Source: a virus
Length of the DNA: 63,905 bases
Virus record (IMG/VR): IMGVR_UViG_3300037245_001426
Location: 1 to 63,905 of that record
Direction: 5' to 3' (one strand)
This document shows positions 1 to 63,905 of the stretch, piece by piece. The stretch's first letter is position 1. Every line of letters begins with the position of its first letter. The position numbers and the translations under genes are program-made. Under the pieces are notes generated by a model, which was not told where the DNA came from, did no database searches, and worked only from the letters and a program-made list of their open reading frames with translations.

Positions 1-125
1 GCCTCCTCAAAAGTTGGTTCACGCGAAGAAAATTCTTTGCCATTGATATCAATGTACACATGCCAACTATCATCATGCTCAATTCTGACTTTACCGCCGA
101 ATTTGATGATACTAAGAAGGCTCAT
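1..125 (-). CDS. Hypothetical protein, C-terminus cut by window edge
   Basis: Leftward gene whose 3' end lies outside the window. It starts with ATG overlapping the stop of the upstream gene (ATGA). The visible 41 residues begin MSLLSIIKFGGKVRIEHDDS and continue as a mixed-charge soluble sequence. No family recognised. Its truncation shows that position 1 is not a natural intergenic end. Confidence 0.6.
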   Translation of the reverse strand, partial: MSLLSIIKFGGKVRIEHDDSWHVYIDINGKEFSSREPTFEE

Positions 126-289
126 TCAACCATTGCCAATCTTAGTTTCAGGACTTCGAGGGCGTCCTCAAATTTCTTTCCTATTCCTTGCTCTGTTCCG
201 TGGTTTTCAACTATAGTCGAAATGCACCATATCTTGTTCATGTAATCGATCGTAAGATCAAGTCCAAGGGCTTCAACTTCCTCTAGCAT
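122..289 (-). CDS. Hypothetical small protein (55 aa)
   Basis: Short ORF beginning MLEEVEALGLDL and ending LRLAMVE. The ATG overlaps the stop of the gene before it, and its own stop overlaps the next ATG, so both ends fit the translational-coupling pattern of this operon. Acidic and helical in character; no motif recognised. Confidence 0.6.
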   Translation of the reverse strand: MLEEVEALGLDLTIDYMNKIWCISTIVENHGTEQGIGKKFEDALEVLKLRLAMVE

Positions 290-444
290 TGGAACATCTC
301 CGGGTGGGTTCGTATTAAGTTGCCAATTGCTTCACTCGGCGAGCGTCCAGCATCCCAGTACCCTCTGTACCCTAGGATGCTAGCGTGATAGTCGTGTGAC
401 CGTTTTTCCACAACGACTATATGCTTTCCTATTTTGATTCTCAT
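283..444 (-). CDS. Hypothetical small protein (53 aa)
   Basis: The start MRIKIGKHIVVV is preferred over an upstream in-frame start because a GAGG Shine-Dalgarno lies just before it and it follows directly on the stop of the preceding gene. The middle (YRGYWDAGRSPSEAIGNL) has the pattern of a small alpha/beta domain with a helix beginning SPSEAI, common in HicB-like or DUF1902-like folds. That is only a resemblance. No function assigned. Confidence 0.6.
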   Translation of the reverse strand: MRIKIGKHIVVVEKRSHDYHASILGYRGYWDAGRSPSEAIGNLIRTHPEMFQC

Positions 445-451
445 ATCAACC

Positions 452-685
452 TCAAAAGGATGCAACCTGGGTAAGTGCGTGCGAGGCGCGCGTAACGGCT
501 TCATTCATATCACGCCCGCACACTGATAGCGTACCACTTGCAGCGAGAGTCATGCAAATCATCCAGGGGTATGGTTCACGCCCATGTACAGTGTGGAAGT
601 TCCCGACTGCTGGATGCAATTCCACGGCTAAACTCAGAACTAGATCGTGTTCGCCCAGGTCCACAATTCTTTCTTCAAGCGTCAT
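452..685 (-). CDS. Hypothetical protein (77 aa)
   Basis: ATG overlaps the TGA of the upstream gene and is preceded by GGAGAG. The sequence begins MTLEERIVDLGEHDLVLSLA and ends with a helix (MNEAVTRASHALTQVASF). The beta-beta-beta-alpha look, with a C-terminal helix like those of its two neighbours, suggests three related small folds in a row, but sequence identity is too low to claim paralogy. Function unknown. Confidence 0.6.
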   Translation of the reverse strand: MTLEERIVDLGEHDLVLSLAVELHPAVGNFHTVHGREPYPWMICMTLAASGTLSVCGRDMNEAVTRASHALTQVASF

Positions 686-866
686 TTACTCTCTCCAGTT
701 TTTTGAGTACAGAATCCACGGCTTCTTCGAGTGTTTCACAGGAGACTGTGAATGATATATCCGGCGTGAGTTCGACCTTTATCTCCCAATAATCCACGCG
801 ACAACTCACGCTATGTGGGCACCAAATTAGGTCGCCAACTCCGCTGCATGATTTAATCACCATCAT
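675..866 (-). CDS. Hypothetical protein (63 aa)
   Basis: Starts MMVIKSCSGVGDL after a GGAG site eight bases upstream and ends in a helix (TLEEAVDSVLKKLERVNDA). Two cysteines near residues 7 and 16 and two more later could be structural. It overlaps the next gene by 11 bases. No family recognised. Confidence 0.6.
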   Translation of the reverse strand: MMVIKSCSGVGDLIWCPHSVSCRVDYWEIKVELTPDISFTVSCETLEEAVDSVLKKLERVNDA

Positions 867-868
867 CC

Positions 869-1021
869 CTATTCTCCTAAGTACGTTTCACGAAGATGGC
901 GCCATTCTTCTATGAATTTTTGTAGTCGTTCTTCACGTTCCTCTGCTTCCTTGCGTTCTTCCTCAATGAAGTCATTGAAACGTGATTCCAGGAATTCAAA
1001 GTGATTCTGTATCTGGCTCAT
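869..1021 (-). CDS. Small highly charged coiled-coil protein (50 aa)
   Basis: Begins MSQIQNHFEFLESRFNDF directly after a GGAGATAG Shine-Dalgarno and overlaps the end of the upstream gene by 26 bases in another frame. The centre is a dense Glu/Arg helix (residues about 18-45) with heptad-like spacing, so a short coiled coil or adaptor is likely. Function unknown. Confidence 0.6.
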   Translation of the reverse strand: MSQIQNHFEFLESRFNDFIEEERKEAEEREERLQKFIEEWRHLRETYLGE

Positions 1022-1253
1022 CTATCTCCTCCACTAAATGCTCTTGTTTTACAATGCACAACTTAGGGATACACATTGTTCCATTGAATTGGCTAACGCC
1101 ACACGCAGAAGCGGCCACACAAATCAGATCTTTCGTTTCCCCAACCAAAAAACCGACCGTTATTATCTCTGCGAGTTTCATATCCAGATCACGCTTAAAG
1201 GTCCAACCGTCCCCGGATAGCGAGTCATTCCATGTAATTCTTACTTGTTTCAT
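996..1253 (-). CDS. Hypothetical protein (85 aa)
   Basis: ATG chosen over the GTG one codon upstream; AGGAGAAAA lies just before. The product begins MKQVRITWNDSLSGDGWTF and has a conserved-looking core, GFLVGETKDLICVAAS, typical of a small beta-rich phage protein. The end overlaps the next gene and the start overlaps the exonuclease gene by 29 bases. No function recognised. Confidence 0.6.
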   Translation of the reverse strand: MKQVRITWNDSLSGDGWTFKRDLDMKLAEIITVGFLVGETKDLICVAASACGVSQFNGTMCIPKLCIVKQEHLVEEIDEPDTESL

Positions 1254-1797
1254 CACATTTTCTCCTTACTAGGTCCAGAACTACTTCGGCATCCTGTAGT
1301 GCAGTATGCGCGACTTTGCCATCAATCCCAGCACGACCCATACAAGTCAACGTATCCGGCAGTGCAAAGCCGTCAACCTTAGGATCCCAGTAAAGATTTC
1401 CGGGATCAATGGCTGCACGACCTCCGCGGTGGATTGGTACTTCATTCCAATCTTTCAACTTCTTTAGGAACGGAAGATCGAATCCTGCGAAGTTCTTGCC
1501 GCACACGTTGAAGTCTCTGTGGTTGTACTTCCGTAGCCACCTCAAAAATTCGCGAATCAAATGGTCATGACGCAGATAACGGTAAGTGTCTGTCCGTGCG
1601 GCGATCCTCTGTAGAATCTTGGAATGCATCTGCATAGCGAACGGCTCGCCGCGGTACACATCATGGGTAACGTAGCAATGGAACCTAGGACACAAGTCCA
1701 GGTCCCAAGGGCCGTTGAGTATAGCACCAAACTCCCAAATCTGGCACGTTTCTGGGTCAAGACCCGAGGTTTCAAGATCAATGCTTACAAGGTTCAT
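1225..1797 (-). CDS. DnaQ-like 3'-5' exonuclease (DEDDh)
   Basis: 190 residues, one nuclease domain. Exo I is SIDLETSG with D7 and E9; Exo II is GKNFAGFDLPFL with D107; Exo III is HTALQDAEVV with H164 and D169. These are the metal-binding and catalytic residues of the DEDDh superfamily (DnaQ epsilon, RNase T, oligoribonuclease). The domain stands alone without a polymerase, so it may degrade host nucleic acid, trim RNA or DNA, or proofread. A second DEDDh enzyme lies at 32452-33060. Family assignment is firm; substrate is not. Confidence 0.88.
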   Translation of the reverse strand: MNLVSIDLETSGLDPETCQIWEFGAILNGPWDLDLCPRFHCYVTHDVYRGEPFAMQMHSKILQRIAARTDTYRYLRHDHLIREFLRWLRKYNHRDFNVCGKNFAGFDLPFLKKLKDWNEVPIHRGGRAAIDPGNLYWDPKVDGFALPDTLTCMGRAGIDGKVAHTALQDAEVVLDLVRRKCDETSKNYME

Positions 1798-1856
1798 GGT
1801 TGCTCCGAAATTTGAGTCAATTCAGTCATCACCAAGACTTCGTCTATTGTTTTCTC

Positions 1857-1970
1857 TCAGAATGCGTGGCCCCTGTTACCGGCGTACTTGACGTCGAGCG
1901 TAAAATCGTCCTTGCCTACGCGTAGAGTCACCTGTTTCCTAATTGCTAACAGTCTTTCTTCAATTGTCAT
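1857..1970 (-). CDS. Small hypothetical protein (37 aa)
   Basis: ATG overlaps the stop of the acetyltransferase gene (ATGA). The sequence begins MTIEERLLAIRKQVTLRV, similar in its first residues to the 452-685 product (MTLEERIVDL). A 59-base gap follows before the exonuclease gene. Too short to classify. Confidence 0.5.
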   Translation of the reverse strand: MTIEERLLAIRKQVTLRVGKDDFTLDVKYAGNRGHAF

Positions 1971-2392
1971 AGTTCTTTCCTTAAGAGGATGCCGTCCCGG
2001 CCGTCCGGGTAGAGTTCAGGTTTGATCTCAGCGGCCTCGAAACCGTGGGATACAGCCCAATTGATTCCGAGCGCATTCTCTTCGTGTAGAACTGCTTCCA
2101 TGCAATTTAACTTCCAACCTACACATCGCTCCTCAATATCTTTGAGAAGCTCTGTACCAATACCCTGCTTGCGGAAGGACGACCTCACAGCCAGCTTGTG
2201 GATCACGCACGTTACTCCAGGCTTAACGGCGTAAAAGCCCACAACCCTAAAGTCTTCACCATCCGGGCGTATTAAGCCATTGATAATATACTTGCTTAAC
2301 GAATTCCATTCGTCAAGCCACGGGTATTCGTACGACTTGACATCAATGTCTTTCAAGTACGGTGGCCAAAACGGTTGAAAATGGTTAATCAT
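1967..2392 (-). CDS. GNAT-family N-acetyltransferase
   Basis: 141 residues from the ATG that overlaps the upstream stop. The acetyl-CoA loop is visible as RKQGIGTELL, matching the R/Q-x-x-G-x-G/A of GNAT motif A. It is preceded by a beta strand (VIHKLAVRSSF) and followed by a helix and a strand ending in NWAVSHGFEAAE, as usual for motif B. It should transfer an acetyl group from acetyl-CoA to an amine; the substrate cannot be inferred. Phage GNATs may modify host proteins or disarm small-molecule effectors, but the operon context is silent here. Confidence 0.78.
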   Translation of the reverse strand: MINHFQPFWPPYLKDIDVKSYEYPWLDEWNSLSKYIINGLIRPDGEDFRVVGFYAVKPGVTCVIHKLAVRSSFRKQGIGTELLKDIEERCVGWKLNCMEAVLHEENALGINWAVSHGFEAAEIKPELYPDGRDGILLRKEL

Positions 2393-3336
2393 TCGCAATT
2401 CGCGAAGAACTCAGCTTCGCGATCCTCCCCTTCTAGGCCGGCTATGTGCCCGCGATCTGTAGTTGCCATCTCTTCAAACTGCGCGATACGGTCTGCGTTA
2501 CCCTGTTCGTTGAGGTAATCAAAAATCTGGCCGGTGTTGATCCGCTTCCAAATCTCTTCAATTGTTTCTAGCAGTCCGTATTGATACTCGGGGCTAGTCC
2601 GCAGGCGATGGCTGGCAAATCGCAATTTAGCAGGAGGACCGCATATCTGCTCGATACCGAAGATTACCTCTTCGCTGCCTACCGGCTCTCCAAGAATCCA
2701 GGAATAAATCGTTTCTTGATCGGCCCAAGCACGGTCGCCGTCTTCAAGATTCATGGCAGCGTTGATCATGATACCGCGGAAGTTGATGACGTGCGCATTC
2801 TTATGGACCTTGTCGCCGGGCATCAATTTTACGTAACCCTTCATCGGGGACTTCGTCCTGGTTGAGCAGTAGCCGTTGACTTTCCAATCATAAATTACTC
2901 GGGCACCTTCTTCATTGATGAAGAAAATATCGGGAATGCCCCGAAGAGGTACGCCACTTACTTCCTGAATCATTGAGAACTCGAACCTCGGCGGGCCGAC
3001 GGACTTCTTTAATTCTGCCATCAAAGCGCGCAAACAACCTTCCTGCTTGTATGCGCCGAACACGTGCTCTCCGGCCATCTTTGCGAAATCGTAGTTGTGA
3101 GGTTCGACCTGGGCCTCGAAGAGGGCATCACGCTCGAACGCCGGATTCCCGTCACCAATCAACTTGTCATACAACCAGCTTTTGCAGTAAGCGTCAAAAG
3201 CGCTGCCGACGCACATAGGTTGCGTCTGCGGGTCGCGAGGCTGTTTGATTTCGCACAAATACCGCCAGAAGAATTTCTCGGTGTCCTGTTCAAACAGCTT
3301 GATGGACGTAGGACTCAAGTATTTAGGGATTCTCAT
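2389..3336 (-). CDS. PD-(D/E)XK nuclease, RecB/Cas4-like
   Basis: 315 residues. The N-terminus (YLSPTSIKLFEQD) is the usual opening helix of RecB/Cas4-type phage nucleases. The core holds GIPDIFF (D136), then VIYDWKVNGY (D150, K152), which is the D...DxK active-site pattern. The absence of a clear four-cysteine set argues against an iron-sulfur Cas4. It likely processes DNA ends in replication or recombination alongside the ligase, helicase and polymerase of this operon. The start has an AAGGAG site within the end of the gene before it. Confidence 0.8.
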   Translation of the reverse strand: MRIPKYLSPTSIKLFEQDTEKFFWRYLCEIKQPRDPQTQPMCVGSAFDAYCKSWLYDKLIGDGNPAFERDALFEAQVEPHNYDFAKMAGEHVFGAYKQEGCLRALMAELKKSVGPPRFEFSMIQEVSGVPLRGIPDIFFINEEGARVIYDWKVNGYCSTRTKSPMKGYVKLMPGDKVHKNAHVINFRGIMINAAMNLEDGDRAWADQETIYSWILGEPVGSEEVIFGIEQICGPPAKLRFASHRLRTSPEYQYGLLETIEEIWKRINTGQIFDYLNEQGNADRIAQFEEMATTDRGHIAGLEGEDREAEFFANCE

Positions 3337-3782
3337 TTTGTCTCCTTAGGGTAGTCTGGACACATTAAACGACTACATTCTAACAGGTTTTGCCAGTCCG
3401 CGCAGTCAGGATCTAGACCCACCCTGGCGCAACACGCATTCGCATCAATAACGGCCTCAGCTAGTTCATTGGTCATGTTAATTTTCATTACTTCCTCCAG
3501 GAATCTAGAAATCTTTTCGCCTAAAGGGTTCGGACAGAATGAGGTCATACTGATTTCATCAAAGATAAGGTGTAATACCTTAGCCTCTTCCAAGCTAAGG
3601 ATCAGAATCGGGCTACCGTCAATGTCCATGGCCCTCTTGCCGGGTTGATTTTCAGATCTTTCCTCTAGTTTGCTTGCAATTGATTCAAGTATATCAGGAT
3701 CTAACTCGTCGATCCCGTATGACACAGGTACCTCAGTCAGACGGTCGGCCAGGTCTCGCATGTAAATGATTGTTTCTTCCAT
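3333..3782 (-). CDS. Hypothetical protein (149 aa)
   Basis: Begins MEETIIYMRDLADRLTEV; the start overlaps the preceding stop by one base (TAATG) and its stop overlaps the nuclease start (ATGA). Largely acidic and helical. Five cysteines fall in the last third (around AVIDANACCARVGLDPDC), which could bind a metal. No family recognised; the tight coupling suggests co-expression with the nuclease. Confidence 0.65.
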   Translation of the reverse strand: MEETIIYMRDLADRLTEVPVSYGIDELDPDILESIASKLEERSENQPGKRAMDIDGSPILILSLEEAKVLHLIFDEISMTSFCPNPLGEKISRFLEEVMKINMTNELAEAVIDANACCARVGLDPDCADWQNLLECSRLMCPDYPKETK

Positions 3783-3952
3783 TATTTCGAGCCTCGTTCG
3801 TTGTTACAAATGGTGCACCGGTAAGAGGGTTTATCACCCTTAGTTGGATTATGCACCCTCTTACCGTGTCCGTACTTGTGGTTCTGGTAATCTACTCCGG
3901 CTGTACCTTTGTAGATACCGCGCGCCGTCTTACAGTCACAATGTAGAATCAT
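3782..3952 (-). CDS. Small zinc-ribbon-like protein (56 aa)
   Basis: Starts MILHCDCKTARGIYKG after AAGGGAGCA. Two cysteine pairs, CDC near residue 5 and CTIC near residue 46, flank a basic middle rich in His and Lys, so a single zinc-bound ribbon that contacts nucleic acid is plausible. The start overlaps the stop of the membrane peptide gene before it and the end overlaps the next start. HNH endonucleases share this layout but the HNH residues are not seen. Confidence 0.6.
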   Translation of the reverse strand: MILHCDCKTARGIYKGTAGVDYQNHKYGHGKRVHNPTKGDKPSYRCTICNNERGSK

Positions 3953-4032
3953 TATTGCTCCCTTGCAATTGAGATTAGAATCTGAGCTAACACTAGAGCT
4001 ATCGCAATGGTCCAGAGAAAGGCTCTTTTCAT
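3952..4032 (-). CDS. Single-span membrane micro-protein (26 aa)
   Basis: MKRAFLWTIAIALVLAQILI: a basic N-terminus then an uninterrupted hydrophobic stretch that would span the inner membrane, then a charged tail. It is stop/start coupled to the gene that follows. One of several such micro-proteins in this operon; function unknown. Confidence 0.55.
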   Translation of the reverse strand: MKRAFLWTIAIALVLAQILISIAREQ

Positions 4033-4033
4033 T

Positions 4034-4336
4034 CTAACCATAAAGATGCACCAGTCTTGCCCAAAACTCAAGTTCATCTTCATGTTGGAGTTTTTCAAGG
4101 GTAGTCAGCCAGCATGGAACTGGGTTATGTTTGCAATGTAGGAACACTGGTTGCCTACCGTATTTTGTGGAAGTACGATAGCCCGCAGTATCCATCCAAA
4201 CACCTTTTAGTTTCCAATCCACTACGCGTGCGTCAAGATCTTTGAATTCAAATAAATGTGATAGTTCATACACACCACGGACAACTTCCTCAGGTAGAAC
4301 TACGTTGCCTCTAGACTTTGACATTTTCGTCCACAT
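4034..4336 (-). CDS. Protein with class I aminoacyl-tRNA synthetase KMSKS-like signature
   Basis: 100 residues opening MWTKMSKSRGNVVLPEEVV. This is the KMSKS loop and following strand as found in leucyl-, isoleucyl- and valyl-tRNA synthetases, where it stabilises the adenylation transition state. No Rossmann half, HIGH motif or anticodon domain is present. The rest (about residues 35-100, rich in Trp, ending ELEFWARLVHLYG) does not look like a synthetase core to me. It has a strong GGAGG site and TAATG coupling to the ligase gene, so it is expressed as a separate protein. It could be a synthetase-derived regulator or a chance resemblance. Confidence 0.6.
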   Translation of the reverse strand: MWTKMSKSRGNVVLPEEVVRGVYELSHLFEFKDLDARVVDWKLKGVWMDTAGYRTSTKYGRQPVFLHCKHNPVPCWLTTLEKLQHEDELEFWARLVHLYG

Positions 4337-5382
4337 TACCGTTTCCTCCAGTATCTTGCTTCCTTGGGTACACCGTCATCGCTGAGTTCACGGTACTTGA
4401 ACGTGATTAGTTGTCCGACCTTGAAGTGCGCGCCCTCGGTGAACTCAGGCATTTCCTCACCCGGGTGGTGCCAAGCCCAGTCCTCGTGGTTTGCATCAAA
4501 CTTACGCTCTTCGTCGGTCAATCCTGAGAGTTCCAGGCGTTTGCCGTTGAAATCAATCACTAACGCCCCTATCAAACCTCGCAGTTTCGAGCCACGTTCG
4601 GTTTCGCGGCCGGACGTGAAGCCAATAATAACTCCTTCGGCATCTGACCACGGCTTGTGCTTCAGGAGACCGTGCGAGCGTATGGTATCCCACGTAATCG
4701 ACGGATTCCTGAGCATGACTCCTTCAGCGTCATTCATGAGGAAGGCGTCAAGGTGGCTTGCCACTTCAGCCTTGGCCTCGGTCAGGACGTTGGACAATTT
4801 GATTTGCGGAATCAAAACGACTACCTTGTTCTGTTTGACATTGGCGGCCAACCAAGACCTCGAGAATCCTTCCTGATGGACGATAGGCGCATGCGCAGCC
4901 AGTTCCCAGTACCAATTTCGAGCCGACGGCTCAATCCAATAACTGTACTGGCTACGAACCTTGATCTCCCTACACTCCAAGAACCTTTTCATCGGAGGGG
5001 AATCGAACACATTAAAGGACACTCGGTTCCAGCGTTCGTCAGGTACATGCTGCGCGACGATCTTCCTTAAGGTCTGGAATTGCTTTCGACCCATGAACAA
5101 CTCACCATCAAGCGGGACTCTAGGAAGCTGGTCAAGCCATTTTGGGAGCGCGTGAATTACTTTGCCGCTTCGAGTCCAGAGTCCTGTGGCCACGGGCTGA
5201 GTTTTCAAACGGTAGTCTTTGGCAGTATTTGCATACGGTACTTCGTCGGCCGGCATACCTCTGGTGACTCCACCGTCCCAGAAAGCCCGCTCACCGTCCA
5301 TCTTTTCACTCAGAAGCCAACCAGCAATGTAATGCTTCATCGGCTTGTAAGTCTGTGCTAGCATAAGGTATTCTTGTTTCAT
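4336..5382 (-). CDS. ATP-dependent DNA ligase
   Basis: 348 residues. Nucleotidyltransferase motif I is EKMDGER with adenylated K27; motif III is LDGELFMG (D92-E94); motif IV is EGVMLRN (E220); motif V is LLKHKPW (K241, K243). The C-terminal 90 residues fit an OB fold. It seals nicks using ATP, joining Okazaki fragments or repairing DNA during phage replication. Length is typical of small phage ligases. Start ATG overlaps the upstream stop and has AAAGGA before it. Confidence 0.9.
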   Translation of the reverse strand: MKQEYLMLAQTYKPMKHYIAGWLLSEKMDGERAFWDGGVTRGMPADEVPYANTAKDYRLKTQPVATGLWTRSGKVIHALPKWLDQLPRVPLDGELFMGRKQFQTLRKIVAQHVPDERWNRVSFNVFDSPPMKRFLECREIKVRSQYSYWIEPSARNWYWELAAHAPIVHQEGFSRSWLAANVKQNKVVVLIPQIKLSNVLTEAKAEVASHLDAFLMNDAEGVMLRNPSITWDTIRSHGLLKHKPWSDAEGVIIGFTSGRETERGSKLRGLIGALVIDFNGKRLELSGLTDEERKFDANHEDWAWHHPGEEMPEFTEGAHFKVGQLITFKYRELSDDGVPKEARYWRKR

Positions 5383-5642
5383 GTTATCCTTTTGAGTTCT
5401 TCAATGTACCGTTCATGATTCCGTGAGTCAAACGAGTAAAATAACTCCCGCTTGCGGGCTGCGTCGACTAAGTCGCGTTCTGGCCGCGGTTTACGAGCCC
5501 AGAAGTACAGCCAGAAGAACGGTGCTGCTGGTACTGTCAATGGCCAAATCATGGAAACAATCATAGCATGGATCACTCCTTGACTGGTCCGCGGGTACGT
5601 GTGTACGAACGCGACGACGACACCTAGGATGTAATAGCTCAT
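5379..5642 (-). CDS. Small membrane protein (87 aa)
   Basis: Two hydrophobic stretches, residues about 3-14 and 25-48 (MIVSMIWPLTVPAAPFFWLY), are followed by a charged cytoplasmic-type tail containing RKPRPERDLVDAARK. It is likely anchored in the inner membrane with the basic tail inside. Stop/start coupled on both sides. No family recognised; phage inner-membrane proteins of this size include holins, superinfection-exclusion proteins and host-takeover factors. Confidence 0.6.
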   Translation of the reverse strand: MSYYILGVVVAFVHTYPRTSQGVIHAMIVSMIWPLTVPAAPFFWLYFWARKPRPERDLVDAARKRELFYSFDSRNHERYIEELKRIT

Positions 5643-5830
5643 TTCATTCTCCTAGCTTCTGTGAGAATGGTCTTGAAATCATCAACAGCGGTACGAACTC
5701 TGAACCCATCTAGTTGGATAGATTCATTATCTCTAGCGCATCCGGTGTCCAAGGCCAGTGAAAGTTCATTGTACCGCTTACGCAATTCACCACTTACACG
5801 TCTGATGTGTTTTACGCGGTATCCGCTCAT
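5639..5830 (-). CDS. Hypothetical basic helical protein (63 aa)
   Basis: Begins MSGYRVKHIRRVSGELRKRY; very basic N-terminal helix, acidic later. The start is preceded by CAACTGGAGGCACG, one copy of a short sequence that recurs at 6.17 kb. Function unknown. Confidence 0.55.
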   Translation of the reverse strand: MSGYRVKHIRRVSGELRKRYNELSLALDTGCARDNESIQLDGFRVRTAVDDFKTILTEARRMK

Positions 5831-6066
5831 CGTGCCTCCAGTTGTTGAAGAATCTTTTCTTGATGGGCCATGAAGACGTCGAATTTTGCCTTGCCATCAA
5901 GCGTCGAACTATGTTTCAAGGCGAGCCGCGTTCTTTCGGCTTGTACACGGAGGCTATCCATCCTGGCTGTGAACTTTTGCAAATCTTCACGCCACTTGGA
6001 TTGACACATCCGGCAGTACCAGAGTATAGTCAAAAGGATCCACAGACAGAGTTGCACGTAAATCAT
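5827..6066 (-). CDS. Membrane-anchored coiled-coil protein (79 aa)
   Basis: An N-terminal hydrophobic segment (MIYVQLCLWILLTILWYC, residues 1-18) is followed by a long charged helix. This bitopic layout resembles inner-membrane spanin subunits or small adaptor proteins, but an outer-membrane partner lipoprotein is not seen next to it. It ends ILQQLEAR, almost the same as the end of the sulfotransferase (ILQQLEGR), because a DNA segment carrying the next Shine-Dalgarno is duplicated. Confidence 0.6.
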   Translation of the reverse strand: MIYVQLCLWILLTILWYCRMCQSKWREDLQKFTARMDSLRVQAERTRLALKHSSTLDGKAKFDVFMAHQEKILQQLEAR

Positions 6067-6167
6067 GTTACCTTCCTAATACCTTTAGCGATCCAGATGA
6101 TCACAGAACCAATACACCAGCCAAAACAACCGTACGCAATAGCCACGACTACAGGATTATCCATCAT
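6063..6167 (-). CDS. Single-span membrane micro-protein (34 aa)
   Basis: MMDNPVVVAIAYGCFGWC followed by more hydrophobic residues and a basic tail; one membrane span, residues about 6-28. The start is chosen because GGAGGGACG lies immediately before it and the ATG overlaps the sulfotransferase stop. A longer in-frame reading exists upstream but runs through the sulfotransferase gene in another frame. Confidence 0.55.
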   Translation of the reverse strand: MMDNPVVVAIAYGCFGWCIGSVIIWIAKGIRKVT

Positions 6168-6706
6168 CGTCCCTCCAGTTGTTGAAGAATATCTTTTCGA
6201 TAGGTCCAATAACGTTCGGTTGTGTAACCGAACCCTTTGATCTCTGGAAGCAAGACTTCTACGATTCTGATAGTAGTGTCGTCGAAGTATTCCCACCACG
6301 GCTTCTTTCCGGGAGTAGGTTTGGTGATCTCAAAATCAACAGGTGGAGCCCCAATGGTATCAAAGAAGGTATTGACCTCCTCAGCGAGACCGTTTTCATA
6401 TCTAAGCACACGATCTGATTGTTCTGCATGGTAATAGAATCCGGGGTCCCGACTACGTTTAACGTGGGCTAGCACTGTCTCAAAGAAGGATTTCTTGGTT
6501 TCATGGAAATACGTCGCTAGGACTTCCAGTGGATGCCGGACAACGGAAAACGTAATCAGACCATCAGCAGTATGATCAGCCTTCTCGTGGTGACTGTTGT
6601 TATACTCAAAGCCACCGTGCTGCTCAAGGGCCTTGAGGCAGGCCCTTGAGCCCGTGTGCGGCTCAGCCAGGTAGACGTAGCCGTACTTTCTGTTGACTAT
6701 TGCCAT
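6164..6706 (-). CDS. Sulfotransferase-like protein
   Basis: 180 residues. Near the N-terminus a strand and loop, YLAEPHTGSRACLKAL (residues 12-27), match the 5'-phosphosulfate (P-loop-like) motif. FSVVRHPLEVLATYF (R57, H58, P59) matches the 3'-phosphate-binding motif with its hallmark RxP. These define PAPS-dependent sulfotransferases. The protein is shorter than most (about 250 residues), so acceptor-binding parts are trimmed. It could sulfate a host or virion glycan, lipid or tyrosine; which one cannot be told. Phage-borne sulfotransferases are uncommon. Confidence 0.72.
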   Translation of the reverse strand: MAIVNRKYGYVYLAEPHTGSRACLKALEQHGGFEYNNSHHEKADHTADGLITFSVVRHPLEVLATYFHETKKSFFETVLAHVKRSRDPGFYYHAEQSDRVLRYENGLAEEVNTFFDTIGAPPVDFEITKPTPGKKPWWEYFDDTTIRIVEVLLPEIKGFGYTTERYWTYRKDILQQLEGR

Positions 6707-6707
6707 A

Positions 6708-7136
6708 TCATTTACCTGTGGGTCGTTCGTTAATAAAATTGATACCGCGGTAAGTCAGCATCGTTTGATTACCATCAATCTTGGACCAGTCAGTCCTATT
6801 GAATATATTGGCGACGTGTTCCGGTAGACGCGTGGGTTTCGGGAAGCCGGACTCTGGACCGTGCTCGTGGAAGTTTTTCCACGCGGAAATCAATTTGTCG
6901 TCCATGAGGCTTTGCGTACGATCATCGTATTCTTTTCGTTTCAGCAGAGTCAATGCGTCTTCGCTCATTAGCCCGTACACAACTTTTTCCTGGTTGGTTA
7001 ACACCGCTTCGCTTAACCAGCACTCACCTTCGTCGCAGTTCGCTACCAGCTTGATGATAGTCTTGTCATCAAATGCCAGGATAATTTGTCCCTGACTTTT
7101 GTCAAATGCCACAAGCGTTTTAGGTAGATTGTTCAT
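6708..7136 (-). CDS. Hypothetical protein (142 aa)
   Basis: Begins MNNLPKTLVAFDKSQGQIIL after CTAGGAGAAATC. Mixed alpha/beta look, with a strand-rich N-terminus and a C-terminal RGINFINERPTGK. No motif recognised. It lies directly upstream of the sulfotransferase gene with a one-base gap, so the two are probably translated together. Confidence 0.6.
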   Translation of the reverse strand: MNNLPKTLVAFDKSQGQIILAFDDKTIIKLVANCDEGECWLSEAVLTNQEKVVYGLMSEDALTLLKRKEYDDRTQSLMDDKLISAWKNFHEHGPESGFPKPTRLPEHVANIFNRTDWSKIDGNQTMLTYRGINFINERPTGK

Positions 7137-7178
7137 GATTTCTCCTAGAGTAGTGTGTTAATAAAGCCATCGTGTCGA

Positions 7179-7364
7179 TCAAATTTCATCTGTAGCCACC
7201 ATTTCTACCCTTCCGCCCTTGAACTTCCTTAGCAGAAGCCTGGCTCGTGCTTCCTTGAGTTTGGTGGCATTGGCAGACGTGATTGTCCAAGTCACTTTCT
7301 GGTCACGGACAATAGCGTACATGGTACGGGCGAATTTTCCGGATGTCCAACGAAGATAGAACAT
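7179..7364 (-). CDS. Small protein of tandem 'MFYLxW' pair (61 aa)
   Basis: The start MFYLRWTSGKFARTMYAI follows TTTGGAGAA. It is a paralogue of the 7529-7738 product (MFYLQWNLPTTRYGVF): both share MFYL(R/Q)W, a VTW-x-I strand, then AT(K/R)L and a basic helix. The pair frames an unrelated 64-residue gene. Small alpha/beta fold, function unknown. Confidence 0.6.
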   Translation of the reverse strand: MFYLRWTSGKFARTMYAIVRDQKVTWTITSANATKLKEARARLLLRKFKGGRVEMVATDEI

Positions 7365-7365
7365 G

Positions 7366-7560
7366 TCATTTCTCCAAAGATAGTACACGGCTGACTTGAT
7401 TAGAACTGGTCTCAGCAATCTGAACTACAGCAGCCTTCAGCCATCCAGAATTAGGCTGACGTGACCAAAAATCTGCGTAGAATCTTGCTGAGTGTAAATC
7501 CGACGATACGACTACAGCGCAACGGCAGTCATTGTACAACTGGTACACGAACTTCTTCAC
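7366..7560 (-). CDS. Hypothetical protein (64 aa)
   Basis: GTG start with GAGGGAACCC before it; it overlaps the upstream gene by 32 bases. Begins MKKFVYQLYNDCRCAVVVSS and ends QVSRVLSLEK, where the last codons contain the Shine-Dalgarno of the next gene. Predicted small alpha/beta protein, no family recognised. Confidence 0.55.
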   Translation of the reverse strand: MKKFVYQLYNDCRCAVVVSSDLHSARFYADFWSRQPNSGWLKAAVVQIAETSSNQVSRVLSLEK

Positions 7561-7738
7561 GGGTTCCCTCGTATTTTGCTTCGATGTCTTGGCCGCGTAA
7601 CGTTTTCAACCACGCTTCGGCTGCATTCTGATGCAGTCTGGTCGCTTTTTCCTTGTGGATTGACCACGTAACATCCAAGGTGTCCGGGTTGAAAACACCG
7701 TAACGGGTTGTCGGCAAATTCCATTGCAAGTAAAACAT
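7529..7738 (-). CDS. Small protein of tandem 'MFYLxW' pair (69 aa)
   Basis: Starts MFYLQWNLPTTRYGVF with GGAGGTGAAG before the ATG. Paralogous to 7179-7364 in order and spacing of the MFYLxW, VTW and ATRL features. The C-terminus (YEGTREEVRVPVVQ) is unique to this copy. A retained tandem duplication implies a selected but unknown function. Confidence 0.6.
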   Translation of the reverse strand: MFYLQWNLPTTRYGVFNPDTLDVTWSIHKEKATRLHQNAAEAWLKTLRGQDIEAKYEGTREEVRVPVVQ

Positions 7739-7783
7739 CTTCACCTCCAAATAGTTCTAGTTCTTCGGAAACAGTCAACTGGT

Positions 7784-8182
7784 TCACTCGGACTCCTCGA
7801 CCTCCACATATTCGTGAACCTCGCACAGCAGGGACTTTTTGCTGTTGCTTTGCCGTACTACTAGCAAGCTCTTGACCTCAATGATTTCGTCCGCAAGGCC
7901 GTGACGCTGGAAGAGTTCAGACCGTGCTCGTGGCATCAAAATGCACTTCCACCCGTGGAATCCGGTACTCTTGGAACTGTGGAGGAACCATCCAAGTTCT
8001 TGGCCCACAATCTCAGGCACATACGCTCGCCCGTAGACGAATGGTGGTGAACCTTCGTGGAGTTCGACCACCAAAATCGCGTTAGCGTCACTTTCCAAGG
8101 GCTTCAAAATTGTGCCTTCGGCCGGCGTCTGCTTGATAGTTTCGCCAAATTTCTGTGCCCATGCTTTTTGATCTTCAGACAT
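7784..8182 (-). CDS. Hypothetical protein (132 aa)
   Basis: The start MSEDQKAWAQKF is preferred because GGAGAAACTCA lies just upstream; it overlaps the sigma-like gene by eight bases. The middle contains ILVVELHEGSPPFVYGRAYV and a basic stretch, ILMPRARSELFQRHG. No family recognised. The coupling to the sigma-like gene makes a regulatory partner possible but unproven. Confidence 0.6.
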   Translation of the reverse strand: MSEDQKAWAQKFGETIKQTPAEGTILKPLESDANAILVVELHEGSPPFVYGRAYVPEIVGQELGWFLHSSKSTGFHGWKCILMPRARSELFQRHGLADEIIEVKSLLVVRQSNSKKSLLCEVHEYVEVEESE

Positions 8183-8666
8183 TGAGTTTCTCCATTTTCT
8201 TGACAAGACGTTTTCTAGCTCTCTGAATCACTAAACGACTCAAATTCAACATTTCCGCGATTTCTTCATCAGTGTGACCGATGATTCTCAAATCAACAAT
8301 CTCCTTCAACAATTCGTCGCCGTCGATTGCAACCTTCAGTTGTTCCATTACGTCATACACAGCAATAGAATGATCAATTGTAGCGACCGGAAGCGTGAGT
8401 CTAATGCAGCTTCTGTGTTCGCGACGTTGTGGGGGTGTTATCGTTTCATTTATGCGTATCTCCTTTCCTAATAATTGATGGATGAAGTAGCAAATATATC
8501 CATAATAGTTGTCGTGATCGACTAGGCCCCTGTTTATACGGTCGACAGCCGTTACAACACCTTCCATTGCGGCACTATTCAAATCATCAGAAAGATGTCT
8601 AGCTTTGAGGATATACCAGCCTGCGATTTTCCTGGCAATACCTCTGTGTTGCTCAATCAGATCCAT
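8175..8666 (-). CDS. Sigma-70-like (ECF-type layout) transcription factor
   Basis: 163 residues. Residues about 8-48 resemble sigma region 2: a helix with ARKIAGWY, then SDDLNSAAMEGVVTAVDR, where region 2.1/2.2 usually has the DLxQEG-type acidic patch. The C-terminal 40 residues carry a helix-turn-helix like region 4: IIGHTDEEIAEMLNLS then RARKRLVKK. Regions 1 and 3 are absent, as in ECF factors. It would bind core RNA polymerase and direct it to phage promoters; the shared TGAACA-N12-TGTACGTATATTAC sites are the obvious candidates. AAGGA precedes the start. It could instead be a non-sigma HTH regulator. Confidence 0.65.
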   Translation of the reverse strand: MDLIEQHRGIARKIAGWYILKARHLSDDLNSAAMEGVVTAVDRINRGLVDHDNYYGYICYFIHQLLGKEIRINETITPPQRREHRSCIRLTLPVATIDHSIAVYDVMEQLKVAIDGDELLKEIVDLRIIGHTDEEIAEMLNLSRLVIQRARKRLVKKMEKLNV

Positions 8667-8844
8667 TTGGGGTCCTTAGAATTTTCAGAATCCGCACAAC
8701 GTCTATGTCTACGTTATTCGGAAGTTTGACGCGTCCGGTATGCGGATCGCTTCGGCCGTCGCCTCTACGTCTGTGGTTGTGTGACGCCAGCGATGCCATA
8801 GCGGAACCTTCACGTGCGGCCGCCCTATCAATGTCATCTAACAT
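8653..8844 (-). CDS. Hypothetical basic protein (63 aa)
   Basis: The start MLDDIDRAAAREGSAM follows GGAGAG. Centre is rich in Arg, His and Gly (ASHNHRRRGDGRSDPHTG), likely disordered. The end overlaps the sigma-like gene by 14 bases. No family recognised. Confidence 0.55.
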   Translation of the reverse strand: MLDDIDRAAAREGSAMASLASHNHRRRGDGRSDPHTGRVKLPNNVDIDVVRILKILRTPNGSD

Positions 8845-9083
8845 AGGATTCTCTCCAAAATTGTTCTGGGATCGAAATCCCTCCAAAGAAACAGTATCCA
8901 CGATTTTTCTGATTTCAGAATCATGAGGGTGTCGTTACCGACTACCGACTTATACCACCCTTCACCTAGGAACTCAAGATGAACCAGACCTTCTGGGTAG
9001 ACCGCACAGTGAAGCTGAGATTGGAGATCGTCCAGCGTCTCGCTTCGTAGTACCTTGTCGCAATGAAAGAGCTTCTGCAACAT
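8838..9083 (-). CDS. Hypothetical protein (81 aa)
   Basis: The second half (YPEGLVHLEFLGEGWYKSVV, then KSEKSWILFLWRDFD) looks like a folded beta-rich domain. The start ATG is weakly supported (no clear Shine-Dalgarno) and lies 110 bases inside the upstream gene in another frame. Either the overlap is genuine or one of the two frames carries a sequence error. One GATTYYRRAATC palindrome lies inside it (8911-8922). Confidence 0.5.
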   Translation of the reverse strand: MLQKLFHCDKVLRSETLDDLQSQLHCAVYPEGLVHLEFLGEGWYKSVVGNDTLMILKSEKSWILFLWRDFDPRTILERILC

Positions 9084-9477
9084 GCCTGCACCCCGGTCTC
9101 AGTTGATCCCATTCGTTGAAGTGTCCACTTACACACCCGCCAATTGCCATCTCTACGAATAGAGGGACTTCGTCCAGCACCAAAAAGGCGTAACGAAAAG
9201 CCTCTTTCAACTCAGGAATACCGGCGAACGTACCAGTGACTTTACCTTTTGATACGTCGTATAGCAGTCGGATGTACTCGTTCTCGGTCGGCAGCGGATT
9301 CTCCCGGCGTATCACCGGCAGGAACCTAGGAAACTCGTTATCAACATCCTTGATCTGAAGCCAGTAACCAACCTTCTTCGACCAGTAAAAGTCACCTACC
9401 TCCGCAGGTTCTGTGAGTTTTAGAATCCTCCAATCCTCGGGCACGCACTTAGGATGGTATACCTTTTCAATAGACAT
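8974..9477 (-). CDS. Hypothetical protein (167 aa)
   Basis: Starts MSIEKVYHPKCVPEDWRIL. The first 130 residues look folded; the last 35 (RQGTTKRDAGRSPISASLCG and on) look like out-of-frame sequence where the next gene begins. A GATTTCAGAATC palindrome sits between the GGAG Shine-Dalgarno and the ATG, stretching the spacing to 12 bases. Function unknown. Confidence 0.55.
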   Translation of the reverse strand: MSIEKVYHPKCVPEDWRILKLTEPAEVGDFYWSKKVGYWLQIKDVDNEFPRFLPVIRRENPLPTENEYIRLLYDVSKGKVTGTFAGIPELKEAFRYAFLVLDEVPLFVEMAIGGCVSGHFNEWDQLRPGCRHVAEALSLRQGTTKRDAGRSPISASLCGLPRRSGSS

Positions 9478-9736
9478 TGATTCTGAAATCTCCTTTCAGG
9501 TCTATCCACACCTCGACTGGACTGTCAAGGTTCGTACACGTGTTGGTTTCCCGGATGTAAGTAACCACGTCGTCAGGATCAACCATGTCGACCGGCGCGT
9601 CCGGGAAGATGCACGCACACATCTCGTTCCAATCATCATCAGGCATTTGCTGAAGCGCCTCGTAGACGCTTTTTGGCTTACTTTGCCCGTGGATTGCATT
9701 GAAGAAGTCATCGCCAAAACTTAGTGAAAACGGCAT
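9467..9736 (-). CDS. Hypothetical acidic protein (89 aa)
   Basis: Begins MPFSLSFGDDFFNAIHG; strongly acidic middle (MPDDDWNEMCACIFPDAPVD) and a C-terminal beta strand. Acidic small phage proteins sometimes mimic DNA or bind host enzymes, but nothing here is specific. Overlaps the next gene by 11 bases. Confidence 0.55.
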   Translation of the reverse strand: MPFSLSFGDDFFNAIHGQSKPKSVYEALQQMPDDDWNEMCACIFPDAPVDMVDPDDVVTYIRETNTCTNLDSPVEVWIDLKGDFRINVY

Positions 9737-9740
9737 GTTG

Positions 9741-9956
9741 TTACCCCGCGTTGAAATCTCGGAGAATAATTCCGTCCGTACCTTCGTGGTCTAGTACCTT
9801 GCACGCGGACTGGACGGGATCGAACCACAGTCGTTTGCCCTCATCGCCTTCGGCTGCTAGTCTCCTAGCTGCCGACGGTGATTTTGCTCGTATGACACAT
9901 CCACACATAACATCGCGTCCGGGGTGTTTGTTCGTGATTAGGAAGAGTCTTTGCAC
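9741..9956 (-). CDS. Hypothetical protein (71 aa)
   Basis: GTG start. Begins MQRLFLITNKHPGRDVMCG and contains SPSAARRLAAEGDEGKRLWF, a pattern seen in small phage proteins with a beta strand, a helix and then another strand. Overlaps the upstream gene end by 19 bases. No function recognised. Confidence 0.55.
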   Translation of the reverse strand: MQRLFLITNKHPGRDVMCGCVIRAKSPSAARRLAAEGDEGKRLWFDPVQSACKVLDHEGTDGIILRDFNAG

Positions 9957-10135
9957 GGTTTGTCCAACTTGTAAGAGATTTGGAGTTCCTCTCCTGATTT
10001 GAAAGTCACATCCTTGTCAAATGTGGTGATCATCCACCAGTTACCGTCAATAAGACCGACCTTACATTTGCTTGGTATCGCGCGTACTTTACCGTCTACC
10101 AAGCGACCTACAACAGCTTCAATTGGCCAACTCAT
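9938..10135 (-). CDS. Hypothetical protein (65 aa)
   Basis: Starts MSWPIEAVVGRLVDGKVRA after GGAGAGAGT; the ATG overlaps the preceding stop. All-beta look, rich in Val, Ile and Gly with alternating polarity, ending in a Lys-rich tail. No function recognised. Confidence 0.55.
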   Translation of the reverse strand: MSWPIEAVVGRLVDGKVRAIPSKCKVGLIDGNWWMITTFDKDVTFKSGEELQISYKLDKPCKDSS

Positions 10136-10338
10136 ACTCTCTCCTTCTTCGGGTTGTATTGCATAACCATGACTTTGACATGCTCTGGGTCACCAAGTAT
10201 TTCTCGTGCCTTGGTAAAGACATTCTCCTCAGTCACATCCTCGATTTCAGAATCAAGAATGAACCTAGGCATCTCGACAATGGCAGAATGTCCGTCGGCG
10301 GTGGGTTTCAGAGCGGTCGCGGTAGCCAGGTATTGCAT
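10132..10338 (-). CDS. Hypothetical protein (68 aa)
   Basis: Begins MQYLATATALKPTADGHSAI with GGAGATCCTG just upstream. It contains MPRFILDSEIEDV, whose codons carry a GATTCTGAAATC palindrome. Start lies 70-odd bases inside the upstream gene in another frame. Function unknown. Confidence 0.55.
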   Translation of the reverse strand: MQYLATATALKPTADGHSAIVEMPRFILDSEIEDVTEENVFTKAREILGDPEHVKVMVMQYNPKKERV

Positions 10339-10474
10339 CAGGATCTCCTCTGGCTATAAGCCATTTGAAACAAGCTTCGCAGATTACAAGAAGTCCATCA
10401 TCTGATTCCGGGCGGTAATGGTCCAGTATCAGGCCCTTGAACGGGATCAAGACTCCTTTCGATACTACAATCAT
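10265..10474 (-). CDS. Hypothetical protein (69 aa)
   Basis: AGAGGAACCGCA precedes the ATG. Residues 1-42 (MIVVSKGVLIPFKGLILDHY and on) look folded with two Cys; the last 25 residues are Arg-rich and overlap the next gene by 74 bases in another frame. The same 'extra tail over the next gene' pattern is seen at 8974-9477 and 10790-11371. Confidence 0.5.
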   Translation of the reverse strand: MIVVSKGVLIPFKGLILDHYRPESDDGLLVICEACFKWLIARGDPDAIPGYRDRSETHRRRTFCHCRDA

Positions 10475-10486
10475 TGCGGTTCCTCT

Positions 10487-10648
10487 TTAGCGGCCATCAG
10501 GCACTTTCTCCTTTGGGGCACGTACGTCCTCATTGATTCTGACATCCATACCCTTCTTGATTGATATTTTGTGGACGATACATCCTTTGTCACGGATAAT
10601 AAGTTCACCCTTACGGTGAATCGTCATTGAAACGATTTGTCTGGTCAT
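10487..10648 (-). CDS. Hypothetical protein (53 aa)
   Basis: The start MTRQIVSMTIHRKGELII is chosen because the ATG overlaps the upstream stop. Small beta-rich, basic protein (IRDKGCIVHKISIKKGMDVR). No family recognised. Confidence 0.55.
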   Translation of the reverse strand: MTRQIVSMTIHRKGELIIRDKGCIVHKISIKKGMDVRINEDVRAPKEKVPDGR

Positions 10649-10851
10649 GATACCGCCACCACGAGGCCATCCTCGATATCGACTTCGGCATACCAACGAT
10701 GCGGTTCGGGGTAATGTGGACCTTCAATTGCCGCACAACCATTGAAGGGCGGACAACCAAAGGGTCCAAGGTTCGAGACAGTAATTTCTTTACCGTCTTT
10801 GACAGCTTGCTTGAGAGCCTTCTTGGTCTTGAAATTCGGGTGAACGTACAT
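10645..10851 (-). CDS. Hypothetical protein (68 aa)
   Basis: Begins MYVHPNFKTKKALKQAVKDG after CAGGAGAAAGT. The first lines (KTKKALKQAVKDGKEITV followed by NLGPFG) match a recurring small phage protein type with a helix then a beta hairpin; I cannot name it. Overlaps the upstream gene by 62 bases. Confidence 0.55.
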   Translation of the reverse strand: MYVHPNFKTKKALKQAVKDGKEITVSNLGPFGCPPFNGCAAIEGPHYPEPHRWYAEVDIEDGLVVAVS

Positions 10852-11371
10852 ACTTTCTCCTGGGTTGGTAACAGAGCATTCTTACAGATTCCGGCAGGTT
10901 CTGGACATTTTTCACACCTTCATAGTCAGGCTTGATGTTGTATAGCACGGCTCCGAGCGCGGAGTAGAGTGCGGCGACCACTGCTACCGGAGCATAACTA
11001 CAGGAGCCCCAAGGTGGGGCGTCCGGACTTGAAGAGGCCATCGGAAAGAGGATGGACGTCATGATTTCAGAATCAGGAATGGTTGTAGTGTAGATTAGCT
11101 GGATACCCATAATCAGGCAGGCTTGTGGATATACGGAATCTAGGCCACCAACACAAGAAACGGTGACACCTGGCCTCGGGCGGAGAGTCCAGCTACCACG
11201 ACCTACGGAGCACCAGCCACCATTCTTCTTCGCGTCTTTGAGGTCTATCAAAGTAGAGAGGATCGACAAGCGTTCACGTCTTTGGGCCTCTTCGGTATCG
11301 CCCTGATCACGCAGTTGCTTGTGGTACCACCAGTCCTGTGCTTTTTGATTGAGCAAATCACTTAACAACAT
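10790..11371 (-). CDS. Hypothetical protein with membrane-like segment (193 aa)
   Basis: The start MLLSDLLNQKAQDWWYH follows AAGGAGTGAAA. N-terminal charged helices (residues 1-50) lead to a hydrophobic centre with AACLIMGIQLIY-like character and a second stretch near VAVVAALYSALGAVLYN that could span or touch the membrane. The last 20 residues overlap the next gene in a different frame. Function unknown. Confidence 0.55.
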   Translation of the reverse strand: MLLSDLLNQKAQDWWYHKQLRDQGDTEEAQRRERLSILSTLIDLKDAKKNGGWCSVGRGSWTLRPRPGVTVSCVGGLDSVYPQACLIMGIQLIYTTTIPDSEIMTSILFPMASSSPDAPPWGSCSYAPVAVVAALYSALGAVLYNIKPDYEGVKNVQNLPESVRMLCYQPRRKYVRSPEFQDQEGSQASCQRR

Positions 11372-11385
11372 TTTCACTCCTTAAA

Positions 11386-11701
11386 TTATTGATACAAACG
11401 GATGGCCATGGCCCAACCCTCTTCGGTCGGCTGGAATCTCGCGACTTCCGAGTCAGGTCCGTGCAGTGTCGACGCGTATACATGGACGACGATACTCTCG
11501 GGCATCGGCTGTAGCGTGATCTTCGGCCGGGACGTGTCCCATTCGCTGCAGTGTGAAGTTTGTCTCGCCCTTACTGGCGCGTTTCCTAGGTTCCCAGTTC
11601 TCAATAAAGTAATCCAGCAGTTGCAGTACGTCTGACCAGGGAAAACGATTGCCAAAAGCAGGATCAACGCCGGCAGCCTCAAAGATTTCGTCATAACTCA
11701 T
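11386..11701 (-). pseudogene. Hypothetical gene, apparently split over two frames
   Basis: Frame one starts at 11701 with MSYDEIFEAAGVDPAFGNRF after a GAGG site and stops at 11453. Its last 25 residues (HATADAREYRRPC and on) look unnatural. A +1 frame stays open through the same region and ends at 11386, just before the next Shine-Dalgarno. Its end (IVVHVYASTLHGPDSEVARF) looks like real protein. A one-base error, a +1 programmed shift near the CGTCCCGGCC run, or two overlapping small genes would all fit. I favour a single gene of about 105 residues. Confidence 0.5.
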
Positions 11702-11711
11702 GATTTCAACC

Positions 11712-12020
11712 TCAATAGAGCCAATAGGAATCGAACTCGGAATGGGCGCAATCGATAGCCCATTGTGGGATCTCGATTGACGCGCAAAGATGGTTCGGAG
11801 CATGCTCAACGAACTCGTCAGGCGGTGCGCAGAAAGAAACGTCGGTGATGTGCAGATACCGGCGATTGAGAATGAAGGCGCGGCGTGATGGGCGGTGTAT
11901 GCACAGCACATAGGGGTGGGATATATCATGCAATTCCTGAGCATAATTGGCGTCATTCACAGCGATCTCTGATTTCAGAATCACTTCACGTAGCAAATTG
12001 TAGGCTCGACTTGATAGCAT
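11712..12020 (-). CDS. First gene after the 12.1-kb promoter, hypothetical (102 aa)
   Basis: ATG preceded by GGGAGACTGCC. Begins MLSSRAYNLLREVILKSEIA; contains a His- and Arg-rich middle (HISHPYVLCIHRPSRRAFIL-like) and an acidic end. It is the promoter-proximal gene of an internal transcription unit and so may be made early. No family recognised. Confidence 0.62.
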   Translation of the reverse strand: MLSSRAYNLLREVILKSEIAVNDANYAQELHDISHPYVLCIHRPSRRAFILNRRYLHITDVSFCAPPDEFVEHAPNHLCASIEIPQWAIDCAHSEFDSYWLY

Positions 12021-12031
12021 TGGCAGTCTCC

Positions 12032-12046
12032 CAAAATCAAATCATT
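12032..12046 (-). promoter_or_regulatory. 15-nt leader element, copy 1
   Basis: AATGATTTGATTTTG on the minus strand, exactly 33 nt downstream of the TATACT -10 hexamer and just before the GGGAGA Shine-Dalgarno of 11712-12020. Two identical copies occur in the leaders at 27494-27508 and 27801-27815, also 33 nt from their -10 hexamers. Confidence 0.7.
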
Positions 12047-12079
12047 TTCCAGTTGAAGCGCGGACCTTCCCGCTATACA

Positions 12080-12108
12080 AGTATACCATACTTTCAGTCT
12101 CGGGTCAA
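12080..12108 (-). promoter_or_regulatory. Sigma70-type promoter, leftward
   Basis: TTGACC (-35), a 17-bp spacer and TATACT (-10) on the minus strand; five of six matches to consensus in each hexamer with ideal spacing. It lies in the only gap of this size (140 bp) between 11712-12020 and 12161-12637 and points at the former. Host RNA polymerase should read it. Likely drives genes from 12 kb leftward. Confidence 0.75.
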
Positions 12109-12140
12109 GTTAAAATTAGGCGCTATACTATACGCGAAGG

Positions 12141-12156
12141 ATCAAATTGATTTGAT
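12141..12156. promoter_or_regulatory. Inverted repeat, possible operator
   Basis: ATCAAAT-TG-ATTTGAT, a perfect 7-bp inverted repeat with 2-bp spacer, just past the stop of the protease-like gene and about 35 bp upstream of the 12.1-kb promoter. It extends into TGATTTGATTTTGTCACT, which closely matches the leader at 27804-27820. A repressor or activator site is possible. Confidence 0.45.
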
Positions 12157-12160
12157 TTTG

Positions 12161-12637
12161 TCACTCTGCGGTGGCGATCATTTGGAAAAGCCAATAGCAA
12201 TCAATGTCCATCCCTAAGCTGTCAAGATCACAAATCCGACCACGTGGATCGTAACATTCTGTCCCGTCCCACGCGACAGCGTGACCTACTCCATTGATCA
12301 CGCCCGTAATAATACCAATGGTTCCGGACATATACTGATCAAGACGCTCAGCGGGGCTGATTTTGAAATCGACCTCAAACGCCAAAGACTCCGGCCCCGG
12401 CGTTGAACACGGAACTGGTTGGATTGGCGTGACTGCCATGCCGTTTAGAGTCGCAACGTCAATGATCTCCTGCATATGAAATCCGCGGCGACCATTTGGG
12501 TCTTTTAGATCATGGTACATAATCTCCGCGCCATCGTGACCAATATACTCGATCACCGCCCACTTATGGACTTCCAGCACCATGGCCGCCGCCGTCGGCA
12601 GACAACTCCAAGCATTAGGATTACGTTGCAAAATCAC
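12161..12637 (-). CDS. Papain-like cysteine peptidase (C39-like)
   Basis: 158 residues, GTG start after GAGGAGATC. NAWSCLPTAAAMVL puts a candidate catalytic Cys at residue 12, on the first helix as in C39 peptidases. GVGHAVAWDG supplies His119 and YDPRGR supplies Asp130. This Cys-His-Asp order and spacing fit the bacteriocin-processing peptidase fold. No signal peptide, so it would act in the cytoplasm, perhaps on a host protein. It could also be a catalytically different member, such as a transglutaminase-like enzyme. Confidence 0.66.
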   Translation of the reverse strand: MILQRNPNAWSCLPTAAAMVLEVHKWAVIEYIGHDGAEIMYHDLKDPNGRRGFHMQEIIDVATLNGMAVTPIQPVPCSTPGPESLAFEVDFKISPAERLDQYMSGTIGIITGVINGVGHAVAWDGTECYDPRGRICDLDSLGMDIDCYWLFQMIATAE

Positions 12638-12833
12638 GTAGATCTCCTCGTTCGGGAACCTTGGAAACTAGACGCTTATCGTGAATCGCATATTCTACAT
12701 ATTCAATTAGATCGCTAATGAGTCCACCGGAGAAATGCCCATCCTTATCAATGTTGTGCAAACTCCATGAGCCATCAGGCCTGATTGTAAGTACCAAATT
12801 AAAGCGTCCTAACAACGCCATGAGATCATTCAT
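12621..12833 (-). CDS. Hypothetical protein (70 aa)
   Basis: Starts MNDLMALLGRFNLVLTIRPD after TTGGAGTGTCAAG. A short beta-rich domain (GSWSLHNIDKDGHFSGG) followed by a helix. Overlaps both neighbours. No family recognised. Confidence 0.58.
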   Translation of the reverse strand: MNDLMALLGRFNLVLTIRPDGSWSLHNIDKDGHFSGGLISDLIEYVEYAIHDKRLVSKVPERGDLRDFAT

Positions 12834-13302
12834 CTTGACACTCCAAAAGGTCTTCAGTGATTTCGATAGCTTTGCTGGCGGCTTCCGCTAGCCTCTTCGG
12901 AATTAAGGACGCTAGGATCACGACTTTGACACCCTGTTCCTCTAAAAACTTTACCAGAGGCAGCAGTTCGGAGTCTGATGATCCGAGAATGACGCAATCC
13001 AGATCATCGTTGCGGAACATATCAATTAGCATCTCGACGTGCCAATTACAGCGTTTGATTTCACGATCACCGACTTTGAAAGTCAGTGGGCGCTTAGTCT
13101 TGGTGACGAATCCTGCGGCCCTAAGACACCCGATGAAACCACTGGCTTCATTGGCGATCTGCATAACATAGGCTAGGTTCAGTTCGGTTTCCCCAAAAAG
13201 GTCGGTAACCTTCTCGCGGTAAAGATCGTAGCACAACTTGTTCTTGAACTTCTTGTGAACTGTACGATACAGATTTGTGGTGTCGACAAAGATTCCGATC
13301 AT
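12826..13302 (-). CDS. NYN/LabA-like PIN-fold RNase
   Basis: 158 residues. FVDTTNLY gives D7 and N10; CNWHVEMLIDMF gives a conserved helix with D94; then DCVILGSSDSELLPLVKFL with D110. Acidic residues at these positions build the metal site of NYN (DUF88) PIN-like nucleases, which cut RNA. It may degrade host or phage transcripts or tRNA. Context with DeoC and Ndk fits salvage of nucleotides from RNA, but that is inference. Confidence 0.75.
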   Translation of the reverse strand: MIGIFVDTTNLYRTVHKKFKNKLCYDLYREKVTDLFGETELNLAYVMQIANEASGFIGCLRAAGFVTKTKRPLTFKVGDREIKRCNWHVEMLIDMFRNDDLDCVILGSSDSELLPLVKFLEEQGVKVVILASLIPKRLAEAASKAIEITEDLLECQDE

Positions 13303-13535
13303 TGCTTCTTCTCCGTTTCTGTTCCCATAATGACGCCAAGCGCAGTTTTCAACCCCAACTCTGTTGCTTCTTCGCCGTCCAATTGGACTATAGCGAGACT
13401 GTTGAATTTGTATTCATCAGTCACTGGGAGCGTGCAAAGTGTCCTGCTACGTCCTCCTCGTGTTTCACGCCATGTTACCGCGAGCCCTTTAATGGGCACT
13501 TCTTTTTTCAATTTCGTTTTAGCTAGCGTCTTCAC
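13299..13535 (-). CDS. Hypothetical protein (78 aa)
   Basis: GTG start overlapping the previous stop (GTGA). Basic N-terminus (MKTLAKTKLKKEVPIKGLAV), beta-rich centre and a hydrophobic C-terminal stretch. Function unknown. Confidence 0.55.
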   Translation of the reverse strand: MKTLAKTKLKKEVPIKGLAVTWRETRGGRSRTLCTLPVTDEYKFNSLAIVQLDGEEATELGLKTALGVIMGTETEKKQ

Positions 13536-13726
13536 CGATAAAGTACCCCCGTGTGTTCCATGCCTAAATACTCTAATTCTTCCACCACTATGGCTGTGTC
13601 AAAAACTTGCTCTTCCTCAATTTCCGCCGTCAGCACTTGTTTCCCGTGAATACTGACGGAAATAGTGTCGCCCGGTTGGCAGTGTACTGATCCGCCAATA
13701 AATGGCATTTTGGTTAATACTTTCAT
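13532..13726 (-). CDS. Hypothetical protein (64 aa)
   Basis: The ATG overlaps the deoC stop by one base and has GGGGAAG upstream. Begins MKVLTKMPFIGGSVHCQPGD and runs as a beta-rich, acidic sequence (ISVSIHGKQVLTAEIEEEQV). No family recognised. Confidence 0.55.
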   Translation of the reverse strand: MKVLTKMPFIGGSVHCQPGDTISVSIHGKQVLTAEIEEEQVFDTAIVVEELEYLGMEHTGVLYR

Positions 13727-14388
13727 CAGTTCTTCCCCGTTTCTGCTTCCCACTCATCGTAGATCTTGACGCCGCTGCTGGTTCCGATGATGTCAGCTCC
13801 GGCTTCTAGGAAAGTACTAACTGTGCCAAGAATCTTGATGCCGCCGGACGCCTTGATTTCCAGACCGCCAAGTTCCTTCCATAATTTAACTGTGGCTACC
13901 TTTCTAGCCCAGTCATCATCAGGGCAGTACCCAGTCGACGTCTTGATACACTGGGCTCCGGAATCTAGGACAATGGAGTGCGCTGTTTTCTGTTCGTCCT
14001 CAGAAAGCCATCCTGATTCTACAATCACTTTGACCTTGAGTGGCTCGACAATCTTAACAATAGTTCGCAGTTCAAGCATAACATCCAGAAAACGCTCGGA
14101 CTTAAAGAGTCCAAGGTTCCAGACTACATCAAACTCAGTGGCGCCTGCTACACGTGCGGCAATGCACTCCGCGATTTTAGAATCAATCGAAGCGGCACCA
14201 AAAGGGAAACCAATGACCGTGGCCACAGGAATCTTATCCAACTCACATACGGCGTCATGCACCCAACATGAATTGACGCAAACTGACCGGAATCCGTAGT
14301 CCATTGCCTCACTACAAAGATCAACAATGTCTCTGTACGTGGCCGTCGGCTTAAGTAATGTGTGGTCGATCTTACTAGATATAGACAT
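13726..14388 (-). CDS. deoC: Deoxyribose-phosphate aldolase
   Basis: 220 residues from ATG with GGAGACCGATC upstream; an upstream in-frame start would run through ndk. DeoC features: IDHTLLKPTAT near the N-terminus, EFDVVWNLG (D87), CIKTSTGY with the Schiff-base Lys149, and IKASGGI with the assisting Lys179. It cleaves 2-deoxyribose 5-phosphate to glyceraldehyde 3-phosphate and acetaldehyde, so it drains deoxyribose from nucleoside breakdown. Full length for the family. Near ndk it suggests a phage-run nucleotide salvage step. Confidence 0.93.
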   Translation of the reverse strand: MSISSKIDHTLLKPTATYRDIVDLCSEAMDYGFRSVCVNSCWVHDAVCELDKIPVATVIGFPFGAASIDSKIAECIAARVAGATEFDVVWNLGLFKSERFLDVMLELRTIVKIVEPLKVKVIVESGWLSEDEQKTAHSIVLDSGAQCIKTSTGYCPDDDWARKVATVKLWKELGGLEIKASGGIKILGTVSTFLEAGADIIGTSSGVKIYDEWEAETGKN

Positions 14389-14797
14389 GATCGGTCTCCT
14401 GGTCCCAGAATCGTTCGATTTCAAGGTCAACTTGGTCAGGGTCAGCACAATGAATAATGTTGAACCTGATCGGTTGACCACCTAAGTCGCCCCTAATCGT
14501 CCCAGGTCTAGCGTCGGCGCTATCAGTTGAACCCACCATCGCCCTTACCTGACCGACGATATTATCTGGTCCTTTGAGTACGATACCAATCAAAAGCGAT
14601 AGTGCTAAAAAATGCGCGTTCTTCTCTAGTATGTCTGGCGGCAAATGACCATAATGCTGCCATGCCCATTCGTTACTCTTGCGAGCCATCCGCATCCGAA
14701 TTATATCGAAACGCTTGGCCTCAAATCTGGACAGCACTTCACCCACTAGACGGCGTGCTACACAGTCTGGTTTTAGAATCACGAATGCGGTTTTCAT
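14375..14797 (-). CDS. ndk: Nucleoside diphosphate kinase
   Basis: 140 residues. FVILKPDCVARRLVGEVLS with K9, VGSTDSADARPGTIRGDLG, and NIIHCADP with phosphorylated His116 in place of the usual NxxHGSD. It balances (d)NDP and dNTP pools using ATP. The middle (residues 40-70, the Kpn loop region) is divergent, but catalytic residues are present. It overlaps deoC by 14 bases. dNMP kinase at 31276-31833 would supply its substrates. Confidence 0.87.
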   Translation of the reverse strand: MKTAFVILKPDCVARRLVGEVLSRFEAKRFDIIRMRMARKSNEWAWQHYGHLPPDILEKNAHFLALSLLIGIVLKGPDNIVGQVRAMVGSTDSADARPGTIRGDLGGQPIRFNIIHCADPDQVDLEIERFWDQETDHVYI

Positions 14798-14934
14798 TTG
14801 AAGTCACTTTCTGAAAAAGGAAACTCGATAATAATAGAAAAGAACGCTACGAAAATATGGAATACCTTGGAGCATGTGCAATACTCGAAACCAAATAGCA
14901 CAGATAGCCAATCCCAACGGAAACGTATTCTCAT
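14794..14934 (-). CDS. Hypothetical aromatic-rich small protein (46 aa)
   Basis: MRIRFRWDWLSVLFGFEYC then a Phe- and Ile-rich stretch (VFHIFVAFFSIIIEF) that could associate with the membrane. The start and stop both form ATGA overlaps with neighbours, which supports it as a gene. Function unknown. Confidence 0.55.
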   Translation of the reverse strand: MRIRFRWDWLSVLFGFEYCTCSKVFHIFVAFFSIIIEFPFSESDFK

Positions 14935-15104
14935 TTGTAGTATACTCCAGGAAAATAGACTGACCTAGTTACGTCAATGTCATCGAAGTTCACATCTATG
15001 ACTATATTCACGCCGGCAGTAACAATTGGTATTTTTGATTCTGAACTCTCTACGGTTTTCCCATCCTATATATGCTCAATGCGTAGGATACCATATTCAC
15101 TCAT
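14931..15104 (-). pseudogene. Small gene interrupted by an in-frame amber codon
   Basis: The frame opens MSEYGILRIEHI, meets TAG at codon 13 (15066-15068), then stays open for 44 codons to a TGA. The start (with GGAGGA upstream) overlaps the upstream stop, and the final TGA overlaps the next ATG, so the 57-codon frame has the boundaries of a real gene. The post-amber part (IPIVTAGVNIVIDVNFDDID) looks like a beta-rich protein. Options: recent pseudogene, amber readthrough, or sequence error. Confidence 0.6.
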
Positions 15105-15448
15105 TTGTCGTATCCTCCCATGTATATCCAGAGGTTTGACTTCTTGAATAACTTATCGTACTCACGCTGCGTGGCCGCTGACATTATCCAAATTCCGATA
15201 CCGCCAGCGATCATTTGAGGGAAGAATTCCCACTGTGCTGGTGTGAACTTCCATTTCACAGGCATTTTGACTTCAACCCACCGTGGTCCGTACTTCCGCT
15301 GAAAAATGTACAAATCAGGAAAACCACGCTGATACAGGTTACCTGTGGTCGGCATCACGACCCAGCCACGCTCCCTCAAAAACATCTCTATATTACGCTG
15401 CAAAATAGTTTCTGGTTTTACGTTGCTAGTGATTTTTTGTTTCTGCAC
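15101..15448 (-). CDS. VRR-NUC domain nuclease
   Basis: 115 residues from GTG, with CGGGAGG just upstream; longer upstream readings run through the previous gene. Helix TILQRNIEMFLRERGWVVM, then GFPDLYIF and RWVEVKMP supply the PD...ExK catalytic set. The end (FTPAQWEFFPQM) matches the usual Q-rich recognition helix. VRR-NUC proteins are standalone phage nucleases that cut branched DNA and may resolve replication or recombination intermediates. Confidence 0.82.
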   Translation of the reverse strand: MQKQKITSNVKPETILQRNIEMFLRERGWVVMPTTGNLYQRGFPDLYIFQRKYGPRWVEVKMPVKWKFTPAQWEFFPQMIAGGIGIWIMSAATQREYDKLFKKSNLWIYMGGYDK

Positions 15449-15795
15449 CGTAGCCTCCCGAAGATATTGGGTCGTTTGTTGCGCCACTTCTTTATAAGTG
15501 CGTCCTTGGCCTTGGCCCAAATCTGTTGTTCCTGGAGATCCTTTATCCCCAACAACGTGTACCGCTTCCACACTTCTTCTGGAACTAAGGCGCGCGCCTT
15601 GACCGCTGCAGCAAACTCGTGCGACATTGACAAGTCGTGAAGCCAATCGTAAGCGTCGACTAGTGTACGTAGCTTCTTCCGTTCTACATTGATTTGTAAC
15701 CTCTTTTCCGGAACCCCGGACGCTAGTAGAACAGGACGCATCCCGTCCAACAACTCAGTCAGTTTCTCATGGCATACTTGTAGAGCTTCTGGCAT
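15418..15795 (-). CDS. Hypothetical helical protein (125 aa)
   Basis: Start MPEALQVCHEKLTELLDGM after CAGGAGTGAAC. Almost all helical, Lys/Glu-rich, with EKRLQINVERKKLRTLVDAY and a basic tail. Overlaps the VRR-NUC start by 31 bases. No family recognised; position between polymerase and nuclease suggests a replication accessory. Confidence 0.6.
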   Translation of the reverse strand: MPEALQVCHEKLTELLDGMRPVLLASGVPEKRLQINVERKKLRTLVDAYDWLHDLSMSHEFAAAVKARALVPEEVWKRYTLLGIKDLQEQQIWAKAKDALIKKWRNKRPNIFGRLRCRNKKSLAT

Positions 15796-15797
15796 GT

Positions 15798-16115
15798 TCA
15801 CTCCTGAAGTGCTAAAATCAACTCGGCTTTGCCCATCTTAGAATAATACTTGATACCTCGCATACTGGCCATTTTACGTAAATAATCAAACGGTCGTTTA
15901 TCCAATCCGCTTCCAATCAAAATATTCTCCATCAACAGACGCAACTTATCCGGGTCAGCCTTGTCAATGTAATGCGTGAATTTGTCGCGCTCCCCATCGC
16001 TGGAGATATTCCATACTTCAGTGAACTCATCGCTCTGTATCAAACGGTCCTGGCTCCTGTAATCGCACAATATCAGACGATGCAGTTTACGAAAAATGTT
16101 TACTTGTCCGCCCAA
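15798..16115 (-). CDS. Hypothetical protein with SAP/HeH-like C-terminus (105 aa)
   Basis: TTG start, chosen because GGAGGAGAAATC lies just before it, inside the end of the polymerase gene. The C-terminal helix-extension-helix (RKMASMRGIKYYSKMGKAEL then ILALQE) resembles the HeH/SAP or Rho-N motif, which binds nucleic acid. It may tether the polymerase or a nuclease to DNA; this is inference from position. Confidence 0.6.
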   Translation of the reverse strand: MGGQVNIFRKLHRLILCDYRSQDRLIQSDEFTEVWNISSDGERDKFTHYIDKADPDKLRLLMENILIGSGLDKRPFDYLRKMASMRGIKYYSKMGKAELILALQE

Positions 16116-18358
16116 GATTTCTCCTCCTTTGTCCACTCCATTTTAATCAATGGGATTTGCTCCCGGTAGGACTCAACCTCATCACGTACTATCTCTGCGA
16201 CTTGATCTACAGTTTCTGGTCGTTGTGCGACGTGGATTTCGTCATGGATGTTTAGTGGCTGTACTACCCACTGTGATACCCCTATTGGTTGAATATCCCA
16301 AATCTTGCGTTGGACAGCTTTTGTTATTTGTGCGCCCGAACTCTGTATCCTATGGTTAGCAGCGGCCCGCATGTTGGACGCTTGTACCGCGAACGCTGCT
16401 GCAAACATAGCAGATCTGCATGCGCCCGCAGCAGTTTGCAATCGGTCACGACGCTTGACTTTGATTCTGACATACTCCCACGCTTTCGGTGGACTCTCAC
16501 CTAACTGGAACAACGCCTTGCAGACCTTGTTCTCAAGAGTGAAATACCTTTTGAATCCAAGTAACGACTCAATATGCTCGGCCGGCTCATGCCATATTAC
16601 TTGTGATCCAATGCCACCGGGTTGGCGCATTGAACAGAATTGATCGAAAATCCTCTTTCTAGCGCGCCCAACTCCAGGGTATCGTTTAGCGAAACCCTCG
16701 CTGGCTTTGATGGCGATGTCTTCATCGATACCGAGCTTCTTTGCCATTCCTTCTGGAGTTCCGCCGTATAGGTTCAGGAAGATTCCGCGCTTACCATCAT
16801 TGTAATGGTTGGTAGTTCCCTTAGTGGCCATCACCTGTTCGTATGGTATATCAAAAAGTTGCTCTGCGAATAGGCCGTGTATCTTTTTACCTGCCATAAG
16901 GTCTGCGCGTAGCTTGTCGCACTTATAGTCAGCTTCCGCCAGCACAATCTCAAAAGCGTCGAAGTCACCGCCGCTCAGTACGAATCCACAATCAAAATCA
17001 GCCAAAGGAAAACAGCGTCTGACGTAATCATCATTCTTAATTCCTTGTGCGTTCAGATCGTCAGCGCCGGACATTCTTGAAGACTTGGTTCCGATTACCT
17101 TCAAGGACGCATGGAACCTCTTAGCCAGGATTAGCTTGTCGTAGTTCTCAATCTCCTTTGCAGCCCGCCTGGACTCTAGGACACTTCTAGCCCTGACTGC
17201 CGCTGGGTGAGGTTCACCGTCGTCTGACAACCACCCTAGTGAATGATCCCAGGTACCTGAAGAATCATTCCCCGAGATTGATTCTAAAATCTCCTTACCT
17301 GTGCCCCCGTGCAAGACAATAATCTCATCCTCGTCCATTACCTCTTTGAGGTACTTCTTAACAACACCTGGAGCGGTAGGTGTGGTTCCTTTTAGAATCA
17401 ATGCCTTCTGTCGCAATTCTATCAGTTTAGGCAGGTCGACTGAGAATCCTTTCCATCGGACGGCGGCCACCATGCACGCTAACTCACTGTCATCGTCTCC
17501 TGGTTCCGGGCTTCCGAAGTATTCATACAACCCTCGTGTGTACGTTACATCATCCTCGGCGTACTGCCGCGCCAGAGTATGGTACTTCCAGTGTGATATG
17601 TGAGACTGTATCCACCTCGGCCACGCATTCTTCCAATCGTCCGGGGTTCCTACTGCCAGTGCGTAGGGAGCGTAACCGTACTCTTTGATCTTTTCAGAAT
17701 CTGGGCTGATGTCAGTATACCGCAACAGTACGTCTTCCTTGATGTTCAGTGCGTGTTTAGCCAACTCTTTCAATTGCCCAGACGGGTGGAGGGTCAGAAC
17801 AATATCCTTGAAGTTAGGATCTAGTTCCCCGTCCGACTTGAAACAATCAGCAATCTTCCATTGTGTGGCACGCTTGTCTTTACGCTTGGCAAAGAATATG
17901 TCGTCCAGATGAATTACCCTCTCCAACTCGTCGCAGACCAGACCAGAAAGTCTGGTAGGAATGCGTTTGACCCTGATCGGGTGGCGTTTCATCAGATTCT
18001 GGTACTTACCTTTACGCGCGTGCAGCATTATGTCGCAGGCCGAAGCAGGTTTGATGCAGAAATCAGAAGCTCTGGCTTTCTCCTCAAGGATTGCTATCTC
18101 ATTGATGTGCTGCTCTGGGATCTTGTCATAATCATCGACCAAGGATAATGTGGTGTAACACTTGGAGATGTGAAACCAGTCGAACGCAAGATTGAATCCG
18201 CATACTGGCTTTGATGCTAGCCACTCCAGCAGTTGCAACGTCTCTCCAATTGGGTTCTTCCAAATATCCCACTTAACGATTGGGCCGTCATCCTCTGCGT
18301 ATTGCAAAAGGACAGCGAAACCGTGGAGGCCGCAAGTTTCTGTATCGAAGAATATCAT
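16100..18358 (-). CDS. Family A DNA polymerase with 3'-5' exonuclease domain
   Basis: 752 residues. Exonuclease: IFFDTETCG (D5, E7), CGFNLAFDWF (D60), YAEDDVTYTRG (Y266, D270). Polymerase motif A is SGGDFDAFEIVLA (D465, E470); motif B region is KRGIFLNLYGG with K523; motif C is LNIHDEIHV (H704, D705, E706). No 5' nuclease domain, as in T7-like polymerases. The start MIFFDTETCG has CATAGGACTACC upstream. It is the replicative polymerase of this phage, working with PrimPol-helicase, SNF2 helicase and ligase. Motif A has Phe where most have Tyr-Ser-Gln; motif B is shorter in Arg/Lys than usual. Confidence 0.93.
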   Translation of the reverse strand: MIFFDTETCGLHGFAVLLQYAEDDGPIVKWDIWKNPIGETLQLLEWLASKPVCGFNLAFDWFHISKCYTTLSLVDDYDKIPEQHINEIAILEEKARASDFCIKPASACDIMLHARKGKYQNLMKRHPIRVKRIPTRLSGLVCDELERVIHLDDIFFAKRKDKRATQWKIADCFKSDGELDPNFKDIVLTLHPSGQLKELAKHALNIKEDVLLRYTDISPDSEKIKEYGYAPYALAVGTPDDWKNAWPRWIQSHISHWKYHTLARQYAEDDVTYTRGLYEYFGSPEPGDDDSELACMVAAVRWKGFSVDLPKLIELRQKALILKGTTPTAPGVVKKYLKEVMDEDEIIVLHGGTGKEILESISGNDSSGTWDHSLGWLSDDGEPHPAAVRARSVLESRRAAKEIENYDKLILAKRFHASLKVIGTKSSRMSGADDLNAQGIKNDDYVRRCFPLADFDCGFVLSGGDFDAFEIVLAEADYKCDKLRADLMAGKKIHGLFAEQLFDIPYEQVMATKGTTNHYNDGKRGIFLNLYGGTPEGMAKKLGIDEDIAIKASEGFAKRYPGVGRARKRIFDQFCSMRQPGGIGSQVIWHEPAEHIESLLGFKRYFTLENKVCKALFQLGESPPKAWEYVRIKVKRRDRLQTAAGACRSAMFAAAFAVQASNMRAAANHRIQSSGAQITKAVQRKIWDIQPIGVSQWVVQPLNIHDEIHVAQRPETVDQVAEIVRDEVESYREQIPLIKMEWTKEEKSWADK

Positions 18359-18365
18359 GGTAGTC

Positions 18366-18449
18366 CTATGATACAAGCCAAACGTAAAACAATACTGACC
18401 GCGCTAGTATGGCCAACGTACCGGACTCGAATTGGTAAGTTACGTTCAC
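18366..18449 (-). CDS. Membrane micro-protein (27 aa)
   Basis: GTG start overlapping the stop of the preceding gene (GTGA), with AGGAGGGTGATA upstream, a very strong site. MNVTYQFESGTLAILARSVL then FYVWLVS; hydrophobic second half. It ends eight bases before the polymerase start. First or last of a series of membrane micro-proteins. Confidence 0.5.
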   Translation of the reverse strand: MNVTYQFESGTLAILARSVLFYVWLVS

Positions 18450-19069
18450 ACTATCACCCTCCTAAAGAATCTTGAGGTACGCTTCCTAAGATGATATCGC
18501 CCTGTTACCTTGTCGGCAGTCACTTCCTCCATTTTTTGAATGAGTAGCTCAAGCTGTTCGTTGTCATGCTCCAGTTGTTGGTTGCGTGACTCTATAGTCC
18601 TAATGTACTCTTGTAGCATTTCAGACGTTCGGCAAACTCGCTGGTACTCGCGATAAAGTCTCTGTGCTGATTCATTCAACGTATCGAAATCAGCTTCAGA
18701 TTGGGCTAGACCGGCTTCCTGGGATGCGATCGTGGCTGCTTGTGTCTCGATCGTGGCTGCTTGTGTCTCGACCGTGGATGCTTGTGCCTTAGCTGTTAAT
18801 GCCTGCGTTGTCAGCGTGTACTCCAGCCCTGTAATGACATTAAAATGATCGCCAAACAGGTACATCTGTGACTCAATTATTTTTGATTGTGAGGCAGCGA
18901 CCTTTTCCTGGGAATCGATTGTGTTAGTTTGGTCAGCCACGCACTCAACCAATACCTGTATGTGCTCCTGTGAGTCGCGAATTTTGTCAACATTGACGTG
19001 TATCGCCACAATTGACAGTAGGATCAAGGCCACGGCAGTGGTCACGAAGGTGGTACAGAAATACTTCAT
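18446..19069 (-). CDS. Membrane-anchored coiled-coil protein with internal repeats (207 aa)
   Basis: Residues 5-26 form one membrane span (TTAVALILLSIVAIHV). The rest is a long coiled coil, with three near-identical 7-residue repeats (TVETQAA, TIETQAA, TIASQEA; DNA repeat at 18729-18785), then a heptad-rich helix ending in a basic tail (RYHLRKRTSRFFRR). Probably anchored in the inner membrane with the coil in the periplasm or cytoplasm, like spanins or host-envelope effectors. Family unknown. Confidence 0.65.
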   Translation of the reverse strand: MKYFCTTFVTTAVALILLSIVAIHVNVDKIRDSQEHIQVLVECVADQTNTIDSQEKVAASQSKIIESQMYLFGDHFNVITGLEYTLTTQALTAKAQASTVETQAATIETQAATIASQEAGLAQSEADFDTLNESAQRLYREYQRVCRTSEMLQEYIRTIESRNQQLEHDNEQLELLIQKMEEVTADKVTGRYHLRKRTSRFFRRVIV

Positions 19070-19090
19070 TACGACTCCTGGATTTGAGAA

Positions 19091-19225
19091 TTAAAATTGG
19101 AAAGGTCGGAAAAACACCCCTATAGAAGCGGAGATAATATACATGGCACGTAAGAACAAAACTGCAACAGTTACCACTGCTGCCAATATCAACAAAAGTT
19201 CGGCCAATTCCCCTACTGACTTCAT
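19091..19225 (-). CDS. Membrane micro-protein (44 aa)
   Basis: MKSVGELAELLLILAAVVTV followed by more hydrophobic residues and a short aromatic tail. One span; ATG overlaps the upstream stop. Part of the four-gene run 19091-19524. Confidence 0.6.
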   Translation of the reverse strand: MKSVGELAELLLILAAVVTVAVLFLRAMYIISASIGVFFRPFQF

Positions 19226-19323
19226 AGCCACACCCCACTTAGTGAGGCTATCATAGCTACAATACCCATCCACAAGAACGTTATAACTACGACCATCGAC
19301 ATGAATGCTACGATCTTTTTCAT
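19222..19323 (-). CDS. Membrane micro-protein (33 aa)
   Basis: MKKIVAFMSMVVVITFLWMG then a second hydrophobic stretch. Basic start, one span. Coupled to both neighbours by overlapping or adjacent codons. Confidence 0.6.
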   Translation of the reverse strand: MKKIVAFMSMVVVITFLWMGIVAMIASLSGVWL

Positions 19324-19324
19324 G

Positions 19325-19420
19325 TTACTCCAACAGTGCTTTCAATGCGGGTTCGACTAAGAAGAAGCCGATTGTAAATGTCACAATGCTGATGACCAGT
19401 AACAGTGTAAATCGTTTCAT
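19325..19420 (-). CDS. Membrane micro-protein (31 aa)
   Basis: MKRFTLLLVISIVTFTIGFF then VEPALKALLE. GGAGGATCAT precedes the ATG. One span with a charged C-terminal tail. Confidence 0.6.
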   Translation of the reverse strand: MKRFTLLLVISIVTFTIGFFLVEPALKALLE

Positions 19421-19524
19421 ATGATCCTCCAAATAAGTGTTAACACATTTGCGGCCAAGAAAGTGGCGATGACCAAAGACACACCAATCAAGCATGCCAA
19501 AGACATTTCCAGGAATTTGTTCAT
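19417..19524 (-). CDS. Membrane micro-protein (35 aa)
   Basis: MNKFLEMSLACLIGVSLVIA continuing hydrophobic to WRII. The start overlaps the ParB-like gene stop; the stop overlaps the next micro-protein start. One span. Confidence 0.6.
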   Translation of the reverse strand: MNKFLEMSLACLIGVSLVIATFLAANVLTLIWRII

Positions 19525-20471
19525 GCCAGTGCCTTCACCCCGGAGATTGGAATATCGTAATCGATTCCCTTCTCCTCAGCATAGGCTCTGATGTCAAAGT
19601 ACAAGTCCGCCGTGCTGATTTCACCATTAGCCCAAGCACCGAAGCGGGTATGCAAACCGAATCCGACGGTGTCGCCCATGTGTTCGATCATTTCCTGGAC
19701 GATGTTCTTTGGCTGGCGTCTCTTCTTGAAGGGGTCTGTGGCAATGGACTTACCGACGCTGATGCCTTTCTCTCCTCGAAGCCTAGCGTCCTTGATCTTC
19801 TTAACAGCCTCAAACTGTTGATCAGGATCTTTTAGTCCGTAGATTTCCTTGATCTGGTACTGATTCAGCAGACCCGCCGAAGCCTCGTTCTGAATTTCCG
19901 CGGGAAGGTCCAGCAGATTATACCGAACCTGAACCCAACTCATCGAGACGCCAAGTGCCTCAGACGTCTGCCGCCTGTTCAGCCCCAAGTCTTTCAGATG
20001 CTTGATCGCCTTGGCTTCCTGCGTAATATCAAGCGCCTGTCGCTTGAGATTCTCGCCAAGATTAACAAGGCGAGCCTGGATCTCGGTCAAGCCGACCTTG
20101 ATCATGCACGGTATCGTTGCCGTTTTGCTGATCCTGAATGCAGCATGGCGTCTGTGGCCAGCTACGATTCTAAAATCAAAACCGTCTGCCAAACCATCAG
20201 TGTCGAACGCTGGTTGTACGGCAATTGGAAACTGTAGACCGTACTGGTCGATGTCCTTAATCAGATCCACCACGTCAATTGGCATGATCGTACCGCGGCA
20301 ATTGAAATCTGCGTCGGAATAAATCCGACTCATATCAATCTGAACGACCGAGTACTCGTTCAGTACATCTTTTACACTGCCCGCCCAGCTACACACACTG
20401 CAGCGTGCTATTTCTTTGAGGTTGAAATCTTCCTCGTGAAGCTCACGGTAACACTTAGGACAAAGGTTCAT
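19521..20471 (-). CDS. ParB-like protein with N-terminal zinc ribbon
   Basis: 316 residues. Residues 4-27 form a C4 ribbon (CPKC...CSVC then W-A-G). Residues about 42-150 are a ParB/sulfiredoxin-like domain with GHRRHAAF (105-112), the nucleotide-binding box, and residues near 165-195 a helix-turn-helix (NRRQTSEALGVSMSWVQVRY). ParB proteins bind palindromic sites and, with CTP, spread on DNA. This one may bind the dispersed GATTYYRRAATC sites; that is inference. The zinc ribbon is very like the two proteins encoded just upstream. No ParA ATPase is seen, so partition of a plasmid-like prophage is unlikely. Confidence 0.8.
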   Translation of the reverse strand: MNLCPKCYRELHEEDFNLKEIARCSVCSWAGSVKDVLNEYSVVQIDMSRIYSDADFNCRGTIMPIDVVDLIKDIDQYGLQFPIAVQPAFDTDGLADGFDFRIVAGHRRHAAFRISKTATIPCMIKVGLTEIQARLVNLGENLKRQALDITQEAKAIKHLKDLGLNRRQTSEALGVSMSWVQVRYNLLDLPAEIQNEASAGLLNQYQIKEIYGLKDPDQQFEAVKKIKDARLRGEKGISVGKSIATDPFKKRRQPKNIVQEMIEHMGDTVGFGLHTRFGAWANGEISTADLYFDIRAYAEEKGIDYDIPISGVKALA

Positions 20472-20637
20472 TCAAGTTCTCCTTGTATACCGGGTGATCG
20501 TATACCGCATCTGAACGCGGGCCGGTCCAAACGCATTCGTTACATTTGAGATCAACATCCAAAGATCCGTGCTCGTAATAATAATCCAAATCGCTACAAA
20601 TTACATTGCGGCAAGTGGGGCACAGAAAGTTATTCAT
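20455..20637 (-). CDS. Zinc-ribbon protein (60 aa)
   Basis: MNNFLCPTCRNVICSDLDYY with CPTC, then CNECVWTG later: the same C-P-x-C...C-x-x-C-x-W-x-G framework as 20640-20792 and the ParB-like N-terminus. A metal-bound module that probably contacts nucleic acid or protein. Overlaps the ParB-like start by 17 bases. Confidence 0.68.
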   Translation of the reverse strand: MNNFLCPTCRNVICSDLDYYYEHGSLDVDLKCNECVWTGPRSDAVYDHPVYKENLNEPLS

Positions 20638-20639
20638 AG

Positions 20640-20792
20640 TTATTCCAATACAGTCGGCTTTTGGTCTAGCGCGTCTTTATCAGCGCCCACCCACTTGCAG
20701 TTAAAGCACCTAACTAAATCTAGTTGTGGATTCGTATCATGCTTACGCAGTACTTCGTGTATCACATGATGGCAACGTGGACAGTAAGTCAT
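20640..20792 (-). CDS. Zinc-ribbon protein (50 aa)
   Basis: MTYCPRCHHVIHEVLRKHD, then CFNCKWVGADKDAL. Third member of the tandem ribbon family. ATG overlaps the metallophosphoesterase stop. It ends close to the next ribbon gene, so the three ribbons arose by tandem duplication. Confidence 0.66.
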   Translation of the reverse strand: MTYCPRCHHVIHEVLRKHDTNPQLDLVRCFNCKWVGADKDALDQKPTVLE

Positions 20793-22048
20793 TCGAGTTC
20801 TCCTTGGATATTGACGTGGTAACGGTTAGGTCCGAGATGCTCTTTCTCAGTTCTCAACAGCATCTTCAATCGCCACGAGATACCTCGGTCTTTATGCACG
20901 CCAAAGATCCATTGGCTCGGCTCGTTCGCCACTGACAACGATTCGTACGCATACGGCGAGGTAGCGGTCCAAGATCCATTGATTATTACTTCGCCGCCGA
21001 CTGCGTCTTGCGTGGCCGGAGAATGGAAGTGTGCGAAACAGAAGTAGTTAGCTTGCCGATTCTGGACCGTACTAAGTGCCATCAGACGCCGAGTTTTTCG
21101 CTCGATGCCGTACCACGGAATACCGTTCCAGGACCGTACATCATCACCATGCGATACGTAAAAGCCGTAGCCCTCGATATCCAGGCACGCGGAGAAGGAA
21201 TCAGGAATCAGGAATTCTACGTTCTCTATGTTGGCACACGTCATCAAGGCAGTCTGAGCTACCAAGTAGTCCCAATTGTCGTGCGCTCCATGGTAATCCT
21301 TCTTCTGGCTTCGCCGACCGTGGTTACCAGGAAGATACAGAATCTTGATCTTATTGAAGTGGGGAGCCAAGTCCCTTAGCATCAGGGAGTGAAGTTGTCC
21401 TACCGCAAAGGCGTTCTTGAATGAATTACGGTACGCACTGTGGTCGGTGGCACCGTGAATGTCGCCGGACACATGGTCCCCATTCGCTAGGATGATCAAC
21501 TCTGGGAAATAGTAGTTGGCCAACGTGTTCTTCGTGAACTTGAGTAGAGTATCAACGTACTCTTCAGCGCGGCGGCAAGCGATTCTAAAATCAAACCGCT
21601 CCAAACCCCCAACCTGATGCGGAAGAATGATCGAGTCCGCGTGCTCGTCAGACAGATTTGCGACCAAAGTTTCCCTTATCAGCTTCTTGTCCGTACACAC
21701 CTTTTTAACCGTAGGCAATGGGGTTATGGGCGTGACCACCGTGTGCATTTCGTCTACCAGCGCCTCGAAGACACTGTTATCGCGCTGTGCCGCCTTGTAA
21801 GCCAGCTTGCACCGCCTAACTTGGTCGCTTAGCGCTACATTCTGGGCCTCCAACTTGAGAATCCTCTCATTAGTCGGGTCAGCCTGTTCCTTCACAGCCG
21901 GAATATCGACCGACGCCAGGCCATTTTTGACTTTGGAGACGTAACCTTGGCTCACTCCGTGCTTTTTGCTGATCTTAGACTGGGACATAGTTCCAATATC
22001 GGCGGCGATTGCGTCAATCAACTCTTGTGATTTCTTAACGGCTGGCAT
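20789..22048 (-). CDS. Calcineurin-like metallophosphoesterase with N-terminal HTH
   Basis: 419 residues from MPAVKKSQELID, with GAAGGAGCCC upstream. Residues about 10-45 form a resolvase-like HTH (MSQSKISKKHGVSQGYVSKV), then a short coiled coil. The enzyme core has LSDEHAD (Glu for the usual second ligand position), ANGDHVSGDIH, YLPGNHGR, VSHGDD and FAHFHS, which are the metal and phosphate ligands of the calcineurin superfamily. It may be a nuclease or a phosphatase; SbcD/Mre11-type DNA end processing is plausible given its HTH and neighbours. Confidence 0.82.
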   Translation of the reverse strand: MPAVKKSQELIDAIAADIGTMSQSKISKKHGVSQGYVSKVKNGLASVDIPAVKEQADPTNERILKLEAQNVALSDQVRRCKLAYKAAQRDNSVFEALVDEMHTVVTPITPLPTVKKVCTDKKLIRETLVANLSDEHADSIILPHQVGGLERFDFRIACRRAEEYVDTLLKFTKNTLANYYFPELIILANGDHVSGDIHGATDHSAYRNSFKNAFAVGQLHSLMLRDLAPHFNKIKILYLPGNHGRRSQKKDYHGAHDNWDYLVAQTALMTCANIENVEFLIPDSFSACLDIEGYGFYVSHGDDVRSWNGIPWYGIERKTRRLMALSTVQNRQANYFCFAHFHSPATQDAVGGEVIINGSWTATSPYAYESLSVANEPSQWIFGVHKDRGISWRLKMLLRTEKEHLGPNRYHVNIQGELE

Positions 22049-22460
22049 TGTGGGCTCCTTCATCAACCTCAGCGTAAACAGGTACAGCGGCCATCGCCAT
22101 CGGGATCAACCACCAAAGGTTGTCATTCACGTTTGACGGTAAGTGGTCATAGGAAAACCACTCAGGTCTTTCATCAGTCATGTTTAACGGAGCAATAAAC
22201 GGAATGCTGGTCGCAAAGCAATATACTGAGTAATCCCAGCCGGTCAACTGGCAGAAAAGTCTCCATGTGGCCTGCGAGGTAAAGAAGCCTGTTTCCTCGT
22301 TGAACTCGCGTGTCATCGCCTCACTTGCAGTTTCATCGTCATTGATTTTACCACCAACCCCATTGATTCTGCCCTTCTGCCAATCCGGGCGTTCCTTGTT
22401 GATTAACAAGACTTGTCGTGACTTGTGATCAAAAGCAAAACCTAATACGTAATGATTCAA
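22035..22460 (-). CDS. Nudix hydrolase
   Basis: 141 residues; TTG start, chosen because GGGGG lies before it and TTGA overlaps the upstream stop. The Nudix box GGKINDDETASEAMTREFNEETGF keeps G-x5-E-x7-REUxEE. It hydrolyses a nucleoside diphosphate linked to another group, such as oxidised dNTPs, NAD or ADP-ribose. It could cleanse nucleotide pools or blunt NAD/ADP-ribose-based host defences. Confidence 0.85.
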   Translation of the reverse strand: MNHYVLGFAFDHKSRQVLLINKERPDWQKGRINGVGGKINDDETASEAMTREFNEETGFFTSQATWRLFCQLTGWDYSVYCFATSIPFIAPLNMTDERPEWFSYDHLPSNVNDNLWWLIPMAMAAVPVYAEVDEGAHNASR

Positions 22461-22711
22461 AGTAGGCCCCCAAATTTGATGACACAGTAAAAGGCCAAGG
22501 CAACGACTGCAATGACCGCGAGTGATATGAAAATCCATTTCCGGTGGCTGACAATATCGGCACGCTCTTGACGCCGGGTGCTTGCCGCATCACGCCATTT
22601 AGCCAGACGGGTCTGACGCACAGCCTGCCGACTGCCTCGTTGTACTATAAATTCTGCCTTCGACTTGAACGTATCTTTCTTACCCCGCAAGCTCTTGAGC
22701 CTTTTGAACAT
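22457..22711 (-). CDS. Basic protein with C-terminal membrane span (84 aa)
   Basis: The first 58 residues are Lys/Arg-rich (MFKRLKSLRGKKDTFKSKAE), then a hydrophobic segment (IFISLAVIAVVALAFY) near the C-terminus. A tail-anchored protein with a positively charged cytoplasmic domain, which might hold DNA or RNA at the membrane. AAGGAGAAC upstream. Confidence 0.6.
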   Translation of the reverse strand: MFKRLKSLRGKKDTFKSKAEFIVQRGSRQAVRQTRLAKWRDAASTRRQERADIVSHRKWIFISLAVIAVVALAFYCVIKFGGLL

Positions 22712-23019
22712 TAGTTCTCCTTGTCTATTTCTATTAACTCTGCGTTACATTGAGTGTGCATTCGATTCTTTGCAAGTGCTACACCTATTGGGTCTAGGTG
22801 CTTAGGACTTACCAAAATAAGAGTGTCAACAGGTAACATCTTCAAACCACTATGTACATTAGCTGCCCGGTAGTGTACGCCCGAAGTTGCAAATTGTGTG
22901 CGTATCGCGTCGAACACCCACTGGGTAGTAGGAAACAATACCATGACGCACTTACTGCCCCGATCAATTGCTTGATTAGCTCTAGTAACTGCTTTGTCTA
23001 TGTACTCTTGTGTAGTCAT
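22711..23019 (-). CDS. Hypothetical protein (102 aa)
   Basis: Starts MTTQEYIDKAVTRANQAIDR, overlapping the helicase stop. Rossmann-like alternation (KCVMVLFPTTQWVFDAI, then VDTLILVSPKHLD). No catalytic motif seen. It may be a small partner of the helicase; no evidence beyond coupling. Confidence 0.58.
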   Translation of the reverse strand: MTTQEYIDKAVTRANQAIDRGSKCVMVLFPTTQWVFDAIRTQFATSGVHYRAANVHSGLKMLPVDTLILVSPKHLDPIGVALAKNRMHTQCNAELIEIDKEN

Positions 23020-24875
23020 ACCAGCCTTTCCTCGCTTTGTTTATCTAAAGCTGCTGTCATCTCACCGAGCGTCAAGGCTTGTAGCTTGTTCTTTTTCTGC
23101 AAATTGTCGAGTATCAAACGATCTGTTTCCAAATGAACCAAGTCAATGATGGTGGCTCCCCGATTAACGTCCATGCCGATTCTATGGATGCGACTCTCAC
23201 TTTGGATTCTGTGGTCAAAGTCAAAATCGTTAGAATAGTAAAGAATGGTAGGCGAGGCTGTCAACGTAATGCCCATACCGCCAGCGCCAGGCTGGGCAAT
23301 GAATACTACGTGAGGATATTTCTCTTGTTGATTCTGGAAAATGTCCAGTGGTTCACCTTCCATGTCTCCTTGATTCCATCCTCGGCCATCCACGCGAATG
23401 ACCTTCCACTGGTGGGCCTTCGCTACTTCAACGCATCTATCTACGCTTCCAGTGAATCCGCCGTAGACTACAAGGCGGCCAATATCAAAATGGTCATCCA
23501 AGACGTCTACCAGCGCACCCTCTTTAGGGCAATCTACTTGCTTTGTAGTACGCTGGAACCTAGGACGCTTGCCTTTACCGCCGCAACCATCACAGATTGT
23601 TAAGTCTATAATCTGTTCATCGTCACAGGCACACTGATCTGATGTTAACGCTTCCTGCTTACCAGTTCCGTGGCAGACTGGGCATTCTTCCTCACCAATT
23701 TTCTCTTCCATGTACTGGAATCCGTCGCTCAACTCTCTTAACAAAGTGATTCCAGAAATCACCGTGCTCGCAGCCCTGACGATGCTGCGAGCAAGATTGA
23801 TAGTTTTCTGAGACGGTTCTAGCTCGATAAGTTTGTAGTGCATATCGGGAAGATCCAAGCAATCTTTCTTACGCCTTACCAAAACTAAGCCCTGCATCCG
23901 GTCGTACAGGTGCGCGACCTCATTCTTGCTCTTAATAAACGGATGATACTCTTCATCCATTGCTCCCGCCAGTGCCGCATCATGCTGGGGTTCACCTTCA
24001 AAGCCGCCGCAAGTATCGCAGCGGTTCTCGTCATCCTTCCAAGCCTCAATGCTCGGGAAGCTGCCGCCCGCCGGGGACTCACGGTCCACTATCACAGCTA
24101 GACGCCGTTTGAACTTGTGAATGTTGCCCTCTTTCAGGAACCCTGGACACGCGACTTCACATTGATGCCACCAGTCAGCCGGACTCTTCGGAGCGGGAGC
24201 ACCACTCATTAGGATAACGGAACCTAGATCGCCGTGGTCCTGGCGGATTCCATCTGCCAGCATTTTTCCGGCTTTCGACCGCTGAGTGCCAGGTGTTTTG
24301 AGTTTGACGGATTCGTCGAAGAAGACCCCTCTAGGGGCCATACCGCCCTCAGGCCACTCCGCCATGATTCTGACCAGCTTTTCGTAGGTCATCAACTCAG
24401 GCTTGATTTTTGAGTCCCAGTGTCCTAGCTGCAGGTTGACTTCCTTGAGCGCGGACATGGGAGCTATGAACCACCAACTACTGTGGCCGGACCGTTCCAT
24501 CACTTCGATGGCCGCCAGCGTTTTACCCAGGCCCATCTCGCCTGCGATAATACAATAGTGACGAGTCAACATAAAGTTGACGAATTCTTCCTGGTGGTAA
24601 AAGAGTGACCTGTCGAAATCAGCCTCAATGATTTCAGCATCATAACGGGCGAAAGGATTCTCACCCTTGAGGTAGGCCAGTTGGAAATGGTTACGCGGGG
24701 AATTGGACGCCCGCCAAAGCTTCGTCTTGGGGTCCCAGCGGGCGCCCTCCATGGCCTTGACTTCAGCAATCAATGCACGGTTAAATCCGAACTTGAAATA
24801 GAGCAAGTCCTCTGTATGGTTGATATGTAGAGGCACCCTATATTGTCCTAACCGGACTTTGACTGTCTCAATCAT
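23016..24875 (-). CDS. SNF2-family helicase with HARP-like and DnaJ-like zinc modules
   Basis: 619 residues. Residues 40-60 (EGARWDPKTKLWRAS) match the HARP motif of SMARCAL1-like annealing helicases. Walker A is GEMGLGKT (112-119), Walker B FFDES (D187, E188), and motif VI QSESRIHRIG (558-567). Between the RecA-like halves are cysteine pairs C286/C289, C398/C401 (CPVCHGTG), C415/C417 and C428/C431 (CDGCGGKG), like DnaJ zinc centres. It probably remodels forks or recombination intermediates in phage replication. Confidence 0.85.
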   Translation of the reverse strand: MIETVKVRLGQYRVPLHINHTEDLLYFKFGFNRALIAEVKAMEGARWDPKTKLWRASNSPRNHFQLAYLKGENPFARYDAEIIEADFDRSLFYHQEEFVNFMLTRHYCIIAGEMGLGKTLAAIEVMERSGHSSWWFIAPMSALKEVNLQLGHWDSKIKPELMTYEKLVRIMAEWPEGGMAPRGVFFDESVKLKTPGTQRSKAGKMLADGIRQDHGDLGSVILMSGAPAPKSPADWWHQCEVACPGFLKEGNIHKFKRRLAVIVDRESPAGGSFPSIEAWKDDENRCDTCGGFEGEPQHDAALAGAMDEEYHPFIKSKNEVAHLYDRMQGLVLVRRKKDCLDLPDMHYKLIELEPSQKTINLARSIVRAASTVISGITLLRELSDGFQYMEEKIGEEECPVCHGTGKQEALTSDQCACDDEQIIDLTICDGCGGKGKRPRFQRTTKQVDCPKEGALVDVLDDHFDIGRLVVYGGFTGSVDRCVEVAKAHQWKVIRVDGRGWNQGDMEGEPLDIFQNQQEKYPHVVFIAQPGAGGMGITLTASPTILYYSNDFDFDHRIQSESRIHRIGMDVNRGATIIDLVHLETDRLILDNLQKKNKLQALTLGEMTAALDKQSEERLV

Positions 24876-25402
24876 GGCTTGTATTCCAATAGGTATGTGG
24901 TTTCAGTTACGGGTATCTTACGGTAGTCGCTCCAAACAGCCGTGAGACCCAACTGGCAGAATGTCTGATGACACTCTTTGAAGATCCAAAGAATGTCTGG
25001 ATTGTGTTTTGATGCTAGCGCGGTGGTGACCGCTTCTTTCCACTGTTTCAGATTCCCTGATACGACAGCGACTCTGCCTTTAGGATTCTTTCGTATCGAG
25101 GCCGAGACGGACAAGTCCGTCATTTCCATGATCTTGAACATCGTAGATGCGGAAGTATCAATCAGGAAACTGAAGAATAAATGTGCCAGCAATGGGTTCG
25201 TGCGTAATGTACTGTTAGGTTCCAAGTCTCCCTTGAACTCACCTAGCGAAATAATGTACTTGGCCATATCCCCCCACTTAATAATGCTACGATCAATTGA
25301 AGAAGTTGGAGAATGGCCGGTCAACTCTGCGACGTACTTTAAGTAGTTCTCCCAGTCTAAGCTAGGGATCGCAATCAATCTGACGCCTGTTTGACCGGCC
25401 AT
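24872..25402 (-). CDS. Hypothetical protein (176 aa)
   Basis: The start MAGQTGVRLIAIPSLDW is preceded by AGGAG. Mixed helix/strand sequence with RSIIKWGDMAKYIISLGEF and a hydrophobic core; it overlaps the helicase start (ATGA). Position between an ssDNA-binding-like protein and the helicase suggests a replication or recombination accessory. No family recognised. Confidence 0.62.
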   Translation of the reverse strand: MAGQTGVRLIAIPSLDWENYLKYVAELTGHSPTSSIDRSIIKWGDMAKYIISLGEFKGDLEPNSTLRTNPLLAHLFFSFLIDTSASTMFKIMEMTDLSVSASIRKNPKGRVAVVSGNLKQWKEAVTTALASKHNPDILWIFKECHQTFCQLGLTAVWSDYRKIPVTETTYLLEYKP

Positions 25403-25416
25403 CTCCAAAACTCCTG

Positions 25417-26070
25417 TTATCGTTGTCGAGCGTTTTCGTCACCGGCGACGACTTCGACGTCACTTTCCGGCGGGTTCTTGAACTTCGCAACCTCCGCTTT
25501 CAGTACGTCCAACTCGGGGATCGTCAGTTGCGCCGAACAAGGAGTCACGACTGGACCGTGCCACTTGAACTTTGATTTCGGCGGATCGATCAAGATCGCA
25601 CGGAAGGTGGCCGCTTTACCGATCAGCGGAGCCATCTTCTTTGACTCGCGACGTGCAGTCTTACTGTTCATGTGGTACGTAGCGAAGACCCCAGCAGACG
25701 GAATCCACAGGAGGAATTCTGTACCAAACATGCAATTCGAGTCGCGGATGAAGGACTTCTTCTTGATCTCACTGTACGTTTCGCTGCTGGCATCATAATT
25801 GATGACCAACTGGTCGCCGCTGTTGTCAACAGCCTTCGACCGCCAAGTACAAATGACCGCGTCGATCTCTTCACCCAAGTCGTCGATATTCTGATCCTTC
25901 ACGAAACCGTAATGTCCGATTCCGATTTTGCCCTCAGCGCAAGCGTCGGACTTGGAACCGAACAGTTGAAAACGGCCAAGATAATCGTCTCCACCGGAGA
26001 CTGCGTTCTTGAACTCCTCCAGATCAGTGGTGCCGGAAATGTCGGCTGGAATCAATTGGTTTTCGGACAT
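25417..26070 (-). CDS. Hypothetical protein, possible ssDNA-binding role (217 aa)
   Basis: Starts MSENQLIPADISGTTDLEEF. A central beta-rich region (FLLWIPSAGVFATYHMNSKT, then KAATFRAILIDPP) could be an OB-like fold, and an acidic tail (NPPESDVEVVAGDENARQR) ends the protein, as in many ssDNA-binding proteins. It lies next to ParB-like and helicase genes. The leader is a striking (CAA)/(CAT) repeat tract without a clear Shine-Dalgarno. Role is inference. Confidence 0.58.
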   Translation of the reverse strand: MSENQLIPADISGTTDLEEFKNAVSGGDDYLGRFQLFGSKSDACAEGKIGIGHYGFVKDQNIDDLGEEIDAVICTWRSKAVDNSGDQLVINYDASSETYSEIKKKSFIRDSNCMFGTEFLLWIPSAGVFATYHMNSKTARRESKKMAPLIGKAATFRAILIDPPKSKFKWHGPVVTPCSAQLTIPELDVLKAEVAKFKNPPESDVEVVAGDENARQR

Positions 26071-26090
26071 GATTCTTTCTTCTTTCTTCT

Positions 26091-26167
26091 TTGTTGATGT
26101 TGTTGATGATGTTGATGATGATGTTGATGTGTTGATGATGATGATGATGATGTTGTTGTTGTTGTTG
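26091..26167 (-). repeat. CAA/CAT trinucleotide leader
   Basis: On the minus strand this is a run of CAACAA and CATCAT units (about 25 triplets) between a strong hairpin and the start of 25417-26070. It has almost no G, so the mRNA leader would be unstructured, like (CAA)n leaders known to aid translation. Confidence 0.7.
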
Positions 26168-26176
26168 AAATCAAAC

Positions 26177-26219
26177 CCGCCTAGGCTTGTCGGCGGGGAT
26201 ACCGCGGACGCCTAGGCGG
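26177..26219 (-). terminator. Very stable stem-loop after the ParB-like gene
   Basis: Outer arms CCGCCTAGGC and GCCTAGGCGG pair perfectly; inner arms GTCGGCGG and CCGCGGAC pair with one mismatch around GGATA. No U-run follows, so it may be an RNA-stability or processing hairpin rather than a simple intrinsic terminator. Confidence 0.6.
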
Positions 26220-26231
26220 ATTAACGTATGC

Positions 26232-27212
26232 CTAGCCCTTGTCGGGCGTGGCGATCTTCTCGGCGGCTTCCGCAGCCAGCTTGGCAGCTTCATCAGCCTT
26301 CTTCTTCGTACGGTCTGCGGCACGCTGCTTCTTAGCGTCCTCGACTGACTGCTTACGGGCGTCATCCTCAGCCTTACGTACCGCGACACTGTCCGGGTCC
26401 ATGTTAAGAACCCACTGCACGCCAAGTGCGAAACCTTCTGCGGCCTTCTTGAGCTTGTTCTTAGAGCAAAGCTCAGGTCCGATTACGGACGACTCCAACT
26501 CATCCTTGATGATCGACATCTTCTGGAGACGTGGGCTCGCAACAAAGACGGCGGGCTCCTTCGAGCGACCCTGACGCTTGGCGTCCGCGAGTTCCTTCGC
26601 ACGCGTGGCAACCAGCGGGGTGAACTCGTCTGCGTTCAACGTCATAGCCTGGTCAACGTAATTGCCCTGCTCCTCGTTTGGCAGCTTGGAAAGAGTCACA
26701 GCGTTCGATACCGTGATTTTGCCACCATCGACAAGATCCTGGACCGCGCCGTCGAGCTTGAGTAGATTTAGCCGCTGTCCGACCCAAGAAGGACTCTTGG
26801 CTAACTTGGCGGCCATGTCGGTCAGGGTGAGGGTGGGATTCATCGCGAACATACGCTGAAGCTGCCGGGTGTACTGAACCGGCTTCGTCTCGATCCTGTG
26901 AACGTTCGCCATGATCTGCGCTTCGAGCGTCTGCGAATCATTCAGGTCAACAATGTTGATGGGGAGTTCAGTGATTCCAACATCACACGCCGAAGAATAG
27001 CGGTGAAGACCGTCGACCAACTCGTAATAGATTTCGCCAGTGACATCGTCCTTCTGCTCACGCACGTTGATCGGATTCAGGACGCCTACGTCCCGGATCG
27101 AGTCACGCAAACCGATGTATTTTTCATCCTCCTTGTTGACAGCGCGTAGGGCGACGGGATTCTCACGAATGGAAGATACCGGAATCGTAGGGACACTGAG
27201 CGTTGCGGTCAT
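26232..27212 (-). CDS. ParB/RepB-like DNA-binding protein
   Basis: 326 residues from MTATLSVPTIPVSSIREN, with GAGGAGGTCTTC upstream. Residues about 8-95 are a ParB-type N domain containing LVDGLHRYSSA (the GxxR box); residues 125-160 hold an HTH (LTDMAAKLAKSPSWVGQRL). The C-terminal 60 residues are an Ala/Lys/Asp-rich helix (KKQRAADRTKKKADEAAKLA) suited to dimerisation or DNA contact. It is near the start of the leftward early unit, so likely abundant early. A palindrome, TTTGACGTCAAA, lies upstream and could be its operator. Confidence 0.8.
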   Translation of the reverse strand: MTATLSVPTIPVSSIRENPVALRAVNKEDEKYIGLRDSIRDVGVLNPINVREQKDDVTGEIYYELVDGLHRYSSACDVGITELPINIVDLNDSQTLEAQIMANVHRIETKPVQYTRQLQRMFAMNPTLTLTDMAAKLAKSPSWVGQRLNLLKLDGAVQDLVDGGKITVSNAVTLSKLPNEEQGNYVDQAMTLNADEFTPLVATRAKELADAKRQGRSKEPAVFVASPRLQKMSIIKDELESSVIGPELCSKNKLKKAAEGFALGVQWVLNMDPDSVAVRKAEDDARKQSVEDAKKQRAADRTKKKADEAAKLAAEAAEKIATPDKG

Positions 27213-27243
27213 GAAGACCTCCTCTGAAAAAGAGTGAACTGAT

Positions 27244-27255
27244 TTTGACGTCAAA
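27244..27255. promoter_or_regulatory. Palindrome upstream of ParB-like gene
   Basis: TTTGACGTCAAA, a perfect 12-bp palindrome in the 68-bp gap before 26232-27212, about 35 bp from its start codon. A candidate operator for autoregulation. No experiment or close known site backs this. Confidence 0.4.
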
Positions 27256-27280
27256 GTCACATCTGTCATTTGTCAATGAT

Positions 27281-27463
27281 CTACAAGTCTTGCGTTCGCA
27301 TGTAAACACTAATCGCCTCGGCCACTACTCGGCACAATTCCGGATCTAATGTCCTGTCACTTACCCGCTCGTCACACCAGCATTGCGCGGCGATTTCCAG
27401 AGCGGCTTTCATAATACACGGATCTACTGATTTCCCTAACGTGGCCGCTGATTTTGAAGTCAA
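27281..27463 (-). CDS. First leftward gene, hypothetical (60 aa)
   Basis: TTG start; GGTGAG lies just before it and AGGAG 16 bases upstream. Begins MTSKSAATLGKSVDPCIMKA and continues as a helical protein with four Cys (EIAAQCWCDERVSDRTLDPE). It is promoter-proximal in the leftward unit, so probably the first phage protein made from it. Function unknown. Confidence 0.55.
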   Translation of the reverse strand: MTSKSAATLGKSVDPCIMKAALEIAAQCWCDERVSDRTLDPELCRVVAEAISVYMRTQDL

Positions 27464-27493
27464 TTGCTCACCGTGATTCTCCTGTCAAAAGGG

Positions 27494-27508
27494 CAAAATC
27501 AAATCATT
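27494..27508 (-). promoter_or_regulatory. 15-nt leader element, copy 2
   Basis: AATGATTTGATTTTG on the minus strand, 33 nt downstream of the TATATT of the leftward promoter at 27540-27571, and 22 nt or so before the first AGGAG. Identical to copies at 12032 and 27801. Confidence 0.72.
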
Positions 27509-27539
27509 ACCACTTGCGCGGCTACCGCGCCTATGCAAG

Positions 27540-27571
27540 GTAATATACGTACATACGGCACGGAATGTTCA
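27540..27571 (-). promoter_or_regulatory. Bipartite phage promoter motif, leftward
   Basis: TGAACA, 12 bp, then TGTACGTATATTAC, reading leftward into the early operon. TATATT is a plausible -10. The same two blocks and spacing occur at 27738-27769 (rightward) and 63169-63200 (leftward). Confidence 0.75.
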
Positions 27572-27737
27572 CGAGAACCGGAAAGATTAGGAAAATGGCG
27601 CGCCTATACATACGAATAACGTATGTTCACCACTTTCTACTACTCTTTCCTATATATATACTATTCTCTAGAGAAATAGAAAGAAAGAAAGAGAAAAGAC
27701 ATAGAGCGATAAGGAAAAGGGATAATCCGGTAAACAG
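27572..27737. other. Divergent AT-rich control region, possible origin
   Basis: Non-coding stretch between two divergent promoters. It holds a TATATATATA run, the palindrome TTCTCTAGAGAA (27664-27675), then about 50 bases almost pure purine on the plus strand. A partial promoter-like copy (GTGAACATACG...TATGTATAGG on the minus strand near 27600-27630) is also present. The layout next to the primase-helicase resembles phage replication origins; no direct proof. Confidence 0.5.
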
Positions 27738-27769
27738 TGAACAATAGAGGCCGATTGTACGTATATTAC
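27738..27769 (+). promoter_or_regulatory. Bipartite phage promoter motif, rightward
   Basis: TGAACA, 12 bp, then TGTACGTATATTAC, reading rightward to the PrimPol-helicase gene. Downstream there is a CATGGGACATAG stretch and then the 15-nt leader element at the fixed 33-nt distance. Confidence 0.75.
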
Positions 27770-27800
27770 CATGGGACATAGACAGGCGCCCTATGTATAG

Positions 27801-27815
27801 AATGATTTGATTTTG
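27801..27815 (+). promoter_or_regulatory. 15-nt leader element, copy 3
   Basis: AATGATTTGATTTTG, 33 nt downstream of the rightward TATATT. It continues TCACTATGAC, close to the sequence at 12161-12170. It lies about 48 bases before the PrimPol-helicase start. Confidence 0.72.
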
Positions 27816-27863
27816 TCACTATGACTTAGCAATCAACAAGAAAATTGACACGAAAATCACGCC

Positions 27864-30548
27864 ATGCCAACGCGATCGGAAGCAATCAAAACTTTCTTGA
27901 CAGCGATGACCCACGCTGATTTGGCGGAGTCATACTATCTAGGGATGGAGGCCCAAGTCAACGTCGCGCAAGACGGTGGTGACCGCGTATCTACTGAGGG
28001 CTTCAAGGGCCGCACCTGGCATTCCTACTCTGACGGTGCGCAAGAGTGGTACTCATTCAGAATTCCAAAGAAGGCGTTCTCCGACCCTGAGAACAATGAT
28101 TACAAAATCAACTATGATTTGGCCGCGCACGCGGACGGCATTGGCCTAACTGGTTGGGATTGGAAAGAGCGAGTATCCAGGTGGGTGGGTTATGATTTCG
28201 ACGCGATTGCCGGTCACTCAGGCGCTAACGCTCTCACTGACACAGAACTTGACGCCGTACGTGAGGCCGCCATCAATCTACCATGGGTCACGGTCCGCCG
28301 CTCGACATCTGGTAGCGGACTCCATCTCTACGTCTATCTAGACAGCGTTCCCACGGCCACGCACAATGAGCACTCTGCCCTGTCGCGCGCAATCCTAGGT
28401 AAAATGGCCGCCACCACGGGATTCGATTTCAGCAGCAAAGTCGACGTATGCGGATCAGTTCTTTGGATCTGGCATCGTAAGATGACTAACGCTAATCGTG
28501 GACTGGAGCTTATCAAGAAGGGTGAGGTTCTCACTGATATCCCAGTCAATTGGCAGGATCATGTTGACGTAGTCAAAGGGAATCGCAAGCGTATTAAGCC
28601 AGAGTTTGTCGACGATGAATCTAAGTTTGATGAACTCACAGGACAACGTCCACGCGTTAAGCTGGATGACACTCACAAAAAGCTGCTAGATTACTTGGAG
28701 AAAAATAAAGCTCAATGGTGGTGGGACGCGGACCATTACATGATGGTGTGCCACACGCTAGACCTGAAGAAAGCCCATAAGGATCTTCAGTTGCGTGGCA
28801 TATTTGACACGAAGTCAACAGGCGCTACAGGTGCCGCCCAAGGCGCTGACCATAACTGCTTCGCTTTCCCGATTGATCACCCAGAAGGTGGGTGGGTAAT
28901 CAGGAGATACGCCAAAGGAGTAGAGGAATCTAACAACTGGGAGCAAGACGGAAGCGGGTATACGCGATGCTACTTCAACTGCGATCCATCTCTCAAAAAT
29001 GCCGCACAGAACTTTGGCGGTATGGAGGACGAGAAGGGAGCCTTCCACTTCAATGACAGTAAGGCGGTCGCGGCATGCGCCAGGGCGCTAGGTATCAAGA
29101 TCAAACTGCCGGAGTGGTCGTGGCAGCACAAAGCCAAGATACATCAGCATAAAGACGGTCGATTGGTTGTCTCCTTCAAGAAGGAGGCCACAGACCATTA
29201 TGACGATATTCCCGGCTGGCGCGAGGACAAAGGACACTGGACGCGCATATTCAACGCCAATCTTCAAGAGACTTTTGAGCCAGAGGCTATCAAGCACGAC
29301 GACATCATTCGTCATCTGTCCACGGACAAAAGCACCGACCGTGGATGGGTCGTGAACGCCGCAGGTAAGTGGCGTGAAGAACCGTACACACACGTCAGAC
29401 TCGCGATGAAATCTCACGGTTTGCGTGATTCTGAAATCAATAAGATCCTTGGAGACTGTGTACTGGAACCTTGGATTCTTGCCAACGAGCCTTTCAAGGA
29501 AGAATTCTTAGGCGGGCGGCTGTGGAACCGCGATGCTCCGCAGCTTAGATACAAGCCTAAAGAGGATGAACCGTACAATTGCCCCACGTGGTATAAGATT
29601 CTGGAACAGTGCGGCAAGGGCCTGGATTCCGCGGTGAAGACTGACGGCTGGTGTCAGGCCAACGGTGTGTCAACGGGCGCTGACTATCTTAAGATATGGG
29701 TAGCTAGCCTATTCCAAGCGCCCAAGGAGCAACTGCCGTACCTGTTTTTGTATTCCAAGGAGGAGAAGACTGGGAAGTCCACGTTCCATGAAGCTATTGA
29801 AATGCTGATGACTCGTGGGTACGTGCGAGCGGACGTGGCATTGATTTCATCGGCAGGGTTCAACGGCGAACTAGAGGGTGCTGTGTTGTGCGTAGTTGAA
29901 GAGACCAACCTACAGAAAGCCGCCGCGGCACGGAATAGAATCAAGGACTGGGTCATGTCTAAGACGCTGATGATCCACCATAAAGGCCGCACCCCGTATC
30001 AAGTTCGCAATACCGTCCACTTTGTCCAGACCGGAAATAGTATTGAAGAGTGCCCGATTTTCTCGGGTGATACTAGAATCACAATGATTCATGTTCCTGT
30101 ACTCGACATGATGGACATGATTCCTAGGAATCAATTGCACCAACAATTAAAGCAGGAAGCTCCAGACTTCCTCGCTGACATTCTGCAGGTGGAGATACCG
30201 CTGTCTAACGACCGTTTGAATGTACCAATTGTTGAGTCTGACATCAAGAAACTGACGGCTGAAAGCAACCGATCATCGCTGGAAATCTTCCTGGACGAAG
30301 TATGTTATGACGCCCCAGGTGAGTCCATCCTAGTAGCCAACTTGTTTGGACGTTTCCAAGAGTGGCTTGACCCAATGGAAGTGCATGAGTGGAGTAAGAT
30401 CAAGATGGGCCGTGAACTGCCGCACAAGTATCCGAAGGGCCGGATAGGTGCGCCACATTACGTCGGCAATCTGTCGTTTACCGAGCCCGAGAACGTCGAT
30501 CAACCTAAGCTGATCCTCTATGACGGGAATTTGATTAGTGAGCATTAG
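27864..30548 (+). CDS. PrimPol-type primase fused to SF3/D5-like helicase
   Basis: 894 residues. The N-terminal archaeo-eukaryotic primase domain has VGYDFDAIAGH (D111, D113) and TSGSGLHLYV (H154), the catalytic carboxylates and nucleotide-binding His. A D5-like middle leads to a helicase: Walker A within SKEEKTGKSTFH near residues 630-640 and Walker B VLCVVEETN near 675. It should prime and unwind DNA at the phage origin just upstream. No clear Shine-Dalgarno precedes the ATG. Rightward orientation differs from the rest of the replication genes. Confidence 0.87.
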   Translation: MPTRSEAIKTFLTAMTHADLAESYYLGMEAQVNVAQDGGDRVSTEGFKGRTWHSYSDGAQEWYSFRIPKKAFSDPENNDYKINYDLAAHADGIGLTGWDWKERVSRWVGYDFDAIAGHSGANALTDTELDAVREAAINLPWVTVRRSTSGSGLHLYVYLDSVPTATHNEHSALSRAILGKMAATTGFDFSSKVDVCGSVLWIWHRKMTNANRGLELIKKGEVLTDIPVNWQDHVDVVKGNRKRIKPEFVDDESKFDELTGQRPRVKLDDTHKKLLDYLEKNKAQWWWDADHYMMVCHTLDLKKAHKDLQLRGIFDTKSTGATGAAQGADHNCFAFPIDHPEGGWVIRRYAKGVEESNNWEQDGSGYTRCYFNCDPSLKNAAQNFGGMEDEKGAFHFNDSKAVAACARALGIKIKLPEWSWQHKAKIHQHKDGRLVVSFKKEATDHYDDIPGWREDKGHWTRIFNANLQETFEPEAIKHDDIIRHLSTDKSTDRGWVVNAAGKWREEPYTHVRLAMKSHGLRDSEINKILGDCVLEPWILANEPFKEEFLGGRLWNRDAPQLRYKPKEDEPYNCPTWYKILEQCGKGLDSAVKTDGWCQANGVSTGADYLKIWVASLFQAPKEQLPYLFLYSKEEKTGKSTFHEAIEMLMTRGYVRADVALISSAGFNGELEGAVLCVVEETNLQKAAAARNRIKDWVMSKTLMIHHKGRTPYQVRNTVHFVQTGNSIEECPIFSGDTRITMIHVPVLDMMDMIPRNQLHQQLKQEAPDFLADILQVEIPLSNDRLNVPIVESDIKKLTAESNRSSLEIFLDEVCYDAPGESILVANLFGRFQEWLDPMEVHEWSKIKMGRELPHKYPKGRIGAPHYVGNLSFTEPENVDQPKLILYDGNLISEH

Positions 30549-30741
30549 ATCAAAAATAGAACGACTCAGCCTACAGCAACGAAGGCAACTCTCATACGCC
30601 TTCGATAACGGCATTGCGCAATACGTACGCGCAGGCAGCACCTTCGTAGGCGTTCATCTAGTTCCAAATCGTGTTCCTCACCTCAAAATCAATGAGGTTC
30701 GCGGAGCTTGGAGTACAGGAACCGTAACCTTAGGAGATTGA
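30538..30741 (+). CDS. Hypothetical basic protein (67 aa)
   Basis: GTG start overlapping the end of the helicase gene. MSIRSKIERLSLQQRRQLSY then a beta-rich part (GSTFVGVHLVPNRVPHLKIN). Ends TLGD where the next Shine-Dalgarno (AGGAGATTGA) overlaps its last codons. Function unknown. Confidence 0.58.
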   Translation: MSIRSKIERLSLQQRRQLSYAFDNGIAQYVRAGSTFVGVHLVPNRVPHLKINEVRGAWSTGTVTLGD

Positions 30742-30742
30742 T

Positions 30743-31048
30743 TTGATCAAACTACCTTACGTACCCCGTGTGGTACTTTACCGTGAAGAAGACCACTGGA
30801 TAGCCCATTGTATTGAAATGGATTTGGTGGCTGACGGCTTAACACCCACAAAAGCGATTCAACATTTACGGCGTATTATTGATTTTCAAATTTCCTCAGT
30901 GCTACTAGCTGGTAATTTGGAGTCATTATTCAGTCGCGCGCCTTCAGATATTATCGCAGCATTCTACGACGCCATACCATGGCCACTAACTGTGTCACCT
31001 ACTAAGTACATAGAATTTTTTAACATCAGAATAACCTCAGGAGACTGA
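30743..31048 (+). CDS. HicB-like small protein (101 aa)
   Basis: TTG start after GGAGATTGAT. Residues 8-45 (VVLYREEDHWIAHCIEMDLV then GLTPTKAIQHL) match the HicB-like partial RNase H fold, found in antitoxins and many orphan phage proteins. No HicA toxin neighbour is seen, so this is an orphan. Ends ITSGD with the recurring stop/RBS cassette. Confidence 0.62.
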   Translation: MIKLPYVPRVVLYREEDHWIAHCIEMDLVADGLTPTKAIQHLRRIIDFQISSVLLAGNLESLFSRAPSDIIAAFYDAIPWPLTVSPTKYIEFFNIRITSGD

Positions 31049-31049
31049 C

Positions 31050-31274
31050 ATGCAGCCGGGACCAAATATCCTAATTCAGACTAAGGTGCAGTTGCGAGCA
31101 ATAATCCACGGACACAACATTTTTGTTGCGTACAAATGGAAGAAAGTCGGACCTTGCGGAGATTTCTGCGAGTCACCGGCAGTGAAATTCCTCGCGGGTG
31201 ACAGCACTTACATAGTTCTTATGAGTAAAGCTGACTTCGACGCGTTCTACGAACTAGAAACCTCAGGAGACTGA
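31050..31274 (+). CDS. Hypothetical protein (74 aa)
   Basis: MQPGPNILIQTKVQLRAIIH, starting after CTCAGGAGACTGAC. Contains WKKVGPCGDFCESPAV with two Cys. Ends LETSGD followed by the same cassette. Function unknown. Confidence 0.58.
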   Translation: MQPGPNILIQTKVQLRAIIHGHNIFVAYKWKKVGPCGDFCESPAVKFLAGDSTYIVLMSKADFDAFYELETSGD

Positions 31275-31275
31275 C

Positions 31276-31833
31276 ATGAAAATCATTGCTTTTGGCTACC
31301 AAAAAGGATCTGGCAAAGACACAGCAGGGAAGTTCCTCGACATCATGCTGCGCGCCGCGAACGTGAAGTCATGCCGAGCGTCGTTCGCTGACAAACTGAA
31401 GGATGTTGCCTTCCAATTATACGGTTGGGCGGGACTGAAGCGCGGAATCTATTACGAGACTCACCGGGATCAAAAGGAAGTCATTCTTCCTAAGCTAGGA
31501 CTCTCACCGCGTGACATCTGGATTCAGGTCGGGAACAAAATGCGTGAGGTGTATCCGGACACCTGGATTAAGTACGCTATGAACGGACTGAAGTGTGATG
31601 TTGTAATCGTGACGGATCTTAGATTCTGGAATGAAGGTACCATCCTGTTAGAACATGATGCCACGTTGGTCCGTATGTCCCGCAAAGGTATACTGACCGG
31701 CGACGACCCGGCGGAAGTGGAACTGCATGGCTGGACTATTTGGCATTACGATATTCTCAATCATGGCACGCTGAATGAACTTAATTCTAAGATCAAGGCC
31801 ATGGCCATCGACCTCAAGCTACTGGAGGAGTAA
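31276..31833 (+). CDS. Deoxynucleoside monophosphate kinase
   Basis: 185 residues. GYQKGSGKDTAGKFL (residues 7-21) is the P-loop with the GKDT variant found in phage dNMP kinases (T4 gp1 type). FADKLKDVAFQLYGW and DIWIQVGNKMREVYPDTWI match the family's nucleotide-binding helices. It converts dNMPs to dNDPs, feeding Ndk and the polymerase. The start follows the CTCAGGAGACTGAC cassette. Confidence 0.83.
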   Translation: MKIIAFGYQKGSGKDTAGKFLDIMLRAANVKSCRASFADKLKDVAFQLYGWAGLKRGIYYETHRDQKEVILPKLGLSPRDIWIQVGNKMREVYPDTWIKYAMNGLKCDVVIVTDLRFWNEGTILLEHDATLVRMSRKGILTGDDPAEVELHGWTIWHYDILNHGTLNELNSKIKAMAIDLKLLEE

Positions 31834-32144
31834 TGAAAAAGATAAAATATGTTCCGCTAGACGGTATGATGCGCAGTGCGCTAAAGAGAAGTAAAGCTGA
31901 GCCGGTTACTCCCAGCAAGCGAAAGAAGGCTGAGATACCGAAAGATGGGTACGTTGCAATCTGTATCGACGGCCCAATGAAAGGTATGATTACTAGCGTC
32001 AAGAATCCTAGTGCCCCTGTCTTGGCACCTATGATAAACGACCCGTACTACTATTGCGCGGTGTACAAAGTCACGAATAAGATCACGTCACTCGGCGAGA
32101 TTGCCTGCCAATTTTCTCACCTTTTGTCTAGGGAGAAGAAATGA
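31833..32144 (+). CDS. Hypothetical basic protein (103 aa)
   Basis: MKKIKYVPLDGMMRSALKRS with a Lys/Arg-rich N-terminus, then a beta-rich region (GYVAICIDGPMKGMITSV). GGAGGAGTA precedes it; TAATG coupling to the kinase. Might bind nucleic acid through the basic part. No family recognised. Confidence 0.6.
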   Translation: MKKIKYVPLDGMMRSALKRSKAEPVTPSKRKKAEIPKDGYVAICIDGPMKGMITSVKNPSAPVLAPMINDPYYYCAVYKVTNKITSLGEIACQFSHLLSREKK

Positions 32145-32455
32145 GTGAGTTCCGAAAGAAAGCTATTGTGATTAAAGCTACACAGTGGTTCAAAAATGGC
32201 GACCATCCCTTGGACGCTTGCGATGGCTCCGAAAATGAAGGTGAAGTAGTTCGCCGTTACAATCACCCAGAAGATCTCGGCTCGCGAGCATGTAATAAAT
32301 GTGGGCGCAAAATGTTTTCACATGGTTGGATTGATACACCAGAAGGTGGCGCCATAGTCTGCCCGGGAGACTGGATAATTACTGGAATCAAGGGCGAAAT
32401 GTATCCTTGCAAGCCTAACATTTTTGCGATCACATATGGCGAGGTGACATCATGA
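32141..32455 (+). CDS. Conserved phage protein with zinc knuckle (104 aa)
   Basis: MSEFRKKAIVIKATQWFKNG, then CNKCGRKMFSHGWID and VCPGDWIITGIKGE. This matches a small family common in phages of many hosts, where the C-x-x-C...H pattern is retained, but its function is not established. GGGAGAAGAA precedes the start. Confidence 0.72.
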   Translation: MSEFRKKAIVIKATQWFKNGDHPLDACDGSENEGEVVRRYNHPEDLGSRACNKCGRKMFSHGWIDTPEGGAIVCPGDWIITGIKGEMYPCKPNIFAITYGEVTS

Positions 32456-33060
32456 GCCGAGGAATGGTACATCTTAATGGCAATATCCTTGCCTGCGTTG
32501 ACGTAGAGACGACCGGCCTGCGCGCTGGCTATCACGACATACATCAAATTGCCGTGTTGCCATTGGATACTGATATTAAGCCCCTGAAAGGCGTACTCCC
32601 ATTCGCGCTTGATATTAAAGTCAGGCACCCGGACCGCATCCAAAAGGGAGCAATACAGATCCCGCGTGCTGAGTTTGTAAGCCGTCAACAGCATGCTGTT
32701 GACTATTTCACGGCTGCAGACTTGTTCGACGATTGGTTCGTCAGATTGAAACTCCCGATCTACAAGAAGCTGATGCCCATGGCTCAGAACTGGCCGTTCG
32801 ATAAAGGCTTCCTTGTGGACTGGCTTGGAGACGAAAGCTACGAGCAGTTCTTCCACCCGCACTTCCGTGATACGATGCCTGTAGCCGCATTCCATAGCGA
32901 CCTGATGAGTTTCCGAGGCGAACAATATCTGTTTCAGAAGTTTGCACTGCGGTATTTATGCAACGCCCTGGAAGTGAAGAACCAGAAAGCGCACGATGCG
33001 CTTCAGGACGTGATTGCGACAGCAGAATGCTATCGAAGAATGCTGATGACCGCATTTTAG
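32452..33060 (+). CDS. DnaQ-like 3'-5' exonuclease (DEDDh), second copy
   Basis: 202 residues. ILACVDVETTG supplies the DxE, AQNWPFDKGFL the middle Asp, and KAHDALQDVIATAECYR the His and Asp. GAGGTGACATC precedes the ATG. It could proofread for the family A polymerase or act on RNA. Its stop overlaps the stop of the convergent tail gene by four bases. Confidence 0.84.
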   Translation: MSRGMVHLNGNILACVDVETTGLRAGYHDIHQIAVLPLDTDIKPLKGVLPFALDIKVRHPDRIQKGAIQIPRAEFVSRQQHAVDYFTAADLFDDWFVRLKLPIYKKLMPMAQNWPFDKGFLVDWLGDESYEQFFHPHFRDTMPVAAFHSDLMSFRGEQYLFQKFALRYLCNALEVKNQKAHDALQDVIATAECYRRMLMTAF

Positions 33061-34364
33061 AGGTCTTCGTAAGTCATAATTATACCGCCAGAGTGGTCTG
33101 TCTTGCTAAATGCGCGCGTATCTCCTGCCGTGCCGCTTCTCCATTGGCTGTCATACGATACAAAATCACCCTGAGAAGTGCCGTATGGGTCCACGGTGCC
33201 GCACGGTGGAGAAGGATATGTTGACGTATCGTATGCGACCGACCACTCAGCCGAGGGAGTATCTATTTCGTAATTCCTGTTGATTACTCCATAGGGTAAT
33301 CCTGTCGGCGTAAAGTAAATAGTGGCTGCGGTAGTTCTATATCCTTCGGCGCGTCCTTGAAACTCGTACCTCAAATGTAATTTCGTGTAGGCTTGAGCGC
33401 CCTTACTTAAAAATGGGTAAGGACCCATCCCCCACGGAGTATTTTTGTATCCGCTAATTGCGACCTTGTCCAAAGTTCTAGGCTTAAAATCGATAGGCCA
33501 TTCGGGACCTGACCAGCCACCAGGTAGATAATTATTAGTTAGCATAAAACTCCAGCTACGAGTAGCTGCAGCATCAGCATCTGCTAGATTTTCTACGGCG
33601 AGGGCTTTAGCCTCGTCACGCATTCCTTCTTTTTCATCTATTTCTTCCTCTAATTCGTCCACAATTTCTTCCCAGTGGTCTACATCTGCCTGTTCGTCAG
33701 TGCAATTTACCACACAGGAACTCAGCGCATTCTGCGCATTCTGTAGCGCTTCCTCTGCGCTTCCTAAATCATCTCGCAGGCCCTTCAAGTCGCGTTCAAG
33801 TATCAATTCTGCGCGTCTATTTGACATCCAATTCCGTGTTTTCACGCGTGCGGTATGGTTATCCCTTCGAGCTTCGTCTAGGCGTGACCTATGACTTTCG
33901 TCAATCGTGGATTGCTGATGGTACGGAGACTTATGAGTTATGGCGTAATCCCACACACAAAATCCCAGCCCATAGGTTCCTGTCTCGACATAACCACAAC
34001 ATTTTGTGTCGTGATATGTGTGCGAGAAATACTGGATAGTCCACGTGCCAAGATTGATCTCATCAGGTTCACAGTCACACCAGCCCACCTCTATTGCTTC
34101 AATTATATCTGAAATAAGAGACTTAAAATTAAGTTGAGGTGTCTCTAAATCGTCAAACTCATTGTCTTCACATATTTCTATGAGTTTGTCATGTACGTCC
34201 TGGACATCTTTCTTTGTCCATATATGATCCTCTTCAGCTTCTTCTAGCGGGTCAAGTTCATCGCAACCGTCGTCTGGATTTTCGCACAACAAGTTTATAG
34301 GCTTGATGATCTCGCGATTCCAAGACTTGCGGCTGAACGGAAAAAGGTTGTCTGTAGCAGCCAT
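33057..34364 (-). CDS. Last gene of tail operon, coiled-coil minor tail protein
   Basis: 435 residues. Acidic N-terminal 80 residues, a 70-residue coiled coil in the middle (LERDLKGLRDDLGSAEEALQ and neighbours, with EEIVDELEEEIDEKEGMRDE), then a Pro/Gly/aromatic-rich C-terminal domain. Its place after the hub suggests a tail-tip or receptor-contacting protein. Not recognised by family. The start has TAATG coupling to the hub gene. Confidence 0.65.
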   Translation of the reverse strand: MAATDNLFPFSRKSWNREIIKPINLLCENPDDGCDELDPLEEAEEDHIWTKKDVQDVHDKLIEICEDNEFDDLETPQLNFKSLISDIIEAIEVGWCDCEPDEINLGTWTIQYFSHTYHDTKCCGYVETGTYGLGFCVWDYAITHKSPYHQQSTIDESHRSRLDEARRDNHTARVKTRNWMSNRRAELILERDLKGLRDDLGSAEEALQNAQNALSSCVVNCTDEQADVDHWEEIVDELEEEIDEKEGMRDEAKALAVENLADADAAATRSWSFMLTNNYLPGGWSGPEWPIDFKPRTLDKVAISGYKNTPWGMGPYPFLSKGAQAYTKLHLRYEFQGRAEGYRTTAATIYFTPTGLPYGVINRNYEIDTPSAEWSVAYDTSTYPSPPCGTVDPYGTSQGDFVSYDSQWRSGTAGDTRAFSKTDHSGGIIMTYEDL

Positions 34365-37288
34365 TACCCGTCACACTCCCCGAGTTTCTCACCCGCCTGG
34401 CTATCCTCCAAAGAATTACATTCCTCTTCAGCGAGGTATGCTGATCCTGCTACCCACAACGAACACTCAGCATTATACTTAAAATCGTACGGGCTCCTCT
34501 TGCAACTTCCGTCCTGGTCCTTACCGCTGAACAACGTCGCAGTGTGTATCGCCAACGGCTTACCTTCTTCCAGGGAGAAAATGTCACTTAGGTAGTTGAA
34601 CTGCCCAGGAACCTCGTTAGAGATTACTTTAGTTCGCTCCAGGACAATCTCCGTGACGCCGGACACATCAATCTCTACTGGAGGAGGAAGAATGTCTTCC
34701 TCGTACTCCAAGCCTAGATAGGGATTCGGATTATCTGATGCTGAAATCACAGCGAACTCAGTTCCAACGATAACATCCTGAGCCACGAATCCTATGTCAG
34801 ACGGATGGCTGTCGCCACGATCTGTCTGCGGACCAAACAGGATGTTGATACCGCCCACAAAGATGTCACTTGGGTCCAAGTGGGATGTGTCACCAATTGG
34901 CAACTCTCCGGTAGCGTTCTCTCCGATGTTGTTACCACCGGCCAAGCCCAAATCTACTTCGTCATTTGTAGGGAAGACCCAAGTAGCAGGTACATTAGCT
35001 GGCCACGCGAAAAGATACGGTGTCATAGTTCCTGCTTTCACAGGCGTCCAACATTCAAAGTTGATTGTCTGATTGTCAGAATTGAACGCAGACTGTTCAA
35101 CAATACTCTTGACTGGACTGCTAGCAATGTAGTCACGCAGGTCAAGAGTGATAGCGTCAAACGTCTCGACGTTCATCTTGTGTAGGAACGTATTGAACCT
35201 AATGTGCTTCCATGTATTTGATTTCCGAATCAACCAAAATGTGGCCACCTTGTGGATGATGTCTGGTTGGTTGTAAATGTAGTATTCATCGCTACCTTCC
35301 TGGATACCGTACTTGGCCACATTATGCCGCAGGATGATCTTGTTCATTTCGTCCTGCGCGTAACTCACTCGCCAGTCTACAGTGTATTTGGTCACTAGGT
35401 CTTCGGTGGAGGTGAGTTCCACTTCCACGCTCTGAGACTCGATGTCACTAATGTAAAAAGTATCTACGGTCGTAGGTTCCTCAGCTAGATACGAAATATA
35501 GAATACGTCGTTGATAAGTCGAATGCTACATCGCGATTGGAACGCGATCTCTTGCAGAGCCTCGACGATGTTCTTCCGGTCCAAGAGCGCAAAGTTGGCG
35601 GGGAATGGCGCCAACTTTGTTCTGACGCTATCAAAGCTAGTGCTGTCATAAGTCAGGTCTGTATATGTATCTATCAGATACTTAACAATATCTACGATGT
35701 TCGGCCCAACTGAGGACTCGAAAGTGACATAGAGCGAGTCACCCTCCCAATTTTGGTCATCGATTGTAGTTAGTGACCGGGCCAATTTGATCTGCACCGC
35801 AGAGATGCTGCCATACACAGCGATCTCGTCCTCCCACAGATCGTCAGGCACATTCACTAACGTCCTTACACCGTTAATATCCTTAAAGGCTTTGACCTGT
35901 AGGACGGTACCTGGAACTATACTGACCACATGGTAAATGGGCTCATCCTCAGCCATCGTTACCGTAGTTCCCGCGTCAGCCCAAAAGTGGATGGCTCGCT
36001 GATTCTGGCTGGTGCTACGGCGTGTTGGCGCATTGTAGAACAGGTAAAAGTCTTTGCGAAATACGTCAAATAGTCCACCCGGCAAGTACGCTCCGCTACT
36101 GGAGCCATTATTGGATGATGAGTTACCCATACCAGACGGAACCTGTGTCTCCCAAAGTATGTGCTTACCTGGTGGCGTCACAGGGGCGCACCCAGCCGGG
36201 AGAGATTCATCGTTAGATAGCTGTTCTGTGGCCCGCGCCTCATTCTCTGGGTGGGTGCGCGATGTGATTTTGAACTCATTACCTGCACCAAGGAAATACC
36301 CGGTAAACAGTCCGCCGTTTATATCTAACGTGATTGTGCCGCGAGGAAAGTCTTCGCCGCCAAGGATCTCTAGCGGATTACAACCTTCGCCAGTATCCTC
36401 AGCGTCACTTAATGTACCAGCCCTGCGTAAGCTAGCGCATCGAAGTTGTTGTAAGTATTGTGCGACCGTCTCCGTGATTTGGCGGTACACGCCATTAGAC
36501 TCATCACGGTAAGCGCTCGCCTTATTCTTGTAGTCCTCGTTCTCAGCGAAGATATACTTGTCACCGCTAGCCTTGAATCCACTAGATCTGCTGGCGGCCT
36601 GGTCATAGATATTCGCAAGGTTGTTTACGTACTGCGCCCGCGCACTCTGTTCACGGAGATCGGGCGGCTTACCCTCGGTTGTGGCGCTCGTATGGATGTT
36701 CTGACCGCTGATGATGCCGACGCCACAAAGCGTCCGGCCAGTGATGGCCTTGTTTATCTGGACGCAAGGAACATCGATGGGCGTACCAAAGCATGATGGC
36801 CAAGTCTTACCGATCAACTCTCTAGGGATGAATGGAAACTGGCCTTCCTCCGGCGAGAACCCTACCTCTTTGTCCTCAATCTTACTGAGTATGGTGAATG
36901 TCACCGAGCGGTCAGTTTCCCTCCAGGAGACAGGAGAATTGATCGTGCCCTTAAACAAAAGGAAGCGGTCGACCAGACTCAGACCATCAAAGAACTGATA
37001 CACCCAGACGCTAGTCTTATGGATGTCTTGGCTGTCCATGATACTTTTGATCGTACCATCACTGTCGTCAAGAGTCACAGTTATTTGCTGAGAGTCATCA
37101 CTATTCGAGATCGTGATCACAGAATCCAATGACGAGACTTCAAGGATCTTACCTTTGATAGACTGGACGTCACGATCTGCGTACTGCGTAATAGAATCCT
37201 GGGCCCATTCAATGTCAAGAATGGTGATCGGTTCACTGCCATACTGTTCACGTATCTTAGATAATGCTGATGCTGAAAGATTTCTCAC
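34364..37288 (-). CDS. Tail-tip/baseplate hub protein
   Basis: 974 residues; GTG start overlapping the upstream stop. Residues 20-160 look like the beta-rich hub domain of siphovirus tail tips (ILDIEWAQDSITQYADRDV, then GKILEVSSLDSVITISNSDD). The rest is a large multidomain protein with a Cys-rich C-terminus (GKDQDGSCKRSPYDFKYNAE and beyond). Its size and position after the Dit-like genes fit a tail-associated hub that crosses into the cell or anchors fibres. Exact homologue unknown. Confidence 0.7.
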   Translation of the reverse strand: MRNLSASALSKIREQYGSEPITILDIEWAQDSITQYADRDVQSIKGKILEVSSLDSVITISNSDDSQQITVTLDDSDGTIKSIMDSQDIHKTSVWVYQFFDGLSLVDRFLLFKGTINSPVSWRETDRSVTFTILSKIEDKEVGFSPEEGQFPFIPRELIGKTWPSCFGTPIDVPCVQINKAITGRTLCGVGIISGQNIHTSATTEGKPPDLREQSARAQYVNNLANIYDQAASRSSGFKASGDKYIFAENEDYKNKASAYRDESNGVYRQITETVAQYLQQLRCASLRRAGTLSDAEDTGEGCNPLEILGGEDFPRGTITLDINGGLFTGYFLGAGNEFKITSRTHPENEARATEQLSNDESLPAGCAPVTPPGKHILWETQVPSGMGNSSSNNGSSSGAYLPGGLFDVFRKDFYLFYNAPTRRSTSQNQRAIHFWADAGTTVTMAEDEPIYHVVSIVPGTVLQVKAFKDINGVRTLVNVPDDLWEDEIAVYGSISAVQIKLARSLTTIDDQNWEGDSLYVTFESSVGPNIVDIVKYLIDTYTDLTYDSTSFDSVRTKLAPFPANFALLDRKNIVEALQEIAFQSRCSIRLINDVFYISYLAEEPTTVDTFYISDIESQSVEVELTSTEDLVTKYTVDWRVSYAQDEMNKIILRHNVAKYGIQEGSDEYYIYNQPDIIHKVATFWLIRKSNTWKHIRFNTFLHKMNVETFDAITLDLRDYIASSPVKSIVEQSAFNSDNQTINFECWTPVKAGTMTPYLFAWPANVPATWVFPTNDEVDLGLAGGNNIGENATGELPIGDTSHLDPSDIFVGGINILFGPQTDRGDSHPSDIGFVAQDVIVGTEFAVISASDNPNPYLGLEYEEDILPPPVEIDVSGVTEIVLERTKVISNEVPGQFNYLSDIFSLEEGKPLAIHTATLFSGKDQDGSCKRSPYDFKYNAECSLWVAGSAYLAEEECNSLEDSQAGEKLGECDG

Positions 37289-37650
37289 AGTTCAAGGCCC
37301 TCGAACTCAATGTTTATCGTCTGCCATTCACCCTGTACGGAAGTGAATTCAAACGGGTTAATTGTGAAATTTCCCACCCATGTCCGCTCAAGATGGTCAA
37401 CAAATCTGATTTGGGAATCAAAATAGAGCTTCAAGAACAACCTGAACTCTAAAGCTTTTTGTCGATGCATCTCGAAGACCATCAACAATCTGACTCGATC
37501 GTTCTTAGTCTTGACGTAGGTGTACTGCTTCCCATCCTGCGTGTACCGGAGATTGATAGTGTGCGTGTCATTGTCACTGTCCCCGAATCCTGGGTTTGGC
37601 AGGTACAGCAGTTGCTTGACAGCCGGGTATGGCGCTGCTAATTGGATCAT
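37285..37650 (-). CDS. Distal-tail-like minor tail protein (121 aa)
   Basis: MIQLAAPYPAVKQLLYLPNP, ending FVDHLERTWVGNFTINP then TINIEFEGLEL. This end aligns in pattern with the C-terminal domain of the protein encoded just upstream (LRDWEGRNWVGVIVSPNNP then VTIELEGHAG), so both carry the same minor-tail domain. It should sit at the tube end near the hub. Confidence 0.7.
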   Translation of the reverse strand: MIQLAAPYPAVKQLLYLPNPGFGDSDNDTHTINLRYTQDGKQYTYVKTKNDRVRLLMVFEMHRQKALEFRLFLKLYFDSQIRFVDHLERTWVGNFTINPFEFTSVQGEWQTINIEFEGLEL

Positions 37651-40565
37651 GTTTTTGTCCCTTCCGCTGTTTGAGTGAAGGTTACAGTGGAAGACGCAGT
37701 AGTATCGTACCCAGCATGCCCTTCCAACTCAATCGTGACTGTGTTCATACAAAGCGCCCCATCACGCACGACTGGGTTATTGGGTGATACTATTACGCCC
37801 ACCCAGTTCCTACCTTCCCAGTCCCGCAGTGTTACTTGCTTACCTAAAGTTGTTTTGATAAACGATCTGACCTGATTGGTTTCAGTTTCCGTCAGCCCAA
37901 CAAAGTCCATAACCAAATGGTCATTCTTTGGCCAAATCGGATCGGCGAAGACGATTAAGGTGCCACCGCGGGTCTCTCGATTTATTCTTTGGAAATGCAT
38001 CCGCTCGCGGTTACCGAATTCTGCGCCTCGCAATGTTAGAGTATGCGTAACAGAAGTTAATGGGTATGCGAACTGCACATTATCGTAGTGCGGCAATTCT
38101 GGCACTACACGCCCTTGTGCGTTGCACAATTCTCCTACGCGTGTGAGCGTATGGTAAGCACTCTGCCGAAATTCAACAGTGTTTGACGCGGTCCTAGTCG
38201 TAATAGATTCAAGATCAACAACCTGTGTGAATGTTACCACCGATTTTGTGGGCTTACAAAGGTCAGCAATGGCAGTTTGTGTGAATGTCACAACTGATCC
38301 ACCGCCATGAGTTACTTGCGCTTCCTGGGTGAAGGTTATCGTATTCTCGGCCACCTTACTAATACCGTCCGCTGCTCTAATATGTACGACGCGCGCATTC
38401 TGCTCAAAATTGATTCTAGAATCAGGCGGCGCTTGTCCAGCGATCTGAGTGAGCCCGACAGTTTGCTGAAAACCAGTAGGCTCCAGTGTGACGTTACTAT
38501 CCTCTGGCACGGTCCAAATTATTTCTGCGAGATCAGACTCAGCAAAAACGGATATTGGACTATACCGTATACCCTGTAAAAACTCGAGTAGCGACGAGGC
38601 AACTACTGATCGTGGGAATATAGCCAATATACTCTGCGTGAACTCCAGTGACGATTCTGCCCTTGCTACTTTGAATGGTACACCTTGAGTAGCTTCCTGC
38701 GTGAAGTCAAGAGCATGCGTAACAGCACGCGAGTATATAGTAGTTCCATTTAGAGTGGCGTCAGCCTCAACTAAGAAATTTAAGGGACTCGACGCCGCAA
38801 TAGGCTCCGTACCGGCACGAACTATCAATTGAGAAAATATGACAGTGTTTAAGGCTTCAGCCGATAAGGTGTCAGGTATCCTAGCTTCCTGGGTGAACGC
38901 GATGGCATTAGACGTTGTGAGGTACATCGGCATTTGTATAACAGTCGCAGTTTGACTGAATGTTACCGTACTGGTAACTGGATAATTTGATTGTATAATA
39001 AGTGGCGCGGCAGTCTGAGTGAACGTTACTGTATTCTCAGCGATCTCTTCCTGTATTGCCCCACGCAATGCCTCTTGGCCAAACGTAACTGTCGACTCCG
39101 CCGTTTCGGTATGTGTTTGCGGTCCTAGACGACTGGTAACGCTAGTCGTGCATACTCCTGTAGGTATTGAGTCAATACCGCCAATGTACTCGCTGGTTTT
39201 TAATGTAGACGTAAATTGGCCACTCTGGAGATACAATTTGTCATCCGTTGAGCCCACCCAAGGTGTGCTAATTCCATTCCATGATACGCCTTGAGCCGCA
39301 GTATCGACACCTGATACATCTTGGCTAGTTTTAATAGTAGATGTAAATTGGCCGCTCTGAAAATACAATTTAGCTGGGCTGGCGCCTGACCATGGCGTAT
39401 CTGTGCTATCTGATGACACGTCCGTAACAGTGCCATTTATAGTGTTTACATACAGGCTAGTTTTTAGAGTGGACGTAAATTGTCCGCTCTGAAGATACAA
39501 TCTATCCCCATTGAGTCCTGCCCAAGGAGTATCCTGCCCGTCCCATGAGATGCCAAATGGTAGTGTATCTATGGCGCCAATAGATTCGCTGGTTTTCAGA
39601 GTGGACGTAAATTGACCGCTCTGAAGATAAAGTTTGTTAGCTGCATCACCTATCCAAGGAGTGTTTGTTCCATCCCACGAGATGCCCCAAACAAGGGTGT
39701 CAATGCCGCCCACGTGCTCGCTGGTTTTCAGGGTGGACGTAAATTCACCACTCTGAAGATATAGTTTGTCAGCGAATTCGCCACACCAAGGCGTGTCTCC
39801 TTCGACTACCCCTGTTCCGCCTTCCGAAGCCGCCTCTTGGACAAACGTAACTGTTGACTCGGCCGTCTCTGTGTGTACTTGCGGCCCTAGTCCTAGACGA
39901 CTGACAACGTTAGTCGTACATACTCCTATAGGTACTAAATCAATACCGCCAATGTACTCGCTGGTTTTAATAGTGGCTGTAAATTGGCCGCTCTGAAGAT
40001 ACAATTTGTCAGCGCCTGACCCGATCCAAGGAGTGTCGGTTCCGTTCCATGATATACCTTGAGGCGCATTATCGACGCCCGATACATCCTGGCTAGTTTT
40101 AATAGTAGATGTAAATTGGCCGCTCTGAAGATACAATCTATCAGGTGTCCCGCCTGACCACGGTGTATCTGTGCCGTCTGATGACACGTCAGTATTTTGG
40201 CCACCCGTAGACTTACTAGTTTTTAGAGTGGACGTAAATTGACCGCTCTGAAGATACAATTTATCTGCAGCGAGTCCTGCCCAAGGAGTATTCTGTCCGT
40301 CCCATGAGATACCAAATGGTGTACCGTCTATTATGGCAACAGACTCGCTAGTCTTCAAGGTGGACGTAAATTGGCCACTCTGAAGATAAAGTTTGTTAGA
40401 CTGGTCACCTATCCAAGGAGTATTCTGTCCGTCCCACGAGATACCATAAATAAAGAAGTCAATGCCGCCTACATACTGGCTAGTTTTCAGAGTGGACGTA
40501 AATTCGCCACTCTGAAGATAGAGTTTGTCAGCTTGTTCGCCAGCCCAAGGTGTATGTTCTGCCAT
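37647..40565 (-). CDS. Repeat-rich tail protein: ten propeller-like blades, STVTF repeats, distal-tail domain
   Basis: 972 residues. Residues 1-460 hold ten 40-44-residue repeats: TPWxG, KLYLQSGQFTSTLKTS, then GISWDG. They form two sets of five, each closed by a variant blade and a HTETAESTVTF stretch. Residues about 460-800 hold around 18 short repeats of the type ESTVTFTQ. The last 150 residues are a minor-tail domain like 37285-37650. Five-bladed lectin-like propellers (tachylectin-2 type) have a similar repeat length. Probably a receptor- or surface-binding tail protein. A GATTTTAGAATC palindrome abuts the ATG, and no Shine-Dalgarno is seen. Confidence 0.75.
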   Translation of the reverse strand: MAEHTPWAGEQADKLYLQSGEFTSTLKTSQYVGGIDFFIYGISWDGQNTPWIGDQSNKLYLQSGQFTSTLKTSESVAIIDGTPFGISWDGQNTPWAGLAADKLYLQSGQFTSTLKTSKSTGGQNTDVSSDGTDTPWSGGTPDRLYLQSGQFTSTIKTSQDVSGVDNAPQGISWNGTDTPWIGSGADKLYLQSGQFTATIKTSEYIGGIDLVPIGVCTTNVVSRLGLGPQVHTETAESTVTFVQEAASEGGTGVVEGDTPWCGEFADKLYLQSGEFTSTLKTSEHVGGIDTLVWGISWDGTNTPWIGDAANKLYLQSGQFTSTLKTSESIGAIDTLPFGISWDGQDTPWAGLNGDRLYLQSGQFTSTLKTSLYVNTINGTVTDVSSDSTDTPWSGASPAKLYFQSGQFTSTIKTSQDVSGVDTAAQGVSWNGISTPWVGSTDDKLYLQSGQFTSTLKTSEYIGGIDSIPTGVCTTSVTSRLGPQTHTETAESTVTFGQEALRGAIQEEIAENTVTFTQTAAPLIIQSNYPVTSTVTFSQTATVIQMPMYLTTSNAIAFTQEARIPDTLSAEALNTVIFSQLIVRAGTEPIAASSPLNFLVEADATLNGTTIYSRAVTHALDFTQEATQGVPFKVARAESSLEFTQSILAIFPRSVVASSLLEFLQGIRYSPISVFAESDLAEIIWTVPEDSNVTLEPTGFQQTVGLTQIAGQAPPDSRINFEQNARVVHIRAADGISKVAENTITFTQEAQVTHGGGSVVTFTQTAIADLCKPTKSVVTFTQVVDLESITTRTASNTVEFRQSAYHTLTRVGELCNAQGRVVPELPHYDNVQFAYPLTSVTHTLTLRGAEFGNRERMHFQRINRETRGGTLIVFADPIWPKNDHLVMDFVGLTETETNQVRSFIKTTLGKQVTLRDWEGRNWVGVIVSPNNPVVRDGALCMNTVTIELEGHAGYDTTASSTVTFTQTAEGTKT
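38140..40563 (-). repeat. DNA repeats encoding propeller blades and STVTF units
   Basis: About 129-bp units at 39130-40560 (ten copies; five-unit block duplicated) and shorter degenerate units downstream to 38140. The unit core (RC of 'actagttttyagagtggacgtaaattg'-like) is nearly identical between copies, so recombination between units could change blade number. Confidence 0.75.
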
Positions 40566-40620
40566 GATTCTAAAATCAGGTTACATGAGGAGTCCATTCC
40601 TCACGCACCTGCTCAGGGGT

Positions 40621-41172
40621 TTAGGTGCTTACGGTGTACGTGACCTTCAATTGATCGCTGGTCGCAACAACGACGTCGCCGCCAGTGAAGAGGGCCGTGG
40701 CCCACAGTTTTCCATCGTTGGCGTGGTCGCCCTTTAGGTCAGCATTAGCGCCAAGACCAACGGCAAAGATACCCTTGACAGTACCGCCAGGCGCTACGAT
40801 ATCGTAGATTGCCTGTGTGCCGTTGGTGATCGACTTAGCGGACGCAGCATTTTCTATGAACTCAGGACGCGTAGTAGTACTATCAGTGTTGTTGGCGTCA
40901 GTGTAGTCCTGATATTCGTCCCAGCCGTTACCGGCTTGGTCAATGTCATCGTATGTGTCACCCTCGGCAAGCGCCACGTAACTATCATTATCAATCAGTC
41001 CGAGCCACCACGTAGGCGCAGCCGTCGTACCGTGAAAGTACACGTCCAAATTGAAGTTCTTACCCTCGATTGTGACACCATTTTGCAACTCGTGAGTTGC
41101 AATATGCTTTCCATCCCTCCAGTGCTCAACAACAAATCGACCCGTAAACTGAAGGTTACTACCTGGCTCCAT
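40621..41172 (-). CDS. Tail structural protein (183 aa)
   Basis: MEPGSNLQFTGRFVVEHWRD, then a beta-rich sequence (NLDVYFHGTTAAPTWWLGLI) ending GDVVVATSDQLKVTYTVST. This type is frequent in phage tail operons as a minor tail or fibre-associated protein. Lies between tape measure and the propeller protein. RBS AAAGGTAATC. Function within the tail unclear. Confidence 0.68.
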   Translation of the reverse strand: MEPGSNLQFTGRFVVEHWRDGKHIATHELQNGVTIEGKNFNLDVYFHGTTAAPTWWLGLIDNDSYVALAEGDTYDDIDQAGNGWDEYQDYTDANNTDSTTTRPEFIENAASAKSITNGTQAIYDIVAPGGTVKGIFAVGLGANADLKGDHANDGKLWATALFTGGDVVVATSDQLKVTYTVST

Positions 41173-41184
41173 TAGATTACCTTT

Positions 41185-44100
41185 CTAGAAAGATGATGTT
41201 TTACGCCGCATTTCACGTCTGAAAGCGGTCATTACTTCCCGCGCAGTCTGTTGCGGTGTGGGTGCACCCTGCACACTAATGTTCACATCGCCAACTGAAA
41301 CAGTTCCACCAGCATCACGATATACTGGCGTAACGCCAGCGTTCATTGCTTGAATTTGCGAAGCGAACTGCCTTGTGGAGTCCGACGTATTTACAGATTC
41401 TCCCCTAGATAGCATAGCTGCAATTCTATCCGTGCCGCGCGGAGTAAAACCTCCGCCAGCTAAGTACAACGCACCGTGCGCCACGGTCTGAGCGCTACCT
41501 GCAGAGCCAAGACGTACTAGTGCCAACGCATTCGCGGCACGAATCGCATTTTGTGTTATGCTGCTTAGGTTGTCGTTAATCGACGTAGTCGCGGAGTCAG
41601 TTTGAGTCCCTGACTCTTGTGCAGCTTCACCGACATCGCGTATTCTCTGATTGGCTTCCATACCTTCAGTTGAAATTTGGATTTGTGAAAACTTGGTTAG
41701 CGCTTCCTGGAGTCTTATGGCTGCGTCGGACACCACTGACGCAGATTTAATGTCACCCGCTCTCTTAAACGCTGCTGCCATAGCTTCTAGTTTCTTAATA
41801 CCCTCTTCAGCGGCCGGTCCTCCTAAGGCTCCGGCAACTGTCGGTAAGTCCTGGATCAATTTAGCTGTACTATCAGATATCTCTTTGAATCTATTTAACA
41901 TCCGCACAGCGGCGTCTGTATCACTGTCTAAGGCAGTTTCTAAGTCAACCATGTCACCGAGAATATCAACGTATACCGAGCGCACTTCAGATGCCAGAAC
42001 TCTATTTTTCTCTAATTGCTCATTAGCGGCTTCCAAGATGGCAGGCTGCTGTGTCAACGCTGCTGCCACGTCCGCAGCACCTTTGACTTCAAACGCAATC
42101 TCTAACTTAGTCAGACGCGCGGCATCAATCTTATTTAATTCTAGATTCAATGCGCTAACAATGGCTTCAGCCTCAAAAGTAATAATCTCAGAGAGATTCA
42201 TCTCTTGGCCAGTAATACCTTCACGCACGGCTTTTAGGGCCGCATCGAGTTGGTCCTCAAGACCAAGTTCAGCGGCTACATCAGCACCTTTAGCTATCTG
42301 AGCCTGTACTTGCTCAATCTCTTTAGTGATGCTAAGTCGTTTTGCTAGCGTCTCTTGGATCTCTTTCTCGGACTTACCGCCCTTCTTGATTTCAATCTCA
42401 GTCTGCTTCAGCTTATCTATCAGTTGACCAAGCTGATTGGATTGCGCGAGCAGTGCCGGAAGCTGTTCCTCAGCTAATTTCTTACGAGCTTCCTCCTGCT
42501 TTGCCATAGCGAAATTCAAGGTCTGCTGCTGCCCCATTGACAGCAAAACTTCATGCTCGGCTTTAATTATACTCGCTCTATTCTTAGTATTATCAGCGAT
42601 CTGCAATCCTTGCGTAGCGTAATCTTGGGATTGCTGGGCCAAGGATTCTGCAAGTTCGTTTTCTCCTCTACGGATAGCGGCAGTGCTTTGTTTTCGTAGA
42701 TCTTGTGCCTTATTGATCAGGGCGTAGATTTTTTGGACGTCATTCAAGTCTCTAAGACCGCGACCGAATTGGAAGTCTTCAATGTTGCGAGCGACTTCCT
42801 GTGAGGACTCATCCAATTTTTTGAGTCTAGAATCAAGAGTGTCCGCAAGATTGATTATACTGCCAACGTAAGACTGTAAAGCGCTGGCACGATTACTAAG
42901 CTGATTATTAAGTGATTCTGTTGCACGCTGCTCAAGATCTGAAGCTTTTTCAGTAGCTATTTCCTGCAGTTTGACAATGCCAGTCAACCATCTCTGAGTT
43001 TCAGAAATAATTTTGTTGTTGTTCTTCTGTCTGGCCTTGAACGCCTTATCCTGCGCCCTAAGCTGTGCTGACAATTCCTTTTCACGGAATTCTTTCAGCA
43101 GATCAAGAGTCTTGTTAGCTTCCGCCTGTGTTTCGCTAAAATAGCCTATGATCAGTGCTGTAGCTGCACCTACGGCAATAGCTATTCCTGCCGGACCAAG
43201 AGCCAAAGCCTTCATCGATGATAACAGACCCACTGTTGCCGCTCTGGCGGCAGCCATACCTGTTACGGTGGACGTGGCCGCAGCGATAGCATGTGCTCGC
43301 ATCAGTAGGAAGGCTACTCCGGCGGCTCCGGCAGCTATTGCTAAGCTGTTAATTGTCTTAACAGCGCCGCCAAAGAATTGAAATATACTAGCGAGCAAGT
43401 CATTTAGCCCGGTCCCAAAATTCACGATAGTGTTGACGTGCAAAGCATTAAGTTCCTTCTCAACTTGCTTAGCATTAGTTTGCATAATGATTTCAACCTT
43501 TTGGTCGAGCAACTCTGTGGTCGTAGCGTTAATCTTCTCCAGATTTTCTCGGTAACGCTCGGCGGCTTTACCAGTGAGACCCAGAGCACCAGCAGTAGCA
43601 CGTACCCGCCCGAACAGTTGAGCGAACTCAGTTACCGAACCGTCCGTAGTCTCACGTAACTTCTCAAGAAAACCTTGGAAGCCAAATGCTTGAATACCAG
43701 CCTCTGCTGATACTATTCCGAGTTCTCGGAACGCTTCCTTCATTGCGTCCGTAGGCTTGATCAATTTTAGCATCACTTGAGTCAATCGCGTCTGGGCATC
43801 GGACGCTTTCTGTCCTTGGATAGTCATAGTAGCGATTGATGTTAAAACTTCCTCGTAGCTTACGCCTAGCTGCGCTGCAATGACTGTCGTTCGGCCGAGA
43901 GTATTAGCCAGTTCTGCGGCCCGAACACGCCCTAGCTCGACAGTACGGAACAGCTTGGCCGAGATTTCCTCTGCCCTAGCTGCCGACATACCATACGAGT
44001 TCATGACCCCGGTGGTTACGGCAACCGCGTCATTGAGTGAAGTGACGGCAGCGATAGATAACTTACTGGCGGATTCCAAAGCTAGTGTACTTTCTACCGC

Positions 44101-44679
44101 GCCACCTACCTGATTCGAGTACAATTGGTACTGCGCTTCAGCGACAACGTCAAGTGGTGCGCCGATGGCTTCAGCCACACCGCGAGCTTGCTCAGCAAGC
44201 TGCTCGAAAGTTAGACCTAGTGGACCTGCGATCGTCTCGACTTCCGCAATGGCGATGCCAAAGGCGCGAGCTTCCTCAACTGACTCACTGAGAAGGGAAG
44301 TTAATTTTGAAATCGCTCCGTGCAAAGCCTGAATCGTGAAGATCCTGGCCATACTTTTCCATGTAAGCGTTAGGCTTTGTGATGCCTTCTTGGCGTCCGC
44401 GTCTAGGGTCCTGAGTGCTTGCGAGACCGGGTGTGACGGTGGTAGTTTTGAAGCGGTCTTACCAAAGTCATTCATAGACTGCGAGACAAGACTCATATTG
44501 GCGGCGTTCTTCTTTAAGCCAGCGTCAGTTTGTTTAGCTACCCGATTATAATTTATGATAGAACCAGTGGCGATATCGACGCCTGCGGCGTACGATGTCG
44601 TGGCTTGTTCCAATCTCGATAGGGTACTAATCGCCTGACTAGCATCAAAACCTAAGACTGTATGGTGAGCGTCAGCCAT
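41185..44679 (-). CDS. Tail tape measure protein (TP901 family)
   Basis: 1164 residues. Residues about 130-370 contain the TP901-type core (FGIAIAEVETIAGPLGLTFE, YGMSAARAEEISAKLF, VRAAELANTLGRTTVIA, ASDAQTRLTQVMLK). A hydrophobic segment lies near residues 440-520 and long coiled coils follow (LAEEQLPALLAQSNQLGQLI). It sets tail length and helps DNA enter the cell. RBS GGAAGG. Follows the chaperone pair as usual. Confidence 0.92.
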   Translation of the reverse strand: MADAHHTVLGFDASQAISTLSRLEQATTSYAAGVDIATGSIINYNRVAKQTDAGLKKNAANMSLVSQSMNDFGKTASKLPPSHPVSQALRTLDADAKKASQSLTLTWKSMARIFTIQALHGAISKLTSLLSESVEEARAFGIAIAEVETIAGPLGLTFEQLAEQARGVAEAIGAPLDVVAEAQYQLYSNQVGGAVESTLALESASKLSIAAVTSLNDAVAVTTGVMNSYGMSAARAEEISAKLFRTVELGRVRAAELANTLGRTTVIAAQLGVSYEEVLTSIATMTIQGQKASDAQTRLTQVMLKLIKPTDAMKEAFRELGIVSAEAGIQAFGFQGFLEKLRETTDGSVTEFAQLFGRVRATAGALGLTGKAAERYRENLEKINATTTELLDQKVEIIMQTNAKQVEKELNALHVNTIVNFGTGLNDLLASIFQFFGGAVKTINSLAIAAGAAGVAFLLMRAHAIAAATSTVTGMAAARAATVGLLSSMKALALGPAGIAIAVGAATALIIGYFSETQAEANKTLDLLKEFREKELSAQLRAQDKAFKARQKNNNKIISETQRWLTGIVKLQEIATEKASDLEQRATESLNNQLSNRASALQSYVGSIINLADTLDSRLKKLDESSQEVARNIEDFQFGRGLRDLNDVQKIYALINKAQDLRKQSTAAIRRGENELAESLAQQSQDYATQGLQIADNTKNRASIIKAEHEVLLSMGQQQTLNFAMAKQEEARKKLAEEQLPALLAQSNQLGQLIDKLKQTEIEIKKGGKSEKEIQETLAKRLSITKEIEQVQAQIAKGADVAAELGLEDQLDAALKAVREGITGQEMNLSEIITFEAEAIVSALNLELNKIDAARLTKLEIAFEVKGAADVAAALTQQPAILEAANEQLEKNRVLASEVRSVYVDILGDMVDLETALDSDTDAAVRMLNRFKEISDSTAKLIQDLPTVAGALGGPAAEEGIKKLEAMAAAFKRAGDIKSASVVSDAAIRLQEALTKFSQIQISTEGMEANQRIRDVGEAAQESGTQTDSATTSINDNLSSITQNAIRAANALALVRLGSAGSAQTVAHGALYLAGGGFTPRGTDRIAAMLSRGESVNTSDSTRQFASQIQAMNAGVTPVYRDAGGTVSVGDVNISVQGAPTPQQTAREVMTAFRREMRRKTSSF

Positions 44680-44680
44680 G

Positions 44681-45157
44681 TTACACCTTCCTTACAAAGG
44701 GTTTGAACACCGGGACTGGTAATGACACTGTCGCCGCACACGCAAGAAACGCGGCTGATGCGAACTCTAATGCACGCCACGGGGCTGTTTTGCTGCCGCC
44801 CTTTGACACTCTTTCGTATTCTTGGATGTTCCAGTGTTCTACGTCAGTAATAATTTCTATCTGGTAGAGATCTGGTCGTATTGTTTGTTCGGCTGTGCCG
44901 AGTTGAGCACCTTCTGATACCCTACTGGGCGCTTTTAATGGTGAAATCACAATCTGGCTGTTCACCAATTGACTGACTTCCATTAAGGAAGCACGCGCCA
45001 TTCCGGACCATAGGGGAACCCGGCCACCAGGCCCCGCAATCTCTTGAATCCAAGCGTCTGTACAGCGATGTAACTCGCTTACTAGATGCTCTTCCAGAGC
45101 TTTGAGAGTATCCTGGTGGTCGAGCGTCAACCCTATGAACGATCCGGTGAACTTCAT
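44681..45157 (-). CDS. Minor tail protein, HK97 gp10-like pattern (158 aa)
   Basis: MKFTGSFIGLTLDHQDTLKA. GRVPLWSGMARASLMEVSQL is a pattern seen in tail-completion proteins. The C-terminus has LEFASAAFLACAATVSLPVP, hydrophobic. It lies between the chaperone frameshift ORF (ATGA overlap) and the tape measure gene, an unusual position for this type, so the call is tentative. Confidence 0.55.
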   Translation of the reverse strand: MKFTGSFIGLTLDHQDTLKALEEHLVSELHRCTDAWIQEIAGPGGRVPLWSGMARASLMEVSQLVNSQIVISPLKAPSRVSEGAQLGTAEQTIRPDLYQIEIITDVEHWNIQEYERVSKGGSKTAPWRALEFASAAFLACAATVSLPVPVFKPFVRKV

Positions 45158-45809
45158 AACATTGGGCAGCCAATATGTTCTACTTCACGTATCTGCGAGT
45201 AAGCTAACATTTCTGCTTGAGCAACAACATTATTGTCATCCCAGGAAGTTGGTTTTACGCCTGGAGGCATTACCCCAAAACGATCGCATGCTTTCCAAAT
45301 GGCGTACAATGCAGTTCGTCCTTTCGGTAGAATTAGACGACGTGTGCTTCCTGGGCTGCTAGTAAAAAACGTTGCCTCGCTGCTTCAATCTTAGCTTCAT
45401 CCAACGCGTTCACATTGATTACGTCGGCAACAATCCGCTGAATTTCAATCGGACTAAAGCCTGCGGACTTCAATTCAGTGTTAAAATTATCCCACGTATT
45501 GGAATCCGAGAGGTCAACGGTCTCCCACTCCAGTCCTTCCGTGGCTTCCAACGACGCCAGCACAATATAATTCAGACGCATGACTGACCGACGTTGAAGC
45601 GATGCCACATATCCTTGATCCTTCAAGTTGGGCACATCCGCGCCTCCAGCCATCCGGCGGGAAGGCGGCGTGGGGAGAGGACACATCTCCTCGAAATCAT
45701 CCAAATCCAACACGGCACGGGCTTTAAGAACAATGTCCTCGCCCGATCCGCGCGGGATCACAATCGTAACTTCGTTAGGACCTTCAATTTTCTTACCGTT
45801 GAGTTTCAT
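45154..45809 (-). CDS. Tail assembly chaperone, -1 frameshift product
   Basis: Reading the 45333-45809 frame to the T TTT TTA heptamer (45363-45369), then slipping -1, continues for 69 codons to a TGA overlapping the next start. The extension includes ALYAIWKACDRFGVMPPGVK and ends IREVEHIGCPML, which resembles the T part of G-T chaperones. Total about 218 residues. The -1 frame has no own strong start other than a weak TTG. In lambda-like phages the ratio of G to GT sets tail assembly. Confidence 0.82.
45333..45809 (-). CDS. Tail assembly chaperone, unshifted product
   Basis: 158 residues. MKLNGKKIEGPNEVTIVIPR; two-part beta and helix layout typical of G-like chaperones between tube and tape measure genes. 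The last codons are CGT TTT TTA CTA, with the slippery heptamer ten codons before the stop. Confidence 0.82.
   Translation of the reverse strand: MKLNGKKIEGPNEVTIVIPRGSGEDIVLKARAVLDLDDFEEMCPLPTPPSRRMAGGADVPNLKDQGYVASLQRRSVMRLNYIVLASLEATEGLEWETVDLSDSNTWDNFNTELKSAGFSPIEIQRIVADVINVNALDEAKIEAARQRFLLAAQEAHVV
45363..45369 (-). other. Slippery heptamer for -1 frameshift
   Basis: TTTTTTA read in frame as T TTT TTA, the same class as the HIV-1 site. The -1 frame is open from here to 45154. The signal matches the known G/GT arrangement in tailed phages. Confidence 0.8.
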
Positions 45810-45813
45810 TTAC

Positions 45814-47535
45814 TCAGGCTCCGCGGGTTTCAACAGCACCAGTAACGTTGCACTGTCCAGACGCCGAGACTTGTGAGTCACGCAGATTGTGCTCAAGAGT
45901 GTTCGGCCGGAATTGCTGCAACACGATTAGCTCAGTATTGTCGCCACCACAACCTGGGTCGTAGTTGACTTCAATATCAACACAGTACGGCTCGCAAGGA
46001 TCAGACGAAGAAGTCTCCCAATCAGAAGCCTCGCCAGTCTGCTTGAGAGCTTCCTTGATCGTCGGCGTACCAGAAGCACTGACCGCGCTCAAGAATTCCC
46101 AAGTAAACTCGAAAGACACATCCATCGGCTCTTGGTCCGCCAGACGCACAGTGTCCAGCAGACCTCGATCGAGGATGTAATCATGCGGCGTGTTCTCAGT
46201 GAAAGTCAAGTTACCTTCGCCGATTTTGATTTCCAACTTACGCCCGTTAAACGTAACCGAACCACTAACGGCCGTGGCTACGGCAAGTACAGGACTAACC
46301 GTGATCTGCGAACTACCAGTAGCAGTCACACCTTTGACAGACTCCCAAGTAGAAACAGTCGCAGCACTGCCACCAGTAAGGCTCGCGCCAGTTCCGGTCA
46401 TCGCAGCGACGTCAGTAGCAGCAAGGGTGCCGCCAAATTCTACGATCCAATCCTTTTTCGGACCCTGACCTCCAGTCACCGTCAAATCACCTGGGGTGAT
46501 ATTACTCAACGCCTCAAGAGCCGCTTTAACCTGCGCAGCCGTGGCATCCGGCGCGATACCGGGAGACGTAGTCTGCCCAGAGTAAGTCAACGTGAACGTA
46601 CCGCCAGTGACGCTGCTATTGATGCGCACCGTCTGGATTTCGTCCACGGGCGCAATACCTGGATCCGTCTCAGTGATAGCCAGCGCAGGCCCAGTGCCAC
46701 CACTGAAGTTATCGACATTAGTCATCATCGTGACATCTTGCTCGCCGAGCGTACCACTGAAGGTAACAGTGACCGCTGAACCTGGCCAAGGACCGCCAGC
46801 GCATGTGGCCTCATCTTGCGGAATGGAATCCATCGCCTCAAGATAAAGCTCAATCTCCGCAGCCGTGGAGTCGTGCGGTATCTCTTCGGTTGAGTCGCCG
46901 CCGTAACTAATTACCGAGCCACCACCAGTTGGCGTACCTGTGACCGTAAGAGTCTGCTCCTCGTTGACGGCCGCCACGCCTGTGGTCGTCTCAGTGACGT
47001 CTACATCAGTGAGATCACCGCCAGTAAGGAGAGTACCGTCGCCAGTAATGAGTGCAACATCAGTCGCAGCAAACGTACTGATGAACGTGACAGTCCACTC
47101 AGGACTCGCACCTGCGACCGTAACCTTACCGGTTCCGATCGTGCTGAGGGCCTCAAGCGATGCTTGAACCGTCGCAGCGCTGGCGCCGTAGGCAATGGTG
47201 CCGGTGTCTTCACCGCCGAATTGCAGATTGAAAGTTCCTCCGCTCGTAGCGTCATCAATCTGGATGATCTGCTCCTCATTCGTTCCACCGCTATCGACCT
47301 TGGCCGAAACAGTGTACTCAGTGTCATCACTTCCAAATTTGACTGTAGCACCAACTGGCACAACATCGTCCATATTACTGATGGCGATGATCGATTCGCC
47401 AACCGGCTCCACAGAACCTGTAGTAGGCGTGTTCGTGCCATTATCGAAACCGTCGCGGATGTAAAGATCCGCCTGCTTCAAGTCAATCGGAGCGAAGCAC
47501 AGAAGCTGTGGCTCTGACCTGAGAAAACTATTCAT
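45814..47535 (-). CDS. Tail tube protein with three inserted repeat domains
   Basis: 573 residues from MNSFLRSEPQLLCFAPIDLK; GGAG lies just before this ATG, while the longer reading overlaps the upstream gene. The N-terminal and C-terminal parts (WEFLSAVSASGTPTIKEALK, CNVTGAVETRGA) look like a tube core. Between lie three copies, about 95 residues each, of a domain with GGTFTL-type opening, ATAAQVKAALEAL, TVTGG and VEFGGTLAATDV features, seen widely in phage structural proteins. They should decorate the outside of the tail. Confidence 0.8.
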   Translation of the reverse strand: MNSFLRSEPQLLCFAPIDLKQADLYIRDGFDNGTNTPTTGSVEPVGESIIAISNMDDVVPVGATVKFGSDDTEYTVSAKVDSGGTNEEQIIQIDDATSGGTFNLQFGGEDTGTIAYGASAATVQASLEALSTIGTGKVTVAGASPEWTVTFISTFAATDVALITGDGTLLTGGDLTDVDVTETTTGVAAVNEEQTLTVTGTPTGGGSVISYGGDSTEEIPHDSTAAEIELYLEAMDSIPQDEATCAGGPWPGSAVTVTFSGTLGEQDVTMMTNVDNFSGGTGPALAITETDPGIAPVDEIQTVRINSSVTGGTFTLTYSGQTTSPGIAPDATAAQVKAALEALSNITPGDLTVTGGQGPKKDWIVEFGGTLAATDVAAMTGTGASLTGGSAATVSTWESVKGVTATGSSQITVSPVLAVATAVSGSVTFNGRKLEIKIGEGNLTFTENTPHDYILDRGLLDTVRLADQEPMDVSFEFTWEFLSAVSASGTPTIKEALKQTGEASDWETSSSDPCEPYCVDIEVNYDPGCGGDNTELIVLQQFRPNTLEHNLRDSQVSASGQCNVTGAVETRGA

Positions 47536-47585
47536 CTTGATCTCCGGAGTTGAATTACCTAGGATTGCTGAGAGTTTACCCGCCC

Positions 47586-49118
47586 TCATTCGGTTACGAA
47601 CATTCGATACGTACACTCAATTGTTCCTTGCATCATTCTAACATCCTGCCGAATCTGACCAAAATCGCTAACGCGGGTAGCATTACGTTTATCATGTACT
47701 CTTCGCAATTGACCAACTAGAGTCTGCTCATCACACTGTCCGTCGCCATAACGGTACACACAAATTTCGTCCATAGCTTCCATGATCAGACCCTTGAGAC
47801 GTTCTGGTCCGTGGAAGTCGTGGTCCTGATTGTACCCCCATAAGATATTGATTTCAACCTCAAGTTTCCAATAGCCTTTGCTTAGCTCGGTGGCTTGCGG
47901 CCCATCCATACGAAATTCAATGTACTTTTGGTACTCAGGAGTAAATCGATAGGTTCCTTCAGCGAAGAAATGGATCTCATTGTCTGACGCGAATTGTCTA
48001 AAATACTCGCTACAAGAAGCCTTTATCCACCGAGCCGTGTGTGGTCGATCCGAGCATACTAGGTGGCTGGCGCTGGCTATTTGTGTGAATACTAGAGTGC
48101 TGGCCGCAGTAACATGGATGGCTACGTCGGGTATATTTGTTTGTAAAAATGCGAGTAGCGATAATGCATTTAGTGTGAACACGCGGGATGCTGTAGCTTC
48201 CTGCGTGTAATTGATAGTCGATGTTGATTCTGCCGCGTATATTGTGTTATTATTTGCACTCTGTATAAAAGTTATAGTAGACGTAGCGATAGACTCAAAA
48301 ATCTTTATACCGAAATTGGACTGTGTGAACGTTACAGCAGAGGCTGCTGTAAGTACCATTATTTTTTGAGATACAGCAGCGTGCGCGAACGTAACTGTGG
48401 ACTCAGCCGCCTTTTCAAGAATTACAATTTGCGGACCTATCCGGCCTTCTACGTCATTAGTACAAATGCCAGATATAAATGAGTCAATACTGTCAATGTA
48501 TTCACTGGTCTTTATAGTCGACGTGAATTGACCTGAGGTCAAATACAGCTTATCATCATTTGTTCCGCCCCACGGAGTATTTGTTCCGTCCCAAGATATA
48601 TCTTCTATACGTGAGTCTATGGCTCCGATGGCCTGGCTAGTTTTGATAGTGGACGTGAATTGCCCGGAAGTCAAGTATAACTTACCGTCGGCGTAGCCAC
48701 ACCAAGGAGTATTCGTGCCATCAAATGACACACCAGATGCGCTTATTTCAATAGATTGTACACTCACACTGGTCTTAACTGTAGATGTAAATTGACCTGA
48801 TTGAAGGTACAATGTTACATCGAGGGCTATTCCAAGCCATGGAGTATCAGTACCATCCCAAGATATTCCTTTATGCGTGGTATTTATGCCATCGATATCT
48901 CTACTTGATTTTATAGTTGACGTAAATTGACCTGAAGTCAAATAGAGTTTGCTAGTGTAGTCCCCGGCCCAAGGAGTGTTAGTGCCATCCCACGTTATGC
49001 CTTCAGGGGATAGATCTAATCCACCAATAAATTCACTAGTCTTGAGTGTAGACGTAAATTGGCCACTCTGCAAATACAGTTTATCGCCTTGAAAACCGCA
49101 CCAAGGTGTGTTAGCCAT
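47586..49118 (-). CDS. Tail protein with five propeller-like blades and STVTF repeats
   Basis: 510 residues. Residues 1-225 hold five repeats of the 37647-40565 type (NTPWCGFQGDKLYLQSGQFT and so on). Residues about 230-345 hold seven or so STVTF-type units. The C-terminal 150 residues (EYQKYIEFRMDGPQATELSK, then LKGLIMEAMDEICVYRYG) look like a tail terminator or head-tail joining domain, fitting its place between connectors and tube. Binding blades seem grafted on to a different tail protein here. Confidence 0.72.
   Translation of the reverse strand: MANTPWCGFQGDKLYLQSGQFTSTLKTSEFIGGLDLSPEGITWDGTNTPWAGDYTSKLYLTSGQFTSTIKSSRDIDGINTTHKGISWDGTDTPWLGIALDVTLYLQSGQFTSTVKTSVSVQSIEISASGVSFDGTNTPWCGYADGKLYLTSGQFTSTIKTSQAIGAIDSRIEDISWDGTNTPWGGTNDDKLYLTSGQFTSTIKTSEYIDSIDSFISGICTNDVEGRIGPQIVILEKAAESTVTFAHAAVSQKIMVLTAASAVTFTQSNFGIKIFESIATSTITFIQSANNNTIYAAESTSTINYTQEATASRVFTLNALSLLAFLQTNIPDVAIHVTAASTLVFTQIASASHLVCSDRPHTARWIKASCSEYFRQFASDNEIHFFAEGTYRFTPEYQKYIEFRMDGPQATELSKGYWKLEVEINILWGYNQDHDFHGPERLKGLIMEAMDEICVYRYGDGQCDEQTLVGQLRRVHDKRNATRVSDFGQIRQDVRMMQGTIECTYRMFVTE
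48130..49115 (-). repeat. Second block of propeller-blade and STVTF repeats
   Basis: Five blade units of about 129 bp at 48470-49110, plus STVTF-type units from 48130. Same amino-acid framework as the 38.1-40.6 kb block but more diverged at DNA level (LYLTSGQFTSTIKTS), so the blocks are not a fresh copy. Confidence 0.72.
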
Positions 49119-49744
49119 TACTTAATTCCTTGTACCGCTTGGAGCATTTCGATTAGGTCCAACTCATTGAAATGGCGACAAGGATAATCGTAATGCGCCC
49201 AGATCCTGAAATCAGCGGCTTTGACCTTACGACAAAATGAATAATCTCCGCCAACTTCGACAGTACCATCAGGGTTCCACGTGCGCATGAACGGCTGTTG
49301 ATCCTTTAATTTCAACATCACCCTACGGCTTACAATAAAACATCCGCTACCAATTGCGTCCACTTCCTGCAATCCGTTGCAGGACTCATGCGGCTTATAC
49401 GCGTCACCGACAGCGTCTAACGCGTTAAAGTACCAAGGGCGGTCACCTGGTGTGGAGTTATGCCAGACAGGTGTCGGCAGGCCAATCAAGTCGCAATCAA
49501 ATTCCACCAAATCTAGAGGATTGTTAACCGGAGGATTGTCGTCATCCATTGAAAGCCAATAATCCTCTCCACCCTTCAGGAAATCGTGCATACAATGGTG
49601 TAAATTATTTACGTAAGGGCTATGAGTGGGACAGTCATGGCGCACCCTATAGCGGTTATCCGAAAGGATACGACAGATCGCAAAGTGGACATGCTTATGC
49701 AGCCACCCTTTACCGTTCGGAACTGTTACGTAAACACTGCTCAT
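49118..49744 (-). CDS. GT-A-fold glycosyltransferase-like protein
   Basis: 208 residues. SMDDDNPPVNNPLDLVEFD (D67-D69) fits the nucleotide-sugar/metal-binding DxD, and VDAIGSGCFIVSRRVMLKLK resembles the acceptor-side strand and helix in family 2-like enzymes. VGGDYSFCRKVKAADFRIWA follows the usual ED-like helix. Its position amid connector and tail genes suggests it modifies a virion protein, rather than host LPS. Activity unproven. Confidence 0.68.
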   Translation of the reverse strand: MSSVYVTVPNGKGWLHKHVHFAICRILSDNRYRVRHDCPTHSPYVNNLHHCMHDFLKGGEDYWLSMDDDNPPVNNPLDLVEFDCDLIGLPTPVWHNSTPGDRPWYFNALDAVGDAYKPHESCNGLQEVDAIGSGCFIVSRRVMLKLKDQQPFMRTWNPDGTVEVGGDYSFCRKVKAADFRIWAHYDYPCRHFNELDLIEMLQAVQGIK

Positions 49745-50256
49745 TGCTTAACCGTGATTCCCTTCTGAGCCTTGAAGTCCTCGAAAGTGTTCAACTTGTT
49801 ACGGCGGCGTCCCATAGCCGGGTGTTCAGGGTCCATGGCGTTGACGTCGCCTTCATCTTCTTCTAGTCCCAGAGCGCGTTTGGCCTGAATGGCTTGCAGA
49901 ACTTCCTTGTCCTCTCTAATAGCTGGCTCATGCTTATGCGCGCGGTCATTATAGAAATCAGCGCAATCCGTTTCCGTACATACGTGGCACACCGATGGAA
50001 ATGCTGCGACAGCGGCATTAGCGAAGTCTTCAGGTACCATGAGCATACCAATCCAGATGCCTGTAGGACTGTCATTCTCGGTATCGTCGTCGTGATGCCC
50101 CGCAACCTTATCGTAGTGCCAACCGCCAAACTTGTCGACGAAATGTGACCAATCCATGCTGTCACGCACAGCCGGAGCTAGAGTGTTAAAGTCCGGGAAC
50201 TGGTGCCCGCCGCCATTCTTGAGACCGATCTTGACTTTCAGGGGAACGAGTTCCAT
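49741..50256 (-). CDS. Hypothetical head-tail region protein (171 aa)
   Basis: MELVPLKVKIGLKNGGGHQF, then SMDWSHFVDKFGGWHYDKVA with many His and Asp, and two Cys pairs (CHVCTETDCADF) that may bind metal. C-terminal Lys-rich tail. Lies between two tail or connector genes; role unknown. GGAGTTGCATA upstream. Confidence 0.6.
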   Translation of the reverse strand: MELVPLKVKIGLKNGGGHQFPDFNTLAPAVRDSMDWSHFVDKFGGWHYDKVAGHHDDDTENDSPTGIWIGMLMVPEDFANAAVAAFPSVCHVCTETDCADFYNDRAHKHEPAIREDKEVLQAIQAKRALGLEEDEGDVNAMDPEHPAMGRRRNKLNTFEDFKAQKGITVKQ

Positions 50257-50753
50257 TATGCAACTCCAATTTCTTGTGAGAATGTTAGTGGTGATTCAGC
50301 TTTCAAATCCACAATCTTATTCCGTACAGCACCTTCCATTACACGACCCACAATCAACCACCCGGTATTCAATTCAAAGTCTTCGACTTCAGCAATCTGG
50401 TAACGTTGGTTCTCCCAGGTGAAGTAGCCATCTACTTTGATTTCAAAATCACCGACATCCCTACGATCTACAATCAGCTTACGTGTACCAGTATTATAGA
50501 GACCGCCGTAAGTCATATTCTTTCCAGCGGCAATATACGCTAAGTCAAACTCGAACTTTTGCGTAAGATTGCGTGGCAGAATTATCACTTTACGGACGTT
50601 CAAGTAATCTGTGACGTTATCACGAACGCCAGTCTTATAGTCCACGTCCTCTGAAGTCACGTTATAGAACGTGACCTCGAAGCCATATTCCTTTTTCAAG
50701 GAGTACAGAACCTTGCGGATGTGCCGTGTTGCTTTTCGTCGCGGTTGTATCAT
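50256..50753 (-). CDS. Head-closure/neck-like protein (165 aa)
   Basis: The start MIQPRRKATRHIRKVLYSL is used because its ATG overlaps the previous stop. The body (YNVTSEDVDYKTGVRDNVTD, then IILPRNLTQKFEFDLAYIAA, then YFTWENQRYQIAEVEDFEL) has the SH3-like strands of head-closure proteins. Its location between coat and tube genes supports a neck role. Confidence 0.68.
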   Translation of the reverse strand: MIQPRRKATRHIRKVLYSLKKEYGFEVTFYNVTSEDVDYKTGVRDNVTDYLNVRKVIILPRNLTQKFEFDLAYIAAGKNMTYGGLYNTGTRKLIVDRRDVGDFEIKVDGYFTWENQRYQIAEVEDFELNTGWLIVGRVMEGAVRNKIVDLKAESPLTFSQEIGVA

Positions 50754-51022
50754 CTGAAAAATTGAAGAGCTATACTGCCGACAGCAGCAGCGATGCCTGT
50801 GGCCATGAGCCAAAAAACCTTGTTGTTCCTACCATTTGCTTGCTCAAGTCTGTCTAATCGAGTGCTGACATCCTTAGGATTAGATTGCTCAAGTCGATCG
50901 AGTCTCAGAAGAACGCCTGGCTTACTAGGGTCCGAGGGATCACCAACTACTGCTAATACGATGACGTCCAATTTCTCTCTGATTTGCTTCAGTTCGCCGG
51001 CTAAGGCAGCTAGGCCATCCAT
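50750..51022 (-). CDS. Coiled-coil protein with C-terminal membrane span (90 aa)
   Basis: The start MDGLAALAGELKQIREKLDV follows CAAGGAGAGCG. Leu-zipper-like helix with repeated RLDRLEQ, then a C-terminal span (VFWLMATGIAAAVGSIAL). The layout is that of XhlA-like cell-surface hemolysin/holin-associated proteins. An unusual place, right after the coat protein hairpin; could be a lysis or neck-associated protein. Confidence 0.6.
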   Translation of the reverse strand: MDGLAALAGELKQIREKLDVIVLAVVGDPSDPSKPGVLLRLDRLEQSNPKDVSTRLDRLEQANGRNNKVFWLMATGIAAAVGSIALQFFR

Positions 51023-51040
51023 ATCGCTCTCCTTGTTAAA

Positions 51041-51085
51041 GTTACCAGATCCCGAGTCCCAAATTGGGACTCGGGTAATGGTAAC
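51041..51085 (-). terminator. Strong hairpin after the coat gene
   Basis: GTTACCA...CCCGAGTCCC-AAATT-GGGACTCGGG...TGGTAAC, a 10-bp perfect inner stem and 7-bp outer stem, starting two bases after the coat stop. On the minus strand it is followed by TTTAAC, only a weak U-run. It should partly stop transcription or protect the coat mRNA 3' end, so coat is made in excess over the genes after it. Confidence 0.75.
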
Positions 51086-51086
51086 T

Positions 51087-52514
51087 TTAACCAAGCATGA
51101 CTGCGCCCAAGTCCTCGTCAAGAACCTTGACACCAGCCAAAATGTCCAACGTCACGAGATGTCCCTGTGACGTACCATTGTACGTGATGGTGACACGAAC
51201 GGACATGTCATTGAAGTTGGCCACGCCACTGAGCGCGCCAGTTCCACCCCGCGGCTGCGCCAACGGTCGCGACACGAGCGACAAAGCATTGCGATGGAAC
51301 GCAAAGTTGTAGTCGCCGTTCGGGCCATAATTGACAATGTCATTATCCGACAAAGCAGCATCAAGCGGACGATCAAGTAGGACGTAGTAATCACTACCAT
51401 CCAAGATCACGCGGATGATTCTGTACTCGCCAGATCGCAGAGTAGCACCGGACGAAAAAGAAACCAATTGCCCTTGAATGGGAACAGCAGTAGTGCTGCT
51501 ATCATCATCAATCTTGATGCGCTTGGCATAGCCAGTCGGGTAAGACGTGACACCCGCGTGCCCAGCCAGATCAACAGTGTTGGTAAGAAACTCAGTGATG
51601 TCCGAAGTTCCAACTGCAATGTCCGTACGCAGAGGGCGATCCATAGTCCAATTGTTCGTGTTGATCGCCGTGATCCGGAAAGGCTGCAGGTCTCCTTCGA
51701 TTATGACGTACTGTCCCGCTGTACAGATGGTCCCGTCGTCGACGGCCCATATGAGATCGCCCTTGGACCCACCGGTACCCAGCTCATCAGCGTGAAGAGT
51801 GCTGACCGCGGTCGTTGGATCAGGCACATTCTGACACATGAAAATGTCGAACCCAAGCTTACGCCCGATAGAAGCCTCGCGCAAAGCCGTTCCATCGTCA
51901 CCGACCTTATTGGCCTCGGTGAAGGTGTCCAACTTCAACATCTCGGTTTCGGTACCTGGTGCTACGATCAAATTCCGTCCGGACATCCAAGCGTTGTTCC
52001 GGTTCATAATCTCACGAGTATCAAGGATGTACCCCTTGACCACAGTGTCACTCACCTGACCAAGTTGGCCAGCGGAGTTATCGAGGAACTGATAGACCTG
52101 ACCGAGCAGAATTCGATCGATGGAACGTGCCAACGCCGTGCCTGCCGGGCCGAGGTACTGTGTGACAAGATCAGCAAAACTCTTGCTCTCCTCACCATCC
52201 CGAATTAGGAAGGATGTGTGGATGTGCTGGTCGAGCTTCACCGGGACATTGACTGCAGTCGCGTCCTGGACCGTAACATCGTCATTGACGTCTTTACGCT
52301 CAGCCTCAAACTCACCAGGCTTACGGGTATTGACTACGTCGCCAAAGCTGGCGATCTCTTCAGAAAAATCGGTATGCACCAACTGGCCGATGACCATGTT
52401 CTCTTCGAGAATAGCCAGAGTCTCTTGAGCCCAAACGATGGGATTCCAAGCGCGATCGTCCGTGTCAAAATCGTTGGTGAAGTAAAGTCGGCTAACTTTC
52501 GGAAGAAAGTTCAT
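51087..52514 (-). CDS. Major capsid protein (P22 coat-like)
   Basis: 475 residues from MNFLPKVSRLYFTN, since GGAGACACAA lies upstream. QETLAILEENMVIGQLVHTD then FGDVVNTRKPGEFEAERKD matches the N-terminal arm and E-loop region of P22-type HK97-fold coats. A large insert (residues about 215-330) with DGTICTAGQYVIIEGDLQPF may be an inserted surface domain. Followed by a strong hairpin, preceded by scaffold. High expression expected. Confidence 0.88.
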   Translation of the reverse strand: MNFLPKVSRLYFTNDFDTDDRAWNPIVWAQETLAILEENMVIGQLVHTDFSEEIASFGDVVNTRKPGEFEAERKDVNDDVTVQDATAVNVPVKLDQHIHTSFLIRDGEESKSFADLVTQYLGPAGTALARSIDRILLGQVYQFLDNSAGQLGQVSDTVVKGYILDTREIMNRNNAWMSGRNLIVAPGTETEMLKLDTFTEANKVGDDGTALREASIGRKLGFDIFMCQNVPDPTTAVSTLHADELGTGGSKGDLIWAVDDGTICTAGQYVIIEGDLQPFRITAINTNNWTMDRPLRTDIAVGTSDITEFLTNTVDLAGHAGVTSYPTGYAKRIKIDDDSSTTAVPIQGQLVSFSSGATLRSGEYRIIRVILDGSDYYVLLDRPLDAALSDNDIVNYGPNGDYNFAFHRNALSLVSRPLAQPRGGTGALSGVANFNDMSVRVTITYNGTSQGHLVTLDILAGVKVLDEDLGAVMLG

Positions 52515-52566
52515 TTGTGTCTCCATGGAGTATGTTCAGATTTACAGAACCCGGATTGGTTCCCGT

Positions 52567-53397
52567 CTATTGTCGCCCGTAAAGTAGTTCCGGTTTTTCT
52601 TTACGTAGTCTACGGTATTCCTTCGGATCATTCTCGGCAATCTTTACTATATTTGGCGTCTTCCCTGACTTGTAGCTACCCGTGCCACCTATCCCACTCT
52701 TCTTGGTTTCTTCAAAAAGATTCGCATATCGATCGAGTTCACGCATCCGCTTAACAGCCTCAGGGACTGTGATATCCAGCACAATCGGTTTATCGTTCTT
52801 ATCGGTATCCGCGAATTTGACACGAGGCTCGAAGGTGCCCGTGGGCCTGCCTTCGTCATCCAGTTTTTCCACCAATTTTGTTTTTGGTGTTAAGAGCGCG
52901 GCAATTTGTTCCACAGCGATCGCCTTATTGAGGCTCGCTGCTCTGGTAACTTCAGTTTCGATCATCAATTCAGAGTGTTTGTCTCGCCAAGAATCTCGTT
53001 CACTCTTGGTGTCAACCAACTCTGCATCATACGTTTTTCGCAACTTGTCTTCCTGGATCTTGGCTTTCTCTTCAGCCGTCATATACTGCGATTGGAGGTT
53101 CTCAATCTGACCCTGCAAAGAGTCTCGTTCCTCCTGTGAGAGTGCGCTGTTCTTACGCAACTCGCCTAGCTGCGTAGCCAACTGCTTGTTCTTCTCTTGA
53201 GCTTTCCTTTTCTCTTCAGCAACAAACGTGTTGACTTGTTCCTGGGTGAACGTCTTTTCTCCAGCAGCAGAAGCGGCCGCGGCAGCAGCCGTGGCGGCAG
53301 CGGCCGCCGCACCACCATCGCCCTCAGGATCATCACCGCCGTCACCGGCGCCATCAAATTTCAGAATCAAAGCCTTGGATCTCAGAAAACGGAGCAT
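52567..53397 (-). CDS. Scaffolding protein
   Basis: 276 residues from MLRFLRSKALILKFDGAGDG, with AGGAGAG upstream. A Gly/Ala-rich acidic linker (EGDGGAAAAAATAAAAAASA, residues 24-43) is followed by a long coiled coil (EKRKAQEKNKQLATQLGELR) and a basic end (EYRRLRKEKPELLYGRQ), as in scaffolds that dock coat through a C-terminal positive patch. Directly upstream of the coat gene. Confidence 0.85.
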   Translation of the reverse strand: MLRFLRSKALILKFDGAGDGGDDPEGDGGAAAAAATAAAAAASAAGEKTFTQEQVNTFVAEEKRKAQEKNKQLATQLGELRKNSALSQEERDSLQGQIENLQSQYMTAEEKAKIQEDKLRKTYDAELVDTKSERDSWRDKHSELMIETEVTRAASLNKAIAVEQIAALLTPKTKLVEKLDDEGRPTGTFEPRVKFADTDKNDKPIVLDITVPEAVKRMRELDRYANLFEETKKSGIGGTGSYKSGKTPNIVKIAENDPKEYRRLRKEKPELLYGRQ

Positions 53398-53450
53398 TAA
53401 AACTCTCCTGGCCCGTGAAAGTTGCAAACACAAAGTCAGCACGGTCCTGA

Positions 53451-53912
53451 CTATGCGCGATTGATTTTCAACGTTCTCGATGTTGCTAGATAAGGCATCA
53501 GAAACCGCCACGCGGTCAAATTCGGAATGCCGGCCACTATATGCGGGATTGTATCCAGAGGGTATCTATTAGTCCGGATGCCTGCATATGTGTGAGATGT
53601 CGAATTCAAATTCTCAACTTCCATATCAGGATCAATACCGTCAAGTAGCGAAAAAGCCAATTCGTAAGTTGCATTCTCTATGTCTTCAGGAACTTCCTCA
53701 TCACCCTCAACATCGTCACCGTAGTACCGAGGGAATTCAAGTTCCTGATCGTCGTCAACCAAGGCGCCACTAAAACGTAGGCGATCAATACGCATGGATG
53801 CCTCAGTCAAAGCGATTACTCGCTCGTCCGGCGTGGCATCGAACCAAGTTTGATTGTGCAACTTGTTCCGAAAATACGTGTCGCCATCTGCTCTAGTGCC
53901 GTAGTTTGCCAT
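53451..53912 (-). CDS. Head-tail adaptor (gp6/DnaT-like)
   Basis: 153 residues. MANYGTRADGDTYFRNKLHN, then FDATPDERVIALTEASMRID, LEFPRYYGDDVEG and VPEDIENATYELAFSLLDG, matching the helical adaptor family that links portal to neck. GAGGTG upstream. Its place before scaffold and coat is a known variant order. Confidence 0.75.
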   Translation of the reverse strand: MANYGTRADGDTYFRNKLHNQTWFDATPDERVIALTEASMRIDRLRFSGALVDDDQELEFPRYYGDDVEGDEEVPEDIENATYELAFSLLDGIDPDMEVENLNSTSHTYAGIRTNRYPLDTIPHIVAGIPNLTAWRFLMPYLATSRTLKINRA

Positions 53913-53915
53913 GTC

Positions 53916-54596
53916 TTACACCTCAACAGGGAGCCAAAGTAGTATAACAAAACCGTTCAGAATTAAATCACAAGGCGGAGTAGGGACACTATGATCATTA
54001 AGATCTACAATCAAATTTAGATATACTTTGTGTGGCCCTGTAAGACCTGAAAATCTCTCCGACTTAAGTTCGAGATTTCCGACCGAAGTTACACCCAATA
54101 CTGCCTTCGGGGTAACTATGGACGTAAATATATCGGCTTCAGTCGCGGTTAATCCATCAGCACCGTTAGCCGGCGCAGTACCCATAGAAATGTCACCATC
54201 CCAATCGGCATCAACGCCTGCTGAACTTTTTGTTATAGTTAAAGATACACCAGCAGCCTGCGTAATAGCAGGTGTGCTCCCAAATTCCCAAATCAATCTG
54301 CTCCCGTAGGCGGGGCCTGGAGGGCCGTCCGCCAAGGGAACAACAACATTGGTTAATTTAATATGGGTAGATTGATACTTGGCAAGACTATTCCTGTCTA
54401 TTTCAAGTCCCGAATCATTAGCAGGAATGCTGCCAGCTACTTCGCCTTGCGCACCCAAATAAGTCTGCATAGCTGCAATTTCAGATACAATTTGATCATA
54501 ATCAGACTTGTCAGCTTCACGCCTGACACCTAAAGCGGCATCCCTAGTAGGGCTGCTACCATCCCATACCGAATTAGGGTAAGCGTTGTGGCCCAT
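53916..54596 (-). CDS. Virion decoration protein with N-terminal WDG module (226 aa)
   Basis: The start MGHNAYPNSVWDGSSPTRDA is preferred (GGGAGACGA upstream; longer frame overlaps the gene before). Residues 5-50 form the WDG module shared with 54599-55345 and 59020-60225. The rest (LVIADGPPGPAYGSRLIWEF-like) is a beta-sandwich, ending in a hydrophobic DLILNGFVILLWLPVEV. Probably a head decoration or fibre. Confidence 0.65.
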   Translation of the reverse strand: MGHNAYPNSVWDGSSPTRDAALGVRREADKSDYDQIVSEIAAMQTYLGAQGEVAGSIPANDSGLEIDRNSLAKYQSTHIKLTNVVVPLADGPPGPAYGSRLIWEFGSTPAITQAAGVSLTITKSSAGVDADWDGDISMGTAPANGADGLTATEADIFTSIVTPKAVLGVTSVGNLELKSERFSGLTGPHKVYLNLIVDLNDHSVPTPPCDLILNGFVILLWLPVEV

Positions 54597-54598
54597 GC

Positions 54599-55345
54599 TT
54601 AGTCGTCTCCCAGCATTGTCCATACAAACGTGCAGACGCCAGTACACAAAAGTGCGTCGGCCACGGTTCCGTGATCAGCGTCGTCAACAGTTCGCATGTT
54701 GAGCCGTGCAGTGTAACTGCCACCGGTACCGTCGATCGCTGCTAGGGCGCCAGTGCCCATACCAGTCTCGATAGCTGCCGACGTTCCACCAGTCAAAGCG
54801 ACGACAATAGCCGTAATGATGTCTTCCTCGTCGCCAGCGTTCAGATCGAAAGAACTGGCGTTAGCAGCGGCCACTGATCCCACTCCGATTTCAAAATCAG
54901 CGGTGTCACTCAGGCCAGTACCGCCTCCGGTGACCGCTTCCAAGAGACCCAACGGGAATTGGATGTGCTGGCCAAGCAACATAATCCGCCCCGTGGGAAA
55001 CACATAAAGAGGTTGGGTGAACCATGCGCCGTCAGTGGCCGGTGTACTGCCGTCGGTAGTGGCCACGGACATTTCTGTCATCGTGAGGATGGTCTTGTGA
55101 ATCCCACCATTGCCCTTCTCAACAACAGTCAAGCCGGTCTTAGTAGCCACAGTGCCGACGCTGTCAAGCGTGTCATCGTCGATACCAGAAGCGTTGTTAT
55201 TGACGCGCGTCTGTGCTGCTGCCACCTCTGCGACCATGCGATTCCAATCTCGCCAGTCCGGCGACATCTGCGGAGCATCATCGCTGTCACGATTGCCTGA
55301 GTCACCGTCCCAAATTGCTCCTGGAAAACCTGCTACTTGTCCCAT
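54599..55345 (-). CDS. Virion decoration protein with N-terminal WDG module (248 aa)
   Basis: MGQVAGFPGAIWDGDSGNRD, then SPDWRDWNRMVAEVAAAQTR: this copy of the WDG module is closest to 59020-60225. After it comes a jelly-roll-like domain (ATDGAWFTQPLYVFPTGRIM, ADFEIGVGSVAAANASSFD) ending in a Cys pair. AAGAGGAG and TAATG overlap with portal. Likely a head decoration protein. Confidence 0.68.
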   Translation of the reverse strand: MGQVAGFPGAIWDGDSGNRDSDDAPQMSPDWRDWNRMVAEVAAAQTRVNNNASGIDDDTLDSVGTVATKTGLTVVEKGNGGIHKTILTMTEMSVATTDGSTPATDGAWFTQPLYVFPTGRIMLLGQHIQFPLGLLEAVTGGGTGLSDTADFEIGVGSVAAANASSFDLNAGDEEDIITAIVVALTGGTSAAIETGMGTGALAAIDGTGGSYTARLNMRTVDDADHGTVADALLCTGVCTFVWTMLGDD

Positions 55346-57051
55346 TATTTCTCCTCTTGTCGTACGGGTTTCTTGGTGTCACCTTGGAGGTCAGGGTTCT
55401 GACTCTCCACTTTTTCACTTTTAGCACTTTCCTCAGGTGAGGCGTCCAGATCCCCAACACCGCGAGCACCATCGTTAGATTGTGCGTTTTTGATTCTCAA
55501 AATTCTTTCTGCGTGATCTACTTTAGCTTGCGTGACCTCTTTCTCAGCATTGTACCCGCGAGCTGTCGACGCCGTCATTGTCGATACTAGACCCTTCTCT
55601 AGGTCACCATAGATCACTTCAGGCTCCGACGAAAGATACTCAGCGGTCTCGATCTGTCCAATGATCTCAGCCATATCTTCGTGAGAGATCTTGGCTTCCA
55701 ATAGGCCACGTGCAATTTGCTTCAGCATCTCGCGTTGTGCCTTCTCAGTCGGCAATTTGATCATAACATCATACGCATCTTGTGCTTCCTTCAGCCGATC
55801 GGAATCAGTTTTCAGTGCGTACTGCTCTGGGTACTTGATCGTGACCGTCTCATCGCTGTCTTCATACTCATTGAAGTACGATGCTAACTGCCGTTCGGCA
55901 TGTTCTAGAATCAATCCAATAAAGGACAGCCCACTCTCTAAGCCTCTCTCATCCAATGATTTTGAGGTTCCTGACGCGTACTTCGGTTGAATGGAGCTAA
56001 GCGTCAGATTGACAAGGGTCCTAATGTCCTCTTTCAGTTGCTTCTGCTTTGCCATGGATGCCTGTAGAGGCTCCGACGACGGGTTAATAAATGCAGGTTG
56101 ATCAGTATCTTTCGAGTACGTGCGTCCTGTGGTTCCGCCGACAACTACCTCATGGGCATCTTCACCGTCCGAGGTGTCACTCTTCAGATGCGCAGATGAC
56201 ATACGATCCTGCTGCTCGATGTAGAACGGGAAGTTAGCTTTCAGCGAGTAAGCTACATCACTGCTTTCCAAGTTCAACAAAGCAATCTGGTGATTCGCTA
56301 TGTCTGTCAAAAGGGAGCGATTCAGCTCCATTAACACAAAAGGAATCCTTGTGATTCCGAGTGGAATTGGATCTTCGCCCGCGTCGCCGTTAATATCAAT
56401 TGGCTCTGAACTATCATTGAAGAATCTCACCATCACTTGGCCGTCTTCCACAGTCAGCAGCCGGTAGCGAGTGTAGTCTGTGTCCGGAAGACCGAAAAGA
56501 TTGTACGTGAGTACTTTTTCTCTAAGAAGCAGTGCCTCAAACTCAAGGAACGTGCCGTTGTGTGCCATACGCCAATTAAGGATGTCCTCAGCCGCGTAGG
56601 TATAATAGTATGGGTGGAGATCCTTAGTCTGACTAAGTGTACTCATGCCAGTCAGATTTGGCATATCAACATAGACGCCGACTTTTCCCATGAACAGCAA
56701 CTCAGACAGCACTTTATTGCCGATAAAATAATTGATCGTAGCACCAAGAAGATCGACGCCGCCGTCTTGACCTTTCATGGCGCGGTGGTATTCGTCGCTA
56801 CCGCCGTCGCGCGTGATCCCACTCATCCTGAGGTAGATAGAATTTTTGATGTCATTGACAGCACCTGCAGCAAACCCCGGTACCGGCGTAATCGTCGACC
56901 TGGTGTTAAAATCTTCTGAGCTCTCGCGGTCAGAATAAGATTCCAAGTACGCAGAGATAAAATCGTCCCCGCCTGCCTCTACGAGCCGATATTTCTGCCA
57001 ACTGTTTAGCTGAGCCATATAATCTGGATGAGTTGACTGCGCTATGCTCAT
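55345..57051 (-). CDS. Portal protein
   Basis: 568 residues, start overlapping the TerL stop. Long alpha/beta sequence with ADEILNWRM-like and DIRTLVNLTLSSIQPKYASG helices, SDEDETVTIKYPEQYALKT and a disordered charged C-terminus (ASPEESAKSEKVESQNPDLQ). Size, position after TerL and pattern fit the DUF4055-like portal family. It forms the dodecamer through which DNA enters and leaves. Confidence 0.83.
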   Translation of the reverse strand: MSIAQSTHPDYMAQLNSWQKYRLVEAGGDDFISAYLESYSDRESSEDFNTRSTITPVPGFAAGAVNDIKNSIYLRMSGITRDGGSDEYHRAMKGQDGGVDLLGATINYFIGNKVLSELLFMGKVGVYVDMPNLTGMSTLSQTKDLHPYYYTYAAEDILNWRMAHNGTFLEFEALLLREKVLTYNLFGLPDTDYTRYRLLTVEDGQVMVRFFNDSSEPIDINGDAGEDPIPLGITRIPFVLMELNRSLLTDIANHQIALLNLESSDVAYSLKANFPFYIEQQDRMSSAHLKSDTSDGEDAHEVVVGGTTGRTYSKDTDQPAFINPSSEPLQASMAKQKQLKEDIRTLVNLTLSSIQPKYASGTSKSLDERGLESGLSFIGLILEHAERQLASYFNEYEDSDETVTIKYPEQYALKTDSDRLKEAQDAYDVMIKLPTEKAQREMLKQIARGLLEAKISHEDMAEIIGQIETAEYLSSEPEVIYGDLEKGLVSTMTASTARGYNAEKEVTQAKVDHAERILRIKNAQSNDGARGVGDLDASPEESAKSEKVESQNPDLQGDTKKPVRQEEK

Positions 57052-58694
57052 TACAAGAACACCTTTATGTCTTTATTGGTCTGGATTGACGCCGCCAAAG
57101 GTAGGGCAATCTCTGAATAACAACGTGCATGGGCAAAGTGATCATCGCCATTGTTTACATACTCTGCAACTGTGTCTCCAGAATTTGTGCGTTTGTAGTG
57201 TCGAACGATATTCTGGATGTGCGATTTGTACTCTTTCGACAGTCCTTGAGGTAGATCGATGGTACGAGTATGGAATCGATTCAACGCGGTATCCAACCAC
57301 GTGGTGCGGTCAACCACTAGCGTATGCTCTTCCTCCGTACCCATAGAGATCCGTTTCCCTCTTTGGCCTTGGGCGTAATAGCATAGTTTCACAAAGCCCC
57401 AGAAACGGACTGCGAACTCATAAGCCATACGCTTCTCTGGCTGCGCATCAATGACACACCCATGTATCTGCCACTGCTTCATCAGTACGTCAAGTTCGTG
57501 GAAATGCTTACATTTGCCCTCTGCCAATACTTCGCAATCGGCAGACATATTAAGATCGGGGCCCAGAGTTTTGAATCGCCAAGCGTCGATCTCGTAATGA
57601 AGCCAATTACCTTGATCAACTCCCATCGTAATAATAACACCTTCAGGCGGGGCGTCAGTCTTGCGCCGCGAAGTAATAAGTCTCTCTATCTGTTCAAGGT
57701 TGATTTGTGCGCCTTCGACGATGTGCGGCAGCCCAAGACGTGAATTGTAAAATTCTTGCTCTGATACTTTGTCGACCAAGCCTCTCAGGTAGGACGCTGC
57801 GACCTTGTCAGGGTGCTTGACTATAGAATAAAGTTGATTGATGTGGAATCCACGAGCCTCAAAATCGGGGGTTTTAGGAACCCACATCGTGTTATCAACC
57901 GAGAGCCATTCCCTCTTCGTCTCATGGGGTAGTTCTAACTTAGTCTTAGAACAAATAAGGTGAGTGTCCTTGATCCTAGGGTCATCCTTATGTTCCGCTG
58001 TTATATTGATGTTGTCCGGGAAGACCAACTCCTCTTTCTGCCCACACCTTGGACAATTAAAGAAAAAGTGCTCCTGTGTTGAGCTGTTAAAGAGGAGATT
58101 GATCTTAGTGTTAGGTACAGTCGGCGTCGAAATTTTCCATACAATTGGGTTCTCTTGGAAGTCAGTACGGGCCTCAGCCAATGGTATGTTGTCCTGGTTC
58201 ATCTCGTCGACTTCGTCAAAGATGATAACGCCCACAGGGATGGACTTCAACGCCGACCTTGAATTCGATCCACGCACATACAGACTGACCGACCCAGCCA
58301 TCTTATGGTCAACATTCTTGACTTTTGAGAACAAGTCGCTCAGGTGCGGTGACAATTCAAGTGCAGAATCAAAACGTGCTGACGAGAAAACAGAGGCGTC
58401 CGGCATCTTCGTCGGGAGAACATACAGGACGTTTGTGTTTTCAATGTCAATCTTGTAAAAGGTAATGTTTAGGACCGTCTCCGTGAACCCCATCTGTGCT
58501 GCCTTCTGGCCGATGTTCATCCCGGCTTTCGAGTCGTGCATGTCCTTGGTCCAAGGAGATGGTCCCCAGTCCCAAATGCCAGCGAACTGGCCAGACATCA
58601 CCCTGTAAGTGGTAGCCCACTTAGAGGGTGATGTGATGGCGCTGCGCTTCAGGCCAACAGCTAGCGTGTTACGAAAAACTTCAGCCAAGTTCAT
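57051..58694 (-). CDS. terL: Terminase large subunit (GpA family)
   Basis: 547 residues from ATG (a TTG two codons upstream is possible). ATPase: deviant Walker A KAGMNIGQKAAQMGFT (57-72) and Walker B VIIFDEVDEM (D160, E161). CPRCGQKEELVF (C214, C217) begins a zinc-like insert. Nuclease: ITMGVDQG (D360) and later acidic residues. This arrangement matches lambda gpA-like terminases, which cut cos-like sites and pump DNA. The right-end repeats may therefore hold a cos or pac site. Confidence 0.9.
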   Translation of the reverse strand: MNLAEVFRNTLAVGLKRSAITSPSKWATTYRVMSGQFAGIWDWGPSPWTKDMHDSKAGMNIGQKAAQMGFTETVLNITFYKIDIENTNVLYVLPTKMPDASVFSSARFDSALELSPHLSDLFSKVKNVDHKMAGSVSLYVRGSNSRSALKSIPVGVIIFDEVDEMNQDNIPLAEARTDFQENPIVWKISTPTVPNTKINLLFNSSTQEHFFFNCPRCGQKEELVFPDNINITAEHKDDPRIKDTHLICSKTKLELPHETKREWLSVDNTMWVPKTPDFEARGFHINQLYSIVKHPDKVAASYLRGLVDKVSEQEFYNSRLGLPHIVEGAQINLEQIERLITSRRKTDAPPEGVIITMGVDQGNWLHYEIDAWRFKTLGPDLNMSADCEVLAEGKCKHFHELDVLMKQWQIHGCVIDAQPEKRMAYEFAVRFWGFVKLCYYAQGQRGKRISMGTEEEHTLVVDRTTWLDTALNRFHTRTIDLPQGLSKEYKSHIQNIVRHYKRTNSGDTVAEYVNNGDDHFAHARCYSEIALPLAASIQTNKDIKVFL

Positions 58695-58745
58695 CAGCAA
58701 CCTGTACTACAATGGGCCACTCTCGGGATGGTAAAACGGGGTCGA

Positions 58746-59012
58746 TTACGCACGGTCAATCTCCTTGAGGTAGAGGGTCAATATGTAACCACAAATCGAG
58801 GCACACGTTACAATCAAAAAACTATTGGTCACAAAATCAAGTGGCTTAATGCCACGATCAAACGCTTCGTATCCAACGTAAGCGAAAGCCAACCAGTGGT
58901 TCAGGCAGTACGGGCACCGGAATAGCTTGTACTTTTGAAGACGTTTGAACAAGCTACTCTTGCAAATGGTCGTCGAAATGGCCGCAATGGCCAGTGCTGT
59001 TTCAAAAATCAT
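58746..59012 (-). CDS. DUF1360-like membrane protein (88 aa)
   Basis: MIFETALAIAAISTTICKSS, then FRCPYCLNHWLAFAYVGYEA and a second hydrophobic stretch (FLIVTCASICGYILTLYL). The CPYCxxHW motif after a span is typical of DUF1360, phage- and sporulation-related membrane proteins. Between fibre and TerL. Possibly envelope-active in late infection. Confidence 0.65.
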   Translation of the reverse strand: MIFETALAIAAISTTICKSSLFKRLQKYKLFRCPYCLNHWLAFAYVGYEAFDRGIKPLDFVTNSFLIVTCASICGYILTLYLKEIDRA

Positions 59013-59019
59013 GTTACAC

Positions 59020-60225
59020 CTAGAAACTGTTAAAGTATGGAGATACTGCGAAATTGATTTCTACATCGAAATCATTAGATATCTTGAGTACCGTAGTAGC
59101 TGTGCCTGGGATACCGTATATATTTCCGTTTGTGGCCAATACCAAGTCCACCCATTTTCCGTCGCCGGCTGATAAGCTACCAATTGTGCTTGTGCTATTC
59201 GTAGCTGGATCAATCCGTAAGATTGAGGTAGCTGATGATGGCGCGCAGTACAAAAAACTGTTAGGCGACATAGTGCCGCCATGCCATTTTGACGTACCGG
59301 TGAGGCTGCCGAATGTAAAAGCTGAATCGTTATTGGGGTCGATAACAAGAACTTCAGTGGAATGAAAAGGGGAAGAGTACAACATTCCATTAGCTCCCAC
59401 GCACCCACTTTCCCACTTAAAATTGCCTGAAAAACTGCCGAAAGTAGTTATAGCATTCGTAGTGGTATTGATCTTAAGTATATTTGTCGCGTTGTATGGC
59501 ACACCGTATATGTGCCCGTTTGGTGCTAAAATTCCGCCAAGCCACTTTAGTGCGTCGCTGGATACAGTACCAAATCTTGTCGCGGTATCGCTAACCGGAT
59601 CGATCTTCAGTATATCTGTGGCATCAAATGGGATACCGTATATTTTACCGTCGGCGCCCAAGATGCCGCCCCACCATTTGTCAGCGCCTGTCAGGCTACC
59701 AAAAGAGGTAAGAGTATCCGTTTCTGGGTCAAGTTTCAATACCGAAGTGGAGTCACGAGGTATACCATAGATATAACCATTCTGGGCTAACACTGCGCCC
59801 GAGAATTTTGCGGCGGACGCGCCTAGACTACCGAAAGTAGTCACGGTATCGGTGTTAGGATCAATTTTCAATATGTCGCCGCTGTCACGTGGAAAAGCAT
59901 ATATCATACCGTTTGGTGCTACTACGCCACTGCACCATTTATGCGCAAGTGCTGGTAGACTGCCAAACTCAGAAATTGTGTCTTTGGTTCTAGCATGATT
60001 CACTCCGTGGCCAGCGCCCAACGCGTCCTGTGTGTCTGGCCAGTTAAAACTTCTCCAGTCAGGGTGAGCGCCCGCGAATTTATTTACCTCACGCTGCGTG
60101 GCTGCGACCTCAGAGATGCACTGTACCCAATCCCGCCAGTCTGGACCTCTAGTAGTTCCATTATCAGAATTTCTATTCCTAGAAGTTCCGTCCCAGATTT
60201 CGTCGGGGTAAAATGCTCGCGCCAC
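59020..60225 (-). CDS. Virion protein with WDG module and seven-bladed propeller (401 aa)
   Basis: GTG start with AAGGACAATACT. Residues 5-50 (FYPDEIWDGTSRNRNSD, PDWRDWVQCISEVAATQREV) are the WDG module. Residues 85-400 hold seven repeats of about 45 residues: KWxGGxLxxNGxIYGIP, then xTxILKIDPxTDT and xTFGSL. Seven copies with strand-rich spacing form a closed seven-bladed propeller. A capsid- or tail-attached binding protein is likely. Confidence 0.78.
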   Translation of the reverse strand: MARAFYPDEIWDGTSRNRNSDNGTTRGPDWRDWVQCISEVAATQREVNKFAGAHPDWRSFNWPDTQDALGAGHGVNHARTKDTISEFGSLPALAHKWCSGVVAPNGMIYAFPRDSGDILKIDPNTDTVTTFGSLGASAAKFSGAVLAQNGYIYGIPRDSTSVLKLDPETDTLTSFGSLTGADKWWGGILGADGKIYGIPFDATDILKIDPVSDTATRFGTVSSDALKWLGGILAPNGHIYGVPYNATNILKINTTTNAITTFGSFSGNFKWESGCVGANGMLYSSPFHSTEVLVIDPNNDSAFTFGSLTGTSKWHGGTMSPNSFLYCAPSSATSILRIDPATNSTSTIGSLSAGDGKWVDLVLATNGNIYGIPGTATTVLKISNDFDVEINFAVSPYFNSF

Positions 60226-60235
60226 AGTATTGTCC

Positions 60236-60952
60236 TTACTTTACGATTTCTTGGCGACTGCCAACAGTGTCCTGCTCAAAGTGCAAATCAAACTCCAACA
60301 GCGCAGCGTCACCTGTGAAGTTGTCAGCTCCAACCCCGCCATTACGTGATATCCTACCAAGCAGCATAGAACTAAGACCCAAACCAGTGCCGTCAATGTC
60401 AGCGTTTTCAGCTAGTTGGTGGGTGTTGACGGCGCCTGCACCTTCTTGTGGTATCGTTACCAGAGTTGTACTAGGCAACGTTCCGTTGATGCTAATTATA
60501 GAGTATTCAAGTTCCCAATTCACTGTGCCGGTATTCGTAGTCTGAGGCATCCAGTGGATATGCGGATGTAAGTCACTTTCCAGCTTATAGCTGTGAGGCA
60601 TCTGCAACGCAAAGAAAACTTGCTTCAAAGTGTTGTCCGGGAAGATTAAGGCGTAGACGCCGACGCTGCCTGAACCGTTGTCAGCGACCTGCGAGAAATC
60701 AGGAACCTGAGCCGCGCCGACTCTGGTTGCTGACAGCGGTACCCTTACATCATCCCACGTGGTTGCGTCTCCCGCGAATTTGATCGTACCATCAGCCCCG
60801 AACTCCGAGTAATTCAAGAGATCACCGAATCGGATGTACGGAGTGTCGCTGATAACTACAATAGGATCTGCGCCTGCTCCAGCGAACACTGTCGTGGTGC
60901 CAGCGTCATCGTAGTGTGTATTAAGCCCTAAAAGACCTATTGAATTTATCAT
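60236..60952 (-). CDS. Decoration/fibre protein of HPHIHW type (238 aa)
   Basis: The start MINSIGLLGLNTHYDDAGTT overlaps the previous stop. SDLHPHIHWMPQTTNTGTVN, then VNWELEYSIISINGTLPSTT, is a pattern known in phage virion decoration proteins. Beta-rich throughout and ends in DLHFEQDTVGSRQEIVK. Lies with other decoration genes. Confidence 0.68.
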   Translation of the reverse strand: MINSIGLLGLNTHYDDAGTTTVFAGAGADPIVVISDTPYIRFGDLLNYSEFGADGTIKFAGDATTWDDVRVPLSATRVGAAQVPDFSQVADNGSGSVGVYALIFPDNTLKQVFFALQMPHSYKLESDLHPHIHWMPQTTNTGTVNWELEYSIISINGTLPSTTLVTIPQEGAGAVNTHQLAENADIDGTGLGLSSMLLGRISRNGGVGADNFTGDAALLEFDLHFEQDTVGSRQEIVK

Positions 60953-61839
60953 CGGCGCCACCCTTTGAAACTCTTGATTGCGACAGCTTCTCCAATCATA
61001 CGGTCCAGTACCTCGGTATCAATCCAAACACTGCCGTCAGGCTGATCGCGCTTTGGGCCATTGACCCAGTTCTTGCCCCAAGACGACATGAGCAAAGCTC
61101 CGGGCCTCTTGAATCGAGTGTCGAATCCGATCAGCGTCCAGGCGTGGCTCCACGATCCACGCGTCGGTCTGACGAATCCATCATTGTCGCGAGTCTTACC
61201 GAAGGCAGTGTTGCTGCCGAGTACGACTGGGTGGAAGTTTGAGAGTGCTGCGTACGCTTGGGCTGCGCTGTTGACGCGGTAGCTTTCCAAAATGGGATGG
61301 AAGCTGGCTTCTTCCAAGAGCAGCTTCAGCTCTTTGACTGATTTCTGATCGATCGAATTAATGTTGCTGAGAGAATACTCCGTAAAATCCCAGCCGGGAT
61401 AGATGACTCGGAACAGGTTGCCGTAGTCGGACGCAAACTTCACAGCTTCGCTGATCGCGACCCCACCGCGGCGTCCGCGTCTGCCGCCGACGATTTCCCT
61501 GCCGCCAATGTGAAGTAGCTCAGTAGCGATTGGCTTGACCCACCGATCGTTGCCGAGTGATACTTGGACGGACTGCGCGATGTCGATCGCCAAAGCAGTC
61601 GCATGGCTGGTACAGTCTACGGTCTCTTGGCTGTGCGGAATGAAGACGCGTTGGGTGGCAGCTTCCAAAAACTTATAGAGCAAGATGGCCTCTTTCGTGG
61701 CCATCTGCTCTGGGAATCGTTTGATTCCGAAATCATTTTGTGGCGGTTCCCAACCGGAGTAGACATTCTCTACTCCGGTGGGTGCAAACGGTATGATCGC
61801 TGACGTTGCAGCAATCTTAAGAAAGCTTCGCCGCTTCAT
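60949..61839 (-). CDS. Tat-exported papain-like cysteine protease
   Basis: 296 residues. Residues 1-20 (MKRRSFLKIAATSAIIPFAP) form a twin-arginine signal with SRRxFLK-like core. Candidate catalytic residues: Cys76 in VDCTSHATA, His232 in SWSHAWTLIGFD, Asn257 in SSWGKNWVNG; these match C1-type (papain) order. It should fold in the cytoplasm and cross the inner membrane by the Tat route. Roles might be envelope breakdown at lysis or processing of an exported virion part. Its start lies 23 bases inside the next upstream gene. Confidence 0.76.
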   Translation of the reverse strand: MKRRSFLKIAATSAIIPFAPTGVENVYSGWEPPQNDFGIKRFPEQMATKEAILLYKFLEAATQRVFIPHSQETVDCTSHATALAIDIAQSVQVSLGNDRWVKPIATELLHIGGREIVGGRRGRRGGVAISEAVKFASDYGNLFRVIYPGWDFTEYSLSNINSIDQKSVKELKLLLEEASFHPILESYRVNSAAQAYAALSNFHPVVLGSNTAFGKTRDNDGFVRPTRGSWSHAWTLIGFDTRFKRPGALLMSSWGKNWVNGPKRDQPDGSVWIDTEVLDRMIGEAVAIKSFKGWRR

Positions 61840-62428
61840 AGCATACCTCAGAGGCAGTGGTGAAAATCTTATCCCAATCCTGACGTTGACGCATCAGATC
61901 AGCGATTTTAGCGATGAACTCGGCCCACTCTTTACCGACTTGATCCTTGCGATTGGCGTAAATTAAAGACGCCATGATCATGTCGGGACTGGAAAGCTCT
62001 CCAGCTTCAATCTTCTTAGCGATCATCGCAAAATTCTCTGCGACCGCTGCGCTGTTGTTGGACGCAGGAACCCAGGAACCGATTAGTACAGTAAGCTGGC
62101 CAACTGGGGGCATCGGAACAGGAATGACATCAGGAACTACCGGCGGAACGACAGGAGCAGGGTTCCTAGGGTCCCAGATTACATGCTCGCCGGATGAAAT
62201 GGCGACCACTCGTACAGGGCGTGACAGGACGATTTGACGATCAACGACTTGGAACTCAGCGTCCTCCAGCACCAACCAAGAGACGTCGTGGTTGGCAGTG
62301 AGAGTGAGCATCCCTTCAGAGCTTGCGGTCACTGCAAGCGGCTCGAAGCTCATATCCATAGCCTGCGGCGTAATCAACGCAGCCAGCAGGCCCACTACCA
62401 ACGCTAGATTCGTTTTCGTAACGCTCAT
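61817..62428 (-). CDS. Secreted protein with proline-rich linker (203 aa)
   Basis: MSVTKTNLALVVGLLAALIT is an N-terminal signal or anchor. A beta-rich N-domain (residues 25-85) is followed by PAPVVPPVVPDVIPVPMPP, a proline-rich linker across the periplasm or wall, then a helical C-terminus (AEFIAKIADLMRQRQDWDKI). The architecture suggests an envelope-spanning lysis or spanin-like role, next to holin-like and protease genes. Confidence 0.65.
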   Translation of the reverse strand: MSVTKTNLALVVGLLAALITPQAMDMSFEPLAVTASSEGMLTLTANHDVSWLVLEDAEFQVVDRQIVLSRPVRVVAISSGEHVIWDPRNPAPVVPPVVPDVIPVPMPPVGQLTVLIGSWVPASNNSAAVAENFAMIAKKIEAGELSSPDMIMASLIYANRKDQVGKEWAEFIAKIADLMRQRQDWDKIFTTASEVCYEAAKLS

Positions 62429-62613
62429 TTAATCGGCTCTTTGGTCATGAGGCGAAGGATGACGTTAACAACGCCCATGATCGAGACGAAGTAGCCTGCG
62501 ATCTGCGGGTTCTGTTGGATGACTTCGGTCCCGGCGATGCCGCCGAGGGCTCCAGCCACGATCATAATAACGTTGACCCAGAGGGTCTTGGACTTTGCGG
62601 CATTCTTACCCAT
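62425..62613 (-). CDS. Holin-like two-span membrane protein (62 aa)
   Basis: MGKNAAKSKTLWVNVIMIVA, then a second hydrophobic segment (IAGYFVSIMGVVNVILRLMT) and a short charged tail. Size and two-span topology fit class II holins. The next genes are a secreted protein and an exported protease, so a lysis cassette is plausible; no classic endolysin is recognised here. Confidence 0.65.
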   Translation of the reverse strand: MGKNAAKSKTLWVNVIMIVAGALGGIAGTEVIQQNPQIAGYFVSIMGVVNVILRLMTKEPIK

Positions 62614-63119
62614 TAGATGTTTTCCAATGCTTCGAGGATCTCGTCAGAAATTGCTTCTATAACGGTCTCGTCCGTGACGTGTCTGGTGATAATCTGCACA
62701 ATTACTTGGGCCATGCTAGTGATCTTGGTACGGTCCAAGAAGTTGCCCAGCTTCATTTCCAACTTACTACAACTTGTCACCACACGATCAATCTTCATGA
62801 TCATGTCAGTGAGCGGTCCTGACTGTAGAATCAAATCCTGCGTGTTCTGGCAGGCGTTCAATTTCTCTTCGAGGATGTACCGCATAACTCCGACTTCGTC
62901 CTTTAAGTTCAAAAGGTAGTCTGAGTTGCCCATCTCCCCTATTCTAGCATTAAATCGAGCCAAGCGGTAATTGCGAAGCTCTTTTGCCTTTATCGAGTTT
63001 TCCTGTTTATTGCCTCCGTGTGCCCTGCAACGATTGCCACCATCGACAGCCTTCAAGTTACACTGGCCGTTGCAGTTTACGTGCTCGCACTGCTGGTCAC
63101 CTGGCTTGGCTCGTTCCAT
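62613..63119 (-). CDS. Terminase small subunit candidate with zinc motif (168 aa)
   Basis: The start MERAKPGDQQCEHVNCNGQ is preferred; an ATG 16 codons upstream lies inside the promoter motif and would be at or before the transcript start. CEHVNCNGQCNL...CRAHGG forms a C4/H-type zinc motif often found at the N-terminus of small terminase-like proteins. The rest is helical, with NYRLARFNARIGEMGNSDYL and coiled segments. First gene of the late unit, but TerL is six genes on, so the call is not certain. Confidence 0.62.
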   Translation of the reverse strand: MERAKPGDQQCEHVNCNGQCNLKAVDGGNRCRAHGGNKQENSIKAKELRNYRLARFNARIGEMGNSDYLLNLKDEVGVMRYILEEKLNACQNTQDLILQSGPLTDMIMKIDRVVTSCSKLEMKLGNFLDRTKITSMAQVIVQIITRHVTDETVIEAISDEILEALENI

Positions 63120-63168
63120 TTTGATTCTCGGATTATTGGCCAACAAAATCGATACAACCTGCCCCATT

Positions 63169-63200
63169 GTAATATACGTACATTGCGGCCAAAATGTTCA
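63169..63200 (-). promoter_or_regulatory. Bipartite phage promoter motif, late leftward
   Basis: TGAACA, 12 bp, then TGTACGTATATTAC on the minus strand, directly before the first late gene. At the 33-nt distance from TATATT there is AATAATCCGAGAATC, a diverged form of the 15-nt element (8 of 15, most changes transitions). Confidence 0.75.
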
Positions 63201-63788
63201 AAAATTCTGAAAAAATATTTTTGGTCCAAGAATCCGATAATTTTGGTAGGAACCTAGGACACTTTAATGTTAAAATCAAAGAACCTTGGACACCCGGAAA
63301 CTGGGTCCTAGGACACCCGGAAACTGAGTCCTAGGGTCCCATAAAATTTGAGAATATTTTTGAGAGCGACCTGATTGAGACCAGCATGGACATAGGACAA
63401 TAGGACAATTCGTTCCATCCTACATAGTATAACCCACCCAGGTGGTACCCACCCGGATGATCGGAACCTAGGACCCCTACAACTGGATCACTGCAACCGG
63501 ATTGATTGCGGAATCAATGCTGACCGACACTACAATCGATTGTATCGAGGCCGGTTAGTCGGATAATCGGAGGTTAGAATCCTAGAATCCAGGATAATCG
63601 GCGGTACAATCGTTGCAATATGTCCTAGATTCCAGATTCCTAGGTTATGGTCGCAAGGGTCGCATGGGTAAACCATGTTTCGACGTTTTGGGTCCTACTG
63701 CCAACCCACTTGCGCAAGTGGTCTTGGCGCTGCGCGGTAGGGCAGGCGCTGCGCGGTAGGGCAGGCGGTACTCGGTCAGTAGACGGAG
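63201..63788. other. Right-end non-coding region with CCTAGG-centred repeats
   Basis: No credible gene. GGAACCTAGGAC-like motifs at 63249, 63304, 63328, 63463 and 63636; a 23-bp direct repeat at 63288-63310 and 63311-63333; TTGATTGCGGAATCAA (63502-63517); and a 19-bp tandem repeat at 63726-63744 and 63745-63763. Candidate packaging, terminal or replication site. Confidence 0.6.
63726..63763. repeat. 19-bp tandem direct repeat
   Basis: GGCGCTGCGCGGTAGGGCA occurs twice back to back, then GGCGG. It leads into the GGCA tract and may share its origin by slippage. Confidence 0.7.

Positions 63789-63905
<117 letters not shown>

Follow-up and report, generated by a model that had tools for sequence, protein, structure and literature searches.

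A promoter-associated 15-mer and a genome-wide palindrome in a contractile-tailed phage, candidate DNA targets of an orphan ParB-family protein

The window analysed here, positions 1 to 63,905 of an IMG/VR virus record, comes from a contractile-tailed phage, with profile matches to a tail sheath, portal, DNA polymerase, helicase, exonuclease and primase. A primase-like gene diverges from an operon that includes ParB-A, an orphan ParB-family protein, and the leader on either side carries the same 15-nt element (Table 1), ParB-A lying behind the minus-strand leader. An earlier note on this DNA had described three exact 15-mers, each 33 nt from a TATAYT hexamer, and exact matching in the window bore this out, with TATACT, TATATT and TATATT ending exactly 33 nt upstream of the elements at 12032, 27494 and 27801, respectively. 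The core TGATTTGATTT occurs four times, against a mean of 0.0 in dinucleotide shuffles of the window. With its fourth, inverted copy, the promoter at 12 kb is bracketed by an inverted pair of elements, as is the divergent pair of promoters at 27.5-27.8 kb. The contig ends in repeated GCAG tetranucleotides (63789-63905), possibly an assembly artefact. The window also contains an inverted repeat (51035-51091) that precedes a gene start and has 28-nt arms, 89% complementary and separated by 1 nt, and imperfect 132-bp repeats inside two tail-region genes (39182-40556 and 48434-49112).

Table 1. Genes, promoters, elements and palindromic sites in the window
Feature	Position	Strand	Remarks
ParB-A, orphan ParB-family protein (ParB_N + ParB HTH), candidate binder	26232-27212	-	Pfam, PDB sequence, fold, covariation
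ParB-B, second ParB-family protein, alternative candidate binder	19521-20471	-	Pfam; relatives
Primase-like protein, plus-strand leader	27864-30548	+	PHROGs; relatives
-10 TATATT, primase promoter, inside GTACGTATATTAC	27762-27767	+	common promoter block
-10 TATATT, ParB-A operon promoter	27542-27547	-
-10 TATACT, 12-kb promoter; TTGACC at 12103-12108, 17-bp spacer	12080-12085	-
Element AATGATTTGATTTTG, primase leader	27801-27815	+	exact match; kept in primase relatives
Element AATGATTTGATTTTG, ParB-A operon leader	27494-27508	-	exact match
Element AATGATTTGATTTTG, downstream of 12-kb promoter	12032-12046	-	exact match
Fourth copy ATTGATTTGATTTTG, inverted, upstream of 12-kb promoter	12146-12160	+	one mismatch
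Palindromic site TGATTTTGAAGTCA	27449-27462	.	conserved in G045
Palindromic site TGATTCTCCTGTCA, degenerate	27474-27487	.	not conserved in G045
Palindromic site TGACTTAGCAATCA	27822-27835	.	conserved
Palindromic site TGACACGAAAATCA, adjoins primase start	27846-27859	.	conserved
Two overlapping palindromic sites, upstream of ParB-A start	27240-27259	.
Dispersed site TGATTCTCATATCA	435-448	.
Dispersed site TGATCTCAAAATCA	6325-6338	.
Dispersed site TGATTCTCAAATCA	8282-8295	.
Dispersed site TGATTTCAGAATCA	8910-8923	.
Dispersed site TGATTTCAGAATCA	11062-11075	.
Dispersed site TGATTTCAGAATCA	11970-11983	.
Dispersed site TGATTTCACGATCA	13056-13069	.
Dispersed site TGATTCTACAATCA	14014-14027	.
Dispersed site TGATGCAGAAATCA	18052-18065	.
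Dispersed site TGATTTCAGCATCA	24629-24642	.
Dispersed site TGATTCCAACATCA	26972-26985	.
Dispersed site TGATTACAAAATCA	28097-28110	.
Dispersed site TGATTCTGAAATCA	29426-29439	.
Dispersed site TGATACTAGAATCA	30068-30081	.
Dispersed site TGATGCTGAAATCA	34736-34749	.
Dispersed site TGATTTCCGAATCA	35219-35232	.
Dispersed site TGATCGTACCATCA	37048-37061	.
Dispersed site TGATTTGGGAATCA	37407-37420	.
Dispersed site TGATTCTAGAATCA	38411-38424	.
Dispersed site TGATTCTAAAATCA, at gene start	40565-40578	.
Dispersed site TGATTTCAAAATCA	50438-50451	.	one core base differs in G045
Dispersed site TGATCATAACATCA	55758-55771	.
Dispersed site TGATCGTACCATCA	60781-60794	.
Dispersed site TGATTCCGAAATCA	61722-61735	.
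Dispersed site TGATTGCGGAATCA	63503-63516	.

A diverged version of the element, proposed earlier for the promoter at 63.17 kb, did not survive inspection: the 15 nt at +33 there, AATAATCCGAGAATC, agree at 8 of 15 positions, a score reached by 2% of positions. What that locus has in common with the others is the promoter block GTACGTATATTAC, not the 15-mer. Blocks of this kind, about 37-41 nt long (GTGAACA..GCCG..TGTACGTATATTAC) and lacking a TTGACA box, are common to the promoters at 27536-27573, 27737-27778 and 63160-63200, and similar GAACA...CGTATTATA blocks lie upstream of leaders in several relatives; they perhaps represent a phage-specific promoter class. The description of the leaders as unrelated is correct in part, the two promoters at 27.5-27.8 kb having a 37-nt block in common. 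Elsewhere in the window, the protein encoded at 8175-8666 gives weak matches to Sigma70_r2 and HTH_23 and may be sigma-like or a helix-turn-helix protein; G050 (L171 7393-7998) has a longer protein with a helix-turn-helix-like end.

The 15-mer is not itself palindromic; in it two TGATT half-sites overlap in the same direction (TGAT-W-TGATTTT). This half-site, TGATTTTG, makes up the left half of TGATTTTGAAATCA, and in inverted arrangement it recurs at about 45 palindromic sites across the genome with the consensus TGATTYYRRAATCA (symmetrised logo for the window; similar in relatives), most of them intragenic and most densely clustered at the ParB-A/primase promoters. Against dinucleotide shuffles of the window, TGAT-N6-ATCA was found 25 times where 1.3 were expected, and TGATT-N4-AATCA (TGATTNNNNAATCA) 14 times where 0.1 were expected, with TGAT/ATCA at gaps of N4, N5, N7 and N8 and permuted half-sites near expectation. 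An unbiased scan for gapped palindromes ranked this palindrome first in the window and in eight relatives, and across 261 kb of the clade TGATT-Ng-AATCA occurred 72 times at N4, 21 times at N5 and 0-8 times at other gaps (control, 0-2). TGAT-N7-ATCA is also enriched in L148, L209, L215 and L222, and a spacing one base longer may therefore be tolerated in some relatives.

The palindromic sites are under selection as DNA, because they are enriched beyond synonymous shuffles and conserved in the relative G045. In coding DNA, 11 copies of TGATT-N4-AATCA were observed against 0.29 in synonymous-codon shuffles (maximum 4 in 200), and 21 of TGAT-N6-ATCA against 2.7. Conservation in G045, which is 84% identical over 26 kb, extends to 19 of 21 sites, compared with 34% for random 8-position sets. 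A protein-level cause of the intragenic sites was rejected, since synonymous shuffles predict the reading-frame bias of 27:7 (82%) but not the number of sites. Other over-represented palindromes, namely GGGCC-N4-GGCCC (G016), TCCTGA-N1-TCAGGA (G003) and GCGGG-N7-CCCGC (G007), were set aside as having other causes: a tandemly repeated gene stretch, tandem repeats and tRNA-arm-like sequences. No report of the motif was found in the open-access literature.

Related phage leaders were searched in IMG/VR, a check that the earlier note had proposed, with the pattern TATAYT-N31-34-AATGATWTGATTT; this pattern on its own returned L039, a contig of 4.3 kb with a long ORF homologous to the primase of the window, and primase searches led to further relatives. 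In total the element is present in about 20 further IMG/VR contigs, and in 18 it lies at the divergent ParB-A/primase pair. Primase relatives of at least 46% identity (L135-L142, L148) have it in the divergent region, nearly all on both sides and reading outward; the primase-side copy has diverged in L136, and L141 has the variant TGATATGATTAG. Leader elements are absent from primase relatives of at most 44% identity (L143-L147). A scan for element plus palindrome added nine contigs (L209/L211, L215, L218, L219, L221, L222, L223, L224 and L226), all of which have ParB-A and/or the primase and most of which have many palindromes, whereas scan matches lacking both genes had no palindrome enrichment beyond the site required by the pattern, except for a slight one in L210. 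At 13259-13316 of L210 (3300038379_000080) two element copies face outward or inward, with a strong hairpin after one copy and neither ParB-A nor primase in the examined stretch. A pattern scan of genome contigs gave eight matches without ParB-A or primase, which we took as noise, and therefore no host or prophage was identified. There is no close annotated phage relative by primase (at most 31% identity over short stretches) or portal (24%), and a nucleotide search with the window gave short matches only. Among motif-less relatives, a long inverted repeat lies at the ParB-A/primase divergent promoters (L196 700-900, L191 8290-8375, L185 18385-18475); the ParB-A start in L196 seems to follow a TATAGG box immediately, perhaps without a leader.

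Promoter geometry differs among these genomes. With the -10 chosen as a consensus guess, TGAT lies 35, 35 and 35 nt from the best -10-like hexamer in the window, 30-36 nt in many relatives, and about 16-24 nt in L139, L140 (plus strand), G050 and others. Equal spacing thus describes the window and its closest relatives, with values from about 16 to 36 nt elsewhere, and a fixed 33-nt spacing common to the whole clade was rejected because the distances vary. In L112, recovered as a portal relative, TTGACA and TAGAAT are followed by the element 34 nt downstream. An inverted second copy stands upstream of the promoter at the 12-kb locus, in L112 and in G050; the pair flanking a TTGACA promoter in L148 faces inward, which leaves its downstream copy reversed.

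These observations bear directly on whether the 15-mer acts as RNA. The earlier note had recognised a real, selected, promoter-tied regulatory element, possibly the target of a regulator, and in this it was right; the action on early transcript that it proposed, by antitermination or RNA stability, finds no support in most of the evidence. A leader RNA signal for antitermination, stability or translation would suit the leader position, the mostly sense orientation and the window's 33-nt spacing, and the element could pair with sites containing AATCA that lie close to several start codons. The spacer is also hairpin-prone: the 33 nt before the element have a mean fold z of -0.86, with 28% of 46 copies at p ≤ 0.05 against dinucleotide shuffles, compared with 5-9% in three of four flanking stretches and 18% just downstream of the element. 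An earlier set, compared with mononucleotide shuffles, gave z < -2 for 7 of 21 leaders and for 8% of control windows; near-zero variance distorted the control mean for the window there. Such a signal is nevertheless hard to reconcile with variable spacing, with copies upstream of promoters and with the reversed copy in L148; the half-site moreover forms palindromes inside genes, and no Rfam family matches. Lambda nut and HK022 put, RNA elements of fixed orientation, are likewise leader elements downstream of early promoters and accompanied by hairpins, but the reversed and upstream copies seen here depart from the orientation-specific downstream element of processive antitermination. Although the orientation of nearly all leader copies with transcription, the enrichment of hairpins before the element and its own lack of palindromic symmetry count against a DNA operator, a DNA-binding protein fits the evidence on the element better, and we regard an RNA function as unlikely, indeed quite improbable. 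The 5′ hairpin, present in some copies, may serve transcript protection or a second function. Pairing with the 16S rRNA 3′ end and an IHF site (WATCAANNNNTTR) were also discarded by eye, the former because TGATAT variants break the pairing and the latter because variants with TGATATGATTTT break the WATCAA consensus.

ParB-A belongs to the ParB family by Pfam matches above the cut-offs (PF02195, E=1.9e-11; PF17762, E=5.1e-8). Its PDB sequence matches are Spo0J, Noc, ParB and KorB, the last with 8qa8 (E=3.7e-6) by sequence and 8qa9 (E=7.5e-11) by fold; Spo0J and Noc match better than KorB, whose Pfam domain falls below its cut-off. A structural model (mean pLDDT 76) has the same four proteins as best fold matches, and its DNA-binding domain fits the Noc-NBS and ParB-parS complexes. 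Against the CTP-pocket motifs GERRxRA and ENxxR, ParB-A aligns as GLHRYssA and ANvhR, with the arginines kept and other positions changed; as nucleotide-pocket positions are partly altered (GERR to GLHR, EN to AN), clamp behaviour should not be taken for granted. A short ORF (27281-27463) lies between ParB-A and its leader; the start of this ORF overlaps a palindromic site, and by eye it has an apparent counterpart in L135.

The motif co-occurs with a particular ParB-A. Where ParB-A is at least 50% identical and its recognition helix reads S-x-x-W-x-x-[QS]-R-L (xQRL or SSRL end), element and palindromes are present; with a WIKDRL helix (L141, L218) there are elements and few palindromes, L141 having TGATTAG variants; and in relatives of at most 39% identity with other helices the motif is absent. 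Since this distribution follows phylogeny, the covariation is co-occurrence and not proof, and shared ancestry as well as the second ParB-family gene count against assigning the sites to ParB-A. ParB-A is nonetheless the best candidate and most likely binder of element and palindromes, because one of the elements serves its own operon, the protein resembles Noc, ParB and KorB, and its recognition helix tracks the motif. The parS consensus of ParABS systems is near TGTTNCACGTGAAACA, which the dispersed sites (TGATTYYRRAATCA) do not resemble, and no ParA was found among the 39 window proteins scanned, a subset of the genes.

Another binder could read the same motif system: ParB-B, a further protein of the phage, or a nucleoid or transcription factor of the host whose sites are carried by the phage. 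Besides the window, three relatives that bear the motif encode ParB-B, and the domain scan covered 39 window proteins; against this, the ParB-B gene has no site cluster at its own locus in the window, the densest cluster is at the ParB-A/primase promoters, and the motif tracks the ParB-A helix, leaving a different binder rather doubtful. ParB-B, which has a ParB HTH and possibly an N-terminal zinc ribbon, is only distantly related to ParB-A. The position of the cluster between a primase gene and one that diverges from it might also suggest an iteron-like replication origin at which the element and nearby sites bind an initiator. We consider this very improbable, given that the element also accompanies the 12-kb promoter and further promoters of L112, G050 and L148, and that the sites are scattered genome-wide.

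We consider it probable that the 15-mer serves as a DNA operator at promoters, one part of a genome-wide network of sites for ParB-A. The sequences establish the motif network, its selection, its layout and its company with ParB-A; the binder, the direction of regulation and the role of the dispersed sites are inferred. The element would be an operator with half-sites in direct orientation, the same recognition unit in inverted form giving the dispersed palindromes. ParB-A would bind the elements that flank the 12-kb promoter and those around the ParB-A/primase pair, and may repress or tune the promoters concerned, autoregulation included. From the dispersed sites it might nucleate and bring about long-range silencing or genome organisation, as do KorB on RK2 and Noc on the B. 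subtilis chromosome. More tentatively, it is possible that orphan ParB clamps load at dozens of mostly intragenic palindromes and are focused on early promoters by the direct-repeat operator, thereby silencing or organising the whole phage genome.

Known systems resemble this arrangement in part. KorB acts on RK2 as a CTP clamp, repressing promoters from both proximal and distal OB sites (PMC11790492); the likeness lies in a ParB-family transcription regulator with operators near and far from promoters, capable in KorB's case of long-range silencing (PMC11790492), and in detectable sequence and fold similarity to ParB-A, and the position of the element at promoters appears operator-like. Whereas the RK2 OB is 16 bp, lies upstream of promoters and works with KorA (PMC11790492), here some 45 sites occur in 64 kb, many of them intragenic, the direct-repeat element is mostly downstream of promoters, and no KorA counterpart was identified. 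Noc of Bacillus subtilis has about 70 scattered palindromic sites (PMC4331003, PMC8429893), likewise a ParB-family protein with many palindromes over one replicon, but it is chromosomal and division-related, while the sites here are on a phage, much denser and associated in some copies with promoters. SopB of phage N15 is again a ParB-family protein whose inverted-repeat sites lie on a phage genome; there are four of them, the centromere sites IR1-4, and a ParA partner, SopA (PMC7205306), as against ten times more sites and no ParA among the scanned proteins here. In L5-like mycobacteriophages more than 20 stoperators serve one phage regulator, spread over the genome and in some cases at promoters (PMC9283540). 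Stoperators are 13-bp, asymmetric and orientation-dependent, lie in promoters or short intergenic spaces and bind a monomeric repressor (PMC9283540), in contrast to the symmetric, mostly intragenic 14-bp palindromes described here, which are not stoperators in that sense.

Orphan ParB-like proteins are widespread on mobile elements, and a survey of the ParB fold found that divergent copies there are almost always orphans without a ParA-binding motif (PMC12704722). Here a candidate DNA target of one such protein can be read from the sequence. A spacing-specific palindrome and its promoter-side variant, kept in about 20 phage contigs, make the function of an orphan phage ParB directly testable. 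If the proposed role is true, it would give phages an equivalent of KorB-type silencing or of the site networks used by Noc.
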